From Sphagnum magellanicum (Eukaryota > Streptophyta > Sphagnopsida > Sphagnales > Sphagnaceae), in assembly GCA_021904315.1 (NCBI GenBank), contig CM038908.1:22402501-22466500 (forward strand): 64,000 bases of DNA. The letters are read 5' to 3'. The position numbers and the translations under genes were made by a program. The notes under the pieces are model-generated. The model was not told the DNA's origin. It saw only the letters and a program-made list of their open reading frames with translations, and did not search any database. This document shows, in pieces, positions 1 to 64,000 of the stretch (position 1 is its first letter; each line of letters starts with the position of its first letter).

Positions 1-2298
1 ATATACGGTGGCTCTGATCGCCTACTCTCACAAGTTTGCCCAAAGTCTGGCCTTGTGGTCAAGTGAGACCCCTGGCCTGTCTGAAATTACACCTTGCTGG
101 AAACTTTGCAAGCATGCAATTTGTAACATGGCGAGGGAAGGTGCTCTGGAAGGTGGTTCAAGTGTATCTGGTGATCTGACATGCTGACATGCTGAACTGC
201 TTTTTTGTGTTTTGGCTTGGACTCCTTTGTCATCTTCTCTTGTCTAGGTCTAGCCTGATCCTGAAAACTGGGGCTTGTCTCCTGCAGGAGAATTGATACT
301 GGCAATCTAGATGAGGTTAGGGCAGCAGTCGGACCATCCACCAAAATAGTATGGATTGAGAGCCCCACAAACCCACGCCAGATGATTTCTGACATCCGGG
401 TTAGTTATACTACCCCACTTACTGGAATTCTTGCATTCAGAAATGTTGTCAGTCTGGTTAGACTTGAGCTCAAAGAAGTTAGTTTAGGGTAGTAAATTCC
501 ACCTTTGCTTTTGATCTTGTGGTGTCCTAGAAGATTGATTGCAGGATCTTTGTGCCCTTTAATAAGCAGTTCTGTCTGGGAAATGTTCTGATAACACATG
601 TTCTGGTGGTGATTTTGTACAGGAGATAGCTAAGATTGCTCATGAATATGGAGCTCTCCTTGTAGTTGACAACAGCATAATGTCTCCTGTTCTTTCCAAA
701 CCATTGGATCTTGGTGCTGGTAAAGTGTACATCAAGCTAACCTAGTACAGTTGCGGAATCTGATGCCGTGGCATCATCTTCTTGATTGCTGAGATTAAAT
801 TGACTTGTGTAGAGCTTACATGTAAAACCAGTATTCTTGCAAAAGAGTTTAAGAAAGTGTTTGTTGTATGGCAGATATAGTGATGCATTCGGCAACAAAA
901 TTTATAGCAGGGCATAGTGATGTCATGGCTGGAGTTCTTGCTGTCAAGGGTGAAAGGTGTGCATCAGAACCTTATGTCTGAACTGCTTTGATCGATGCAA
1001 AGTGCTGTGTCACCCTGGAGATTGTTATCATCCCTGGATTGGATTTGTCCTGATTGTCAGCAGCTCTTTGCACCCTTTGAGCTTCAGACTAAGGCTGTCA
1101 TTGCAGTGCAGTTTGGCAAAGGAGATTTACTTCCTACAAAATGCAGAGGGGTCAGGCCTTGCTCCGTTTGATTGCTGGCTTTGCCTTCGGGGAGTTAAAA
1201 CCATGGTTCTTCGTGTTGAGAAACAGCAGGTTTGGAACCATACTGGAGAGCTTTGGTGCTATTTTCTGTCAAGATATGGGGGCTTTGGACAGCAACACCA
1301 TTGTTATTGATAGAACCATAGAAGTACTGATTGGTGGTGTACAAAATCCTCCACAGGCTAATGCACAAAAAATTGCTGAGTTTCTGGCATCCCATCCACG
1401 CATTCCTCGAGTGAATTATGCAGGCCTCCCAGGGCACACAGGGCGCAGCCTGCACTTCTCACAGGTGAGTCCTACATGTCTACTCTCTGTCTCAATCTTT
1501 GGCACATCTATTGACTATTGCACTCTACTGCACTACTGCTGATGTTGGGACTTTTGTAGTGGAAATGTGTCTCACAAATAATTTCTTCTCTGGTATTTAA
1601 GCTAAAATGCCATCCAAGATTTTTTGACAGGACAGTATGTTGCATGTCTATCCAGTGCAAAGGGGCAGGCTCTGTCCTCAGCTTCAACACTGGCTCACTA
1701 GCAGTGTCCAAGCATATTGCAGAATCCACCAAGCTCTTTAGCATCACTGTCAGCTTTGGTTATTTCCTGAACCACACTTCCCTTCTCTTTCTTCAAAATA
1801 AGTCACAGTTGTAGCTCTGCAAGTGGCAAGTTGTTCTGTGGGTGATGCAAGATGTAGAAATATTTTATCTAGCCATAAGGTTACTGTGGATGTATAGTTT
1901 TTTAAGTGGTTGTAGCTTATGTTGGTGATGACAGGGAGTGTGAAGTCATTGATCAGTCTACCATGCTTCATGTCCCATGCAAGCATTCCTTCTGAGGTTC
2001 GGGAGGCTCGTGGACTTACTGAAGACCTGATACGCCTCTCAGTAAGTACAAGTGAACTGTAATTGAAAGTATGAACTTTTTTGGAGAATGGATTCTGTAT
2101 ATACTCTTTCCTTCATCATTGCAGATGCTAGAGTCTGCCTATTCAGTAGATGCATACAATCTCTGTCTACTGAAGTTTGGTCTGATGCATTTTCTGTGTT
2201 AATATGTTTATTGGCTTAAAAAACTGCAGATTGGCATCGAGGATGTGGATGACCTGATTGCTGATTTAGACCAGGCATTGCAGACAGCACCGTATTAA
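1..2298 (+). CDS. Cystathionine beta-lyase, 3' nine exons (5' end outside window)
   Basis: PLP-dependent enzyme that cleaves cystathionine to homocysteine in methionine synthesis; the plant form works in plastids. Exons read from splice sites: 1-62, 288-399, 623-719, 875-956, 1112-1229, 1357-1464, 1656-1758, 1935-2041, 2230-2298. All have GT/AG borders and compatible phases, and the stop TAA is at 2296-2298. Recognisable pieces in order are [60 protein letters not shown] (its Lys is the expected PLP Schiff-base residue), [57 protein letters not shown] and [17 protein letters not shown]. No stop or frame break is seen in any exon, so the gene looks intact. The plastid transit peptide and early exons are missing only because the window starts inside the gene. 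The + and - ORFs over the introns are shadows. Confidence 0.95.
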
Positions 2299-3564
2299 AG
2301 TTGCACAAGACTCTGCATTTTATGTTCCCTTGGTAAGTTTGTGACCTGCTAAATGTTAAGGTTTGTTCAAAATAGAAGTTTAGGATATGATAGATGATTC
2401 AAGCATATTTATCATGATTGTAATTATAGACGGCATCAGACATATCCTCACAGAATGAGACTGGGATTACACTGGAGAGTTCCAGTTGTGGTCTGTAGAT
2501 CTGCTTGTTTTGTTGGCAGAAGTTGAGAGGATCAGTGATGAGAAGGGAGGAGCCAGGAAAGTCGGTTTACAATACATGGATACATGGAACCTTTCATGAT
2601 TTCATGACATGGCTAAGTGCACCAACCTTGCAACCACATTCTCATGTATCAGATTCTTACTGAATACAGATGTTGCAGTCTACACCATAAGAGTAGAGTT
2701 TCTCTGTCAAATGCACTTTGCATAATTAGTTACTATATCAGATTTGTTTTGACTCTGGACCTTGCTCCACACTTTTTATTTGGTATGCCTAATTCACAAT
2801 TCCTGATATATATTTTGGGTCATCTCCAATCTTGTAAAATTGCTTGGATCTTTTATCCTTAGGAGTTGGATATCCATTTTTCCACTGGACTTCATGAAAA
2901 AGAAAAGCACATAAGAAAGATGAATTGAGAACTAATTTGCTTATTATGAGGACAAACTGGATTTCAGTGAATTTGCATATTTATAGACAAACAAGAGCTT
3001 CATAGAGTAAATATATCATGGATTTAAATTCAGGCCACCATATTTAACAATTTCATTTACTGGAATGTTTTTTCTTCACACTTACACACAAACCTATTTA
3101 ACACTCTCTACATATAAAGTTGCAATCACACTTAAAGCAAAGATAATGTTAAGAGAAGCAAGTTCTTTTTTTTTTTTTTTTTGGGGGTACAAGCACATCA
3201 CAAATGTTAATTAACATAAAATCTCAGGTGGAATCTTAAATGACTAACAATGGAGTGAGTGTCAACTTAATATCACATCTTCAAAAGACAATACATCCTG
3301 TAACACAAACACAATATTAGGTTAACAAAATGCTTTTCCACGATTCTTCTAAAGATTTATGTTTAGGTAGCTCTCCTATACCTCCTCTAGGTGCATTAAC
3401 ATGAATTAAAATGTTTTGTTCACAATGATTTCATTCATGGAAGCTCAAACTATGGCATCAAATCCACACACATTGCAAAATATAGAAATTCATACATGTT
3501 ACATGAGGATTTTAGCATGTACCTTTAATTTATCTTATTCAATCAATAACCCTTCTTTGATTAC
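2299..3564. other. Downstream region of the beta-lyase gene, no gene seen
   Basis: This stretch should hold the 3' UTR of the beta-lyase gene and then AT-rich intergenic DNA. A poly-T run lies near 3165-3182. I see no conserved reading frame, splice-bounded exon or structural RNA. The short + ORF at 2617-2862 has no recognisable motif and is probably chance. Confidence 0.6.
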
Positions 3565-3572
3565 GAATAAAC
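3565..3572. repeat. Target-site copy GAATAAAC, left outer
   Basis: Identical to 14280-14287 at the far right of the second element, and differing at two of eight positions from AAATAAAG at 9291-9298 between the elements. Three copies of one 8-mer bracket two adjacent hAT elements. Confidence 0.75.
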
Positions 3573-4084
3573 TAGCATTGGGCGATTCTCACTAACTTTA
3601 GAGAAATGTCAGGTTTGGTTCTTTAAGGCCATGTGTGAAAATTGCCTCAGTTTTTACTTTTTAAAAAAATAAAGGGGAGCTTACAAGAAGCATCCTTGGT
3701 ATTAGATTTTTTCCAAGGAAAAACAATTTGGTTCTCAAGCTTGATGATCCTCAACAATTTGAGAATAGCCAGTTTTTTCAGCCGATTTTCTTGGCCGGTT
3801 TTCACAAACTGAATCTTAGAAATTGCAATATTTTTTTGAAAAATTATTTTTTTACATTATTTTTTTGACAAAAAAATTGGCTTTGAATATATTTTTTGCA
3901 TTTTATAAATCCACAATTTCATTTTTTTCAAAAACTCCTCCAAATTGTTCTAACTCCTCTTCTAGGTTTGGATATATCCTAATAAGTTTTAAAAGGTTAG
4001 AAGGGGATTTACAACCAACTTCACAATCATTGGACCAATTTTTGTTCATAAATAATAAATTTTCTAAGTTTTTTAATTATAAAT

Positions 4085-7000
4085 GATATCTTCTCAAATT
4101 AGTGAGGATTCCAACCAAGGAAAAGGTCCTTTCAATATTTATTTGAGAACCAACAATCCCTAAAATCTAACGAACAAGAAACCCAACTGTGTGAAACATG
4201 GTTTCATGTTTGTCCCACCATTGAAGGGGACATTTTATCTCTTTCACATCCACCTAGTAACACTGAAAAATTAATGATTCTATTTTAACAAGTTCTTTTG
4301 CTGACTTAGTACTCTTTGTTGTCAATTGAAAAATATCCAAATTGTTGTCATCATCCATTCTTTGGTCAACAAAACGATTTTTACTTTATCGATGAAAGCA
4401 AGTGATAATAACATTTCATGAGCATAAGATATAATGACATGATATCATATTGTTCAACAATTGCTACTCCTTGATCATGACCAATGAAAAAAAACACTAA
4501 ACAAAGATTATTAAATCTTGAATCCAACATTAAAGCTAACATATTATGTGTTTTTTTCTTTCATCAAATTTCTTCAAGAAAAGAAAAGTATCAAAAACTC
4601 CACAAACCTCTTTCTAATGTTGGAAGCTAAACAAATTAACTCAAGTGCCACACCAGAATCTTCTTCCATTAGAGTTTAAAATGATGGTGCATTTTTTGGT
4701 TCTTTTTTCAATTTCAAGCTTATGAAAATGGTAGAATGAAAGGCATCACTTAATAACTGATGTCTCCTAGATTGATTTATAACAAGGGCATACATGATGT
4801 ATTTGATGACATCATGTGTGGCTATCCATTAACTTCCAAATGGACAACATGTGAAATGCGTGCCAAATGTGTCTAACCCATGTTCACACTCACACACGAG
4901 AAAACTAAATGTTAAAGGCTAAATCAAACTAAGATGAAAATGCAATGTTAAAATGAAAATAAAGTGTACAAAGTGAAATGAATGAATAAATGGTTTAACA
5001 ATCAACCATAAACTCACCCCCTTGCCAAAACAAAAGTGAATGTGAGCTTTGGATGCTAAGGAAATGAAACATATGTGATCATTCCCAAGGTTTAAAATGA
5101 AATAAGTACAAAGGGAAGGAATATACATGATCATGCCTTAGGTCCAAGGTGAAATGCCTTGATAACAAAGTCTTCCTCAACATAACATCGGGTGTGTCAC
5201 ACTGTGGCCTTGCCATTTACATTAAACCCATCTTAATTCAAAAGAAGAATTATGAAAACTCAAATATTTCACCATGCAAAAATATAATCTTCAAAAATCC
5301 TCCAAAAAAGAAACCAAAATCCTCGGAGATATCATAACTCTATAACTAATCTCAAGTTTCAACACACAAGCCAAAATATCATTTTTCAAAAATCCTCATA
5401 AAAAAATAGACCTATTACCTAAGGGCCAAAATCCCTTAAGCTACTGTACTGTATAATGAATCTAGGCACAATATCCTTGCCTACCAAGGCAAGGCCAACA
5501 AATGAGGAGCCCCTTATCTTTTCCGATGATATCAATCTCAACTGATTATCACTATTCTGTGTGAGCATAACCTCAACCCCAATTACAAAGCTGATCACAA
5601 CCCTCTCCAGCTGAAAATTAGCCCAATGGTCAAATACTTATGTGTAAGTCATGCCTTAGGAGCGGAATGTTCCCAAAAAAAATGCCCGTTCCCTGAGGTG
5701 TCAGTTAAGGGCAGGGACCAACCCCATCTGTGGGCCTTGCCCAGCACAAAGCTTGATCGTCCAGATTGAAGGGCTTGTGTTTGCTGCCCATGTATGAGCA
5801 CAGGAGCCTGCCGAACTGCAGCAAACACAAGGCAATGTGATGTATGGTAAGGTGCCCTCCAACTACACTACAATAGTTCTCAAACTTCATTAATTATAAT
5901 AGAATTTTGATGATTTTATTTTGAAATAATAGAATGTTCCTGAGTATTAAAAATTATTCTTTGAATTCCTTCAAACAAAATTATTCTTTGAGAAAAGAGT
6001 TTTTTTTTGTGGAAAGTTTCATCATTTACAAAAGTAACGTAATTTGTGCCAAAGCTGACAAGGTACTAAAGTTATCCGTAATGTAGAAAAAACACAGCAC
6101 CAGAACCCTGAGTTTGGTCATACAGAGGGTGAGATTCAAAACAAACCTGCAAAAGAGTACATTAGCATTCAACGAGGGATGGAACTGAGAAAACCATCAA
6201 TTTTGGTAGTAAACTGAGTGTCATCCTGTCTTTCCTTTTTCCTGAGCGCCTCCACTGCTACCACTACATATATTTTCATTGCTCCTAACTGTATATATAA
6301 CTACTATAAGGAGTCTCAAACCTTGTGCATTAAATGTTGTGCATCAGCATTTCACACTGAGATTTATCAAAATGTCTTTACTTTGCGGATACGACTGAAA
6401 GAGTGGATCGGGGGTGAAAGGAGGCCCAAAGAGATGGCGAAGACAGGGTTACTTTACAGATAACTCTACTGTGTATGATATTCTTAATTGCAACAGGAAA
6501 AAGAAACTGGGGAGGAGAAAAGACCCCATAAGTAACATCTATCAGGAATGTTCATAATTCTTAAATTAGAGTTGAGGTTTTGCAAGGAAAAAGAGCAAAC
6601 ACTTTATGTAAAGGATGTGGCATGTTCCAAATGGAATTCAATTGGTGAGAAGCAACTCACTTCCATGGGCCCAAAGACCCAAAAACTTGTGTCACACTAC
6701 CAACAAACAGTCCGAACGAGTGAATCAGCACCCACCAACTCACCATGCAGGATGCATGGTGTGTAGACAGAAAACACTTTTCCATTGTATTCACATCCAT
6801 CTACTTACTTGGTAGTCAAAACACGGGAGAAACAATCAATAACAATTGGAGAAATATGCCATGTCAAAGGGTGGAACTTTGGATACCATCTCATTGAACT
6901 TTCTTTACTATAACAAATCATTATAACATTCTTGAATTGAAGAACCTTTTGAAAAAAAATGATTCTGCTCACAAACCTATAAAGAAAAATAACAAATGAT

Positions 7001-7500
7001 CATTATCTACATTGTATCAAATCTTAACAAAAGTAATAATAAACAAAGAAATATTAAAATTTTGATGATAACTTTTTTAAAATTTAAATGTTGATTTTTT
7101 TTGAGAAAAATTTGAATCACACAAGCCTGTTCCATTCTTTTCTACTTTTCCTTGATTTTTCAACCAAATTATGTATTTATGTACGTCAAATTGGGTAGTT
7201 TTTACAGATACATATTTCAAACCTTTATAGATTTTTTCATCAACTAAAGCACCGATAAGCCTTGGAGAATGCATGGCCAAAACAACTACTCTAAAAACTT
7301 TTTGTCAAACTTAAAACATCACAACTTACAACAAACTTTAGGGCTATAATCATAATATTTAAATTAAATCCTTCATTTTTAACATAATTTTTTTTTCTTC
7401 AAGTCATTCTTGCATAACAATTCAGTTAAGTTTTTGGCTAATTTATGCCTCGAGGTATCAAATCCTTTTGACATCCACAAATCAAAACTTGTTACAAATA
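4085..7500 (-). pseudogene. hAT transposase remnant (hATC domain and core fragments)
   Basis: On the - strand, 4255 down to 4085 reads CPLQWWDKHETMFHTVGFLV, then one in-frame stop, then ILGIVGSQINIERTFSLVGI followed by LTNLRRY. This is the classic hATC dimerisation signature, with the WW pair and the S-x-x-x-E-R-x-F-S core. Near 7500-7440 the same strand reads VTSFDLWMSKGFDTSRHK, matching the 'DLWMSRG' block that precedes the catalytic region in plant hAT transposases. The order (core at higher coordinates, hATC at lower) fits one - strand gene. Stops and frame changes are scattered between these blocks, so this is a dead copy. The N-terminal BED zinc finger was not recognised. Confidence 0.85.
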
Positions 7501-8506
7501 ATAATTTGCCAAAGTGAATAGGACATATATTTTTTATGTTTTTCCCACCGACTTCAGCATAATTTCTCTTGAAAATTGTTTCCTAGAAAACAAACAACTT
7601 TTTAGGCATAGATGTAGACTAATTCTTTTTAACCACTAGCTTTCAACAAAATGCATTAGTAAGTGGTTTTTCACAATTAAAAAATTCAAATCTTCCAAAA
7701 AATTCTTTTATTGCATATCATCTTTTTTCTATAAATCTTTGGCAACAAAAAAATTAGAGATAGTGGTTACATTTACATGAGTTCATTTCTTCATAAGTTG
7801 TCTCTCATAAGGTTTTTAAAAAAAATTGGGTTCTTTAAATATTTTTTCAATAATACAATGGTTTGCATAAACATGTTTTTTTAATGTACCAACTCCATTT
7901 GCATTGTTCTAGAATATCAAACCTTTCCTTCCTTATGTTTTGGCACTTATTATTAAAATTGAATTGGCATAACAAAGAATGCATCTCATTAATTCACCAT
8001 TTAACGTCCACTAGTTTATTGCCATTTATACAATAAAATGACCAACATAATGCATTTCTATTATAATGTCTCCACTTTCTTATGTGAAGATGTAATTTTT
8101 TCAAAATTTCCTTCATTTTTTCTTCCCTTTCATTTGCATTAATATTTTCTTCTATTTGTAGACTTGGCTAAATTTCAAACTTTTCTTCCATTCTCTACTC
8201 TTCCATTACAATATCACTTAGATATATTTCGTGATTATTATTCATTTTGTTTTCATTTTGGGATGATTCTTCCATTATTAGTTGCAACATGGAATTATGC
8301 TAGATGATTGGAGAAAAAACCAAATAGTAATATGCAAACTTTTCAACTATTAGTAAACAAATTTAAAAAGGCATTTACGATTTACAAGAACATTTACAAA
8401 GGGCACTTACAAAAATGAAGTGTAATGTAAGGCTAAAATGAATGTTAGAATGTAGATGAGTTTAGGGAAAAAATAACCCTATAACCAAAAAATGAAAAGA
8501 GAAAAA

Positions 8507-8938
8507 TTAGAAGTTGGAAAAAAAAACTAATCTAAACAATAAAAAAACAATAAAAAAAAACAAAATTAAAACAACAATAACACAATAACACAAGGTGAGG
8601 AATGACGCAAGATGAAAAGCAAATAGTAGTAATGTAAGGCAAGGAGTGATGCAAGATGAAGAGTAAGCAATAGTAATGTAACGTGAGGAGTGACACACAA
8701 CGAAAAACAAACAGCAACAACACAAGGTGATGAGTGATGCAAGGCGAAAAAAATAGTAACAACACAAGGTGAAAAACAAACAACAACAAATATAAGGCAA
8801 AGAACAAGTAACAACAAAAGCAAGGTTAAAAGCAAGCATCAACAAAAGCAAAGCGATAAGCAAATGCAAAATAAAACAATAAGAAAAAAAACCCAATGCA
8901 AAATAAACAAAAAACCAAAAACACATTAACAAGGCCAA
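8507..8938. repeat. Low-complexity purine-rich tract inside the hAT element
   Basis: An imperfect repeat of short A-rich words (aacaacaaa, gcaaggtgagg, gtaatgtaag), present many times between about 8500 and 8940. Three overlapping - strand ORFs here translate to Leu/Cys/Phe-rich low-complexity peptides and are artefacts of the repeat. Confidence 0.7.
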
Positions 8939-10149
8939 AAAGCTTTTTGGGTTTTATATCCTTCTCCACTCACAATCCCCACGGTGGAGGTGCTATCGTA
9001 AACCTTAAACCCTACAACTTCTAACCCTAAACCTTAATTCCAACCTACCCATTTTCCTTCCTAGACTTTAAGAATTGGATTTGGGTTTTCATGCGAAAAC
9101 CCATCTAGTTCTCTTTTTTTTAATAAAAAAATTCCAATTTTAATTATCTTAGTCGATTTTCACATGAAAACTTAAAACTAGTTTTTTGTTTGGTTTTCAC
9201 CTAAAATGAGAACAGTTAGTTCTCAATATGAGAACTTGACTAAGAACCAATTTGAAAACCATGTCACCTATTGAGAACCGCCCAACACTGAAATAAAGTA
9301 GTGTTGTGCATGTAAATGTTAATAGCCATATATATGGCATGTAAATCTTGTGCAAGTGTAAGTTATTTATGCTTACACATCCAAAATTTATTACATTTAC
9401 ACTTATTTTGTTGTAGTATATATATATTTTATGACACTTACATTACCTAAGGCCAGTGTAAATATTTATCACGTACACTTACATGGCCCTGTGTAAATGT
9501 TTTGGAAAGTGTAAATGTAAATACTAAAATTATTTGTAAAATCGCCCTGTTTTTGGGCCTCATTTCACTCCAAACCTTTTTTTTAGGGGTATCCATAAAA
9601 TAAGGAAATTTATTAGATTTGAAATGAAATGCTAAAAATCAACATTTAATGCACAAGTTTCAAGATTAATTATATTGGCTTTACAAGTAGGAACAATAAT
9701 GGAGGCGTTAAAAAAAAAGGAAAGACATGCTGAAATTCAATTCACCACAAAAATTGAAGTCCTCCCCACCTTTGAATGTTGATGTTTTATATTTTTTCGA
9801 ATGTCCTCAAATAAAAATCACATTTTTTATGACAAGCACTAAATAGGCGCAACAAGTTAAATGCGGTATTAGGTTCAACGCATTTATAGTATAATGCCCA
9901 ATAGGAAAAAGAAAATTGGATTTTTTTTTACTATACCTACACAATGATTAACATTATAAATATTTTTCTTACAAATAGTTTCAAAGAAAAATAAAATGAT
10001 GTACTGGTTAAAATTGTCCCTTCAATTGAAAGGTCTAAAATCCTTTTCCCAATTATTTTTTTCGACAAACAAAATGGATGAAAAAATCCATATAACATTT
10101 AAATAATTTTTAAAATTAATTTCCTTTAGGAAGTCATTTCCTTGGCCAA

Positions 10150-11500
10150 AAAAAAAGATTAGGTATAGGTCCTAGACATGTTCCCCATGGAGTAAGAAGA
10201 GTTCCCTAGTGAAAAATACAACTTCCCCAAGGAACAATGCATTTTCATTGGGCAAGGGCCCAAATTCCCCAAGGAAAAAGGCACCCTCCTTGGAAAACAA
10301 TGTATTTTCCCTAGAAAAATGCCTAAATTCCCCAATGAAACATATGTTTTAAATATTTTTATAACCACAATCATCTCATTTTTATTTTTACATAGTCTTG
10401 CAACTTATCATTGGAAATTTCTATAAAAGAATTACAACTTTGTAGTTGAAAACATTTTAATCAAAATTCACATGCAAAAGTTATGATGAAACAAAATTTT
10501 GAACACATTAATTCCCTAGGGCAACTTAAGCTCCTCCTTGGGGGACATGATTGTCCCCAAGGGAAAAAAAGGTTTAAGTTGTTCCCTAGGGCAACTTAAA
10601 CTCCTTCTCCTTAGGGACATGATTGTTCCCGGGGGAAAGCCAACTTCCTTCGAGGAAACGCCCAAGTTCCTCAGGGGAACAAATCTTTCAAAATTAGTAG
10701 CAATCAAAATCATCTCATATTTGTTTTTATATAGTCTTTTGACCTATCATTGGAAAGGTCTTGAAAAGAACTATAACTTTGTAGTTGGAAGAATTTCAAT
10801 CAAAACTTATATGCAAAAGTTATGATCACACAAAGTTTTGAACACATTTGCCCATGTTCCCTCGGGAAGCAAATGTGTTCAAAATTTTGTATGATCATAA
10901 CTTTTGCATCTGAGTTTTGATTAAAGTTCTTTCAACTACAAAGTTGTAGCTCTCCTCAAGAACTTTCCAATGATAGGTCACAAGGCTATATAAAAATAAA
11001 TATGAGATGATTATGATTGCTAAAAGTTTCAGAACATATGTACCCTCGAGGAATTTGGGCCTTTCCATGGGGGAAGTTCATTGTTCCTTGGGGAAGTTGG
11101 TTTTTCCTTGGGTAATAATCATGTCCCTAGGGAGAAGGAATTTAAGTGGCCTTAAGGAGCAACTTAAACCTTTTTTCCCCTTGAGAATAATCATGTCCCT
11201 CGGGAAGGAGCTTAAGTTGCCTCGGGAAATTAATGTGTTCAGAATTTTGTTTGATCGAAATTTTTATTCTTAAACAAGAGTTGCTTAAGCATTTGCTCCC
11301 TGGGGGAACACGGTTTAAGTTTCTCCCCCAGGCACATGGTTGTGCCTAGGTGCCTGGGGGAGCAAATGTGTCCAAAACTTTGTGTGATTATAACTTTTGC
11401 ATGTAAGTTTTGATTGATGTGCTTCTAACTACAAAGTTGTAACTCTCTTCAAGAAATTTCCAATGATAGGACACAAGCCTATATTACATATATTAAAGGA
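10150..11500. repeat. Palindromic array of about 200-bp units in alternating orientation
   Basis: A unit with blocks 'cctatcattggaaaggtctt', 'actttgtagttg' and 'tatgcaaaagttatgat' occurs directly near 10320-10500 and 10660-10850. It then occurs inverted near 10860-11060 and again (partial) near 11360-11490. The 10655-10855 and 10860-11060 copies sit back to back and form a near-perfect long hairpin. Between units lie G/C-richer spacers made of 'ttccctagggcaactta' type words. A further inverted copy is near 13330-13400. The short ORFs here (10159-10374, 10516-10825, 11007-11273) lie in the repeats, and their similar peptides only reflect repetition. Confidence 0.85.
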
Positions 11501-11722
11501 CGTTGTGATGTGAAGCATCATTTCATCCATTTGTTCCATCATCCATCTAGTCATCCATCCGTCCTGTCATGGTTTGTTTTGGTATAAAGGAACAAGATTA
11601 GGCTTTGGGTTTGGTGTGTAACTGTTACTTTCCAAACTACACAAGCTTTTTCTCTAGAATAATTGCAAGCAATAATGTCAGAAGTTGCTCTTTTTTACTC
11701 ATGTACCCATTTTGGAATGAAA

Positions 11723-12014
11723 TGTTAACAACAGTTGTTAGGTCTTATTCTCCCTTTTGATGGACTGGCCCTTTCATCCGGAATCAGCTGTGTAGCACGG
11801 GTGCCAATTTTATAGACCTAATTAGGAGACCTTGCCAATTCTGCAACAGCTGTTACACAATAGTTTTGGCCGGTTGCAAATCCTAGCTTGCCCTTGGCCT
11901 TGCCTGCTTATAGTGTGTAATAAAGACGTTTTAGTCAAGAAGGTGAGAGTATTAGTGTAGAGGATGGTTCACCTTGGCCACTCTCAAATAATGAATTCAA
12001 AATTTGCAATAACA
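11723..12014 (+). mobile_element. Possible LTR-like segment inside the second hAT-like element (fossil)
   Basis: Begins TGTTA and ends TAACA, about 290 bp long. It has a TATAAAG word upstream, an AATAAA word near its end, and TTTGGTGACC directly after it, which resembles an LTR end followed by a primer-binding site. A diverged copy lies near 38175-38466. No coding region of a retroelement follows, so this could be a small LTR-type relic or chance. Treated as a fossil. Confidence 0.25.
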
Positions 12015-13102
12015 TTTGGTGACCATTCCTCAAAATGTGGGACCAAATGAAATTGCATTATTGTTCCTTAGTCCCTCTCACCTTAGCCAGAAAAGGTGAC
12101 CTTTTTTTTGGTGAAATTTTTTTTGTTTTTCAAAACTTTGTTTCCAAATTTCTCTTTTTCTCTAAAAGAGTGTGTGTTATTACAGGTATATATGTTGGCT
12201 ACTATTTTGATGGTGTCATACAAATGTGTCATCAATTAAAGCAAAATCTGCCTGGGGATAGCTTTGATCCATCTTTTACTAGCCTCAGTATGGGATTAAA
12301 GCGAGGTGCTATTGGGAACACCCTTGGGGAACAAATTGGGAACTTGATGGGACCAAGTTGGGAACTTAAAGGGAACATGTTGGGAACAAAGGAAAAAAGA
12401 AAAAAATCCTTCCCCCACCCCCCCCTGCTGCCCCCACACAAAATTTAAAAGAAAAAAAATCAAAGCATTTTGAGTGCATGAGCCTTCCCATTGGCTGCAT
12501 TAAATTTTTATTTCCAAAACTGTTTGTCACTATTTTTGGCCTGGGCTAATACCCCCAGTATAAACTGGGGGTATTTATTTATTTAATACATTAAAATTAT
12601 GTCCACAAACAGACAAGGTTAAAAAGAAAAATCAACAGACAAATTTTTTTTTAATTAAAAAAATACATATACATATATACATGTAATAATACATGTGGCC
12701 CTATTATTAGCTACAACTTTGAAAACCACATTGGCCATTGGAAAAGGAGAATCCACCCGCTGTGTGTCTGAATAATACTAGCCCATGGCCCAGGATGTTG
12801 GCCAATAGGAATGCATGACTCTGTGTGGCTAATGGGTGGTGGTGACGAGCGATGATGATGATGAGGAAAGCAAGGCGAGACGACATTAGGGTTTGGGACT
12901 TCCCGTGTGAACAACCTGCGCTTCAGTTGCTTATTGCCTTCCTTTGCTTTTATGTGTGGGCATTCTTGGAGTCTCTCTAAGCACATTTCTGTCGTCGTCA
13001 TTCTATACACCTTTATAGCTTTTGTGCAAAGGGAAGGTAGATGGGTTATTATTCTTAGATATACCAAGCGACTTGAAATTTATTTGATTTTTTTTCAAAC
13101 AG

Positions 13103-13275
13103 GTTCGGGATTACATGCTCAATGAACAAGATGTGCTTCTGCAATTAGATGTACAAGGGGCAACAACAATGCACAAATTGCTTGGCCAGGATGTAATGTT
13201 CATTTTCATGGTAGCAAAAAGTGAAATGGCCTTGGTGAAACGGCTTGTGGAGAGGAAGACAAAGAGTTTTGGAAA
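13103..13275 (+). pseudogene. Captured exon of plastid-type guanylate kinase
   Basis: An acceptor (tttttttcaaacag, ending 13102) precedes an open exon reading VRDYMLNEQDVLLQLDVQGA, then TTMHKLLGQDVMFIFMVAK and SEMALVKRLVERKTKSF. This is the middle of a guanylate kinase (GMP to GDP): the 'D-V-Q-G-A' block and the 'E-R-K-T' lid region are family hallmarks. Plastid/mitochondrial plant guanylate kinases match best from memory. The P-loop exons and C-terminus are absent, and the exon stops matching after about 57 residues near a GT at 13275. It lies inside the second hAT-like element, so it is a transduplicated fragment. The retained intron acceptor shows DNA-level capture rather than retrocopying. 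Confidence 0.85.
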
Positions 13276-13329
13276 TGTAGTTTGTAGTTTTGTAATATGT
13301 ATCGTCAAATACACACACACTGGTGCATT

Positions 13330-13700
13330 AGGTCACAAGCCTATATAAAAACAAATATAAAATGACTAGGATTGTTAAAAGTTTCATAAAACATGTTTTT
13401 CCGAGGAACTTGGGCCTTTTCTTGGGGAAGTTGGCTTTTCCGGTCCCAAGGAACAATCATGTCCCCATGGAAAAGGAGTTGAAGTTATTCCAAGGAGCAT
13501 TGTAAACCTTTTTTTGAGAACAATCATGTTTTCAGGGAGAAAAACATATTTTCCCTGAGAACAATCATGTTCTTAGGGAGAAAAACCTATTTCCCCCCTG
13601 AAAACATGGTTGTTCCTTAGGGCAATTTAAGCCATGTTTCCTTTGGAAACATGGTTGTTTCCCGAGAGCAATTAAAACCCCTATTTACATCAAAAAAAAT
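13330..13700. repeat. Outlying copy of the palindromic-array unit and spacer words
   Basis: Starts with 'ggtcacaagcctatataaaa' and 'aggattgttaaaagtttc', as in the inverted units at 10980-11040. It continues with repeated 'aacaatcatgttttcaggga' / 'gaaaacatggttgttcctta' words in both orientations. It shows that the array once extended to both sides of the captured exon. Confidence 0.7.
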
Positions 13701-14279
13701 TTCATCCATTTCATTAGTGATTTGTGAATGACAAAAATTATTCATGAAAATGATGAAAAAGTTTGAACCTAGGACCTTTGGGCTATAAGGGGGATTTTAA
13801 CTACTGCATTAGTCTATTTCCTTTGAAAATAATATTTAAAAAAAAATTTAAACCATTCCCAATTGTGCAGGTACAATTTAAAAAAATCTGATTTTTTTAT
13901 TTTTCTTGTTGGGCATTATATTGTATTGTACTATGATTGTGTCAAGCCCGATGTTGAATTTAATTCATTGCGCCTATTTAGTGCTTGCCATTTTTTACAT
14001 TGTTATATATTTACATTGTGTTACAAAGCCATGTAAAATCATATATATATATAAGTAAAATTATATAAATAAAATTATTTTTACCCTTACACTTTTTTAC
14101 ATGGCATAAAATAAATTTACAAGATTTTACGCTTACACTTTTCATATTGTATATTTACACTTACACAAATGTAAATAAATTTTATACATTTACACTTGTA
14201 CGGAGTGTAAATAAATTTCATTATGGGATTTACATTTGTGCGGAGTGTAAGTCCCAGACCATTTACATGCACAACACTG

Positions 14280-14287
14280 GAATAAAC
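14280..14287. repeat. Target-site copy GAATAAAC, right outer
   Basis: Directly follows the right terminal repeat of the second hAT-like element and is an exact copy of 3565-3572, more than 10 kb away. Confidence 0.75.
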
Positions 14288-15027
14288 CTCAACTATATAC
14301 TAGCTAGGTCAAATAAATATGAAGTAAGTCTCCAGTATTTACAAGTTCAATAGAGTAATGAAGAAGTAACCAAATAATTCTGGATCGACCCTGAACCGGA
14401 TCCCTAGTTCCACTAATGTGTAGAACCAGAATCATTTCAGTTCTAATTTATTGATTTGAATTGAAATTGGAGGTTCTTCTTAAAAGTAAAAACCAGCCCA
14501 ACCTCAAGACAACCCCCCAATGCACACAAACTCCCAAATAAAATGGGCATAAAAAAGGCCCCCCCTTGCCCTGTCCTCCCCAAAAGAAAAAAACCAAGTT
14601 GCTCAAATTGTGGACTTTTTGTGTTTGCTCAAATGAACCATTGGGGAACATGAGAGAACGTGGCAGGAGGGAGAAACAGTGAAAACAAGTTGACAAAATA
14701 AGTTGGATGTGCATCTTCGATCGTTCCTTTCTCCATCATCCCAAGTTTTTGGCATCCTTTTTCATAGTTTTTTTCCACAATATCATGCTCCTTGCAAGAA
14801 GAAAAACCAAAATCCTTTTTCTTAATTGGAGAGATTACCGAATTGGATCTAAAAATTCCTAGGTTTTACACATTTTTTGAGTCAAAATAATTTTGAACAT
14901 GACATGCTATTATTGTTTACAATGTTTGTGAGGGTTGGTCTGACTTCCAGATTGGGACTGTTTTAGTCAAATGTTAATTAAGAGATAACTTAGGTCATTT
15001 GCAAGCTTAATCATAAGCTCAATATTG

Positions 15028-15231
15028 AATAGATGCAAGCTCCTTGGAAAAGATAAGAATTTGTGCAAACCCAAATTTTTCTCAAAAAGAAAAATGTATC
15101 CAAGAGTGAAGCAGAGGCAATGTAACATGCTTTCCTCAATTGAAGTGACCTTTCACCATAAGCTACTTGCAAACCTTCACCATTCAAAATTAGAAAAAAC
15201 TTCAAGTTATTTGGTTTGCGCTGGGGAAAGC
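15028..15231 (+). repeat. 205-bp dispersed repeat, copy 1
   Basis: Runs from 'atagatgcaagctccttgga' to 'ttggtttgcgctgggg' and recurs in the same orientation at 21343-21547. The + frame stays open in both copies and gives nearly the same peptide (KRKMYPRVKQRQCNML, then SSIEVTFHHKLLANLHHSKL). That could be a fragment of an unrecognised coding sequence. Confidence 0.8.
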
Positions 15232-16216
15232 CTTCACTTAAATTCATATATTACTAGAAATCAAAATTTTCTGACACTAAATTTAAATACATGAAAGTCT
15301 ATTGTGGATTATTCTTGTTTTTTCCCTCTCTCCATAGGATCCCCAAGGGTTTCCAGACCCCTAAATTTTAATCATATCCACCATTTCCTTCCATTCATCC
15401 ATGACAACTAAGTTCACCATTTTTGGCCACCCACCTGCAAAATTTCCACTCCAGTTGATATGAACCCAAAAATCAGCAGGAGCCAAATGATGCCTAATTA
15501 AAATATAATCTGATTTTTATTTATTGAAAAAGTGTTGATAACTCATTTTTTATTTATTCAAATTGGTAGTAGAACGATGAACCCTGCCAAACTTGATCAA
15601 AAGAAAGCACCCAAGATAAGGAGAGAAAAAGAAACAAGTCCAGCCAAGCAAACAGCCCAAAAGAGGCGGGCCACAAAGAGGTAAGGGAACCATTTAGTAC
15701 CGAAACTTTCACCAGTCACATGAAACATATCAACTAAAGAAAAGGGAGGTAAACTCTATAAAACCCCAAGCCTAGAGGATACCTCCCTAGAGTAACAGCT
15801 CGCCTCAAGATGGAGGCAGCATGTGCTCTCTATAATGCCACTGACACTCATAATACCAATAAAAGACAGCCTTTTTGGCCTTTTGTTGTCCACACAATGT
15901 TAGCACATCAATAACAAAAGTTGTCGAACTATTGCTGAAGACAATAAAAACATCTATGGCTAGAGGAAAAAACATGTCTGCTGAATAATGATTGTGATAA
16001 AATCTTCTTTTCCTGTAAATTGTTACTATCACAACATCCCATGAAAAAAAGTTGCCCCTATACCCAGTTTGTTTGAATGGAATCAACAATGATGACATCA
16101 AAACCAATGTGTTAATGTTTTCAATCAACAAAACAATGTCGACTCACATGAAGAATAATTTATATAGAGGTTAGGAAGTTAATCTACTACCATACCTACA
16201 ATTATGTTCAGTACAA

Positions 16217-16692
16217 AATAATTCTTAAAAGGTCTTGCCAAAAGGAAAAAAAAAGTTTATTGATATTTTACTGAAATTGTTCAAAATCAGACTCCCAACT
16301 TGGGAAATTTTATTTATTGTCCTAACTCCAACTTCTAATTCTGGCAATCTTCATTCTTTTCTACTTCAAATGCCTTACCCTAAGGTCAGTTTCACCATTA
16401 AATATACTCAAAATAGTGAAACAATTTTTTGTGAAAATATGAAGTTGGCATGAACATAAAATAATTCTCTAAAGGTCTCATCAAAAGAAAAAAGAAAATT
16501 CTATTGATATTTGTTGAAATTGTTCAGAATCAAACTCCGAACTTGTGAAATTTTGTTTACTGTCCTAGCTTCAACTTCTAAATCTTGCAATTTTAATTTA
16601 TTGGTACTGTGAATGCTTTACCCTAAGGTCAGTTTTGTCATTAGATAATCCTCAAAATAGTGAACACGTTTTTGCGAAACTATGAAGTTGAC
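16217..16692 (+). repeat. Tandem duplication of about 240 bp
   Basis: Two head-to-tail copies (about 16217-16451 and 16459-16692). They share 'attgatatttt', 'gaaattgttcaaaatca', 'taccctaaggtcagtttc' and 'gaagttggcatg' in the same order, with many point differences, so it is an old duplication. The ORF at 16235-16453 covers the first copy and is not preserved in the second. Confidence 0.8.
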
Positions 16693-19559
16693 ATGTTGAA
16701 AATCATCATTATTATCATAGGCTACACTCTCAATAATGTCGCTATTTATATGACAATATCATATTAGATCATGGAAATTTTCAAATTTTCAAATTAGAAA
16801 AAAAGAATTAATTTTTGGGAAAAATTACTATTTGTTTTGTCAATGTGGAAACTGACCTTTGGCTATGGTATGGCAAACTAAATGTAACATAACAGGAATC
16901 TTGTGACACAAAAAAAAATTCTGTCATGTAGGGGGCCAAATTTCACACAAAAAATAATGGCTGCTACTATGTATGGATGAATTATTCACTTTGTCAGAAA
17001 AATTGTGAAAAGTAAATAAATACTTTAACTCTTCAACGTTGGTGTGCAGAATGATGTTTCAAACACCAAAACTTGGGTAAGGTTTTACCAATTCTGTCAG
17101 ATGAAATGAAGGTCCCACAAATGGACCTACAAATCTGCTTCCTGAAAAGATGAGTACAGCCTGTGTAAAGCACGGGCATAAACTTTCTAGCGGTATCTGG
17201 AACGCATGTTGTCTAGCAAAGATTTGTCAGCAAAACCAAGCTTTTCCACCTTTTTCTTTTTCAAAATTTCAAGTTTTCTCTGAAAAAAAAGGTGAAAAAG
17301 TTAGAAGTAGGAAGGAAAGAGCACTAGGCCAGGATAACCCCTTGAAACATAACTGGCCAAGTAACCAACCCCTCTGGCAAAACCTGCAAACGATGAGGGC
17401 GGCCACAGTAAACCAGCAGCCACCAGCGCATTGTCCATTGGATGCCCATTATTACTCAGTTATGGATGAACCTCAAACTGAGTTTATATTTGGTTTCACG
17501 ATGGTAACCAATTCTGTAGGAAATAGGTCTCATGTATAGGTAGATAGGTAGGAAAAGAGGCAACTACTAGGTAAATAGATGGTCTACACATGGTTAAGTG
17601 CTGTTTTTATTACCTGTTTGTGGGTTGTTAGTAGGTAGGTAGTTAAAGAAAAGCACTGAGCTAACCACCATGGTTAGCTAGGCAACTGGAACTCAACAGA
17701 TAACTGTTTCCTGACCACTTACCATTCATCCTTCATGGTGGGCTGGTGGGTGCTGGTTCACTGTGGGTAACGTGAGAGCTAACTCACGTCACTGAATGTC
17801 CAACCAGATGTTAGACTGGAAAACACTGAACCAGGATAACTACTGGAAACAAAACTGGCCCCACCCCACTCCAGCAGGACCTAGAAACAGTGACGACGTG
17901 ACTTTCTCCTCGGTAAGGAAACCTCCAACCCCTCTAAGGGCTGCCTTCCCAACAAGTGAAGTTTCTATGAAATTGACTTGTTTATTATTGGCAGGGGCAA
18001 CTGGAGCTAGCTTCAGGAAGAAGTTCCACTGATCGTTGAGCTGTAATAAATAACATGCACTTGCACAATTTAGTCCAACAATTTAAATGCAAGCTCTTTG
18101 GGTTGTTGAGTGTTGACAATTCTTCCACCAAGTACATGTTTATTAGTGCATTGTGCCCATATGTTTATTGGTTGGAATTGTGGATTTGTCAGTTTTGTCC
18201 AATAATTTAGCAAATTGCACAAATAAATTATGCATCTGAACAAATTGTCTTGCATGAACAATAGCAAGTGCATGGTAATTGCCAGTGTCAAGGACACCAA
18301 CACTGTTCTACAGCTTCACATTTAGGGTTCATTGTGCTCTGTGATGTAAACTACCCAGAAGAAACTAGCAGCTGTGGTCACAACTCTTCAATACTCCAAC
18401 ATTACCAATTTTGGGTGTAGGACATGTAGTATTAAGGCTGCAGTTTTGTGAATAAGGGCCCAACGCAAGGCAGAATCCACCTCGCATGGGACCTAAATTC
18501 CCAAAACTGCCACATTCAAGGTCCTTATAAGTTATAACAGGTGTGATTTTGTTTGAGAAGGAGAGGCACCCAAATTACACATAAGGTTCCTCAAATTGTT
18601 TGTTGAAATATTATGCACAAGGATTTTTTGAGGAACTTGATGCATGAGGTGCCTGGTCTGTTGCAGCAGACATATTAATGCAGGTAAGGTGCCCTTCATA
18701 TACACTAAGAAATTCTCTCAGTTCCTTACTGTCTGTGTGATCTGATATTGTATTTGGGACTAAGAGGTTTCTTCGCAATCCCTCTAAACACTATAAATGT
18801 CCTGTCCTAAGACATAGGTGACAGATTTCACATGACCTTTTCCACCTCTTTTAAGTCCCCTTGGTGCAAGGCACAATGGATAGGTGTTTTTGCATTTACC
18901 TGACCTCACCATTCTTCTACATGCGTATTGGGTACTTCCACATGCCCACCATCCAAATGCAAATCCACATACCATTGTGCTCGCACTATCAACCTCACCC
19001 AAATTCCTTCCAGGCACAACAGTCTCTAGTATCTATTGGGCACATTTCACAATACAAAATAGGGGCCTCACAGTCAAAGTTTCACATTTAGTGAGTTAAA
19101 TATAGCTAGTACTATGCTTCACTTTAGGTGAAGTTATGAGTGTAGGTGTTGGTTCACTGTCAACATTGCATTGTGATCACAAAATTTTCTCCACAAGATT
19201 TTTCCAATACCATAGTACTTTATCTTTTTCAGCACTCAAATGTCAAATAGTTATTTCATTATTCAAAGTTGACTTGGCATTAAAAATGGTAGATTATCGA
19301 ATTTTTGGCTTAATACTATGCCAGAATAAAAAATATTCAACAATGTTGACTAATCATATATTCACTTAACATCCATGAAAAGATCTCATTCAAAGAGTCA
19401 TGTTGCACAATTCCTCTCTTTGACATAATTCTTGGTTGCAAGTGGTGGTTCCTCCATTCGTTACAAGAAATCACAATCTTTTTATCAGAAAAATCAAAAA
19501 AAAAACTCCCCATGTGAGGGTTTGGTATCTTCAATTTTGGTCAAGTTGAAAGAGGGCCA

Positions 19560-19890
19560 AAAATTGTTTTATCTTAATTTTTTTTACATTATTTTATCTT
19601 ATGTTATTTTATTATTTTATGTTGTTTTGTGCTATTTTATCCTAGTTTATTTTTAATTATTTTAGAATATTATATTATAAGTTACATAAGCTATTATTGA
19701 TTACTTTAAAATATTCCAAACTAGGCCATTATAAATTATTATCAATTATCCTACATTATGTTATTTTTGGCTATTATACCTTAAGTTACTTTTGGTTATT
19801 CTAAACCATTTTGTCTTCTGTTACTCTTGGTTATTTTATCTTATGCTAATTTAGGTTATTTAACCCTAGGTTATTATTGATTATTCTATT
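19560..19890. repeat. Degenerate A/T minisatellite-like tract
   Basis: Irregular repeats of 'ggttattttatcttatgtta' type. The wording resembles the flanks of the large 25-bp minisatellite near 45880-46000 and 46860-47100, suggesting one repeat family in two places. Confidence 0.6.
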
Positions 19891-21342
19891 AATTCTAAAA
19901 AAAACATTTAATCCTTATAGATGAACATTCTAAAAATTCAAAATTAGAGCAATGATGTGAAAAATGCTTTATATTGCAGAATCTGAGCTATGGATGACAT
20001 GTCATAAGAGGAGAAAAGAATATTTGGAATTAAAAAGTAAGGGAGACAATATCTAGTCTAAATTCAAGATTATAACATTACTGTTATATGGTAATTTGAA
20101 GAGTTTTTATAGAAGAGCTGTAATTATCAAAAAGTGATGGCCCAAGGGACATATTGTAGGTACAACATTAATCAATTCTTGAAAGGGCATGTTAAAAAGA
20201 ATTATAAACTTACATTGTTGAAATTTCAAGGAATTGAACTCAAGACTTTCCCCATATAGCAAACAATCAAAACCACTGAAATATCTCAATAACATCACTA
20301 GTGCCCTAGTACCTCAATGGATTGAACACTAATTAAATTATTTTTTTAATTGTCACAATTTTAAAAGAATCATTGCATGAAATGTTAAAATTTTGAAATT
20401 TGATAATGGCAAGTAGGTTCAAGCAGTGATTTTTTTCGACTTTTTGATGTTGCCTCATTGCTAGCATTCCAAGAGGGATTTATCATTAAATGACAACGTG
20501 ATTTTATAACAGGTCTAAATAGGAAAAAAAAAACTAGTTAAGAGAATATTACTAGACTAAAATCAAAATCCAAATGTGGTGAAATATTTTCAAAAAGAAA
20601 ACTGAAATTTGGCAATTTTTTTAGCAAAAACAGGAATTTTGCAACATAATATATATATATTATTCTTCATTTGGCAAAATGTTGGAGGAAAAAAAAAACA
20701 TTGGTTCCAAGTTTCATTCACCTTCAAATTAGGCCTGTTGTGTGATACAAACTAAAGAAATGAAACATGGAAATAGTTCTATCCCAATGGCATAGTGGAT
20801 GTTATTAACAAACATGAATCAAGAATTCATGTGAAGGCACATGCAAACAAGTGTCAAGAAGGAAAAAGTGTTGCAAATTAATGGTGTGCATCAAAATGAA
20901 TGAAAAAATATTCTTTCTTTCATTCACGTTTAAAGATAATTTTATAATATAAACCCAGAACATTGAAAAATAATATTTAATGTGCTAAAGTGAATTTTGA
21001 AAACTTAATTAATTATATGGCACTAAGTTGCCAAATTTGTTATTGCACAATAAACCCCCTTTGTAATCACACCTTTGGCGACCATTTTTTTTTGTGACAC
21101 CAATGAATTGTGATTTAAATATGTATAGACACATTTCATATAAACCCTTACAAGATTGTGATTATAGGCAAAAACAATTTACAAAACAACCCTTCTATGC
21201 TAGAATAATGGTATCAATTGATTAAATTTCTTACATGGGTTATTCTCAATCCTACTATGCATTATTAAACTTGAAGAAGGTTGTTATGATTTTTATTTTT
21301 TTTAATGTGACAATTTAGATTGAGTTTGAGCTCCTATATTAA

Positions 21343-21547
21343 ATAGACACAAGCTCCTTGGAAAAGATAAGAATTTGAGCAAACCCAAAATTTTCTCAAA
21401 AAGAAAAATGTATCCAGGAGTTAAGCAGAAGCAATGCAACATACTTTCCTCAATTGAAGTGACCTTTCACCATAAGCTACTTGCAAACCTTCACCATTCA
21501 AAATTAGAGGAAACTTCAAGTTATTTGGTTTCCGCTGGGCAAAGCTT
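21343..21547 (+). repeat. 205-bp dispersed repeat, copy 2
   Basis: Direct copy of 15028-15231, from 'atagacacaagctccttgga' to 'ttggtttccgctgggcaaag'. The open + frame is kept (KRKMYPGVKQKQCNIL and on). It lies about 1 kb before the LRR gene start. Its source is not identified. Confidence 0.8.
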
Positions 21548-21990
21548 TATGCCCTTGTCCTCTACTCCGTAAGGCACTTTAAGAGGCTTCCCATTTCTCA
21601 GAAATAAGTCCCTTGTCCGGACTCCCTACAATAAAAAATTATTGCACAGTGCATACAATCTCCTCCTGCTTTTGTTTCGGTTCTTAACTCTGTCAGTATA
21701 CAAACAAGGGTTATAGTATTAGTGTACTAATACAAAAAGGGTGTGGAATAGGCTTGTGTGTAGGTATACAGGAAAAATGTTATGGCCAATGAAATTGCTG
21801 GATTTGGTGAGTTTGAGTTTTTTTTTTTCTTTTCCCAGTTATCTTAAAGTTTGAAGCTACTGCATGCCTAGCATAATGCTCCTTGATTTATTTTATTTTG
21901 TGAAATGATACGTGGTAGGAATTGGAGATTTTTCACAAAAGGGAGGGGGTTGTTTGGACTGGCAGTACTGTTTTTAGGTACCTACTAAGT

Positions 21991-22110
21991 CGTCTGCTCG
22001 CTGATCGTCGGTTTTACGCGCCTTGGTACGTTAAAAGCGTCTGCTCGCTGATTGTCGGTTTTTTGCAGCCTTGGTACGCGCGTAGAACGCGTCTGCTCGC
22101 TGATTGTACG
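21991..22110 (+). promoter_or_regulatory. GC-rich direct repeats upstream of the LRR gene
   Basis: The word CGTCTGCTCGCTGATYGT occurs three times, starting at 21991, 22038 and 22090 (spacing 47 and 52 bp). The first two are followed by 'cggtttt' and 'ccttggtacg'. The tract is far more GC-rich than its surroundings and ends about 470 bp before the ATG at 22582. It may be an upstream promoter module with repeated factor-binding sites; that role is inferred from position and repetition only. Confidence 0.5.
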
Positions 22111-22581
22111 CTTGCTTGGAAAGGTTAAGTACCTCACGAGATGTTGAGCACTTCGGGTCCTCTTCCATTCTGATTCTTTGCACACTTTGTTTCATCTTTG
22201 CATTGCACTCTCTCTGCTTGCTGTTGCTAGTTCGAATCTAGTTTTTTCTTTGAACTCTCTACCTACTCCTGCTTCAACTTTCTTTTTTGGGTTGTTTTTG
22301 CACTTTCTACCTTCTACCGCTTCACCTCTTTTAGGTCTTTGCATTCTCTTCATTCATGCTCCTGCTTCTTCTTGACACCATTTCGTTTGGGGGGCCTCTG
22401 CTGCTGGTACTTCAACTTTGTTTTTTCTTTGGCAATCTGTACCATACTATTGCCTGAATTCTGTTTTGTTCTTTCTATTTGCTACTTGAATTTTTTTTTT
22501 AAAGTTTCGTTTCTTTCTGCCCCGGTTGCTTGAACTCCGTTCTAAATTCAGATCTATATACGTGCTGCAAGGGCTTTCATT

Positions 22582-24090
22582 ATGGCGGAATTGAGTCACC
22601 ACACTGGCAAAGGATTGGAAGATCTTTGTGCAATTCTGAAAGCGAGAGACGTCATGGTGGAACAGTTGCGTGTTGATCTAACATGTGAGCCTCGGAATAA
22701 TGTTCGTATTATTCTTGACGGACAACGTGACATAAGAGAATTCGATATTCCAGTAAGTGAATCGCGAATAAATGGATTGCCACGGGAGTACAATGACTTG
22801 ATACAGGCCGTAGGGGAGAGCACAAATGTGAAGTACATTTGGGTGTTGTGCGAACTCGATCGGAGCGCTGATTTCTGTACCGAGCTTTGTCGCGCTTTGT
22901 GCTTAAACCATACCGTGTCGGCTCTACGTTTTGTGATAAACGGGGGCGGCCTTTCACGGACTCAAATGCCTTTCGCAATGATCTTGGCTCGAGTTGCAGA
23001 TATGTTCAGGATCAACAAGGCCCTGAAATATTTCGCTTTTAACTTCTCGCTCAAGGCCTTTTTTGATGGGCCTCGCAGCATATTTTGGAATTTAGGCGCT
23101 TTTGCAAATGCACTCAAAAGTAATCATACTTTGGAGCATTTGGAGATGAGTGGGATTAATGTATTCAGTGGAAGAAATCATACTTTGGGGCATTTGGAGA
23201 TGAGTGGGATTAATGTATTCAGTGGGCAAGGCTTAATCCGAGGACTGATCCTACCACAGACTGCCGATGCGAATGGTCGACAAACAAACTCAACTCTCGT
23301 CAAGCTCCACCTTACCTTATGCAAGGAGGTGAAAGGGGAATCTCTTAAAGCTATTGTAGACTCCCTCGCAAGAATGCTGCAGAGTAACACATCGCTGAAA
23401 GAGCTTCATTTTTGCTCTTCTAAAGACTATTCAGTAGCCACTTTTCAGGATGCACTCAGAGTGAATCACACACTTGAGAATCTGGGATTAGCAGGGAGGC
23501 TCAGGGACTTGGAGAGACTGGTCCAACCATTGACGATGGATGCAAACGGGAAACAAAGCAACACAACTCTCATGAAACTCATGCTTAGGATTGGTGCAGA
23601 ACCAATTGAAGTTCAACCTCCCTCAACTATTGTAGACTCCCTCACGAAAATGTTGCAACATAACTCATCATTGAAGGAACTCAGCTTTTCAAGGTCAAAA
23701 TTTTTTACTGAATCAGATGTGTCTGCACTCATTAAATCCCTCGAGAAGAACTATTCTCTTGAAATCCTGAACCTTGAGGGTTGCAAGGGTGTAAGTGGCT
23801 GTGTGTTTCCCATCATCATGGATATGCTAGTGGTCAACAAAACCTTGAAAGAGATAAATTTGGAAAGAACCACATTGTATGGGGAGGTGGGCACCCAGAT
23901 CGAGGCTGTGAAGCAAGAGCTAGAGAAGAATGCAGCAATACACAAGGAGTCAGTGTCCACATTCAAGGAGTTGCCTATGTCCAAGGCAACATCTACATCA
24001 GTACTTTTGTGCAGCATTCCATCTACAGGTACAATTGGTGTACAAAAACCTCACTCCGTTTATGAATTGCATTCTTATGAGTCATGCTGA
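22582..24090 (+). CDS. RNI-like leucine-rich-repeat protein, large first coding exon
   Basis: 502-residue open frame starting in a good plant context (ttcattATGGCGG). Residues 1-160 form an N-terminal region I do not recognise. From about residue 170 it carries ribonuclease-inhibitor-like repeats spaced by helices: NHTLEHLEMSGINVF, NTSLKELHFCSS, NHTLENLGLAG, NSSLKELSFSRS, NYSLEILNLEGCKG, NKTLKEINLERT. Such repeats usually bind proteins. A 54-bp in-frame tandem duplication (23122-23229) doubles one repeat strand. No signal peptide or membrane segment is seen, so it is probably cytosolic. The frame runs to a stop at 24088, but a strong donor (ACAG/gtacaa) ends the likely exon at 24028 in phase 1. 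The gene may therefore splice onward, perhaps into the kinase module 550 bp downstream. No phase-1 acceptor there is convincing, so the link is unproven. Confidence 0.8.
   Translation: MAELSHHTGKGLEDLCAILKARDVMVEQLRVDLTCEPRNNVRIILDGQRDIREFDIPVSESRINGLPREYNDLIQAVGESTNVKYIWVLCELDRSADFCTELCRALCLNHTVSALRFVINGGGLSRTQMPFAMILARVADMFRINKALKYFAFNFSLKAFFDGPRSIFWNLGAFANALKSNHTLEHLEMSGINVFSGRNHTLGHLEMSGINVFSGQGLIRGLILPQTADANGRQTNSTLVKLHLTLCKEVKGESLKAIVDSLARMLQSNTSLKELHFCSSKDYSVATFQDALRVNHTLENLGLAGRLRDLERLVQPLTMDANGKQSNTTLMKLMLRIGAEPIEVQPPSTIVDSLTKMLQHNSSLKELSFSRSKFFTESDVSALIKSLEKNYSLEILNLEGCKGVSGCVFPIIMDMLVVNKTLKEINLERTTLYGEVGTQIEAVKQELEKNAAIHKESVSTFKELPMSKATSTSVLLCSIPSTGTIGVQKPHSVYELHSYESC
23122..23229 (+). 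repeat. 54-bp in-frame tandem duplication in the LRR exon
   Basis: Two copies at 23122-23175 and 23176-23229 encode NHTLEHLEMSGINVFSG and NHTLGHLEMSGINVFSG. There are very few differences, so the duplication is recent. It lengthens one LRR segment without breaking the frame. Confidence 0.9.
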
Positions 24091-24573
24091 AGTTTTATAC
24101 CATTTGTTGGGGCAAGCAAAGTTGATCGTTTTAAGTAGTTAGAATGTAATTAAGTTCACCATTGTGTATGGTGTGTATGAGTAAATTATGGGGCACTAGA
24201 GTGTTCTAGACATCAAATGCAAGTACTGGATGAAAGGAGAAAATGTCCATAACACAAAACAAATGGCATCTTTGTAAATTGCTACCTCTACTACTACATA
24301 TTTTAGATTTAGCTGCGCACATATTGTGGCTCACATCACTTGAGTGGCTTTTCCATGGTTTTGGATTTGAAGTGTTATAATTTATGGTTTTTTTATTGAT
24401 ATTTGTTGAAGATGTTGCTTGAGATACATTAGATATGTACACTGAAGTTTTGAAGCAACTTCCTCACATCTTCTTTTGTTGTGTACACGTGGTACCATGA
24501 ACTCTAGAGTGGAGGAAAGACAACTTTGAGAAATGCCTTGGTTTTGTTGCATTGCCCTTGGGAGCATGTGTAG
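24091..24573 (+). other. Region between the LRR exon and the acidic exon
   Basis: Probably intron or 3' UTR of the LRR gene. Up to 24321 it is shared with the fragment at 39312-39657. From 24414 onward it is shared with copy 2 of the module (59809 onward). An AG at 24573 (tgtgtag) could be the acceptor of the acidic exon, or simply an in-frame stop before a fresh start at 24577. Confidence 0.55.
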
Positions 24574-24576
24574 CCC

Positions 24577-27500
24577 ATGGGTTATCTAACCTTTGTCATG
24601 TGTGCATGTAATGGATTGGAAAACGAGGAAGTCATGGGCAGTTGTGAAGAGGAGGTGGAGGCTGATGACAGTGAAGAGGAGGTGGAGGCCAATGACAGTG
24701 AAGAGGTGGAGGTCAATGACAGTGAAGAGGAGGTGGAGGTCAATGACAGTGAAGAGGAGGTGGAGGTCAATGATAGTGAAGAGGAGGAGGAGGTCAATGA
24801 CAGTGAAGAGGAGGTGGAGGTGGAGGCCAATGACAGTGAAGCCTACAACTTAAGTGACACCACAAAACAAGAGGTAAAGGACATGGGCTATGAACATGAT
24901 GATACTTTGAACTGTAGAACATATGTGTAAGAAGCCACATTATTGTGGCAGCAATTATCTTGGCTTCTTTACTTCTCTGAATATTAAGCCTCTCTAATAT
25001 ATATATATTTCTCTCTCTATATATATACTTCCTTTTTTCCTTATAGGAATTTTGTTTGTTATAGTTATTGATGTTGACTTCTCAACTTTCCTTGTATTCT
25101 TTATCAAGTTTCACATCCCTCATTTGCCCAAAATGAAAATTGTTTGCTAAATATGTTGCAGTGCCAATGCAGTATGCTTACTCCTAAATGTGGTTTGTCA
25201 ACCAGGCTCCAAGGTCACCATTCCATAGTCAAGAAGGGAAGAGCTCAATTCCAGCTCTCGATATGGATGCAAGTTGTTCACAGGTTCCACAGGATGTGCA
25301 CAGGTTGGCTATAATTTCTACCTTGGTTCTATGTGTATGAGGGTGATGTAACATTGATGAAAGTTTTCCACCCCTTGGTCATGTGGAATCAATATTAACA
25401 TGTAATATGCAAATTTGTGCATCAACAAGTCATCTAGCTTTGCCACATCGATTTAGTGGTTTTGAGTCCTGAGAGCATGTATCTACACATCGATATGCTT
25501 CCTTCTCAAACATTCAAGAGCTACTTCTCTTGGGTGCTAACCTATGTCATGAATGAGAACTTCTCACTTCTGTAATTATGACAAACTAATGACCTGTATT
25601 CTCATATAACTCTTTTCCCAAAAAAATTTACATATTGTTAAATAAAATCTACCCGCCTATTGAGAGCTGATCAAGTTTGGTTAGAGGAATTCAATACCAC
25701 TCATGTGGTGAAGGTGATGTTCTACTTTGTGAGTTTCACTCTCAAGGTTATGATCACACTTGTTATTGTCGTCTTTGTTCTGGATTGGCTAGAGCTGACA
25801 TAACAGTTATTGTCAAAGTGATTTTGTGGACTTCTCCTACAATCCCATGATGATATATTCCGTTTGAGATAGTCAATGTTGTAGAACCAAAAATCCCTCA
25901 AGACAAAATCCATATTATTTTCCATTAAAATCTTGAGACTGCATGTACGGTTCGGTACAGCATTGCATAATCAGATAAATCTACATGTTCCAATGTAATA
26001 ATAGTCAGTATATGGCGTGATTGTGACTTGGACATTCACAGGGAATTTCATGAACTTGGACTGCTAGAAACTGCCAAAAATAAGAAGAAGCAACATGAGA
26101 ACCAGTTCACCGAGCTCAAGTCTTCTAGCGAGAGCATCAAGGTAATTACGACAGTTGTAGACATAAGTGCTAACAAACAGCCTTGTACCAACAAGTTCCA
26201 TCAAAAAACATTTATCATCATTGTTGTTGGATTCTACTAGATGCATATGAATATATATTGCCAAACAATTAATGGAGATGTAACAAGATTCTAAAACTTT
26301 GTGATATTCATGAACAATTTGAAGAAACATTAAAGTTGATGCAAGATTCTAGAATTGTTCTTTCTAGAATCTTGCATTGATCAACTTTGTTCTTCGATTC
26401 TAGCAAATCTTAAAGCATACAGAGTTTGGATGCTTGTTGGTTAGATTTTTAGGCAAATGCATGTACCAATGACTAGTTATGTGATTGTTTGTAGGAGCCA
26501 AATCTAACAAAAGTGGATGGACCATCTACATACTTGGAGCTTGGAACAAAAGCTTTGAAGAACGTTGAAAACATGTTTTCAATACAAAGTTCCGATTCAG
26601 TACTAATCAACAAGCTTCAATGTCATTACTTATTTGACAAGCTCTGTGAGTCTTTGAATGATGCGAAGGCATGCATTGATGGTTTATCTCCACAAGACAT
26701 TCAACGATCCTGTTGTATTTTGGAGAGCCTTGCACAAACATGGAAGGAAGGTGAGATACTTGTTGGTGATTGTTGTGATGCCCAATGGATTCGAGTGGCC
26801 ATGATCTTGGCAAATGCAAAAGAGCATTTTACATCCTTGATTTTTAAATTAAGGTTGTACATGCAACTTTTTCAAAGCATTTTCAAGGAAGGAGCAACAA
26901 AGGAGTTTTTGATTAAACTACAAGATCGAAAGTGGAGTGATGATGTCAAGCATGAAGAATTCCCCATCATTGATGAGAAAGCATTGGAAGATCAACGATG
27001 GTTACTATCAAGATTGATGGCGGTTGGGTCAATTGATTCGGAGAATCTCATCAAAAGATTAAATCATCCTGGAAAGATTGATGCATGGAAGGTGGCACAC
27101 AAAAGTATTCAAAGAGTGCCATATGGTCAAATAGGAAAGGGGGCGTCTGCAATTGTGCACAAAGTTGAGTGGCTTGGAAAACATTTTGCAGAGAAATGTT
27201 TTTTTGGACCAGAGAGCGAACATTTCCAAAAAGAAGCATCTCTTCTTGCAGGATTGTCTCACCCAAATATATTGCCCTTGTTTTGTTTTGTTACTACGGC
27301 TAATTCGTGTTCCCTTGTTACGGAACTTATGGATGGGGATCTTCATGGACTGATGCGCAGAAGATTGGACAACCATGAAATCCAGGGTGCCCCATTCAAG
27401 CTTCTTGAAGCAATTGACATCATGTTGCAAGTAGCGGAAGGCATGCATTACTTACATCAAAAGAAGGTGGTTCATGGAGATTTGAAATCAACGAACATTC

Positions 27501-28003
27501 TTGTGAAGTGCGATGAACATGATGGGCATGTGTATGCAAAAGTGGCTGATTTTGGGCTCTCCAAAACAAAAGAATCAAGTTGCACATATTCCAACCTGAC
27601 CATGGATCAGGGGACAACTCGATGGATGGCACCAGAATTATTTGGCAATTTTGATCAAAGTGTTCAAATCCAGGTTTCTCAAGAGACCCAACATCCAAGT
27701 TTGTCAAATGAACAAATATCCAGGAGATATCCCTTCAAAGTTGACATCTACAGCTTCGGGATGGTTTGTTATGAAATTTTGACTGGAAATATCCCTTTTC
27801 ACAATCATATTGCAATGACGGAACTCCGAACGAAGATAAAGGATGGATTGCGGCCAAATTTACCTGAACAATGTCCTCAACAGCTCTCCAAACTGATTCA
27901 AGAATGTTATCATCCTGACCCTGCCACACGGCCTTCATTTTTTGAAATTTGTTTGGAGTTGAGACATATTATGTGTTCACTCATGATAGGTTGTACATTG
28001 TGA
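24577..28003 (+). CDS. DUF1221-type helical domain plus protein kinase, copy 1
   Basis: Proposed exons: 24577-24873 (acidic, 5' limit uncertain), 25206-25303, 26042-26141, 26495-28003. Internal phases agree (0, 2, 0), giving about 667 residues. The acidic exon encodes 9-residue EEVEVNDSE-type repeats. The short exons add a Lys/Glu-rich, possibly coiled segment (LETAKNKKKQHENQFTELKS). The last exon starts with a helical domain (about residues 1-200 from the Met at 26513) that resembles the plant kinase-associated DUF1221 family (QCHYLFDKL, TWKEGEILVGDCCDAQWIRV). The kinase follows: glycine loop GQIGKGASAIV, Lys in FAEKCFFG (228), HGDLKSTN (321), DFGLS (346), APE (373) and RPSF (473). HGD instead of HRD makes it non-RD, a type common among plant immune kinases. 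Substrate unknown; likely cytosolic. Confidence 0.85.
24646..24840 (+). repeat. Acidic 27-bp coding repeats, copy 1
   Basis: Seven imperfect units of 'gaggaggtggaggtcaatgacagtgaa' encode EEVEVNDSE or EEVEADDSE variants. Unit-length changes are multiples of three. The Ser-rich - strand ORF and the Arg-rich +2 ORF over this tract are shadows of the repeat. Confidence 0.85.
24975..25030. repeat. TA/CT microsatellite in intron
   Basis: 'atatatatat' then 'ctctctctat' and another TA run, in the intron after the acidic exon. Conserved in copy 2 near 60377-60413. Confidence 0.8.
26332..26388. repeat. 23-bp stem hairpin in the last intron, copy 1
   Basis: The left arm 26332-26354 (aaagttgatgcaagattcta and gaa) pairs with 26362-26388, apart from a 4-nt TGAT bulge, across a 7-nt loop. 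It is repeated at 63117-63173 in copy 2. It could be a tiny foldback relic or a small-RNA-like hairpin; nothing else supports either. Confidence 0.75.
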
Positions 28004-28557
28004 TCTTTTTTTGACATTGGTAAAAGGTGTAGCACAAGTATGGGACAATACCCAATTCTTCTTCCTCTTCTCTCGGTCTTCAGTCTCTCCTTGTTAGACG
28101 TCTGCGCCGCTGCTGCTGACGCCTCTGTTACGCTATTACGCATTTTCGGCGGCTTTCCTCTTTGCTAATTGTCTTCTCCGTTGCTTTTGCGTTTTTGCTT
28201 CTCTCGCAAGTTTTCCAGTTTTGACGTTCCCAAGTGGTGAATCTACAATTTGGACCTTTGGCTAAGTTGGCTTCTTTCCAGAGAGTGTCACTTGTGACTG
28301 AGTTCGCTGAGGAGAGGAGATAGGACAGGGAGTTCTGTTGTGTTTTGGTTCTATTTTGGGATTTTTGTTGGGGGAAATTTTGCAGGGGCTTTGGTCATTC
28401 TATTGGGTGTGTCTTCTGGTTGAGCGCTGGATTGATTCTGCTGTTTCAGGATTGGGGAGAGAGACTTGTTAGGTTCAGAGAGCAGATTTTTTTTTCTGTT
28501 TTTTTCCCCTCGAGATTGGGAGGTGCAAACTCGAAGCTGTTGTTGAGTGCGGAGAAG
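28004..28557 (+). promoter_or_regulatory. Kinase 3' end and invertase promoter/5' leader
   Basis: Only about 550 bp separate the kinase stop from the invertase ATG. The tract becomes pyrimidine-rich and more GC-rich from about 28060 ('cttcctcttctctcggtctt'), as expected for a promoter or 5' leader. No clear TATA box is seen. An upstream in-frame ATG at 28345 would add 71 residues without family similarity, so 28558 is preferred. Confidence 0.5.
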
Positions 28558-29158
28558 ATGGGATCGGAGGAGAAGACACGGATTGCTGATCTTGAGAGCG
28601 GCCTTTTGGATAGAGTTGCCGGAGGGAGTGGTGATTATTACGGGGGATTAGTGGAATGGCCAGAAGCAGGGGTAACAAATCGGGAGAGAAGAGTGTTGGG
28701 AATTGCGTCGACGGTTTTCACAACAATCTGTTGTTTCCTAGCGGCGTTGTACGGGGCAGTGAGTCTGTACCCGCGCATTGAGGCGCTGGTGACGAAGGGC
28801 GCAGTGCCTGGGACGTTTTCCTTCAATTCCCCTCTTAGCTCTGTGAATCTCCGGGGTGAGGAGGCTCTGCAGCAGCAGCCGCACAGGACTTCGTACCATT
28901 ACCAGCCTGCCAAGAATTGGATGAACGGTAAGCCAAAAGAATTGGTCCCCCCTTCCCATGATCTTGGGATCCGCTGTGTTTTCCGCATCTTGAGTGTGGG
29001 GAGAGAGAGAGAGAGACACGATGATGCCATACATGTGGTTGATCAACTGGAAACAATTTGTAGCCAGTTTCTCTCTGGATTGAAAAAACTGATGAAATGG
29101 GTTCTTGTTTGCTGTGGCATGTGTGGCGCGGTTGGACTTCTGCTGGCTTGATCTGTAG

Positions 29159-29167
29159 ATCCGAATG
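29159..29167 (+). other. 9-nt mini-exon of invertase
   Basis: ATCCGAATG between acceptor ctgtag and donor gtaagc. Joined to the flanking exons it completes W-M-N-D-P-N, the GH32 nucleophile motif. This mini-exon is characteristic of plant acid invertases and helps confirm the gene identity. Confidence 0.9.
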
Positions 29168-30089
29168 GTAAGCAACCATATTTCTCTGGAAGAATTTTCT
29201 TGGGTTTCTTTGTTTTGAATTTTCTTCAGAGATTCAGTTGCAATTCTTCCTTCAAAATCTAGAAGAGACCCATCAGTGGAAGAACCTTGTTCGAACATAA
29301 AAGTATCGTTGCAGCAGCAGCGAACAGCTGTTTTGAGGAATTTTCTCCAGTGAAGTGACCGAGTTTCTGTGTGTTTTTTTTCTGTTTGCAGCTCCCATGT
29401 ACTACAAGGGATACTACCATTTGTTCTACCAGTACAATCCTGATGCAGCAGTGTGGGGCCACATCGCTTGGGGTCATGCTGTCTCCACAGATCTGATTCA
29501 CTGGCTGTACTTGGAAAATGCTTTGGAGCCTGATCAGTGGTATGACGACATGGGAGTATGGTCAGGCTCAGCTACCATCGGCCCGGATGACATCCCCTTC
29601 ATTCTCTACACAGGTAAGGACTCTGGAGGAGCGGCATATGCAGTAGTAGCAACATGTTTCTCTATGACAGTGGACACCCACCCTTCATTTTCCTTCAAGA
29701 AAATATTCTATGGATTGGTCATAGATTCCTGCACAACTCTGTTTGAGCCCACCACCTGGGGGGCTTCTTCTTCTCTGCTTGAGTTCTTTGCAATCGTAGC
29801 AAATTCTGTTCTATCACACACGCAAATCCCACCAGATCGTTGCGAGATGTCAACTACTAAAGTGATCTTATTGTGTTTGCGTGAGATGGGAGAGATTTTG
29901 AGACTGAATATATTTAGTTGTTGTGTGACAGGGGGATCTAATGAGACTGGTCACTGCAATGAGCAGACGCAAAACATGGCAGTGCCGGCTGACCCCGAGG
30001 ATCCTCTTCTCAGGAAGTGGGTCAAAGTGAAGCAGAATCCGATAGTGAAACATCCTGAATTGTGTAGTATCTCGATGTTATGCCTGAGC

Positions 30090-30360
30090 ATTCCTCACAG
30101 ATTCTTGAGGATCTTTTAGCATCTCTCACTGGTTTTTGAGGGTTTTTAGCACTTCTCACTGATATATTCTTGAGGAGTTTTGATCATTTCTCACTGATTT
30201 TTGAGGGTTTTGTCACTGATATTCTTGAGGAATTCTCACTGGTTCTTGAGGAAATTTTTAGCATTTCTTACTGATTCTTGAGAGTTTTCTCACTGATAAT
30301 TTTTGAGATTCTGTTTCTCACTGAGTCTTGAGGTTTTTGTTTCTCACCAATTCTTCTCTG
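30090..30360 (+). repeat. Minisatellite inside the invertase gene
   Basis: About eight imperfect units of roughly 25-37 bp built on 'ttcttgaggatttttagcat' and 'ttctcactgat'. It fills the position where the exons for the central beta-propeller blades should be. Confidence 0.85.
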
Positions 30361-31620
30361 TTTGCAATTTCTGCAGGGAATTCCAAGGACTGTTACCCTA
30401 GACAGCAAGACGGATGTTAGCCTCATACAGTGGCCAATTCAGGAAGTGAATGCACTGAGGGGGGCAAAGCTGTCAATGACAGAATTGCAGCTTGATGCAG
30501 GTGCTGTTGTGGAAGTGGAGAGTGCTGCAGGTGGTCAGGTGAGAGCACAAAAAATTCCAGAATTGAAAGGACTTTCTCTTACATCTCATCTCAGTATTTT
30601 CTATTGCAGTAATATGAATTTTTCTTCAGGAATTCAAAAGAGGCTTATTGCAAGTAGCTTTTTAAAACATCCATCAAAATCTTCCAAGTTTCCAAGACTC
30701 TGACACTCATTGTTTTGTTGATTGAATGGGTTGATGTGCAGTTGGATGTTGAGGGAGTTTTTGAGTACCCAATTATATCAGCTGTGGGTGTTGTAGAGAA
30801 AGCCAACTTTGATGACAATTTCAATTGCAGTCAAGGTGGATCTGCACATCGTGGTGTCCTGGGACCTTTTGGTTTGCTGGTCTTAACAGACAATGATTTC
30901 CCGGAACAAACCGCTCTCTTTTTCTATCTTGCACATACAAACGACGGTCAATGGACCACAAGATTTTGCAGTGACCAGAGCACGTAATATTTCAGTTCCA
31001 AAGAAAATACTCACATTATCTTTTATGGCCACAATCTCCTGTTCTTCTTGAAGTCTATGGCAATGAAACATACTGCAATCCTGGAGGAAATATACAGAAT
31101 ATGGAGAGAAAGGAAGGAAACCTGATTGGTTGCAATTTGTATTGTGCAGATCATCCTTGGTACAAGACATTGACATCACAGGCTATGGGAGTTATGTGAA
31201 AGTTCTGCCCACAGAGGATTTTCTGTCAGTCTGTGTACTTGTGAGATTCTCACCCCTCCCTCAATTCCTCTCTCAGAAGTAAACAAATGCTTGCAGCCAT
31301 GATGAGAATATCTACCTTCCGAAAAAAAATTCTTTGGGGTGTATATCAGTATTGCAAGATTCCTTTGAATCTGGAAAACTCTTGCTCTCTTCTCTTTTCC
31401 ATGGCTGCTAACAGGAACCTGTTCTTCATTTCCTTCCAGGTTGACCGTCCAATAGTGGAAAGCTTTGTGCAAGGTGGGCGGATGGCAATCACTTCAAGGG
31501 TATATCCAAGAGTGGCGGCTGACAACCTTGCAAACCTCTCTTCAACAACGGCACAACTCCTGTTACTGTGCGTAGTGTGGATGTGTACCATATGACGCAT
31601 GTTGTAATGCATCCTATTTA

Positions 31621-33090
31621 GCCAGTGCACATCACAATGATGTGTGCTTCCTGCTTTCTCAACCAGAATTGATCATCAACTGCACCAATTTGTCGTCCTT
31701 GAACGGGGTGGTTATGTTGGGATGGAGTCTTTTTAGTGAATTTACTTACCCTCTAGCGGTTTAGTAATTTCATGAGCTGCAACAACAGCAGTGGGTAGCA
31801 TGGCTCCAATGATGACATTCTTCATTAGACTTTGCAACTATTGAATTTTTAGAGTTGCTCCATACAAATTTCACACTAGGGTGCAAAATCCATTTGTTGG
31901 ATTTTGCACCATGTGTACACTAAACAATGTTCCCTATTTTGTGTAAGTCAGAAAATTGCATACACCAAATTAATGTGTACATTAATATGAGAGCTGGCAA
32001 CCTTTGCCAATTAATTTTACTGCAGTATGATCTTTTTCACATGATTTTTTTAATGCTCATTTCAAAACTCTTTCAGTTTGTTCTTATAAAGCTGCTTATT
32101 GAGAATTCTTACCTTAAAAACTCTGTTCATGCATGTAAGTTCGTACTTCAGAGTGCTTTTCAACAATTAAATAACCTGAAAGTGAAACCTCTCATCACTG
32201 TTTTCAAACTTCTAAGCTGCTAATTATTTATGAAATATTTTGCATGTACATTGTTCATTAAAAGGCAGAAAATATTGGAAATTCTCTAAGTGCCATTGAA
32301 TTGTTGAATAATTAACACTAATAGAATTGGCACAATAGATCCAACACTGTGAAAGAGTTGGTTAGGGCATGCAGTAAATGGCAGATGTTGCGGAAGCCAG
32401 AGAATATGAATGGGCAGAAGAGAAATTACATAGCATACTAGTTTGCCAATTTTTCTTTAGGGTTGTGTTGCATTCAGCAGGTCCTCTACCAGGGATTAAG
32501 AGTGGCAAAAAGTATGGGTCAGTGGCCTTGGACTGCTCCTCTAAACGGGTTCAAGCTAAAGCAGTTTTGCGACCATGGAGCTTTGTCTCGTGCAGAAATT
32601 TTCAAGAGTGAGCATATGTAGGTTTGGGGTGCATCATTATGCCACCAACAATGGAAGCAAATGGGAAGGGGAATTTGTAGATTTTTGACTGGTATATGGG
32701 ATTGAACACCAACACACAGCTCCAACCCATCTGCAATGCAATGGCATGGCAGAGCATATGATTCAAACCTGAAGCAGAGGTTGGCAACTGTGGACACTGC
32801 CCCAAACTATGAGCACCCATCTGCAATGCAATGGTAGAGCATATAATTCAAGCATAGATTGGCAACCATGGCCACAGCCCCAAAGTATGAGTGAAACTAG
32901 AACCATGCATTGCCCAAAGTTTTGTTTGAACACCAATGTGGCATTCAGTCCAGCATCAAATTTTCAACATAGATGATTTTGATGGGAAGAAATGCCTGCC
33001 TTGAAGATATATAATTCGATATAAAAGATGACCAAGGCGTTGGAGCATGAAGAGGGAGGTGACCAATTTGCAACCTAGATGATGCAACAG
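31621..33090. other. Intergenic region after invertase, no gene seen
   Basis: AT-rich DNA with no recognisable coding block. The + ORF at 32378-32611 (77 residues) has no known motif. It contains the short tandem repeat at 32727-32893. Confidence 0.6.
32727..32893. repeat. Tandem duplication of about 80-90 bp
   Basis: 'ccatctgcaatgcaatgg' to 'gccccaaactatgag' is followed head to tail by 'ccatctgcaatgcaatgg' to 'gccccaaagtatgag', the second copy being shorter by two small gaps. Confidence 0.8.
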
Positions 33091-33099
33091 ATGGTCATG

Positions 33100-34245
33100 T
33101 AACATATGCATGCTTCAATTCTGACAAAAAAAAGTGGTTTGAGGCCCAGAAGAGGCAAAAGAAACCATATGCAGTAAGGAAAAAGAAACAACTGTTTGCT
33201 AGCCTGCTGCCCCAAGAGACACGGGTGAAGATTAGGAAGCTTAGAAAGAAGGGTTTGGAATCGTCCTGGGAGGGTCCATATCAGTTTGTAGGACATATCC
33301 TTGATAGTGTGGACTCTCAACAAACTAATGAAGAAGGGAGAGTGTATATGACAAGATTTTGATGGACATGTGTGGGAGCACTCAGGAAGAAATATCCCAA
33401 TTTTAGGGTTAGGGCTTAGGTTTATACCAGTGTGAAACATGAATGAGTTTCTATTGTGAGGGGCAGAAATGACTCAACAAGGGGGGTGGTACACATGTGA
33501 CATTGAATTAGGTTATTCAACACTATTGTTTCTCAAATTTTGATGGCATAGGTGAGTAATCAAGAAGGGTGATCAAGATTGCTGATTAATTTTGATGGCT
33601 ATACTGAGTTATGAAGGTAATTAATTTTTGAAGAGGCTTATTCAGGAAGGTTTTGCATGGATCATGGAAGCTTCTAAAGAAGGATCCTAGGATTTCCTTA
33701 AGTATGGATCTGAATAAGGAATCAATGGAAAAGAAGGAACTAAGAAGGACAATATGAGTACAATAGACAATCTTTTGTGTGTGAGAGTAGGGGTTGGCAC
33801 ACCATGAACCTTTGGTTGTGGAGTGAAGTAAAGGATTGGCCCATGTCAACATGGATAGGGTGTAAAGAGTTTCAATGTACTTGTTTTGAAGTTTTGAGTT
33901 TTTGGCAAAAGTCAGGAAATATGTGTGTTTTTCTTTTTTATCAAAATTTTGTGTGAGATGGCATGCTTTTGTGATTTTTCTTTTGTTGCAATTCTATAGA
34001 TACGAGTGCCATCTTATCATGGTGTCTTGAATGGATGGGATCAAAGTTGAGAGCTGCTGAGAGAATGACCAGGACTTGAAGGTCAAAAAGTGGGTATAAT
34101 CTTGGTGGCACTAGTAAAGAAAAAGGAAATGCGGCCAAATGTAGGTATAGAGAGACAAAGTAAAAAAAAATGATGCCACATGGCGCCCTGAAAATTTAGA
34201 TTGCGTTTTGAGCCCTCAGGCCTACCTCAACTAATGATTCTAACA
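33100..34245 (+). mobile_element. Probable LTR-retroelement fragment (fossil)
   Basis: A short coding-like segment around 33220-33360 resembles the C-terminal end of a retroelement polyprotein (basic block, then a SWEGPYQFVG-type module). It is followed by a purine-rich 'aacaaggggggtgg' word and then non-coding DNA that could be one terminal repeat. The rest of the element is not visible. Broken and partial; family assignment is tentative. Confidence 0.35.
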
Positions 34246-35668
34246 AGTATAGAGGATATGTGATTGTAATAATATATGGATATAATATGATTATTTGTGA
34301 ACAAAAAAGGATTATACTTTTGACTATCTAAATCAAATTATGGTCTAAATTTTCGATTTTTGTAAAAAAGGTTTTAAAATATGGTGATAAATTATTGGTT
34401 CATTGAGGCCTTTGGAAAAGGATGATATGGAATACAAGGCTAGATTGTTACAATTATGAGAAGAAAGGTCCTTCATGTATACTAAGGTTTTTGAATCATG
34501 TGCGTTGAATTTTTTTGTATTAACTTGGTTCCATCAATATGAATTTGTAACAAAGTGAACTAATTTTTTGTAGTGTTTCGCAAATCTTAGATTTTCATGG
34601 AAAGCATTTTGGCTTGCTTTGTGTTATTGATATAAATGATTATGAGAATTCTTTGAATCAACATGTTGTGCTAAAGGAAAGGTCATTGACATTCATGACC
34701 ATCAACGATCACGTTTTCGTTTGAATTGTAAGAAATGGAATCAAAGAGTTGAATAGTAGTTAAAGCACATCTAAATTCACTTAACCTAAAGTTTGAAAAG
34801 CTTCATCCTAGGATCATTTGTCACAATGTTGAAAATGATCATTTCTTGGAATGTTGGTATGGTATGTACGTTTACAATGTTAAGATATTTAACAAAGTTG
34901 TTTATGAAATGCATTTAGAACATCAAAGTACTACATCTAATAGCCTCCATAGTAGATGAAATCCACACATCCCAACAAAGTGATGGTTTTTGTGCATATG
35001 TGCAATTTAGGACTTCCAAAATACCATACTTGTAGTAAAAGAATTTATTTGAAGAGTGCTAAAAAATTAGATTTTTTTTGGGTAGGGCTAATCAAAAGTG
35101 ACCCATTGCAAAAAATACATTGAGCCCTAGTATGCACCCAAAAATAATTAATATGGATTGCAAAGAGGATGTGTAGTCACTAAGGATATATATATATATA
35201 TATATATAACACATACATTCACAAGCCCCAAAACATTTACACCATCACCATGTAAATAAGTGTAAAAATATATATACAATGTGAGCAATGTAAATGTAAA
35301 TAATTTGGGTGTGTAAATGTAATTGATTTCCCTTTAAATGCACAATATTGGTATTTAATAAATTAGTTGCAAACCATTGTTGATGGTTTGAGGGTTTCTT
35401 GTTGAAATTCCACCATCATTCACAAGGGTTTTCATTTTCTTCCATTTCCAAATTTTCATTGGATGTTCATCAATCAATGACTACATTTCTCTACAAATTG
35501 AATTACAATTTGACCAATCCAAAAACAAAAAAAAAAACCAATTTTTAAAAAAATGTCATAAAATTTTCTTGGTTATGCTATCTACATAGGATAAGAGTTG
35601 AAAGGAATGATTAAATAAAGATGTTGTAATTAGAGCATATGTAAAGTTTGGAGTTCAAAAACTCTTTC
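34246..35668. other. AT-rich intergenic DNA with a hAT-end relic
   Basis: No gene is seen. A TA microsatellite lies at 35187-35209. At 35215-35347 the 'catttacac', 'gtgtaaatg' words and the end 'aaatgcacaatattg' resemble the right terminus of the second hAT-like element family (compare 14100-14279). It is probably a diverged relative whose left end was not found. Confidence 0.5.
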
Positions 35669-38600
35669 AATGACTTTAGATAAATGCCAGTTTTGGTTCT
35701 TTAAAGCATGTGAAAATTGCCTTAGTTTTTACTTTTAAAAAAAATAAAGGGGAGCTTACAAGAATCATCGTTGGTATTAAATTTTTTCCAAGGAAAAAAA
35801 ATTTGGTTCTCAAGCTTGATGGTTCTCAACAATTTGAGAATAGCCGGTTTTTGCAACTAATTTTCTTGGCCGGTTTTCACAAACTGAATCTTAGAAATTG
35901 CAATATTTTTTTGGAAAATTATGGCTGCGTGTAAATGTTTTGGAAAGTGTAAATGTAAATACTAAAATTATTTGTAAAATCGCCCTCTTTTTGGGCCTCA
36001 TTTCACCTCAAACCCTTTTTTCAAAGGTATCCATAAAGGAAGGAAATTTATTAGATTTGGGAATGAAATGCTAAAAATCAGCATTTAATGCACAAGGTTC
36101 AAGATTAATTATATTGGCTTTACAAGTAAGAACAATAATGGAGGCGTTAAAAAAAAGGAAAGACATGGTGAAGTTCAATTCACCACAAATATGAAGTCCC
36201 CTCCACCCTTGAATGTTCTTGTTTTATATTTTTTTTGAATTTCCTCAAGTAAAAATCACATTGTTTATAACAAGCATTAAACAGGCGCAACAACTTAAAT
36301 GTGGCATTAGGTTTGATGCATCTACAATATAATGCCTAATAGGCAAAAAAAAATTGGATTTTTTTTTTACTATACCTATGCAATGATTAATGTTATAAAT
36401 ATTTTTCTTACAAATAGTTTCAAAGAAAAAAAATGTGATGTACTGGTTAAAATCCTCCCTTCAATTGAAAGGTCTAAAATCCTTTTCCCAATTCTTTTTT
36501 TCAACAAACAAAATGGATGAAAAAATTCCATATAACATTTAAATTTTTTTTTAATTAATTTCCTTTAGGAAGTCATTTCCTTGGGCAAAAAAAATTAGGT
36601 ACAGGTCCCAAACACATTCCCCATGGAGTAAGAAAAGTTCCCTAGTGAAAAATACAACTTCCCCAAGGAACAATGCATTTTCATTGTGGAAGGGCGCAAG
36701 TTCCCCGTGGAAAAAGGCACCCTCCTTGGAGTACGATGTATTTCCCCTAAAAAAAATGCCTAAATTCCCCAATGAAACATATGCTTTAAATATTTTTATC
36801 ACCACAATCATCTCATTTTTATTTTTACATAGTCTTGCAACCTATCATTGGAAAGGTCTATAAAAGAATTACAACTTTGTAGTTGAAAACATTTTAATCA
36901 AAATTCATATGCAAAAGTTATGATGAAACAAAATTTTGAACACATTAATTCCCTAGGGCAACTTAAGGTCCTCCTTGGGGGACATGATTGTTCCCAAAGG
37001 AAAAAAAGGTTTAAGTTGTTCCCAAGGGCAACTTAAACTCCTTCTCCCTAAGGACATGATTGTTCCCTAGGGAAAAGTCAACTTCCCTCGGGGAAAGGCC
37101 CAAGTTCCTCGGGGGAACAAATGTTACGAAATTATTAGCAATCAAAATCATCTCATATTTATTTTTATATAGTCTTTTGACCTATCATTGGAAAGGTCTT
37201 GAGGAGAACTATAACTTTGTAGTTGGAAGAATTTCAATCAAAACTTATATGCAAAAGTTATGATCACATAAAGTTTTGAACACATTTGCCCATGTTCCCT
37301 CGGGAAGTAAATGTGTTCAAAATTTTGTATGATCATAACTTTCGCATCTGAGTTTTGATTAAAGTTCTTTCAACTACAAAGTTGTAGCTCTCCTCAAGAA
37401 CTTTCCAATGATAGGGCATAAGCCTATATAAAAATAAATATGAGATGATTATGATTGCTAAAAGTTTCGAAACATATGTACCGTCAAGGAATTTGGGCCT
37501 TTCCTTGGGGGAAGTTCATTGTTCCTTGGGGAAGTTGGTTTTTCCTTGGGTAATAATCATGTCCCTAGGGAGAAGGAATTTAAGTGGCCTCAAGGAGCAA
37601 CTTAAACCTTTTTTTTCCTTGAGTATAATCATGTCCCTTCAAGAGGAGCTTAAGTTGCCTTGGGAAATTAATGTGTTCAAAATTTTGTTTGATCATAACT
37701 TTTATCCTTAAACAAGAGTTGTTTAAGGATCTTCTCCCCGAAGGAACACGGTTTAAGTTGCTCCCCTAGGCACATGGTTGTGCCTAGGTGCCTAGGGGAG
37801 CAAATGTGTCCAAAACTTTGTGTGATTATAATTTTTGCATGTAAGTTTTGATTTATGTGCTTCCAACTACAAAGTTGTAGCTCTCTTCAAGAAATTTTCC
37901 AATGAGAAGTCACAAGCCTATATTACATATATTAAAGGACGTCGTGACGTGAAGCATCATTTCATCCACTTGTCCCATCATCCATTCATCCATGCATCCG
38001 GTTATCCATCCGTCCCGTCATGGTCTGTTTTGGTATAAAAGAACAAGATTAGGCTTTGGGTTTTGTGTGTAACTACTACTTTCCAAACTCCACAAGCTTT
38101 TTTTCTAGAATAGTCTCAGGCAATAATGTCAAAAGTTGTTTTTTTTTCCTCATGTACCCATTTTGGAAAGAACTATCAACAACAGTTGTTAGGTCTTATT
38201 CTCCCTTTTGATGGATTGGCCGTTTCATCCAGAATCAGTTATTTAGCACGGGTGCCAATTCTATAGACCTAATCAGCAGACCTTGACAATTCTGCAACAA
38301 TTGTTACTGAATAGTTTTGGCTGGTTGCAGATCTTAGTTTGCCCTTGGCCTTGCTTGTTTATAGTGTGTAATAAGGACGTTTTAGTCAAGAAGGTGAGAG
38401 TATTAATGTAGAGGATGGTTCACCTTGGCCACTTTGAAATAATGAACTTAGAATTCGCAGTAACATTTGGTGACCATTCCTCAAAATGTGGGACCAGATG
38501 AAACTGCATTATTGTTCCTTAGTCCCTCTCACCCTAGTCAGAAGAGGTGACCTTTTTTTTTGGTGAAAAATTATTTGTTTTTCAAAACTTTGTTGCCAAA

Positions 38601-39150
38601 TTTCTCTTTTTGTCTAAAAGAATGTGTGTTATTAGAGGTATATCTGCTGGCTACTGTTTTGATTGTGTCATATAAACGTGTCATCAATTAAGTCAAAATC
38701 TGCCTGGGGATAACTTTGATCCATCTTTTACCAGCCTCAATATGGGATTAAAGCGAGGTGCTATTGGGAACACCCTTGGGGAACAAATTGGGAACATGAT
38801 GGGAACTTAAAGGGAGCATGTTGGGAATAAAGGAAAAAAGAAAAAAATCCTTCCCCCACCCCCCAGCCGCCCCCACACAAAATTTAAAAGAAAAAAAATC
38901 AAGGCACTTTGAATGCATGAGCCTTCCCATTGGTTGCATTAAATTTTTATTTCCAAAACGGTTTGTCACCATTTTTGGCCTGGGTTAATACCCCCATTAT
39001 AAATTGGGGGTACTTATTTATTTAATACATTAATACTATGTCCGCATAGAGACAGGGTTAAAAAGAAAAACCAACATACATTTTTTTTTAATTAAAAAAT
39101 ACATATACATATATAAATGTAATAATATATGTGGCCCTGTTATTAACTAC
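35669..39150. mobile_element. Second copy of the hAT composite, internally deleted and truncated
   Basis: 35669-35925 matches 3594-3850, near the left end of the first hAT element. At about 35930 the match jumps to 9480 in the second element and runs in parallel to 12708/39145, with small indels. The palindromic array and the LTR-like segment are included. Compared with copy 1 it lacks the transposase region and both terminal repeats. It also lacks the last 1.57 kb that holds the guanylate kinase exon. The same element order in both places shows the pair was already joined before duplication. Confidence 0.88.
36590..37920. repeat. Palindromic array, second copy
   Basis: Parallel to 10150-11500, with the same alternation of direct and inverted 200-bp units. 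The tight palindrome near 37759-37802 (gctcccctaggcacatggtt and its complement) is cleaner here than in copy 1 near 11320-11355. Confidence 0.85.
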
Positions 39151-39153
39151 AAC

Positions 39154-39657
39154 TCTTTGCACACTTTGTTTCATTTTTGCACTCTCTCTACTTGCAGTTG
39201 CTAGTTCGAATCTAGTTTTTTCTTTGAACTCTCTACTTACTCCTACTTCAACTTTTTTTTTTGGTCGTCTTTGCACTTTCTACTCTCTACCGCTTCACCT
39301 ATTTTAGGTCTATGGCCAAGGCAACATCGACCCCAGTACTTTTGTGCAGCATTCCATCTACAGGTACGATTGGTGTACGAAAACCTCACTCGGTTTATGA
39401 ATTGCATTCTTATGAGTCATGCTGAAGTTTTATACCATTTGTTGGGGCAAGCAAAAGTTGATCATTTTAAGTAGCTAGAATATAATTAAGTTCACCATTG
39501 TGTATGGTGTGTATGAGTAAATTATGGGGTACTAGAGTGTTCTAGAGATCAAATGCAAGTACTGGATGAAAGGAGAAAATGTCCATAACACAAAACAAAT
39601 GGCATCTTTGTAAATTGCTACCTCTACTACTACATGTTTTAGATTTAGCTACACACA
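39154..39657 (+). pseudogene. Third copy of LRR-gene start, repeat region deleted
   Basis: 39154-39311 matches the LRR 5' leader (22173-22338). The match then jumps to 23977 and continues to 24321. About 1.64 kb, comprising the rest of the leader and nearly all of the LRR exon, is missing, with a 2-bp 'ct' overlap at the joint. The joint puts an ATG (39312) in frame with the last 17 codons of the exon, reading MAKATSTPVLLCSIPST, up to the same phase-1 donor (acag/gtacga). No kinase module follows within range, so it is probably non-functional. The left edge is fused to the truncated hAT copy. Confidence 0.85.
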
Positions 39658-42600
39658 TGGATGACCTATGCTTGGACAACAACTAAAACACACTTTGACA
39701 ACGTCGATGATGAGAAAAGATGGGGAACAACAAAAAGACAAGAACACTAACAAGGAGTGACAAAATGGCAACAAGTGATAACAAGGTGTTGAAAATGCAT
39801 GTTAGAAACATTAGGGGTGGTAGGTTAAACATGATTTTAAATTTTCAAGCAATAGTAGGCACCAAAACGTTGAAGGTTGAGGGTGTTGGGTACAATGTCA
39901 AAGGACACCAAGGCATTAAGAAATACATAGGGGACATTGTGAGCACCATTATCAAAAATGTTTTACATTTTACATTTTTTCAAACTGAAGGTCATTGGGA
40001 AGTATGGTAGGGAGGACGTTTGGGGATCTTGGAAAAGGCCCCAAAAAAATTTCTTTTGATGCCACAAGGAATGCCTAAAAGGACATCATGGGTGGTATAA
40101 ATGTCAATGCTTAGTAGGTGAAAATTAAATTTCATATTCTAGAATTAATGGAAGTTGAAATGATTTCATGGATAATCTATATTATCGAGAATTATCAATG
40201 TCCAATAACTAATTCTCTTTTACATAATTTATTTAAGTACATTTGAAATATATAAATATTTTGAATTATGTTAATTGATTATCACTAATAATGTGAAGGA
40301 ATGCAAAGCTCAAGTTGTTAGGGCCATTCATCTGAATAACTTCAAAGAACTAACAACTTACATGAAAAAACCCAAAACTTTATAGTTAGTTATTTAATTT
40401 TCGATTCATTTGAAGACCATGGTTTATATCAAAATTGTTTGTTTCATTTTTTTGGGAAATGCCATTATGAACCATTGTAATACCCATTATAATAACCATT
40501 GACAGTTTGCTATTGTTTCCTATAACCACACAACATTCATCATACCTACAAAATTTAATTCAACTTTAGGCCAACCCATTGAGATTGGAATGTCCTTATA
40601 AGCTTTAATTGTGTATTATGACAAAATATTAACTATGGAGCAAAAAACTTGGAATGTTGTTAATGTATCATGAATTCCTTCATGTATAATCAACAAAACC
40701 AACAACTTTTATCATATAGATTTGTGTACAACACTTGGCTTCACAACCCATGGCACATGGTTTGACCAACCTATGAAATCTTGAATGCCACTAGTTTGTC
40801 CCGAAATGAAAAAAAACCAACAAACAAATGGGAGGAAACCAACTCCATATTGTTGTTCAATTTCTACCTAAAGGCTAGAACCAACAAACATCACACTAAA
40901 GCAAGAATAAGTTGTTAAACATGGGGGTCATGGGATAAGTTTTGCAACTCACTGCCAAAACTCACACTAATGTGAATTATTTCCTTTCTACAGGGGAAGA
41001 TTCTTGTCAAAGTTCCAACCTATGGGAACCAAGCATCCCTTGTTCCCCCAAAGAGTAGGATTCATGTTAATGTGAGTCCCCTCCTTTTTTTGCAACTATA
41101 GATTTGCACTTACATGAGTTTCACTTGTGGAAGCCAAGAATCCCTCATTCCTTTTTGTGTCAATGTGAATCTTTTCATTTTCTACAATTATAGATTCATT
41201 TTTAAACACGAGTTCCACCTTTGGGGACCAAGATTCCCTCATTCCCCAATGGCCAATCTTGACGCCAACATGAATTTTGGTGAAATTTTTACTAAATTCT
41301 AAAACTTTTTTCCCAATTTCTATTAATTTTTGTGAATTTTTTCCATAAGTAGATTTTCCTATCATGAGGACTCATGGGGGGCAAGGTGTGAATCCTTTCA
41401 ATTTTGGTCAATATTTGCAATTTGTTTTTCAATTTTGTGTGTTTTTATCATTTTTTTTGCAACAAGCCCCTTCAAAGTTAATAATACTTTTTCAATTTTC
41501 ATAATTTTGTGATCAAATTTATGATTTCAAATTACAAAAAAGTTTATAACATTTGAGCTAAAAATGACAAAAAATAACAAAAAACTTCACAAAAAGTGAA
41601 GGAATTCAAAAAGTCCTTTCAATATAATTCATGATTTTTTCTCATATACATAATTAAAATTTTGATGTTGATAGGTGCCATATTAAGTAAGTACTTCATT
41701 CCTTTTCCATATTAACCTTTTTGTAGATGAAAAGGCAAATAAACATGCGCACTTTCATGTCCACGTTATATAAATTAAATTGACAAGGGAGATTATCACT
41801 TGTATATATGAATTTTCTATCAATTTAAAGGTAGTTAACTGGTGAAAGCACACATCTATGGCCCACTTTGTGTAGTTAGATTGTAATGTTTTTTTGCATA
41901 GTAAATCTATAAGCCTAACTATGTGAAAACTAAAGAGTTTCACAATATTTTTGCATATTATAGTATAACATAACATGAAAAAAAGTTTAGATTTTTTTTC
42001 TTTTTATATTATGGTGGGTTGTATGAAAAAAACACATGTCATTGTGTATTTAAAAAATAAAAATATATTCAAAAAGTGATTGGAATGATTTTAAACCTTT
42101 ATGAAATTTGTAATATGTTATTATACTTTTGATTGTACATAATTTGAACCATGTTTGTGAAATATTTAAAGAATTTGATCATTTTCATGTCATATATGCA
42201 TTTTTTTGGGGGTCATGATCATAAGTTATGTGGTAAATTGACATTTTGATAAAAATTCGCTTTCAAATGGAAAGTGACAATTTATTTTTTTTAATGTATT
42301 CTTAGATTTTTTTTCAAATACTTATTTGAATTACCAATTAAATTAATTTTAATACAATTTGAAATGAAAAACTAGGTTTGTTATACTATGCATATATAAA
42401 TACTATTAATGATTCCTTATATATATATATAGAATAATATTAAATGGAATTAGCTTTGGGAAAGTCCAAACTATATCCCCTAAACACCAAAAGAAAAACC
42501 TAAAATTAATTAATCACATTTAGGGAGGTGTATATTGTAGTAATGGTCATAAAAGTGCTTCAAAAAAGACCATCATAGTGTGCATTCACCCAAATGCACC

Positions 42601-45050
42601 CAAAAAATAAAATTAATTGAATAAAAAATCACAAAATTGACACACAAAATTTTTTGAAAATTTTACAAAAATTGAAAAGATTTGCAATAGCAAATGATTT
42701 TCTAGTGATGTTGGTAAATTTGAATTCACACAACTTCACAAAATGTGAAAAAATTATAATGTTGACCCAAAAACATGAACCCAAAAAAATGGGGACATTT
42801 ATGCTACCTTGAAATTCCTCACTTAATTTAATTTTTGTAACTTGTTGTGTTTTTTGGGTCAATTTTGTGAATTTTCAATTTGAAATCCACTAAATCTCAA
42901 AGAAACATCACCAAAAACCACTTGAAAATGTTCCAAATTCACAAAAACTATAACAAGCAAAGAATTTATGTTGACATGGGTCCCCTAAGTTTTCCTAAGT
43001 TTATGTCATTTACATGATTCATGGATCAATTTTGTTTATTCAAATTCATAAAACTCATACCAAAAATCACCATAAATCAACACAATTACACAATAACTAA
43101 AAACAATCAAACCAATGTGAGTCCTTTCAATTTCTTTGAATCTTCCTAAATGTTTAAATGTTTTTTAAAATAAATAAATATTTCTATTTCTATTCACACA
43201 AATTCACAAATGTTCATAAAATTCACCAGAAACACCACCCAGCCCAATTCACACAAAATATAAAAGATGGGGGGACTCATGCAAGTGTGTGTGTCCATAA
43301 ATTTTCCACATTTTCCATAATTTTCAAGATTTAAAAAACATCTCACATTGTTTTCATTAAAATTTTCAGAATTAGCAAAAACCACAAAAATCCACAAATT
43401 TGGGAAGTAAAACCAGAAAAAAAACTGACACAATAAAAGTTGTTGCAAATTTGCAAAAACTAGAAAAAGTGAAGGAACTAATTCCTAGTGTGATTCCTCT
43501 AAGTTTTTCTAGGTTTTTTTAATTTATGCCATTTTTTGATCACTTTTGAACATTCAAATTCAAAACATGCATAAATCAAAAATCACAAAATTGACCAAAG
43601 CACAACAAAATTTAGAAAAAAGATGAAAGGACTCATGATTGCCTAAGTTTGCTCACATCATGATATTTTCATCATTTTTGTTGATTTTAAAAATCAACTT
43701 TGTAAATCTCTATTGACACAAATCCATAAATGCTAATGAAAGTATTCAAAATTGACCAAAGAAGCCCATCAGATTCACAAAAAAAATTGAAAAAAAAGGT
43801 CTCATACCAAGATGAATCTCCAAACTTTTTTGAACTTGTATCAAAATAAATTTCATGAATTTCAAATAGAAAATTTAAAAATTCAACCCCAAGAAATCAA
43901 TTTGACCTAAATTTTAAAAAAAAAATTTGATAGAAATTACAAAAAGTCCATGAACAATCCCATCAGTTTTCTAAGTTTTTGCCAATTTAAATGATTTTGA
44001 GATCAATTTTGTGGAGTCAAATCAGAAATTTTAAATAAAAAATCATAAATATCACCCCAAAACAACATTAGTTCGTAAGAAAAAAACCCATGAAAGCCAA
44101 TGTGGGTCCCTTCACTTTTTGTGACTTTTCACAAATGTTTTAAAATTTCAATCTTTTTTTAAATTTCTATTCACCCAAATCCATATATGTTGATAAATAT
44201 TCCAAAAAATCCTAGAAATCCCCCATAATTCAATCAAAATACAAAAAGTAGAGGTATTCATGATTTTTTAATATATTTTCTACATTTAAATAATAATAAT
44301 AATAACATAATTTTTTTAAAGAAATAATTTGACCATGATGGTCTTAAAAAAAAGAAAAAAGTGCAAGGCTCATGCTAGCATATTGAAAAATTGATTTCAA
44401 TTTTCAGGATTTTTTGATAGATTTTTTACATTTAAAAAATAATAAAAACATAGTGTTTTTAAAGAAATTTTTTTGACCGTGACAATCCAAAAAAAAAAAG
44501 TGCAAGGCTCATGCTAACATATTTATCTATATATGATTTTGTGATCAAATGTTTTTTTTCAATTTTTCTAAATGCAAACCAACAATATGAAAATAAACCT
44601 ACAAAAATCCATACATTCATAAAGTGAAAGGATAATGCCAATCTAAATCCACCCACATTTTGAATATGTAAGTTTTTGTTCAATTATGGGAGTTTTAATA
44701 CAAAAAAAATTCACCACTTTAAAAAAAAAAAGACAAAATTGATCCCAAAATTCACACAAATTTATGAATAGTACAAAAAGGTAAAGCAATTACATCAATT
44801 TGAATATCCTCAATTTTTTGGTGATTTAAAAAATTTATGTTAGTTTGTGCTCAATTAAGTGCATTCAATAAGAAACAATTCAAACAAAGAATCATTGGAT
44901 TGAATGGAAAATCACTGAAATTCACAAAAATGGAAATGATTCACACTAGGGTCAATCTTTTCACTTTTGTTGAATTTTTTTACATTTTTGGTGATATTTT
45001 GTTCAATTTTTTGAATTTATATTCACGCAATTCTATAAATAAATCTATAT
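39658..45050. other. AT-rich desert with degenerate dispersed repeats
   Basis: No gene is supported. From about 40970, words such as 'tgtgagtcccttcacttttt', 'gtgaatttttg' and their complements ('cacaaaattcacaaaa') recur every 100-250 bp in both orientations. This looks like an old, degraded repeat family. The + ORF at 39720-40010 (96 residues, basic) is not recognised and lies just after the LRR-gene fragment. Confidence 0.55.
44274..44525 (+). repeat. Tandem duplication of about 130 bp
   Basis: 'ctacatttaaataataataa' to 'gtgcaaggctcatgctagca' is followed by 'ttacatttaaaaaataataa' to 'gtgcaaggctcatgctaaca'. Both are head to tail with poly-A length differences. Confidence 0.8.
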
Positions 45051-45879
45051 GATAATTTGTTTACTATTTGTATGTGTTGTTCATACCCACCTTTAAACCT
45101 TATATACTTGTTATTTTGCTTATACCAACTTGTTTTTCTTGTGTTCTTCATCTTTTAAATTAATTATTTTTTTAAACCTTTGCTTGTTCTTGCTTTCCTT
45201 TTAAGTCTTTTGATAAGAGATTTGCTTTTGTAACTTTGATTTAAGATTTTCTAATTGTGTGTTATAAGTTGCATGAAAAGAAAAAGTAGTGCAAGTATAT
45301 GTTTTAGTGATGTTTTAAATTTGTTATCGTGAGAAAAAAAATGTTTTTCAATTTTCATAAATCCTTGTCCAATCCTCTCATTATGTTATTGACTTTGTAT
45401 TGAGCTTTATGGCATTCATTACGATGTAGATTCAATGTTTAACTAAGGAAGGAGAAATATGTTTGTTGGGGTTTAAATTGTGTATTAATGTTTGATGATT
45501 AATAAACATTATTAGTTTCCATTTTCATCATTGAAACATATGTTAAAGGATTGTTGAATATTTTCCTTCTAAGGAAAATTGCTAGGAATCCTAAAAAGGT
45601 TAGTTTATTTTTAATGTTTAAAAAATCTTTGCAACAATGGCTACATAAGTTGAAATAACATATTATGGTTTTTATTGTTGAAGGAGAAATGTGAAGAAAC
45701 TTAAGGGTATTACATTTTGCAAGAAATAAACTTTTAAAATATCAACATTTTTGTTCATTATATTGTTTTTATTAAACAAAAACATTTGTAACATTGCAAA
45801 TGAACATGATCTACATTGATTAGAAAACCTTCAACTAAACTTTTCAACAATGCCTAAATTATATTTTGCATTTTTAGTA

Positions 45880-46860
45880 ATTTAGACTACTTGTAGCTAT
45901 TATAAGTTACTTTTGGCTATTGAAAGTTATTTCACCTTAAATTATTTTTTTTTATTATAAATTATTTCACCTTAGATTATTTCTGGCAATCCTAAGCAAT
46001 TATAATATATGGCTATTGGTTGTTTTTTTATTAGTGTTATTCGTGGTTATTTTATTAGTGGCTATTGGTGGTTATTGTATTAATGGTTATTGTTGGTTAT
46101 TATATTAATGACTACTAATGGCTATTCTATTAATGGCTACTCGTGGCTATTCTATTAATGGTTATTCGTGGCTATTCTATTAATGGTTATTCGTGGCTAT
46201 TCTATTAATGGCTATTGGTGGCTATTCTATTAATTTCTATTCGTGATTAATCTATTAATGGCTATTGGTGGCTATTCTATTAATTTCTATTTGTGATTAA
46301 TATATTAATGACTATTGGTGGCTATTCTATTAATTTCTATTTGTGATTAATATATTAATGACTATTGGTGGCTATTCTAATAATGGCTATTGGTGGTTAT
46401 TATATTAATGGCTATTGGTGGTTATTTTATTAATGGCTATTGGTGGTTATTTTATTAATGGCTATTGGTGGTTATTTTATTAATGGCTATTGGTGGTTAT
46501 TTTATTAATGGCTATTGGTGGTTATTTTATTAATGGCTATTGGTGGTTATTTTATTAATGGCTATTGGTGGTTGTTCTATTAATGGCTATTAGTGGTTAT
46601 TTTATTAATGGTTATTGATGGTTATTCTATTAATGACTATTGGTGGCTATTATATTAATGGCTATTAATGAGTATTTCGTTATACGCCATCAGTGGTTAT
46701 TTTATTGGTGGTTATTGATGGTTATTGTATTATAAATTATTGTTGGTTATTATATGTTATATTACAACTATTGGTGATTATTGTATTACAAATTATTGTT
46801 TAATATTCTATGTTATAATATCATAAGCTATTGGTAGTTATTATACTGTAGGGTATTTGA
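45880..46860 (+). repeat. 25-bp minisatellite
   Basis: Unit 'ggctattggtggttatttta' plus 'ttaat', period exactly 25 bp through 46390-46560. It degrades on both sides into related 'ggttattcgtggctattcta' and 'tttctatttgtgattaatat' variants. There are roughly 25-30 units. The period is not a multiple of three and no ORF spans it. Flanks (45880-46000, 46860-47100) are older, looser versions. Confidence 0.9.
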
Positions 46861-47099
46861 AATTACTTTTCATAGGTTATTTTTTTTATTCTATGTAATT
46901 TTTACTTTAGGTCATTTTGTTTTAGATTATTTTAAAGTTATTATGCTTAGGATAAAATAATTTTTAATATCATAAAATAAAACGACCTTGAATAATTTAA
47001 AGTATAACTTGAAATAACATATAATAATTTAGGGTATAATAATTTATAATAACCTATAATAACATAAAATATAAGTTAAAATAACTAAAGTAACTTAAA

Positions 47100-50000
47100 A
47101 TAATATAGGGTATATCATAAACTAGCATAAATAATTTTTTTAAAACATAGAAATAAACCTATTTGCTATAGTAAATTGTAATAGTGAATTATATTAACTA
47201 GTAATGAAACATAATGTCTACATAGTAATATTATAGTGAAATAATTTTCATTAGATGAAATCAGTAAAATGCAATGAAGCTATTTCACTTTTAAGGTCCC
47301 ATAATGATTTAAGCTAGTAAATTACACCCCACTTTGGTAGTAGTGGATTAAGAATAATGAAATTGCAATAAAACATTCCTCACATTGTAGTTTATGTTGA
47401 AATTTTTAACCATGGACAATTGACAAACAAATGAAAAAGGGCATGACAAAAAATCTTTAACTAATTGGTCCCACGAAATTTTTGACAAGAGATGCCAATT
47501 TAGTCAATTGGGCATACATATTGAACTAACACACAAGACTTTAAAAAAAAAATTGTTGAAAACCCTTGGTCAAGCAAACATCACAACAATCCCAACCCCT
47601 TGATGTAAGGGTTTATATATTTTTTGTTAGATTGTGACAAAATTTAAGGTTACTTTCAAAGGCTAGATGGTAGATACCCTAGTAGCTTTACCAGTTTGGC
47701 AATAGACTATCAAATAATTAGTTAAATTTTAAATATTAACTTTGGCACTTGGTTTTTTAATAAAAAAATTTCGGCATCTAAATACTATTAGAACTAAAAA
47801 TCCCCCATCCCCCCAAAGATTAAAACTCTAGCCAATGTGAGTTCCCCACCAATACCTTCATCGACATGAAACCCATCAACTTTTGTGAAGTTGATGACAA
47901 TTGTGTGAAAAAAATCATTAAAATACCTAGATTTGCATTCCATTTTTTTTCATTTTTTAAGGGTTTAAATGAAAAATATTGATCGGCAATCACTAAAATT
48001 GATGAAAACACAATAATAAATCCCTTCATTTTTGTACGTAATGTGAAATATTGGGATTTGTGGGGTCAATTTTGTGATTTAAGGTTGGAATTTTGTGAAT
48101 TTATATGAATTTAAATTTATCTAGAAATCTTTTAGGTTGACATAAACTTGAAAAAAGGCAAGAAAACCCATGTTAGTGTGAATCACTTCTTTTTTTGTGA
48201 TTCTTTTGAATTTTGTCATTTTTCGTGTCAATTTGGTGAATGTTGGCAACATTTGCCAATTTTTGCAAATTTAAATCCACAAGCTTGACCTATAAATTAG
48301 AAATTTAAAAAACACACACACACACACACAAAGTGAAGGGATTAATGTTGGTGTGACTTCTTTCACCTTCTACTTCCATAAATTTATGTGAATTTTTGGG
48401 TCAATTTTCTAACATGTTTTTTTATATTTCTAAACTGGTGTGGATTATAATTCACCAAAAGTTACCAAAACATCAATAAAATTATTGAAAATTCACAAAA
48501 TGTGAAGGAACTCATGTTATTTGCTAACTTTTCAACTTAAGATTTGTGATGTTTTAGTTTTTTTTTAAAACATTTAAGAGTTCCACTACACAATTTTGAT
48601 ATTTAAAGAAATAGAAGATATTATAGCACTCATGTTGGCATGAATCCCTTCACTTTTCTTCATATTTGTGTAATTCAGTGATTTTCTGGGTCACTTTTAA
48701 TATTTGTTTTCAGAATTTGTGGATTTTAGTGAATTCAAATTTGCACATGTGAAAATTTACTAAAATCTATAAATTTTGAGAAATAAAATAAAACTAAAGG
48801 AATTATTAAAAAAAATTGGGATTTAAATTATGGAAGGAGGTGGATGTTATTATTGTGAACAACTTAAAATGGAATATATATATATATATTTCCAAATGAC
48901 ATCAAGTCAAATTCTTTACTCATTTCAAATATGGCAATCAAAAAATCTTTACGAAATAACATGAACATGTTATTGTGCATGGAATAACCTTCACAAAATT
49001 AGTTTTTTTCTAGATCATGACATTTGTTAAAGTTGTTACATTTACAAATGTACTATGTATTCAAGAGAATTTTGTAATATTATTATTCATCATGTTCAAC
49101 AATTATCATATTAGGTATTAACCTATCCTTACCCATTAATGTCCATGTGCATAGTCCCTGAAACTTTTCATTTGTTCACCAATTTTGAAATTTTTTAACT
49201 ATTGATAAAATAAACCCAATATATATTGTATACAATATACCTTGAAATGTTTGTAGGTTGACAAAATTCAAGTATTTTACCTACCCATAGAGGATGGGTT
49301 TTGAAGATTTGTGTTTGTGTTTGATACGTTCCAAAGCCAAATTCTTCAAGCATATAAAATCATGTTTGATTGGAGTTTGAGAAGTTGTATCTATTAGAAC
49401 ATATCACATTAAACAAAATATTTTGTTCAAGGATGATAAGTTTTGAGCATCTTTTGAATGGATTTTGTTTTGAAAACCACATTATGAAAACTATTCCAAG
49501 CATGTTAAATAGTAGTTAAATTGGAATTTCCATTATCCGATAGTGGTTTTTTGCCTTCCTCTTAAAAGTAAGGATGATATTTGGTAAGCATGTGAATGTG
49601 AGCTAGATGGAATATTTTGGATATATTATATCCATGTCATGTTCAAATATTCTTTGAATTTCTTTACAATTCCAATTTAGCATTCACCACTAGATCTAAT
49701 TACTAGGAATGAACCACAATAATTTCATTGCACCATTCATTGCACTAGGTGTGTTTCAAAAGGAGCGCTTACCAAAACCACACTCTAACTAAAGTTATAT
49801 TATATTGTTTATAAGAGTACACAAATGTGTGGTTATAATTATGCAAATTGGGCTAGTAATATTGGTGACTACTAATCCCCATCATGTTATGTTTTTTATT
49901 GGGAAATGGATTTATTAATCAAAGTAGTAACTAATATACCTCTATTATTATTTTGTTAATAAAAGTTGAATATATGGCAATTTCTCAAGTGAGAAGGTAG

Positions 50001-53000
50001 GTAATGTGGCTTTCATCAAATTTTTGGAACATTGATGAAACCATAAATGAAACCCATTATTATATATGCCAACAACCAAGGTTATATATCTCTTTCAAAT
50101 AATTAAACCTTCATGCTTACATATAACATATGATGCTCACATGTAACATATTGAGTTTCATCATCATTCAATGCATTCAACAAAATCAAATAAGGCTTCA
50201 TCAAGTTGATGTTTTACAACACAAATAATATGGTTGCAAATATATCGACCAAGGGACTTTTAAAAAATAAGCATGAACATTTTTTTTAATGTTTGATGGG
50301 CATGGTTAAGTGTTTAATGTGATAATTTGTTGGGTGGGGGTGTTACATATCAACATTTGACCAAGTTATTTTAAACATTTTTGTTTTTTGCATTTAAAAT
50401 TTGAAACAATGATGTATTTTAGTTAAGTATTTTTACTTACACAAAATTAACATTGCTTCATTTTCATATGGTTTATTCTTCCACTACACAAAAAAATCAT
50501 TATGATGAGCACTAATGAACCCTATATAATATTTTTTCTTTGATGTCCTCGTCATGGCCTATTGGTTTAAAAAATGGCCTATTTAGGTTCCCTTTATGGA
50601 CAATGCACTTTCAATAATCACTTGGATATCCATTATCCTTATCATTGTCCCCTTGAAATTTATTTCACTTCTTTTGTGTTAAGGCTTAGATGGCCCACCA
50701 ATGGTGAATCTCAATTGTTCATTCCTAAAATTCATTTCGAACCCCACAACCACATAAATAAAAAACCTTTGAAGTACAAGTGGGATGAATTTAGCGGGGG
50801 GATTATCTTACTTTATTATGGCCATGGTTCTTCCTTTCATAGCTATTGGAATCACTTCCTATTTTTTCTTACACCCCACTTTAATTCCAAAGCACCAACC
50901 TCATTTTTCACTAAGCTAATAGTATTAATACAAGATTTAATCACACCTTTACCCCTAAATATTAGGGTAGATCATTTTGGTCTTCTTTCCTTTACATTTC
51001 AAAATCCCTTGCATTTAAAGATGAACCCTTAAGTTTTTATGTCATGTTGTTGTTTACGTGTTTTTTTTCCCCCCCTTCTTTTGTTAGGTATCTTACACAT
51101 GCCATTACTTTCTCCCATCCTTCTTAAATGATGGCTATTACGAGTAGTCAATATGGGCAACAACCACATACATTTTCACAAGCATAAATTAAACACCAAA
51201 TCTAGTAAAAGAATTGCAAATTTAATCAACTTCACATTCAACTTTATTAAGCAATTTAACAACCTTCATACATTCAAGTGTCACAAGTCTTGATAGAACC
51301 CTTCTATTATTTGCTCCTTTATTTCCTAGATGTAAGGTTTTCAACTTATATTACCTCTTTACAAACCTACCTCCTACCTCTAAAAACAACTCAACACCTT
51401 ATTGAACCTTCACAAAATTTGAAATTGTTAATTTTCCTTAACCCATAAAAGCAACACCAAATGTTGGAAAAACATAAAAGAAGGATAAAAGTTCCAAAAC
51501 TTGGCGTTTTCCCTCTCTTTATAACACCTAACATTCATCCTTCTTACGCAATGTCCATCTAAACTCCTCCTCCAATCCTCTTGAATGCATTTTTGCTAAA
51601 ATGAGTTAATCAAACACATAACACAATGCCTACTTTCATTGTTTCAAATCTTAAATTAAATTAAGTTGATTTTCTTCCTCCTATACTATGAGAACATTTG
51701 GAAAAGTTTAAAATGAATGTAATGAGTATATGGAGTACCCAAAATCATGTTTAATGTAATTTAAAGCGTGCTTTTGCTACTTAATGGACTCCATGAAGGT
51801 TTTTTAAGAAGATTCAATTTTATATTCATGGTATTTTTTTTCAAATACACATTTACATAATAATATAATGTAACATCCTTTGAGTCATAAAAATTAAAAT
51901 AAATTTTATGTTGACATTTAAATCATGATTTTAAAAATATTTTTCTTAAACAACCAATCATATTTGGCCATGTCATTTTAATAAAATAACCCATTCTTTA
52001 TAAGGATTTGGTCACATGGGCACTTTTGGCAATTTTTTAGCAACAAATGTATTTTCCTTCATCTCATTCTTACACTATTTTCATAACACTTATAGTAGTT
52101 GTTGTCATAATTCCTTCTTTGATCATAATGTTTTAGCCCCCAACCTTGAATATTCTTTTAAACTAAACCTATAACCCTTCCTTTTCATGAATGACCTATC
52201 ACCTAAAAAGAAGGGGAGGTGATTTTGAGATGGTAATCCTTATCATTCTGAATGTAAGTTCACCAAGGTTTACTAGAAATTTCCAAGGAGCAAAAAAATA
52301 GGTTATAATAAATATTATTCCTAAACCAAAGATCCTTTTAGCCAAACAAACTTTACAATTCTAACACTATGGACTTCAAGGGATCAGACCTCTCTTGTTT
52401 TCCTCTCAAGGAGCCAATTGGTTGTTGATGAATGTGGCAATTCATCATTCAACAACAAAAACCCCACAAATGCTACCCCAACATCATCATGTAGTTCCAT
52501 TTAGAAGTTGGACAAAGACTAAGAACAGAACATGTAGTTGTGACAATCTAAACCTCATAGTTTCCTCTTGTTCCAAAATCCTTGGAGCTTCCATTATATC
52601 AGGGTACTCTTTTCTTAAAATAAACCACATTACACATTCGCATTGAAGTCCCCAAGACCTAACACAAATGATGATTGCCACCACAATTGCTTTTAAAATC
52701 ACTAGACACTTTATCACTTCCCTTGATTTGGTCCTTAAATATAAACTTTAGACCTCCTACTCCCTTCTTGACATTCATGGCATAACAAAAAAACAAACAT
52801 CAAGTTTAAGAGAAGAAAAAGTCTAGAAGGGCATCTGTCCCCAATTGATTACTATCCAAATCCAAATAAACTCCACACTTCACAACTTGAAGAATCAAAA
52901 TTTAACTTCTTCCACACTACCAAAAGAAAATTACTTGGTTTCTTCCTCCTCAACCAATTTCATATAATTTTTCCTCGTCCACATCCTTCCGCTCCCTTGA

Positions 53001-56000
53001 AAGCTCAACACCAATCATTTCCAAGAATCGTGAGTCACACTCCTCGTAAAGATTATCAATTGAGTGGCAAGGATTCCATTCCATCACCGAAACCAGCTCA
53101 CCAAATTTGTTCCATTGAAAAACAACATTAAACACAGTAACTTGCAAAACAACAAAACAAATCCAAAAAAAGAAAACAAGAAATTGAACTTTTGGTGTCC
53201 TTGAAACATAACAGCTTTGGCATCATCTACCACCCATTTGACTTAGGGTTCCCACTTTCATTCATGCTCATCCACAGAAAATGTTGGACACTGTTTTAAG
53301 TCACAAACCACCATCTCCAAGCTCCCTTGTAGGTGTTTATAATTCCTTGGCCTCCACCACAAATTTCCATTATAAAAAACTCACAAGCTTACTTCTTTGT
53401 GAATGCAACCACAAAAATATTTTGCAACACTCTCCTAAAGGTCTTGCTTGAAGAATAAAATATGTTACATACTCTATAGCCTAGACCTTAGGACAAAGAA
53501 ACATTCAAGAAAATATTTTCCCTTTTCACAATTCCTTGTCTAACCATTATTCAATCATGGGGGGGCAAGAAAAAATAATCATTGTGTTATCTAACCCCAA
53601 GTAGCAAACCACCCACTGTTCTTTATTTATCTTGGGTCAGTGCAAGCTAAGGTGGCTTATTATGCAACACATGAAAACATCACCCAAAGTCCATTTCCTT
53701 TTTTTTTGGGAGCATTAGCAGAACCAAATAGTTAAACCATATTCAATCCAAGTAATTGTTTAATCTATTACTTGGGCCCAACAAGATATTTTTAAAAAAA
53801 ACTGTGTCCACAAACCCAACATAAAATGAATCATTCTCCATAAGGATATGGAGTTATGAAAAGACACAAGTTTTTAACATTAATGAAAAAATACATAATA
53901 AAATACAATTGACATGTTACAAAATATTAAAACTTGATTTTTATTGATATATATTTTAACTAAAATGAAATCCTTAACAATCATAATATTAATCATTGAA
54001 CTATTTTGAAGACCATAAAAAAAAACCTATTGTTGAAGGACACTATCCGTTCAATTCATTTTATAAGTCCATAGAATTTTCAATTTTTAAAGTTATATGC
54101 ATAGTAAACATTTAGATCATATGCATATTCAAGTTAAGAATCCCAAAGCAAATCCTCATCGAGAAATTATAACATGTAAAATACAAATAATCATTGCATG
54201 TACATTCATATCACAAAAACTACCATTGTGATGCTAATAGTTAGACACTTTAACCTGCATCGACCTTCTTGCACAACAAATTGTACCCTCACAAACCCCC
54301 TTACAAAAATGAAGATTATCCCCCAATATTATTCTTCCCTTACCCCCTAATACTTACCTTATCATATTAAGAACCTCCTTTCCTCAAAGGTTTGAAAATA
54401 AACCTACAAATGGGTTCTTGTTACAAAACTTGGGGTAAATTAAATAATGTTTCACCAATACAATTAAAATATCGCACTGCATGTGATTTTAGTTCCAATA
54501 GTTGTGGAGGTAACATTTAGATTAAATGATCGCCTTATGGGTGCAAACATGATCAAAAGAGCTACCAAAGGGGGTGGACATTATTAAAAATAAATTAAAA
54601 ATAAAATAAAATAAAAAATAATAATATATATTGAAAAACCACAAAGGGGGCACAATACTTTGGATTGTCAAATCTTTTGAGAATAAGTTCCATTAGTTGC
54701 AAAATCTCAATGCTCAAAATTGGATGCAAATTGATGATGAATTTCAAAAGGTGGACACAAAATTGATGTGGTGGACAATCATTTTTTTAAAAATGTCTTT
54801 TCTTTTTGTCAAATATGCACCATTCCTTTTCAAAATTGGAGAGGATGTTAATATTAATAATTAAAAGAACAACATGAATTGAAATTGGTGAATTTCATTT
54901 TTAAAACACATCTGAATGCCTATGTTTCAAACATTTGTTTAGCTTTGAAAATTAGGAATTTTGAGGGTTATATATGTTTATAATAGAATTTATTCATTTT
55001 TGTGCTTTAAATAACATGGATGCACAATATACATTGAATATACGATCAAGATGCAGTAAAAACTAATTTAAATCCACAAGACAATTACATATTACATATG
55101 AAAATCATAAAATTCTAGATAATATACAAACATGTGAATACCAAGTGTCAAATGAAGTTCTTGAAAAAGGACATTTATTTTGGTGCCCTTCGTTGCTTTG
55201 ATTTTGTTTTCACCCTTGTGCATGTGATGAAGGATGATAAAATATTTGCATGGATGTTCATCTCCTATATATTTGGGAGTAGGCTAGAGCTTGGGGGTAG
55301 GTCATAAAATTTGTGGCAAGTTGTGTGATCTTATGGTTGAATGGATTTAAATTAAATTAAAAATTAAAATTTTTCATATTTATTTTCTCTTTGTCTACTA
55401 TCAATTTCCAATAATCCATATGTGGTGATTATGTATCCTTAATCATGATTCATGATTAAGGCTTTTTTATGGTGATAAAATTCAATATAACAATTAGTTA
55501 ACAACATCACCATAATATTCTTTTAATTGTGTCCACTTGATCCATTGACTAGATAGAACCTTTTTTGCCTATCAACTTTGTACTCCCAATTTGGAGAACC
55601 ATTAGTTAAAAGGGTAGATGTTTTTGGTGCAAATCACCTATTGGATGTAACTTGAAACGATATAATTTTCTAATGTTTTGTTTTTTTACTAGTTAATTTT
55701 CCATATGAACAAGATACATTCAGTCAAAAATCATATAATTTAAGTTTGATTGACTACATTTCATAATCCAACTTATTAAAAAACTTGTTACAACTTTTAT
55801 ATCTATGTAAATTGATCATGAGCTTGTTTTGAAGTCTTAGAACCTAACATCTTCAAAAAAATTACTTGAAAAGTAGAATATGACAATTTGTTAAATCTTG
55901 CTCTAGCCTCCCAAAGTCATGCATCTTGTTGTTTCCAAGTTGCAAACCTACATAAATCAAAGCAACCACAATTAATGGATATAATTGTGAAATTATTGGA

Positions 56001-57700
56001 AAAATGAATTGAAACCAAATAGACGTGTAATTTTAAATGAAGGCATGGTAGTATACAAGAAAAGTATGTATCAAGCAAAACAAAAATTTAAAATGAAACA
56101 AAATTTGACATAAACATAAGAATATAAATTTTAAAAACTATTTTATTATGAAACCATTGTGTGTTCCATTGTGCTAATGGTAATTTCAATACAAAATTTG
56201 AAAAAAATTAGTATAATAAAAATACATTTGAAGTTGATTGATCAATATGGTGCCCAAACCTATTTTTTCATTATCCAACTTGATGAAATAAATATGTACT
56301 AAACTGTAATGTAAAGGTCATTGTAGATTTTGAATACGTCATAAAATGTTATAATTTTTTTTGATATGATATGTTTGACACACATTTGAGACAAAAGTTA
56401 CTTATAATTTTTTAAAAACTATTTGCACTTTGAAAAACATATTTGAAACTTATTTTTACAATGAAAAATTTAAAATTTAAATCACAACAATGAAGAAACA
56501 TCTTATATTTGATCATTAAGTAAAAATGTTCAATATATAATAATTTTATGATCATGTTTGTTATTATTTAAATTTACTTTCGCTTAGGACTACCAAAGTG
56601 GTCAAACTATATACTTTGTTTTGCCCATAATTGGAAACAATGTAATTTCTTATTCCCCAAGTTTCATTCGCTTTATAGATAACCCCCATTTGGGGATGAA
56701 TTTTACTAAGGATAAAGAATGATTTACGAAGGTTAAAATACAAGGTGACTTTAAGGAAAATTCTTTTGTCTTCAAATTAATTCATAAATTTGATTTAATT
56801 ACATTTTGAATTGAAGATTCAAACCCTTTCACATATTATAGTGTTCACACATTGAAGTTGAGCAATTTTAGTAAGTATAATGAAGTTAGCATATTTATGT
56901 TGAAATGATCAATTCCAAATCACAATTTAGCCCAACTTAATTTATTTATTTTAGTCCATCCAATTAATAATTGATTGCAAATTAGAAGCAAAATAATTCA
57001 TATTTCAAAGTTTTTCAACATGTCAAGATGACTAGAGGGAAAACTTTAGCATCTATTTTTATTTAAAATTTTGTAATGTGGACACAAAATCTCCAATTTT
57101 ACACACCCCCAACTTGTTGACCTTAATTGTTTAAGGATGAGTTAATTAGGGTTAAAAATTATGCAACCACTAATGATCTTAGATTATGTTTAACTTGGCT
57201 TTGACTATTGCACACACAACTTTAGCATATTGTTCCTAAAAAATAATGTAGTTCTTCCAATTAATATGCACTTATCTTATGTAGAATGATTTGTACATTG
57301 TGGCACTTACTAAGGTTGGGTAGGTACCTACCTACTTGGGCAAGTCGAAACAACCAATCTCAATTTTGGTAAGTAAGAATTGAAGTGAAAATTGGTTTGA
57401 TTTTCATAATTAGAATCTTTTTTTATAATTTTTTATAATAAAAAAGGGCTTCAAAATGGGTTCTTCAATGAAACAATAAAAAATTTAATATCCTTTTGCA
57501 TACCCTAGCTAGGTTATTAGAACCATGATTTCTTATTCTAGGGCTAAATTCACCTTAAAAAAAAAAAGGGTTGCAAAAGTGGGACATTATTGTAGAGCTA
57601 AAAACAAGCAACTTTCATCCAAACTTTAAAAAAAAAACCACAATAGATCAAGGTAACATAATAAGAATGTCCAAGGATTTTAAGCATTCTGATATGTACA
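47100..57700. other. Long AT-rich gene-poor region
   Basis: No gene is supported over about 10.6 kb. 47810-48790 repeats the 'gtgaatcccttcactttttg' family seen at 41-45 kb. A CA run lies at 48312-48331 and a TA run near 48877-48890. The 152-residue + ORF at 50574-51032 and the 65-residue - ORF at 52950-53147 have no motif I recognise. From about 50500 to 54350 the + strand is noticeably C-rich against A/T-rich surroundings, without further evidence for a gene. Confidence 0.55.
50574..51032 (+). other. Unrecognised 152-residue open frame
   Basis: Longest open frame in the desert, rich in Phe, His, Leu and Tyr, with no recognised domain, signal or repeat. The ATG lies in a region of locally higher GC. 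It could be a decayed mobile-element fragment or chance. There is no neighbour, second copy or splice context to support a gene. Confidence 0.15.
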
Positions 57701-57724
57701 CTACATGTTCACTCACAAGCCCCT

Positions 57725-58246
57725 GTCGGTCTACTTAGCCTAGGCCCTGGGTACTCTTAATTAACGTTCGCTCACAAGCCTGTCAACCATGCTGCTGTTG
57801 GTTTCTCTAAGTGTTCGGTCACTGGCCTGTCTCCTCTTCGGCTGGGTGGCGCCGGTCGCGGATTCTGCGGGTCGCGTTCGCTGCCGAAGAGGTTACCACC
57901 TCACTCCCGTCCGTCCCTGGCGCTGCGCGGGTTTGCCCTTCTGTGGTGGCCTCTCGCGAGAATTGTGTTGCGATCCGGCGAAGGAGAGAAGAAGAGAAGC
58001 GAATCAATAGGGGAAGGAGAGGGAGGACAATTTTTTTTTTTCTGTTATGAGTGCATGGATTGGTGTGGCATGCACTTCATTCGTGAGTTTTGTATTTCGG
58101 CAGAGTTTCTTGGTTTTTGGTGACGGATTGTTTTAGTTTTGGAGAGGGTTGTGGGAAGAATAAGAAGAAGAAGAAGAAGAAGAAGAAGGGTTTTGCGGGT
58201 AACGACGGGTCAGGAGGTAGGGGATTTGGTCGCCGCAGTAGCAGTT
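57725..58246 (+). promoter_or_regulatory. GC-rich promoter and 5' leader of the SAP gene
   Basis: Abrupt change from AT-rich desert to GC-rich DNA at about 57780. 'gttcactcacaagcccctgtc' type words repeat at 57707 and 57766. A (gaa/aag)n purine run at 58157-58190 lies just before the ATG at 58247. ORFs here, including an Arg-run extension from 58139, are leader shadows. Confidence 0.55.
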
Positions 58247-59600
58247 ATGTCGACTCCGCTGCCAGCTTACGGGAATAGGACGCCGGAGCAGCTGAAAGTG
58301 GCGGAGGTTCGAGACGAACTCAGGAGACGTGGAGTTCATATCAAGGGTTTGAAGAAAGGCTTGGTGGATCGATTGGAGGAGTTGCTGCGGCATGAAGAGC
58401 AGCAGCAGCAGCTGCAGCGGCAACTGCTGCTACAACAACAGGAGGTAGCGGTGCCGGGAACGGTGGGAGTGAGCCAAGCCCCGGGACTTGGAAACATTGA
58501 TGATACACAGCCTGTGACTCCAGTGCCGAAGAACAAACCCGCTGAAGTCGAAACAGAAGCAGAAGTACAAGCAGGAGCGGTTGTGGAGCTTGTTGCAGAG
58601 GAGGCAGCGGGGCAATTGCCAGAGGTAAAACTTGTGCTAGAAAATGAAGTCATGGATGTAGGCAAGGCTATAGCAGAGGAGCTTACTGGAGACACTGGGC
58701 ATGTAGAAACCATCGTTGATTATAAGGAAGCTGCAATAGCGACTGAGGATAAACCGGCGCAAGAGGAGAATGGACTGTCTGAGGTCGCAGAGGCTATAGC
58801 TGCCTCGGAGGCCGTTGTGCATGAGAAGGAAAATGTCGTAATAGAGTCTCAGTCCCATGCACCTGCTGCAGAGAAGGCAGTCGTCATCGAGTCTGATGCT
58901 GCACCAGCGGAAGAAGAGGTTGTTGCTGATGCTGCTGCGCAACAGGTGGCTTTGCAGCCTCCTGTTGCTGAAGCTGTAGAGGAGGAGGCGGCTTTGGAGG
59001 CTGTTGCAGAACCTGCAGAAGAAGAAGAAGAATCTGCGCGAAGGGCCGTTGTGGAGCCTGAGTCGGGACCTGTTATAGCCGCACTGGACGAGGAAGCTGT
59101 AACACCATTGGAAGAAGAAGTTGTAGCGCCAATGGAAGACGAGGAAGTTTTAGTCGTCACAGAGGTGGTGACGGAGGAGACCCAAGTGACCACGGAGGAG
59201 TTCAAATCCACCACCGAGTTTTTGGTCGAGACCCCAGGAGAGTCCATGGATGGAGATGAGGAAGAAGAAGTTGTAGAAAAAACTGTTGTAGTGCAAGTGG
59301 ATAGTAGAGACGAAGAGGCAAGGGAAGAAGTTGGGGAAGAAGAAGCTGGCATAACAACTGGTGAAGAGAAAATAGTCCGAGAGGAAGAAATAATTGTGGA
59401 AGAAATCAGGGATTTTGAACAAGATGTGGAAATGAAAACAGAAACTGTGGTGGAAGAAGAGAGTGCCAAGCTCCAGGATGAGCTGGAAATAAGGCTAGAA
59501 GCAGCAGCTCCAGAAGCTGACCCTGAGCTGAAGGCAAAAGATGTGAAGCCTATGGAGGTGGATGTAGACACACAATCACGCCCTAAACGGAAAGAAGGAG
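58247..59600 (+). CDS. ACINUS-like SAP-domain protein, first coding exon
   Basis: The ATG at 58247 starts MSTPLPAYGNRTPEQLKVAE, followed by a SAP DNA/RNA-binding motif (LKVAEVRDELRRRGVHIKGL, then KKGLVDRLEELL) within residues 15-50. It matches the N-terminus of plant ACINUS, an apoptosis- and splicing-associated component of the exon-junction ASAP complex in the nucleus. A Gln-rich helix follows, then about 350 residues of Glu/Ala/Val-rich low complexity ending QSRPKRKEGG. The donor gag/gtcagt at 59600-59601 is phase 1. The RRM-like and RSB-motif exons expected downstream are not in the window. The kinase-module duplication begins only 209 bp into the intron. The gene is therefore truncated, interrupted by a nested insertion, or fused to that module. 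Confidence 0.8.
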
Positions 59601-59808
59601 GTCAGTTTGGGTTTCCTGGCTTTGAATTTTTTTCCTCTTTTCATGGAATCTTGCAAAGTAGGGGAAAGTGTTTCTCATGTTGGATCTGGAGAGTTAGATC
59701 CATGAGTGAAACTTGATGAGACAACATAACCAAGTAAGCTGTACAGAAGAGATGAGATGTGTGTTTCAACATTTTTGGCAAATCCATACAGAATAGATGT
59801 TGAACATT

Positions 59809-61632
59809 GTTGCTTGAGATACATTAGATATGTACACTGAAGTTTTGAAGCAACTTCCTCACATCTTCTTTTGTTGTGTACACGTGTTACCATGAACTCT
59901 AGAGTGGAGGAAAGACAACTTTGAGAAATGCCTTGGTTTTGTTGCATTGCCCTTGGGAGCATGTGTAGCCCATGGGTTATCTAACCTTTGTCATGTGTGC
60001 ATGTAATGGATTAGAAAACGAGGAAGTCACGGGCAGTATTGAAGAGCAGGTGGAGGCCGATGACAGTGAAGAGGAGGTGGAGGCTGATGACAGCAAAGCC
60101 CGATGGTGGAGGCTGATGACAGCGAAGCCCAATGACAGTGAAGATGAGGTAGAGGCTGATGACAGTGAAGAGGAGGTGGTGGCCAATGACAGTGAAGAGG
60201 AGGTGGAGGTTGATGACAGTGAAGAATACAACTTAACTGACAGCACAGAACAAGAGGTGAAGGACATGGGCTATGAATGTGATGATACCTTGAACTCTAA
60301 AACATATGTGTAAGAAGCCACATTATTGTGGCAGCAATTATCTTGGCTTCTTTACTACTCTGAATATTAAGCCTCTCTAATATATATATATTTCTCTCTC
60401 TATATATATACTTCCTTTTTTCCTTATAGGAATTTTGTTTGTTATAGTTATTGATGTTGACTTCTCAACTTTCCTTCTATTCTGTATCAAGTTTCACATC
60501 CCTCTTTTGCCCAAAATGAAAATTGTTTGCTAAATATGTTGCAGTGCCAATGCAGTATGCTTACTCCTAAATGTGGTTTGTCAACCAGGCTCCAAGGTCA
60601 CCATTCCATAGTCAAGTAGAGAGGAGCCCAATTCCAGCTCTTGATATGGATGCAAGCCGTTCACAGGTTTCGCAGGATGTCCACAGGTTGGCTATAATTT
60701 CTACCTTGGTTCTATGTGTATGAGGGTGATGTAACAGTGATGAAAGTTTTCCACCCCTTGGTCATGTGGAATCAATATTAACATGTAATATGCAAATTTG
60801 TGCATCAACAAGTCATTTGGCTTTGCCACATTGATTTAGTGGTTTTGAATCCTGAGAGCATGTATCTACACATTGATATGCTTCCTTCTCAAACATTCAA
60901 GAGCTACTTCTCTTGGGTGCTAACCAATGTCATGAATGAGAACTTCTCACTTCTGTAATTATGACAAACTAATGACCTGTAATCTCATATAACTCTTTTC
61001 CCCAAAAAATTTACATATTGTTAAATAAAATCTATCCCACTATTGAGAGGTGATCAAGTTTGGTTAGAGGAATTCAATACCACTCATGTGGTGAAGGTGA
61101 TGTTCTACTTTGAGTTTCACTCTCAAGGTTATGATGACACTTGTTATTGTTGTCTTTGTTCTGGATTGGCTAGAGCTGACATAACAGTTACTGTCAAAGT
61201 GATTTTGTGGACTTCTCCTACAATCCCATGATGATATATTCCTTTTGAGATAGTCAATGTTGTAGAAACAAAGATCCCTCAAAACACAATGCATATTATT
61301 TTCCATTAAAATCTTGAGACTGCATATACGGTTTGGTACAGCATTGCATAATCAGATAAATCTACATGTTCCAATGTAATAATAGTCAGTATATGGTGTG
61401 ATTGTGACTTGGACATTCACAGGGAATTTCATGAACTTGGACTGCTAGAAACTGCCAAAAATAAGAAGAAGCAACATGAGAACCAGTTCACTGAGCTCAA
61501 GTCTTCTAGCGAGAGCATCAAGGTAATTACGACAGTTGTAGCCATAAGTGCTAACAAACAGCCTTGTACCAACAAGTTCCATCAAAAAAAATTTATCATC
61601 ATTGTTGTTGGATTCTACTAGATGCATATGAA
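59809..61632 (+). repeat. Segmental duplication of kinase-module 5' part
   Basis: Matches 24414-26251 nearly base for base, introns included, so this is DNA-level duplication in direct orientation about 35 kb away. The left boundary is at 'gttgcttgagatacattag'. The match resumes at 63037 (equivalent to 26252) after a 1404-bp block absent from copy 1. Confidence 0.93.
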
Positions 61633-64000
61633 CAGGACAGGCATGTTCCATAAAAATGCATGCATCTAGATGAGAAGTTCTAGATCCAGTAAGGGAAGTT
61701 TTTAGTTTTTAATTTGAACCTGCCATAAAGGGCTGAGTCATTGCAGGATGAGCTGCTTGTACACTTATCTACGTCCATTTTCAGGAGTTGAAAAGGTCAC
61801 TGGGTAATAATAGCTGGTAGTCCCTGCAATTCATGATGAAGGTGATGGTCTGGAACTTTGTGAGTGACAAGTCCCAAGTTATGAGTGCACTCACTCTTGT
61901 TATGTTTCTTTTGGTTTGGCTGGACCTGACATAATGATCACCTAAAGTGTGGAGCTCTCTCTGCAATCTTCTGGTTATGTTGTTCAAAAAATGCCTGGAG
62001 GGCTGTTTTTGAACTCGCCAGTTGAAGACAAGAGGACTGCTTGTGGCACCTGATGCGGCATGGCATGCTTCTGCAAACAAGTGTTCAAAGTATCAAGTAG
62101 TGTTGAATCTTTGTGGCAGTATTCTATTGGGGAAGTTATATTGATCATGAAACTGTTCTGCTGGTCACTCCCAGGTTGCAGAATCAGTCTTACACTTTGC
62201 TTTTGTGTCAAAGAATTTGTACGTGCACAGAACTCTTATGTTCTATCACTCTGTAACCATGGACTTGTGACCTAGAGTGTATCTATTCTCTCACCATTTC
62301 TTCTCCTGGAGTTACTGCTCCTGATGTGGAAGGTAGTTTGCTGCAGTCCTGGTGGTTGTCCAGGCATAGTACTGTAAGCTAGCTTGCTACAAAAATTCTA
62401 ACAACAGTATTTGATCTGACGTCATCCGAAGGTGTCATTGGCCTTTTATAAATTTTTGTATTATGATTTTGCAGCTGGATGGTCATATTATACCAGGATT
62501 CAAGGCTTGGTTTACTCTGATATCCTAGCTGAGGTAAAGGTTGTGGATGAACCCACAGTTGTGTTGAAGCCTGATCTACAGTTTGTTGTGCTTGCTTGCA
62601 GCCACAAATGCACTTTAAGGTTAAGATGTGTTGTGGAAAGTGTGAAGATAAAGTCAAAGAAGAAGTTGTTGATGTTCCTGGTGAGGGTGATCCACAACCC
62701 AGCCCTGCATCTGCACATTAAGCCATATTCTGTTGCAAGTGCACACTAATTTAATTCTTTTGCAGGTGTTGTGGACATGAAATGTTGACCCATATTCTGC
62801 TGCAAATATGCAAACTCATTTTAGTTCTTGTACAGGTGTTACAGAGGTCAAGGTAGACGGACGGGCTTCACAAGTTGCTGTATTTGGGGAAGCTGACCCA
62901 TCTCTAGTGCTGAAGAAATTGAAGAAGGTTGACTGGCGAGCAAAGGCTATTTCAGTGGATAAAAAAAAATTGCAGCTGGTGAGTTTGGCACTGGCCCCGA
63001 AACCTTGTCCATTATGTCATCCCTCATGGTCAATAGTATATATTGCCAAACAATTAATGGAGATGTAACAAGATTCTAAAACTTTGTGATATTCATGAAC
63101 AATTTGAAGAAACATTAAAGTTGATGCAAGATTCTAGAATTGTTCTTTCTAGAATCTTGCATTGATCAACTTTGTTCTTCAATTCTAGCAAATCTTATAG
63201 AGTTTGGATGCTTGTTGGTTAGATTTTTAGGCAAATGCATGTACCAATGACTAGTTATGTGATTGTTTGTAGGAGCCAAATCTAACAAAAGTGGATGGAC
63301 CATCTACATACTTGGAGCTTGGAACAAAATCTTTGAAGAACGTTGAAAACATGATTTCAATACAAAGTTCCGATTCAGTACTAATCAACCAGCTTCAATG
63401 TCATTACTTATTTGACAAGCTCCATGAGTCTTTGAATGATGCGAAGGCATGCATTGATGGTATATCTCCACAAGACATTCAACGATCCTGTTGTATTTTG
63501 GAGAGCCTTGCACAAACTTGGAAGGAAGGTGAGATACTTGTTGGTGATTGTTGTGATGCCCAATGGATTCGAGTGGCCATGATCTTGGCAAATGCAAAAG
63601 AACATTTTACATCCTTGATTTTTAAATTAAGGTTGTACATGCAACTTTTCCAAAGCATTTTCAAGGAAGGAGCAACAAAGGAGTTTTTGATTAAACTACA
63701 AGATCGAAAGTGGAGTGATGATGTCAAGGATGAAGAATTTCCCATCATTGATGAGAAAGCATTGGAAGATAAACAATGGTTACTATCAAGATTGATTGAG
63801 GTTGGGTCAATTGATTCGGAGAATCTCATCAAAAGATTAAATCATCCTGGAAAGATTGATGCATGGAAGTTGGCACACAAAAGTATTCAAAGAGTGCCAA
63901 ATGGTCAAATAGGAAAGGGGACATCTGCAATTGTGCACAAAGTTGTGTGGCTTGGAAAACTTTTTGCAGAAAAGTGTTTTTTTGGACCAGAGAGCAAACA
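59972..64000 (+). CDS. DUF1221-type helical domain plus kinase, copy 2 (3' cut by window)
   Basis: Exons equivalent to copy 1: 59972-60256 (acidic, donor gag/gtgaag, phase 0), 60589-60686, 61423-61522, and 63273 to beyond the window. All are open, with the same phases. The final exon is open for 728 nt through the helical domain, the glycine loop (GQIGKGTSAIV) and the Lys in FAEKCFFG, where the window ends. It differs from copy 1 by scattered substitutions, so both copies appear maintained or recently split. Between the third and last exons lies a 1.4-kb block containing two HMA-domain exons whose phases allow in-frame inclusion. The upstream neighbour is the SAP exon rather than an LRR exon. 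Regulation and substrate are unknown. Confidence 0.82.
60046..60228 (+). repeat. Acidic 27-bp coding repeats, copy 2
   Basis: Same unit as copy 1. One stretch (about 60093-60130) is read in another frame (KARWWRLMTAKP) and the original frame then returns, so two small indels cancel out. The exon end and donor phase are kept. Confidence 0.8.
62602..62978 (+). CDS. Heavy-metal-associated (HMA) domain, two exons
   Basis: Exon 62602-62680 reads PQMHFKVKMCCGKCEDKVKE then EVVDVPG. Exon 62836-62978 reads VTEVKVDGRASQVAVFGEAD, PSLVLKKLKKVDWRAKAISV and DKKKLQL. The M-x-C-x-x-C-type metal site is present as MCCGKC, and the beta-alpha-beta-beta-alpha-beta pattern is complete at about 70 residues. The closest family is the plant HIPP/ATX1-like 'MCCxKCE' group. 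The first acceptor is phase 0 (cttgcttgcag/CCA), the internal junction phase 1, and the last donor (cagctg/gtgagt) phase 0, so the pair is a symmetric 222-nt cassette. It lies between the phase-0 kinase-gene exon end at 61522 and the phase-0 acceptor at 63273. It could be an independent small gene fragment with its own Met at 62608, or an integrated domain. Confidence 0.78.
62703..62840 (+). repeat. Tandem duplication of about 70 bp in the HMA intron
   Basis: 'ccatattctgttgcaagtgc' to 'ttttgcaggtgtt' is repeated as 'ccatattctgctgcaaatat' to 'cttgtacaggtgtt'. Each copy ends in an acceptor plus GTGTT. Only the second leads into a long open exon; the first meets a stop after about seven codons. 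Confidence 0.75.
63117..63173. repeat. Hairpin in last intron, copy 2
   Basis: Same stem, 4-nt bulge and loop as 26332-26388, unchanged by eye between the two copies. Confidence 0.75.

What the first reader, a model, noticed from the sequence alone, without database searches (positions are those of the whole stretch)
61423..63400. In-frame HMA cassette inside the intron of a DUF1221-kinase gene: candidate integrated decoy
The two HMA exons (62602-62680, 62836-62978) have outer phases 0/0 and total 222 nt. They lie between a kinase-gene exon ending in phase 0 (61522) and the kinase exon starting in phase 0 (63273). Splicing 61522 to 62602, 62680 to 62836 and 62978 to 63273 keeps one open frame and places an HMA domain just before the helical-kinase part. 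Copy 1 lacks the block. HMA domains are known integrated baits in plant NLR immune receptors (RGA5, Pik). An HMA joined to a non-RD DUF1221 kinase is, as far as I know, not described.
Basis: partly seen in the sequence, partly recalled or inferred. Interest (0 to 1): 0.88.

Follow-up and report, generated by a model that had tools for sequence, protein, structure and literature searches.

The report
HMA exons in a plant kinase gene
A plant gene for a kinase related to cell-death kinases carries two extra exons that would add a metal-binding-type (HMA) domain to the protein; the sequence fits this well, but whether the plant joins them in its RNA, and whether the domain is a bait for pathogens, is untested.

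Summary
Two exons (62602-62680, 62836-62978) splice into a 74-aa HMA domain (PF00403, 39.4 bits, cut-off 24.8, E 8e-10). Phases and splice sites fit between exon 61423-61522 and the kinase exon at 63273; the frame is open with and without the cassette. A duplicate 35 kb upstream lacks exactly 61633-63036, with a blunt joint and no target-site duplication. The HMA exons score as coding. The gene may start further up, at a SAP exon (58247) or at ATG 60571.

The label needs correcting: neither kinase copy matches DUF1221 (PF06760), while an MLKL control does. The kinase domain is nearest to 6lba and 6ka4 in the PDB; the helical part resembles 6lba only weakly. 'Integrated decoy' is unproven: the MxCxxC motif is intact, unlike the four resistance-protein HMAs with a motif entry in a review table, and an HMA-kinase fusion (barley RPG1) is already known. 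An independent HMA gene or an HMA-first kinase transcript stays possible. No plant genomes or transcripts could be searched.

The parts
58247..59600 (+). candidate exon 1: SAP domain plus acidic low-complexity region (may belong to this gene or to a separate upstream gene)
   Evidence: PF02037 SAP E 7.2e-07, 29.1 bits, cut-off 23.9; joins exon 2 in frame
60015..60307 (+). candidate exon 2: acidic 27-nt repeats
   Evidence: open and in phase in both copies; repeats; 9 of 74 positions of its non-repeat tail differ between copies
60571..60686 (+). exon 3 (60589-60686 if spliced; ATG at 60571 is an alternative in-frame start)
61423..61522 (+). exon 4, ends in phase 0 at donor GTAATT
   Evidence: 1 of 100 positions differs between copies
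61633..63036 (.). 1404-bp block absent from copy 1
61816..61968 (.). old diverged repeat shared with intron 3 (61069-61225; best copy-1 match 25706-25803)
   Evidence: blastn E 1.5e-10, 74.5% over 102 nt against copy 1; 0 of 300 shuffles reach the score
62602..62680 (+). HMA exon 1, acceptor TTGCAG, donor GTGAGG, phases 0 to 1; contains ATG 62608
62836..62978 (+). HMA exon 2, acceptor TACAG, donor GTGAGT, phases 1 to 0
63273..64000 (+). kinase-gene exon: MLKL-like helical region and start of kinase domain, cut by window end
   Evidence: 93.4% identical over 242 aa to copy 1; copy 1 against 6lba
24404..28003 (+). copy 1: exons 2-4 (24620-24924, 25206-25303, 26042-26141) and complete kinase exon 26495-28003, no SAP exon, no HMA block (duplication alignable as far as 27222, where copy 2 is cut)
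   Evidence: PF07714 E 4.2e-47

Best explanation
Copy 2 is a plant MLKL-like kinase gene in which two cassette exons place one complete HMA domain just before the helical (HeLo/DUF1221-related) region. The cassette can be spliced in or skipped without a frame change, so the locus can give HMA-plus and HMA-minus proteins. Copy 1 is a 5'-truncated duplicate that probably lost the cassette by a 1.4-kb blunt deletion. Likely working: the HMA domain is an accessory sensing or docking module in front of a cell-death-type helical domain and a kinase with intact catalytic motifs (as read in copy 1). It binds a metal ion, a metal-chaperone partner, or a pathogen effector that targets such proteins, and so controls release of the helical domain or kinase signalling. 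Shown: the domain, the phases, the coding signal and the precise absence from copy 1. Inferred: splicing, the direction of change, and every functional step. Among functions I put effector bait at about 0.3 and metal- or partner-dependent control at about 0.4.
For: Intact HMA, E 8.1e-10. No stop with or without the cassette. GT/AG sites throughout; acceptor 62602 and donor 62979 (GTGAGT) look among the most consensus-like of the gene (consensus recalled, not scored). In-frame coding score +19.4; the first 222 nt of the copy-2 kinase exon give +15.4, though its twin was in the training set. The kinase exon seems to need an upstream exon: the codon before it is an in-frame TAG and its first Met is residue 27, inside the helical region. 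Kinase part: 6lba E 2.6e-40 as a whole-protein match with a two-row profile. Helical part: Smith-Waterman z 6.2 and 6.6 against a 6lba fragment, above all 2000 shuffles for each copy (the fragment was chosen, so somewhat flattering). Blunt joint, longest word shared within 12 nt of the two block ends 4 nt, no target-site duplication, which fits deletion better than transposon insertion.
Against: No transcript evidence. PF06760 is not matched by either copy. In the profile search the helical stretch is not significant by itself (6lba 7.1 bits, independent E 20; 6ka4 -0.9 bits). Skipping is equally in frame, and copy 1 shows that the exons read without HMA. A TATA-like TATAAATT lies at 62447 and an ATG at 62608 opens the HMA, as in a free HMA gene. 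The 150-nt homology of the block with intron 3 does not extend across the block's left border, so it does not prove that the block is native.
Confidence: 0.52

Rival explanations
1. HMA-first transcript: the block carries its own promoter and first coding exon (ATG 62608), spliced into the kinase exon through 62978/63273, giving an HMA-kinase protein that lacks the upstream exons.
For: TATAAATT at 62447 and ATG 62608 six nt after the acceptor, natural as the start of an HMA protein. HMA exon 2 joins the kinase exon in phase. The kinase exon seems to need an upstream start.
Against: TATA-like words are frequent in this AT-rich DNA (4 TATAWA in 59601-63272). A good acceptor at 62602 suggests an internal exon.
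Confidence: 0.17
2. Independent small HMA gene sitting in the kinase intron, read to the stop at 63065 or to another 3' end, with no fusion protein.
For: The HMA frame runs on past 62978 to a stop at 63065-63067; own ATG and TATA-like site.
Against: A consensus-like donor GTGAGT at 62979 in the phase that fits the kinase exon. The tail that read-through would add (about 29 residues) was not tested for similarity.
Confidence: 0.16
3. Recent insertion of an HMA gene fragment into copy 2 that is spliced out with the intron or only sometimes included (non-functional passenger).
For: Present in one of two copies only; copy 1 keeps an open kinase frame without it.
Against: No target-site duplication and no inverted repeat of 16 nt or more pairing the two block ends; HMA frame intact; the block holds an old repeat also found in the gene's own intron 3 and at no other place in the window at E up to 1.
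Confidence: 0.13

Closest known systems
Plant MLKL proteins (DUF1221/HeLo-kinase; PDB 6lba and 6ka4, recalled as Arabidopsis MLKLs; wheat Pm13 is an MLKL_NTD-kinase)
   Same: Kinase domain whose best PDB matches are 6lba and 6ka4, preceded by a predicted-helical region that lines up in order with 6lba (DxxLIN..QC, KEGE..V..C.D), weakly.
   Different: PF06760 not matched. Catalytic loop HGDLKSTN, DFG and APE intact in copy 1; Pm13 also has its key kinase residues, whereas AtMLKLs are described as pseudokinases (PMC10951266, passages). Extra HMA and upstream exons.
Barley RPG1 (HMA-pseudokinase-kinase)
   Same: HMA domain N-terminal to kinase-type domains (PMC12835825, section 8 read).
   Different: Listed as a tandem kinase (no MLKL helical domain in the listed architecture), and its HMA has no conserved residues of the metal motif.
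NLR integrated HMA domains (RGA5, Pik-1)
   Same: An HMA domain fused in frame to a presumed immune protein.
   Different: The predicted protein here is a kinase, not an NLR; MxCxxC intact here, degenerate in those listed; no effector known.

Membership tests
HMA domain (PF00403) | Pfam score above gathering cut-off | tested here: met
   39.4 bits vs 24.8, E 8.1e-10; best PDB match 8r7a, rice protein, E 5e-06
HMA domain (PF00403) | MxCxxC metal-binding motif | tested here: met
   MCCGKC in the spliced sequence
Plant MLKL / DUF1221 kinase | PF06760 match | tested here: not met
   No match for the first 209 residues of either copy at E up to 10 (HMMER's filters drop most matches above about 0.1), nor for the kinase exons at E up to 1; positive control (95-aa 6lba fragment) E 7.9e-50
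Plant MLKL / DUF1221 kinase | Kinase-fold domain of the MLKL type | tested here: met
   Best two of 2275 PDB sequences matched are 6lba (E 3.7e-43) and 6ka4 (E 1.7e-38)
Plant MLKL / DUF1221 kinase | N-terminal helical region homologous to that of MLKL | tested here: inconclusive
   6lba stretch 7.1 bits, independent E 20, but in the right order; helical part alone finds no MLKL in the PDB at E up to 1; pairwise z 6.2 and 6.6 against a fragment chosen
Plant MLKL / DUF1221 kinase | Four-helix bundle fold, oligomer, cell-death activity | tested here: inconclusive
   Fold: AlphaFold models have pLDDT 38.5 and 32.5 and are not usable; oligomer and activity not testable here
Integrated decoy (NLR-ID / kinase fusion) | Fused domain expressed as one protein with the signalling domain | not testable with these tools
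   Open frame and splice sites only
Integrated decoy (NLR-ID / kinase fusion) | Effector binds the fused domain | not testable with these tools
   none
Integrated decoy (NLR-ID / kinase fusion) | Degenerate metal motif, usual in known HMA baits (not strictly defining) | tested here: not met
   Motif intact here; degenerate in the 4 HMA rows with a motif entry, of 5 rows in the review table

The most novel reading that the evidence does not exclude
An immune or cell-death kinase of the MLKL type with an integrated, metal-competent HMA domain, included as a skippable cassette, and possibly with a SAP-domain N-terminus as well (SAP-acidic-HMA-MLKL-kinase). This would be the first MLKL-type protein known to me with a bait or metal-sensing domain, meaning that plants hang HMA domains on cell-death effectors as well as on NLRs and tandem kinases.
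Probability: 0.3. Interest if true: 0.75.

Novelty: new variant of a known kind. Interest (0 to 1): 0.5.

Why it matters
HMA domains recur as pathogen-effector baits in NLRs and occur in at least one tandem kinase. Finding one in front of an MLKL-type cell-death kinase would widen the set of immune scaffolds that take up such domains, and two near-identical neighbours, one with and one without the domain, would allow a clean comparison of function. If transcripts do not join them, it is an ordinary intron passenger.

Tried and rejected
(1) Positive selection on the kinase: no sign of it; codon count gives dN 0.030, dS 0.049, ratio 0.61 (17 nonsynonymous, 7 synonymous differences), and 0.48 for exons 3, 4 and kinase together.

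(2) The block as part of an old duplicated intron 3, which would have shown it to be native: a whole-intron alignment against copy 1's intron 3 scored above shuffles (333 against mean 141.6, sd 39.3, max 261 of 300), but piecewise the clear signal sits only in 61816-61968 (0 of 300 shuffles); the next best pieces, 62476-62601 and 61969-62230, gave 18 and 26 of 300. The left flank 61523-61632 gave 46 of 300 at or above its score against copy 2's intron 3 and 156 of 300 against copy 1's. So not used as proof. An earlier gapped alignment of the block with intron 3 (score 374; 200 shuffles, mean 279, max 339) probably reflects the same 150 nt.

(3) An exon-4 relic after 62230: 158 of 300 shuffles as good, rejected.

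(4) Structure prediction of the copy-1 kinase exon (two rows) and of its first 209 residues (one row): pLDDT 32.5 and 38.5, no fold search made.

(5) Relatives of the kinase in the viral and the prokaryote collection: 4 and 18 pattern matches, none confirmed by tblastn; expected, as these do not hold plants. Plant genomes could not be searched.

(6) RNA families over 57000-64000 at E up to 0.1: one match, far below its gathering score (19.1 of 40 bits, E 0.099), ignored.

(7) Other Pfam scans: copy-1 exons 2-4 as one peptide gave only VWD at E 0.25, below cut-off; ORF 62420-62746 just upstream of the HMA gave nothing. NCBIfam gave bacterial copper-chaperone models for the HMA peptide (best CopZ E 6.8e-09), all below their cut-offs, and bacterial kinase models for the kinase, all below cut-off.

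(8) Retro-copy or transposon origin of the block: no target-site duplication, no inverted repeat joining its ends (minimum 16 nt), and no second copy in the window apart from the 150-nt repeat.

Full report
What is there. The window is plant-like DNA of unnamed origin (my inference from gene content); no whole genome is held for it. At 58247-64000 a run of exons reads on the + strand in one frame: SAP exon 58247-59600, acidic exon 60015-60307, exon 3 60589-60686, exon 4 61423-61522, HMA exons 62602-62680 and 62836-62978, and a kinase-gene exon from 63273 to the window end. Joined, they give 931 aa without a stop, or 857 aa without the HMA exons. The spliced HMA peptide matches PF00403 at 39.4 bits (cut-off 24.8), E 8.1e-10, and HMA structures in the PDB (5 sequences at E up to 0.01; best 8r7a, a rice protein, E 5e-06). 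The metal motif MxCxxC is intact (MCCGKC). The domain is split over two exons (VPG|V). A tblastn of the peptide against the window at E up to 0.1 finds only these two exons.

Is it more than chance? The domain match is not chance. The fit of phases by itself is weak evidence, about 1 in 9 once the HMA frame is given. In the open stretch upstream there are 2 AG acceptors, of which 62602 is in phase; downstream 3 of 8 listed GT are in phase, one of them GTGAGT. A codon score trained on the copy-1 kinase exon and the LRR-like ORF gives the HMA exons +19.4 bits in frame, against -13.8 and -35.4 in the other frames. The first 222 nt of the copy-2 kinase exon give +15.4, but its twin was in the training set. 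Of 1690 overlapping 222-nt stretches (both strands) from parts of the window that I took as non-genic, 2 reach the HMA score.

The second copy. 24404-27222 aligns with 59798-64000. Introns differ at 37 of 1576 aligned positions, the kinase exon at 24 of 728. The copies are 93.4% identical over 242 kinase-exon residues. Copy 1 lacks exactly 61633-63036. The joint is blunt, there is no target-site duplication, and the longest word shared within 12 nt of the two block ends is 4 nt. Copy 1 starts within intron 1, lacks the SAP exon, and has GGATTGG where copy 2 has the exon-2 acceptor GGATTAG, but has an ATG in frame at 24634 and is open to its stop at 28003. The simplest history is a 5'-truncated duplicate that later lost the HMA block; insertion into copy 2 is not excluded. 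A 150-nt piece of the block (61816-61968) is an old relative of part of intron 3 (74.5% over 102 nt against copy 1, E 1.5e-10; 0 of 300 shuffles) and is found at no other place in the window at E up to 1. This fits a block of local origin, but the likeness does not cross the block's left border, so it is no proof. The HMA intron also seems to hold an old partial duplication of its acceptor region (62718-62770 and 62785-62840; no shuffle control).

What kind of kinase. Pfam finds a protein kinase domain in copy 1 (PF07714, E 4.2e-47). DUF1221 is found in neither copy: not with the kinase exons at E up to 1, nor with the first 209 residues at E up to 10 (the program's filters drop most matches above about 0.1). 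A 95-aa fragment of 6lba used as control hits PF06760 at E 7.9e-50. Yet the best two of 2275 PDB sequences matched by copy 1 are 6lba and 6ka4, which I recall as Arabidopsis MLKL structures. With a two-row profile a helical stretch also lines up with 6lba in order (33-121 to 23-117) ahead of the kinase (222-498 to 255-517), but at 7.1 bits and an independent E of 20 it is not significant by itself, and in 6ka4 it is weaker still (-0.9 bits). The helical part alone finds no MLKL in the PDB at E up to 1. In a pairwise test it scores 61 and 63 against shuffles with mean 30 and maxima 55 and 57, 2000 shuffles each; the 6lba fragment had been chosen, which flatters the test. So I call it MLKL-like, a diverged relative. 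In copy 1 the catalytic loop reads HGDLKSTN (non-RD), with DFG and APE present; in copy 2 these lie beyond the window end. The Pm13 paper (PMC10951266, passages only) describes the plant helical domain as HeLo/DUF1221, AtMLKLs as having pseudokinase domains, and Pm13 as an MLKL_NTD-kinase with the key kinase residues.

Where the gene starts. The kinase exon seems to need an upstream exon: an in-frame TAG precedes it, and its first Met is residue 27, inside the helical region. Starts that fit are ATG 58247 (SAP), ATG 60571 in exon 3 (TATA-like sites at 60381 and 60401), or ATG 62608 in HMA exon 1 (TATAAATT at 62447). TATA-like words are common here, so I give this little weight. The SAP exon joins in frame but may be a separate gene, since exon 2 meets a stop just after its donor at 60307.

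Function. HMA domains are known effector targets and baits. A 2025 review (PMC12835825, section 8 read; [quoted passage not shown] In the four with a motif entry the metal motif is degenerate; here it is intact. So a bait role is possible but not favoured over control by metal or a partner. Chia et al. (PMC11218826, passages) report NLRs and NLR-associated proteins, a group that includes MLKL, in all tested species, and more NLRs with integrated domains in the mosses Ceratodon and Sphagnum; 'HMA' does not occur as a word in its main text. RefPlantNLR (PMC8559963, passages) uses PF06760 for the plant MLKL HeLo domain. PMC9950082 (passages) describes plant MLKLs as conserved across seed plants and acting in TNL immunity. 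Reveguk et al. 2025 is not held and Mahdi et al. was not read. For prior reports of an HMA-MLKL protein I have eight searches of the open-licence PMC library: HMA or heavy-metal-associated with MLKL, kinase fusions, tandem kinases or moss (12, 8, 14, 5 and 1 papers listed), DUF1221 (3 papers), MLKL with HeLo or moss (20 of 585 listed) and MLKL with Marchantia and NLR (5). I saw titles and starts of abstracts, plus passages of five of these papers, and no such protein among them. This is not proof of absence: most subscription papers and all plant gene annotations were out of reach.

Results against my reading. The cassette can be skipped in frame. Copy 1 does without it. The Pfam model for DUF1221 fails and the helical likeness is weak. 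The structure models are unusable. No plant relatives could be searched. The organism is not known; that it is a plant, perhaps a moss, is my inference (names recalled).

Verdict. A real, coding-looking HMA cassette in an MLKL-like kinase gene, most likely part of it; decoy function open. New variant of a known kind (domain fused to an immune-type kinase).

Noticed in passing
60234-60307 and 60589-60686 vs copy 1: Exon 2 tail and exon 3 differ between the copies at 19 of 172 positions, introns at 37 of 1576 (Fisher P 5e-07). These exons diverge faster than the introns around them, with synonymous changes too; this could be cDNA-mediated gene conversion or diversifying selection.
   Followed up: partly
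58247-59600: SAP-domain exon with an Acinus-like start (name recalled), in frame with the kinase-gene exons downstream.
   Followed up: partly
9491-12718 and 35929-39154; 22175-24322 and 39154-39658: Further segmental duplication (pieces about 90-95% identical). The second copy lacks 22339-23974, most of the LRR-like ORF 22576-24087, and keeps its last 37 codons: another difference of about 1.6 kb between duplicates.
   Followed up: partly
60095-60130: In copy 2 the acidic repeats of exon 2 hold a stretch read in a shifted frame (KARWWRLMTAKP) that returns to frame, as if by two compensating indels.
   Followed up: no
63124-63162: Perfect 16-nt inverted repeat with a 7-nt loop in the last intron, identical in both copies.
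   Followed up: no
45996-46842: Long tandem array with spacing near 25 nt (self-comparison).
   Followed up: no
28324-30119 and 1093-1542: ORFs that look like plant acid invertase and cystathionine gamma-synthase pieces (names recalled; Pfam on 28324-29148 gave no significant match).
   Followed up: no
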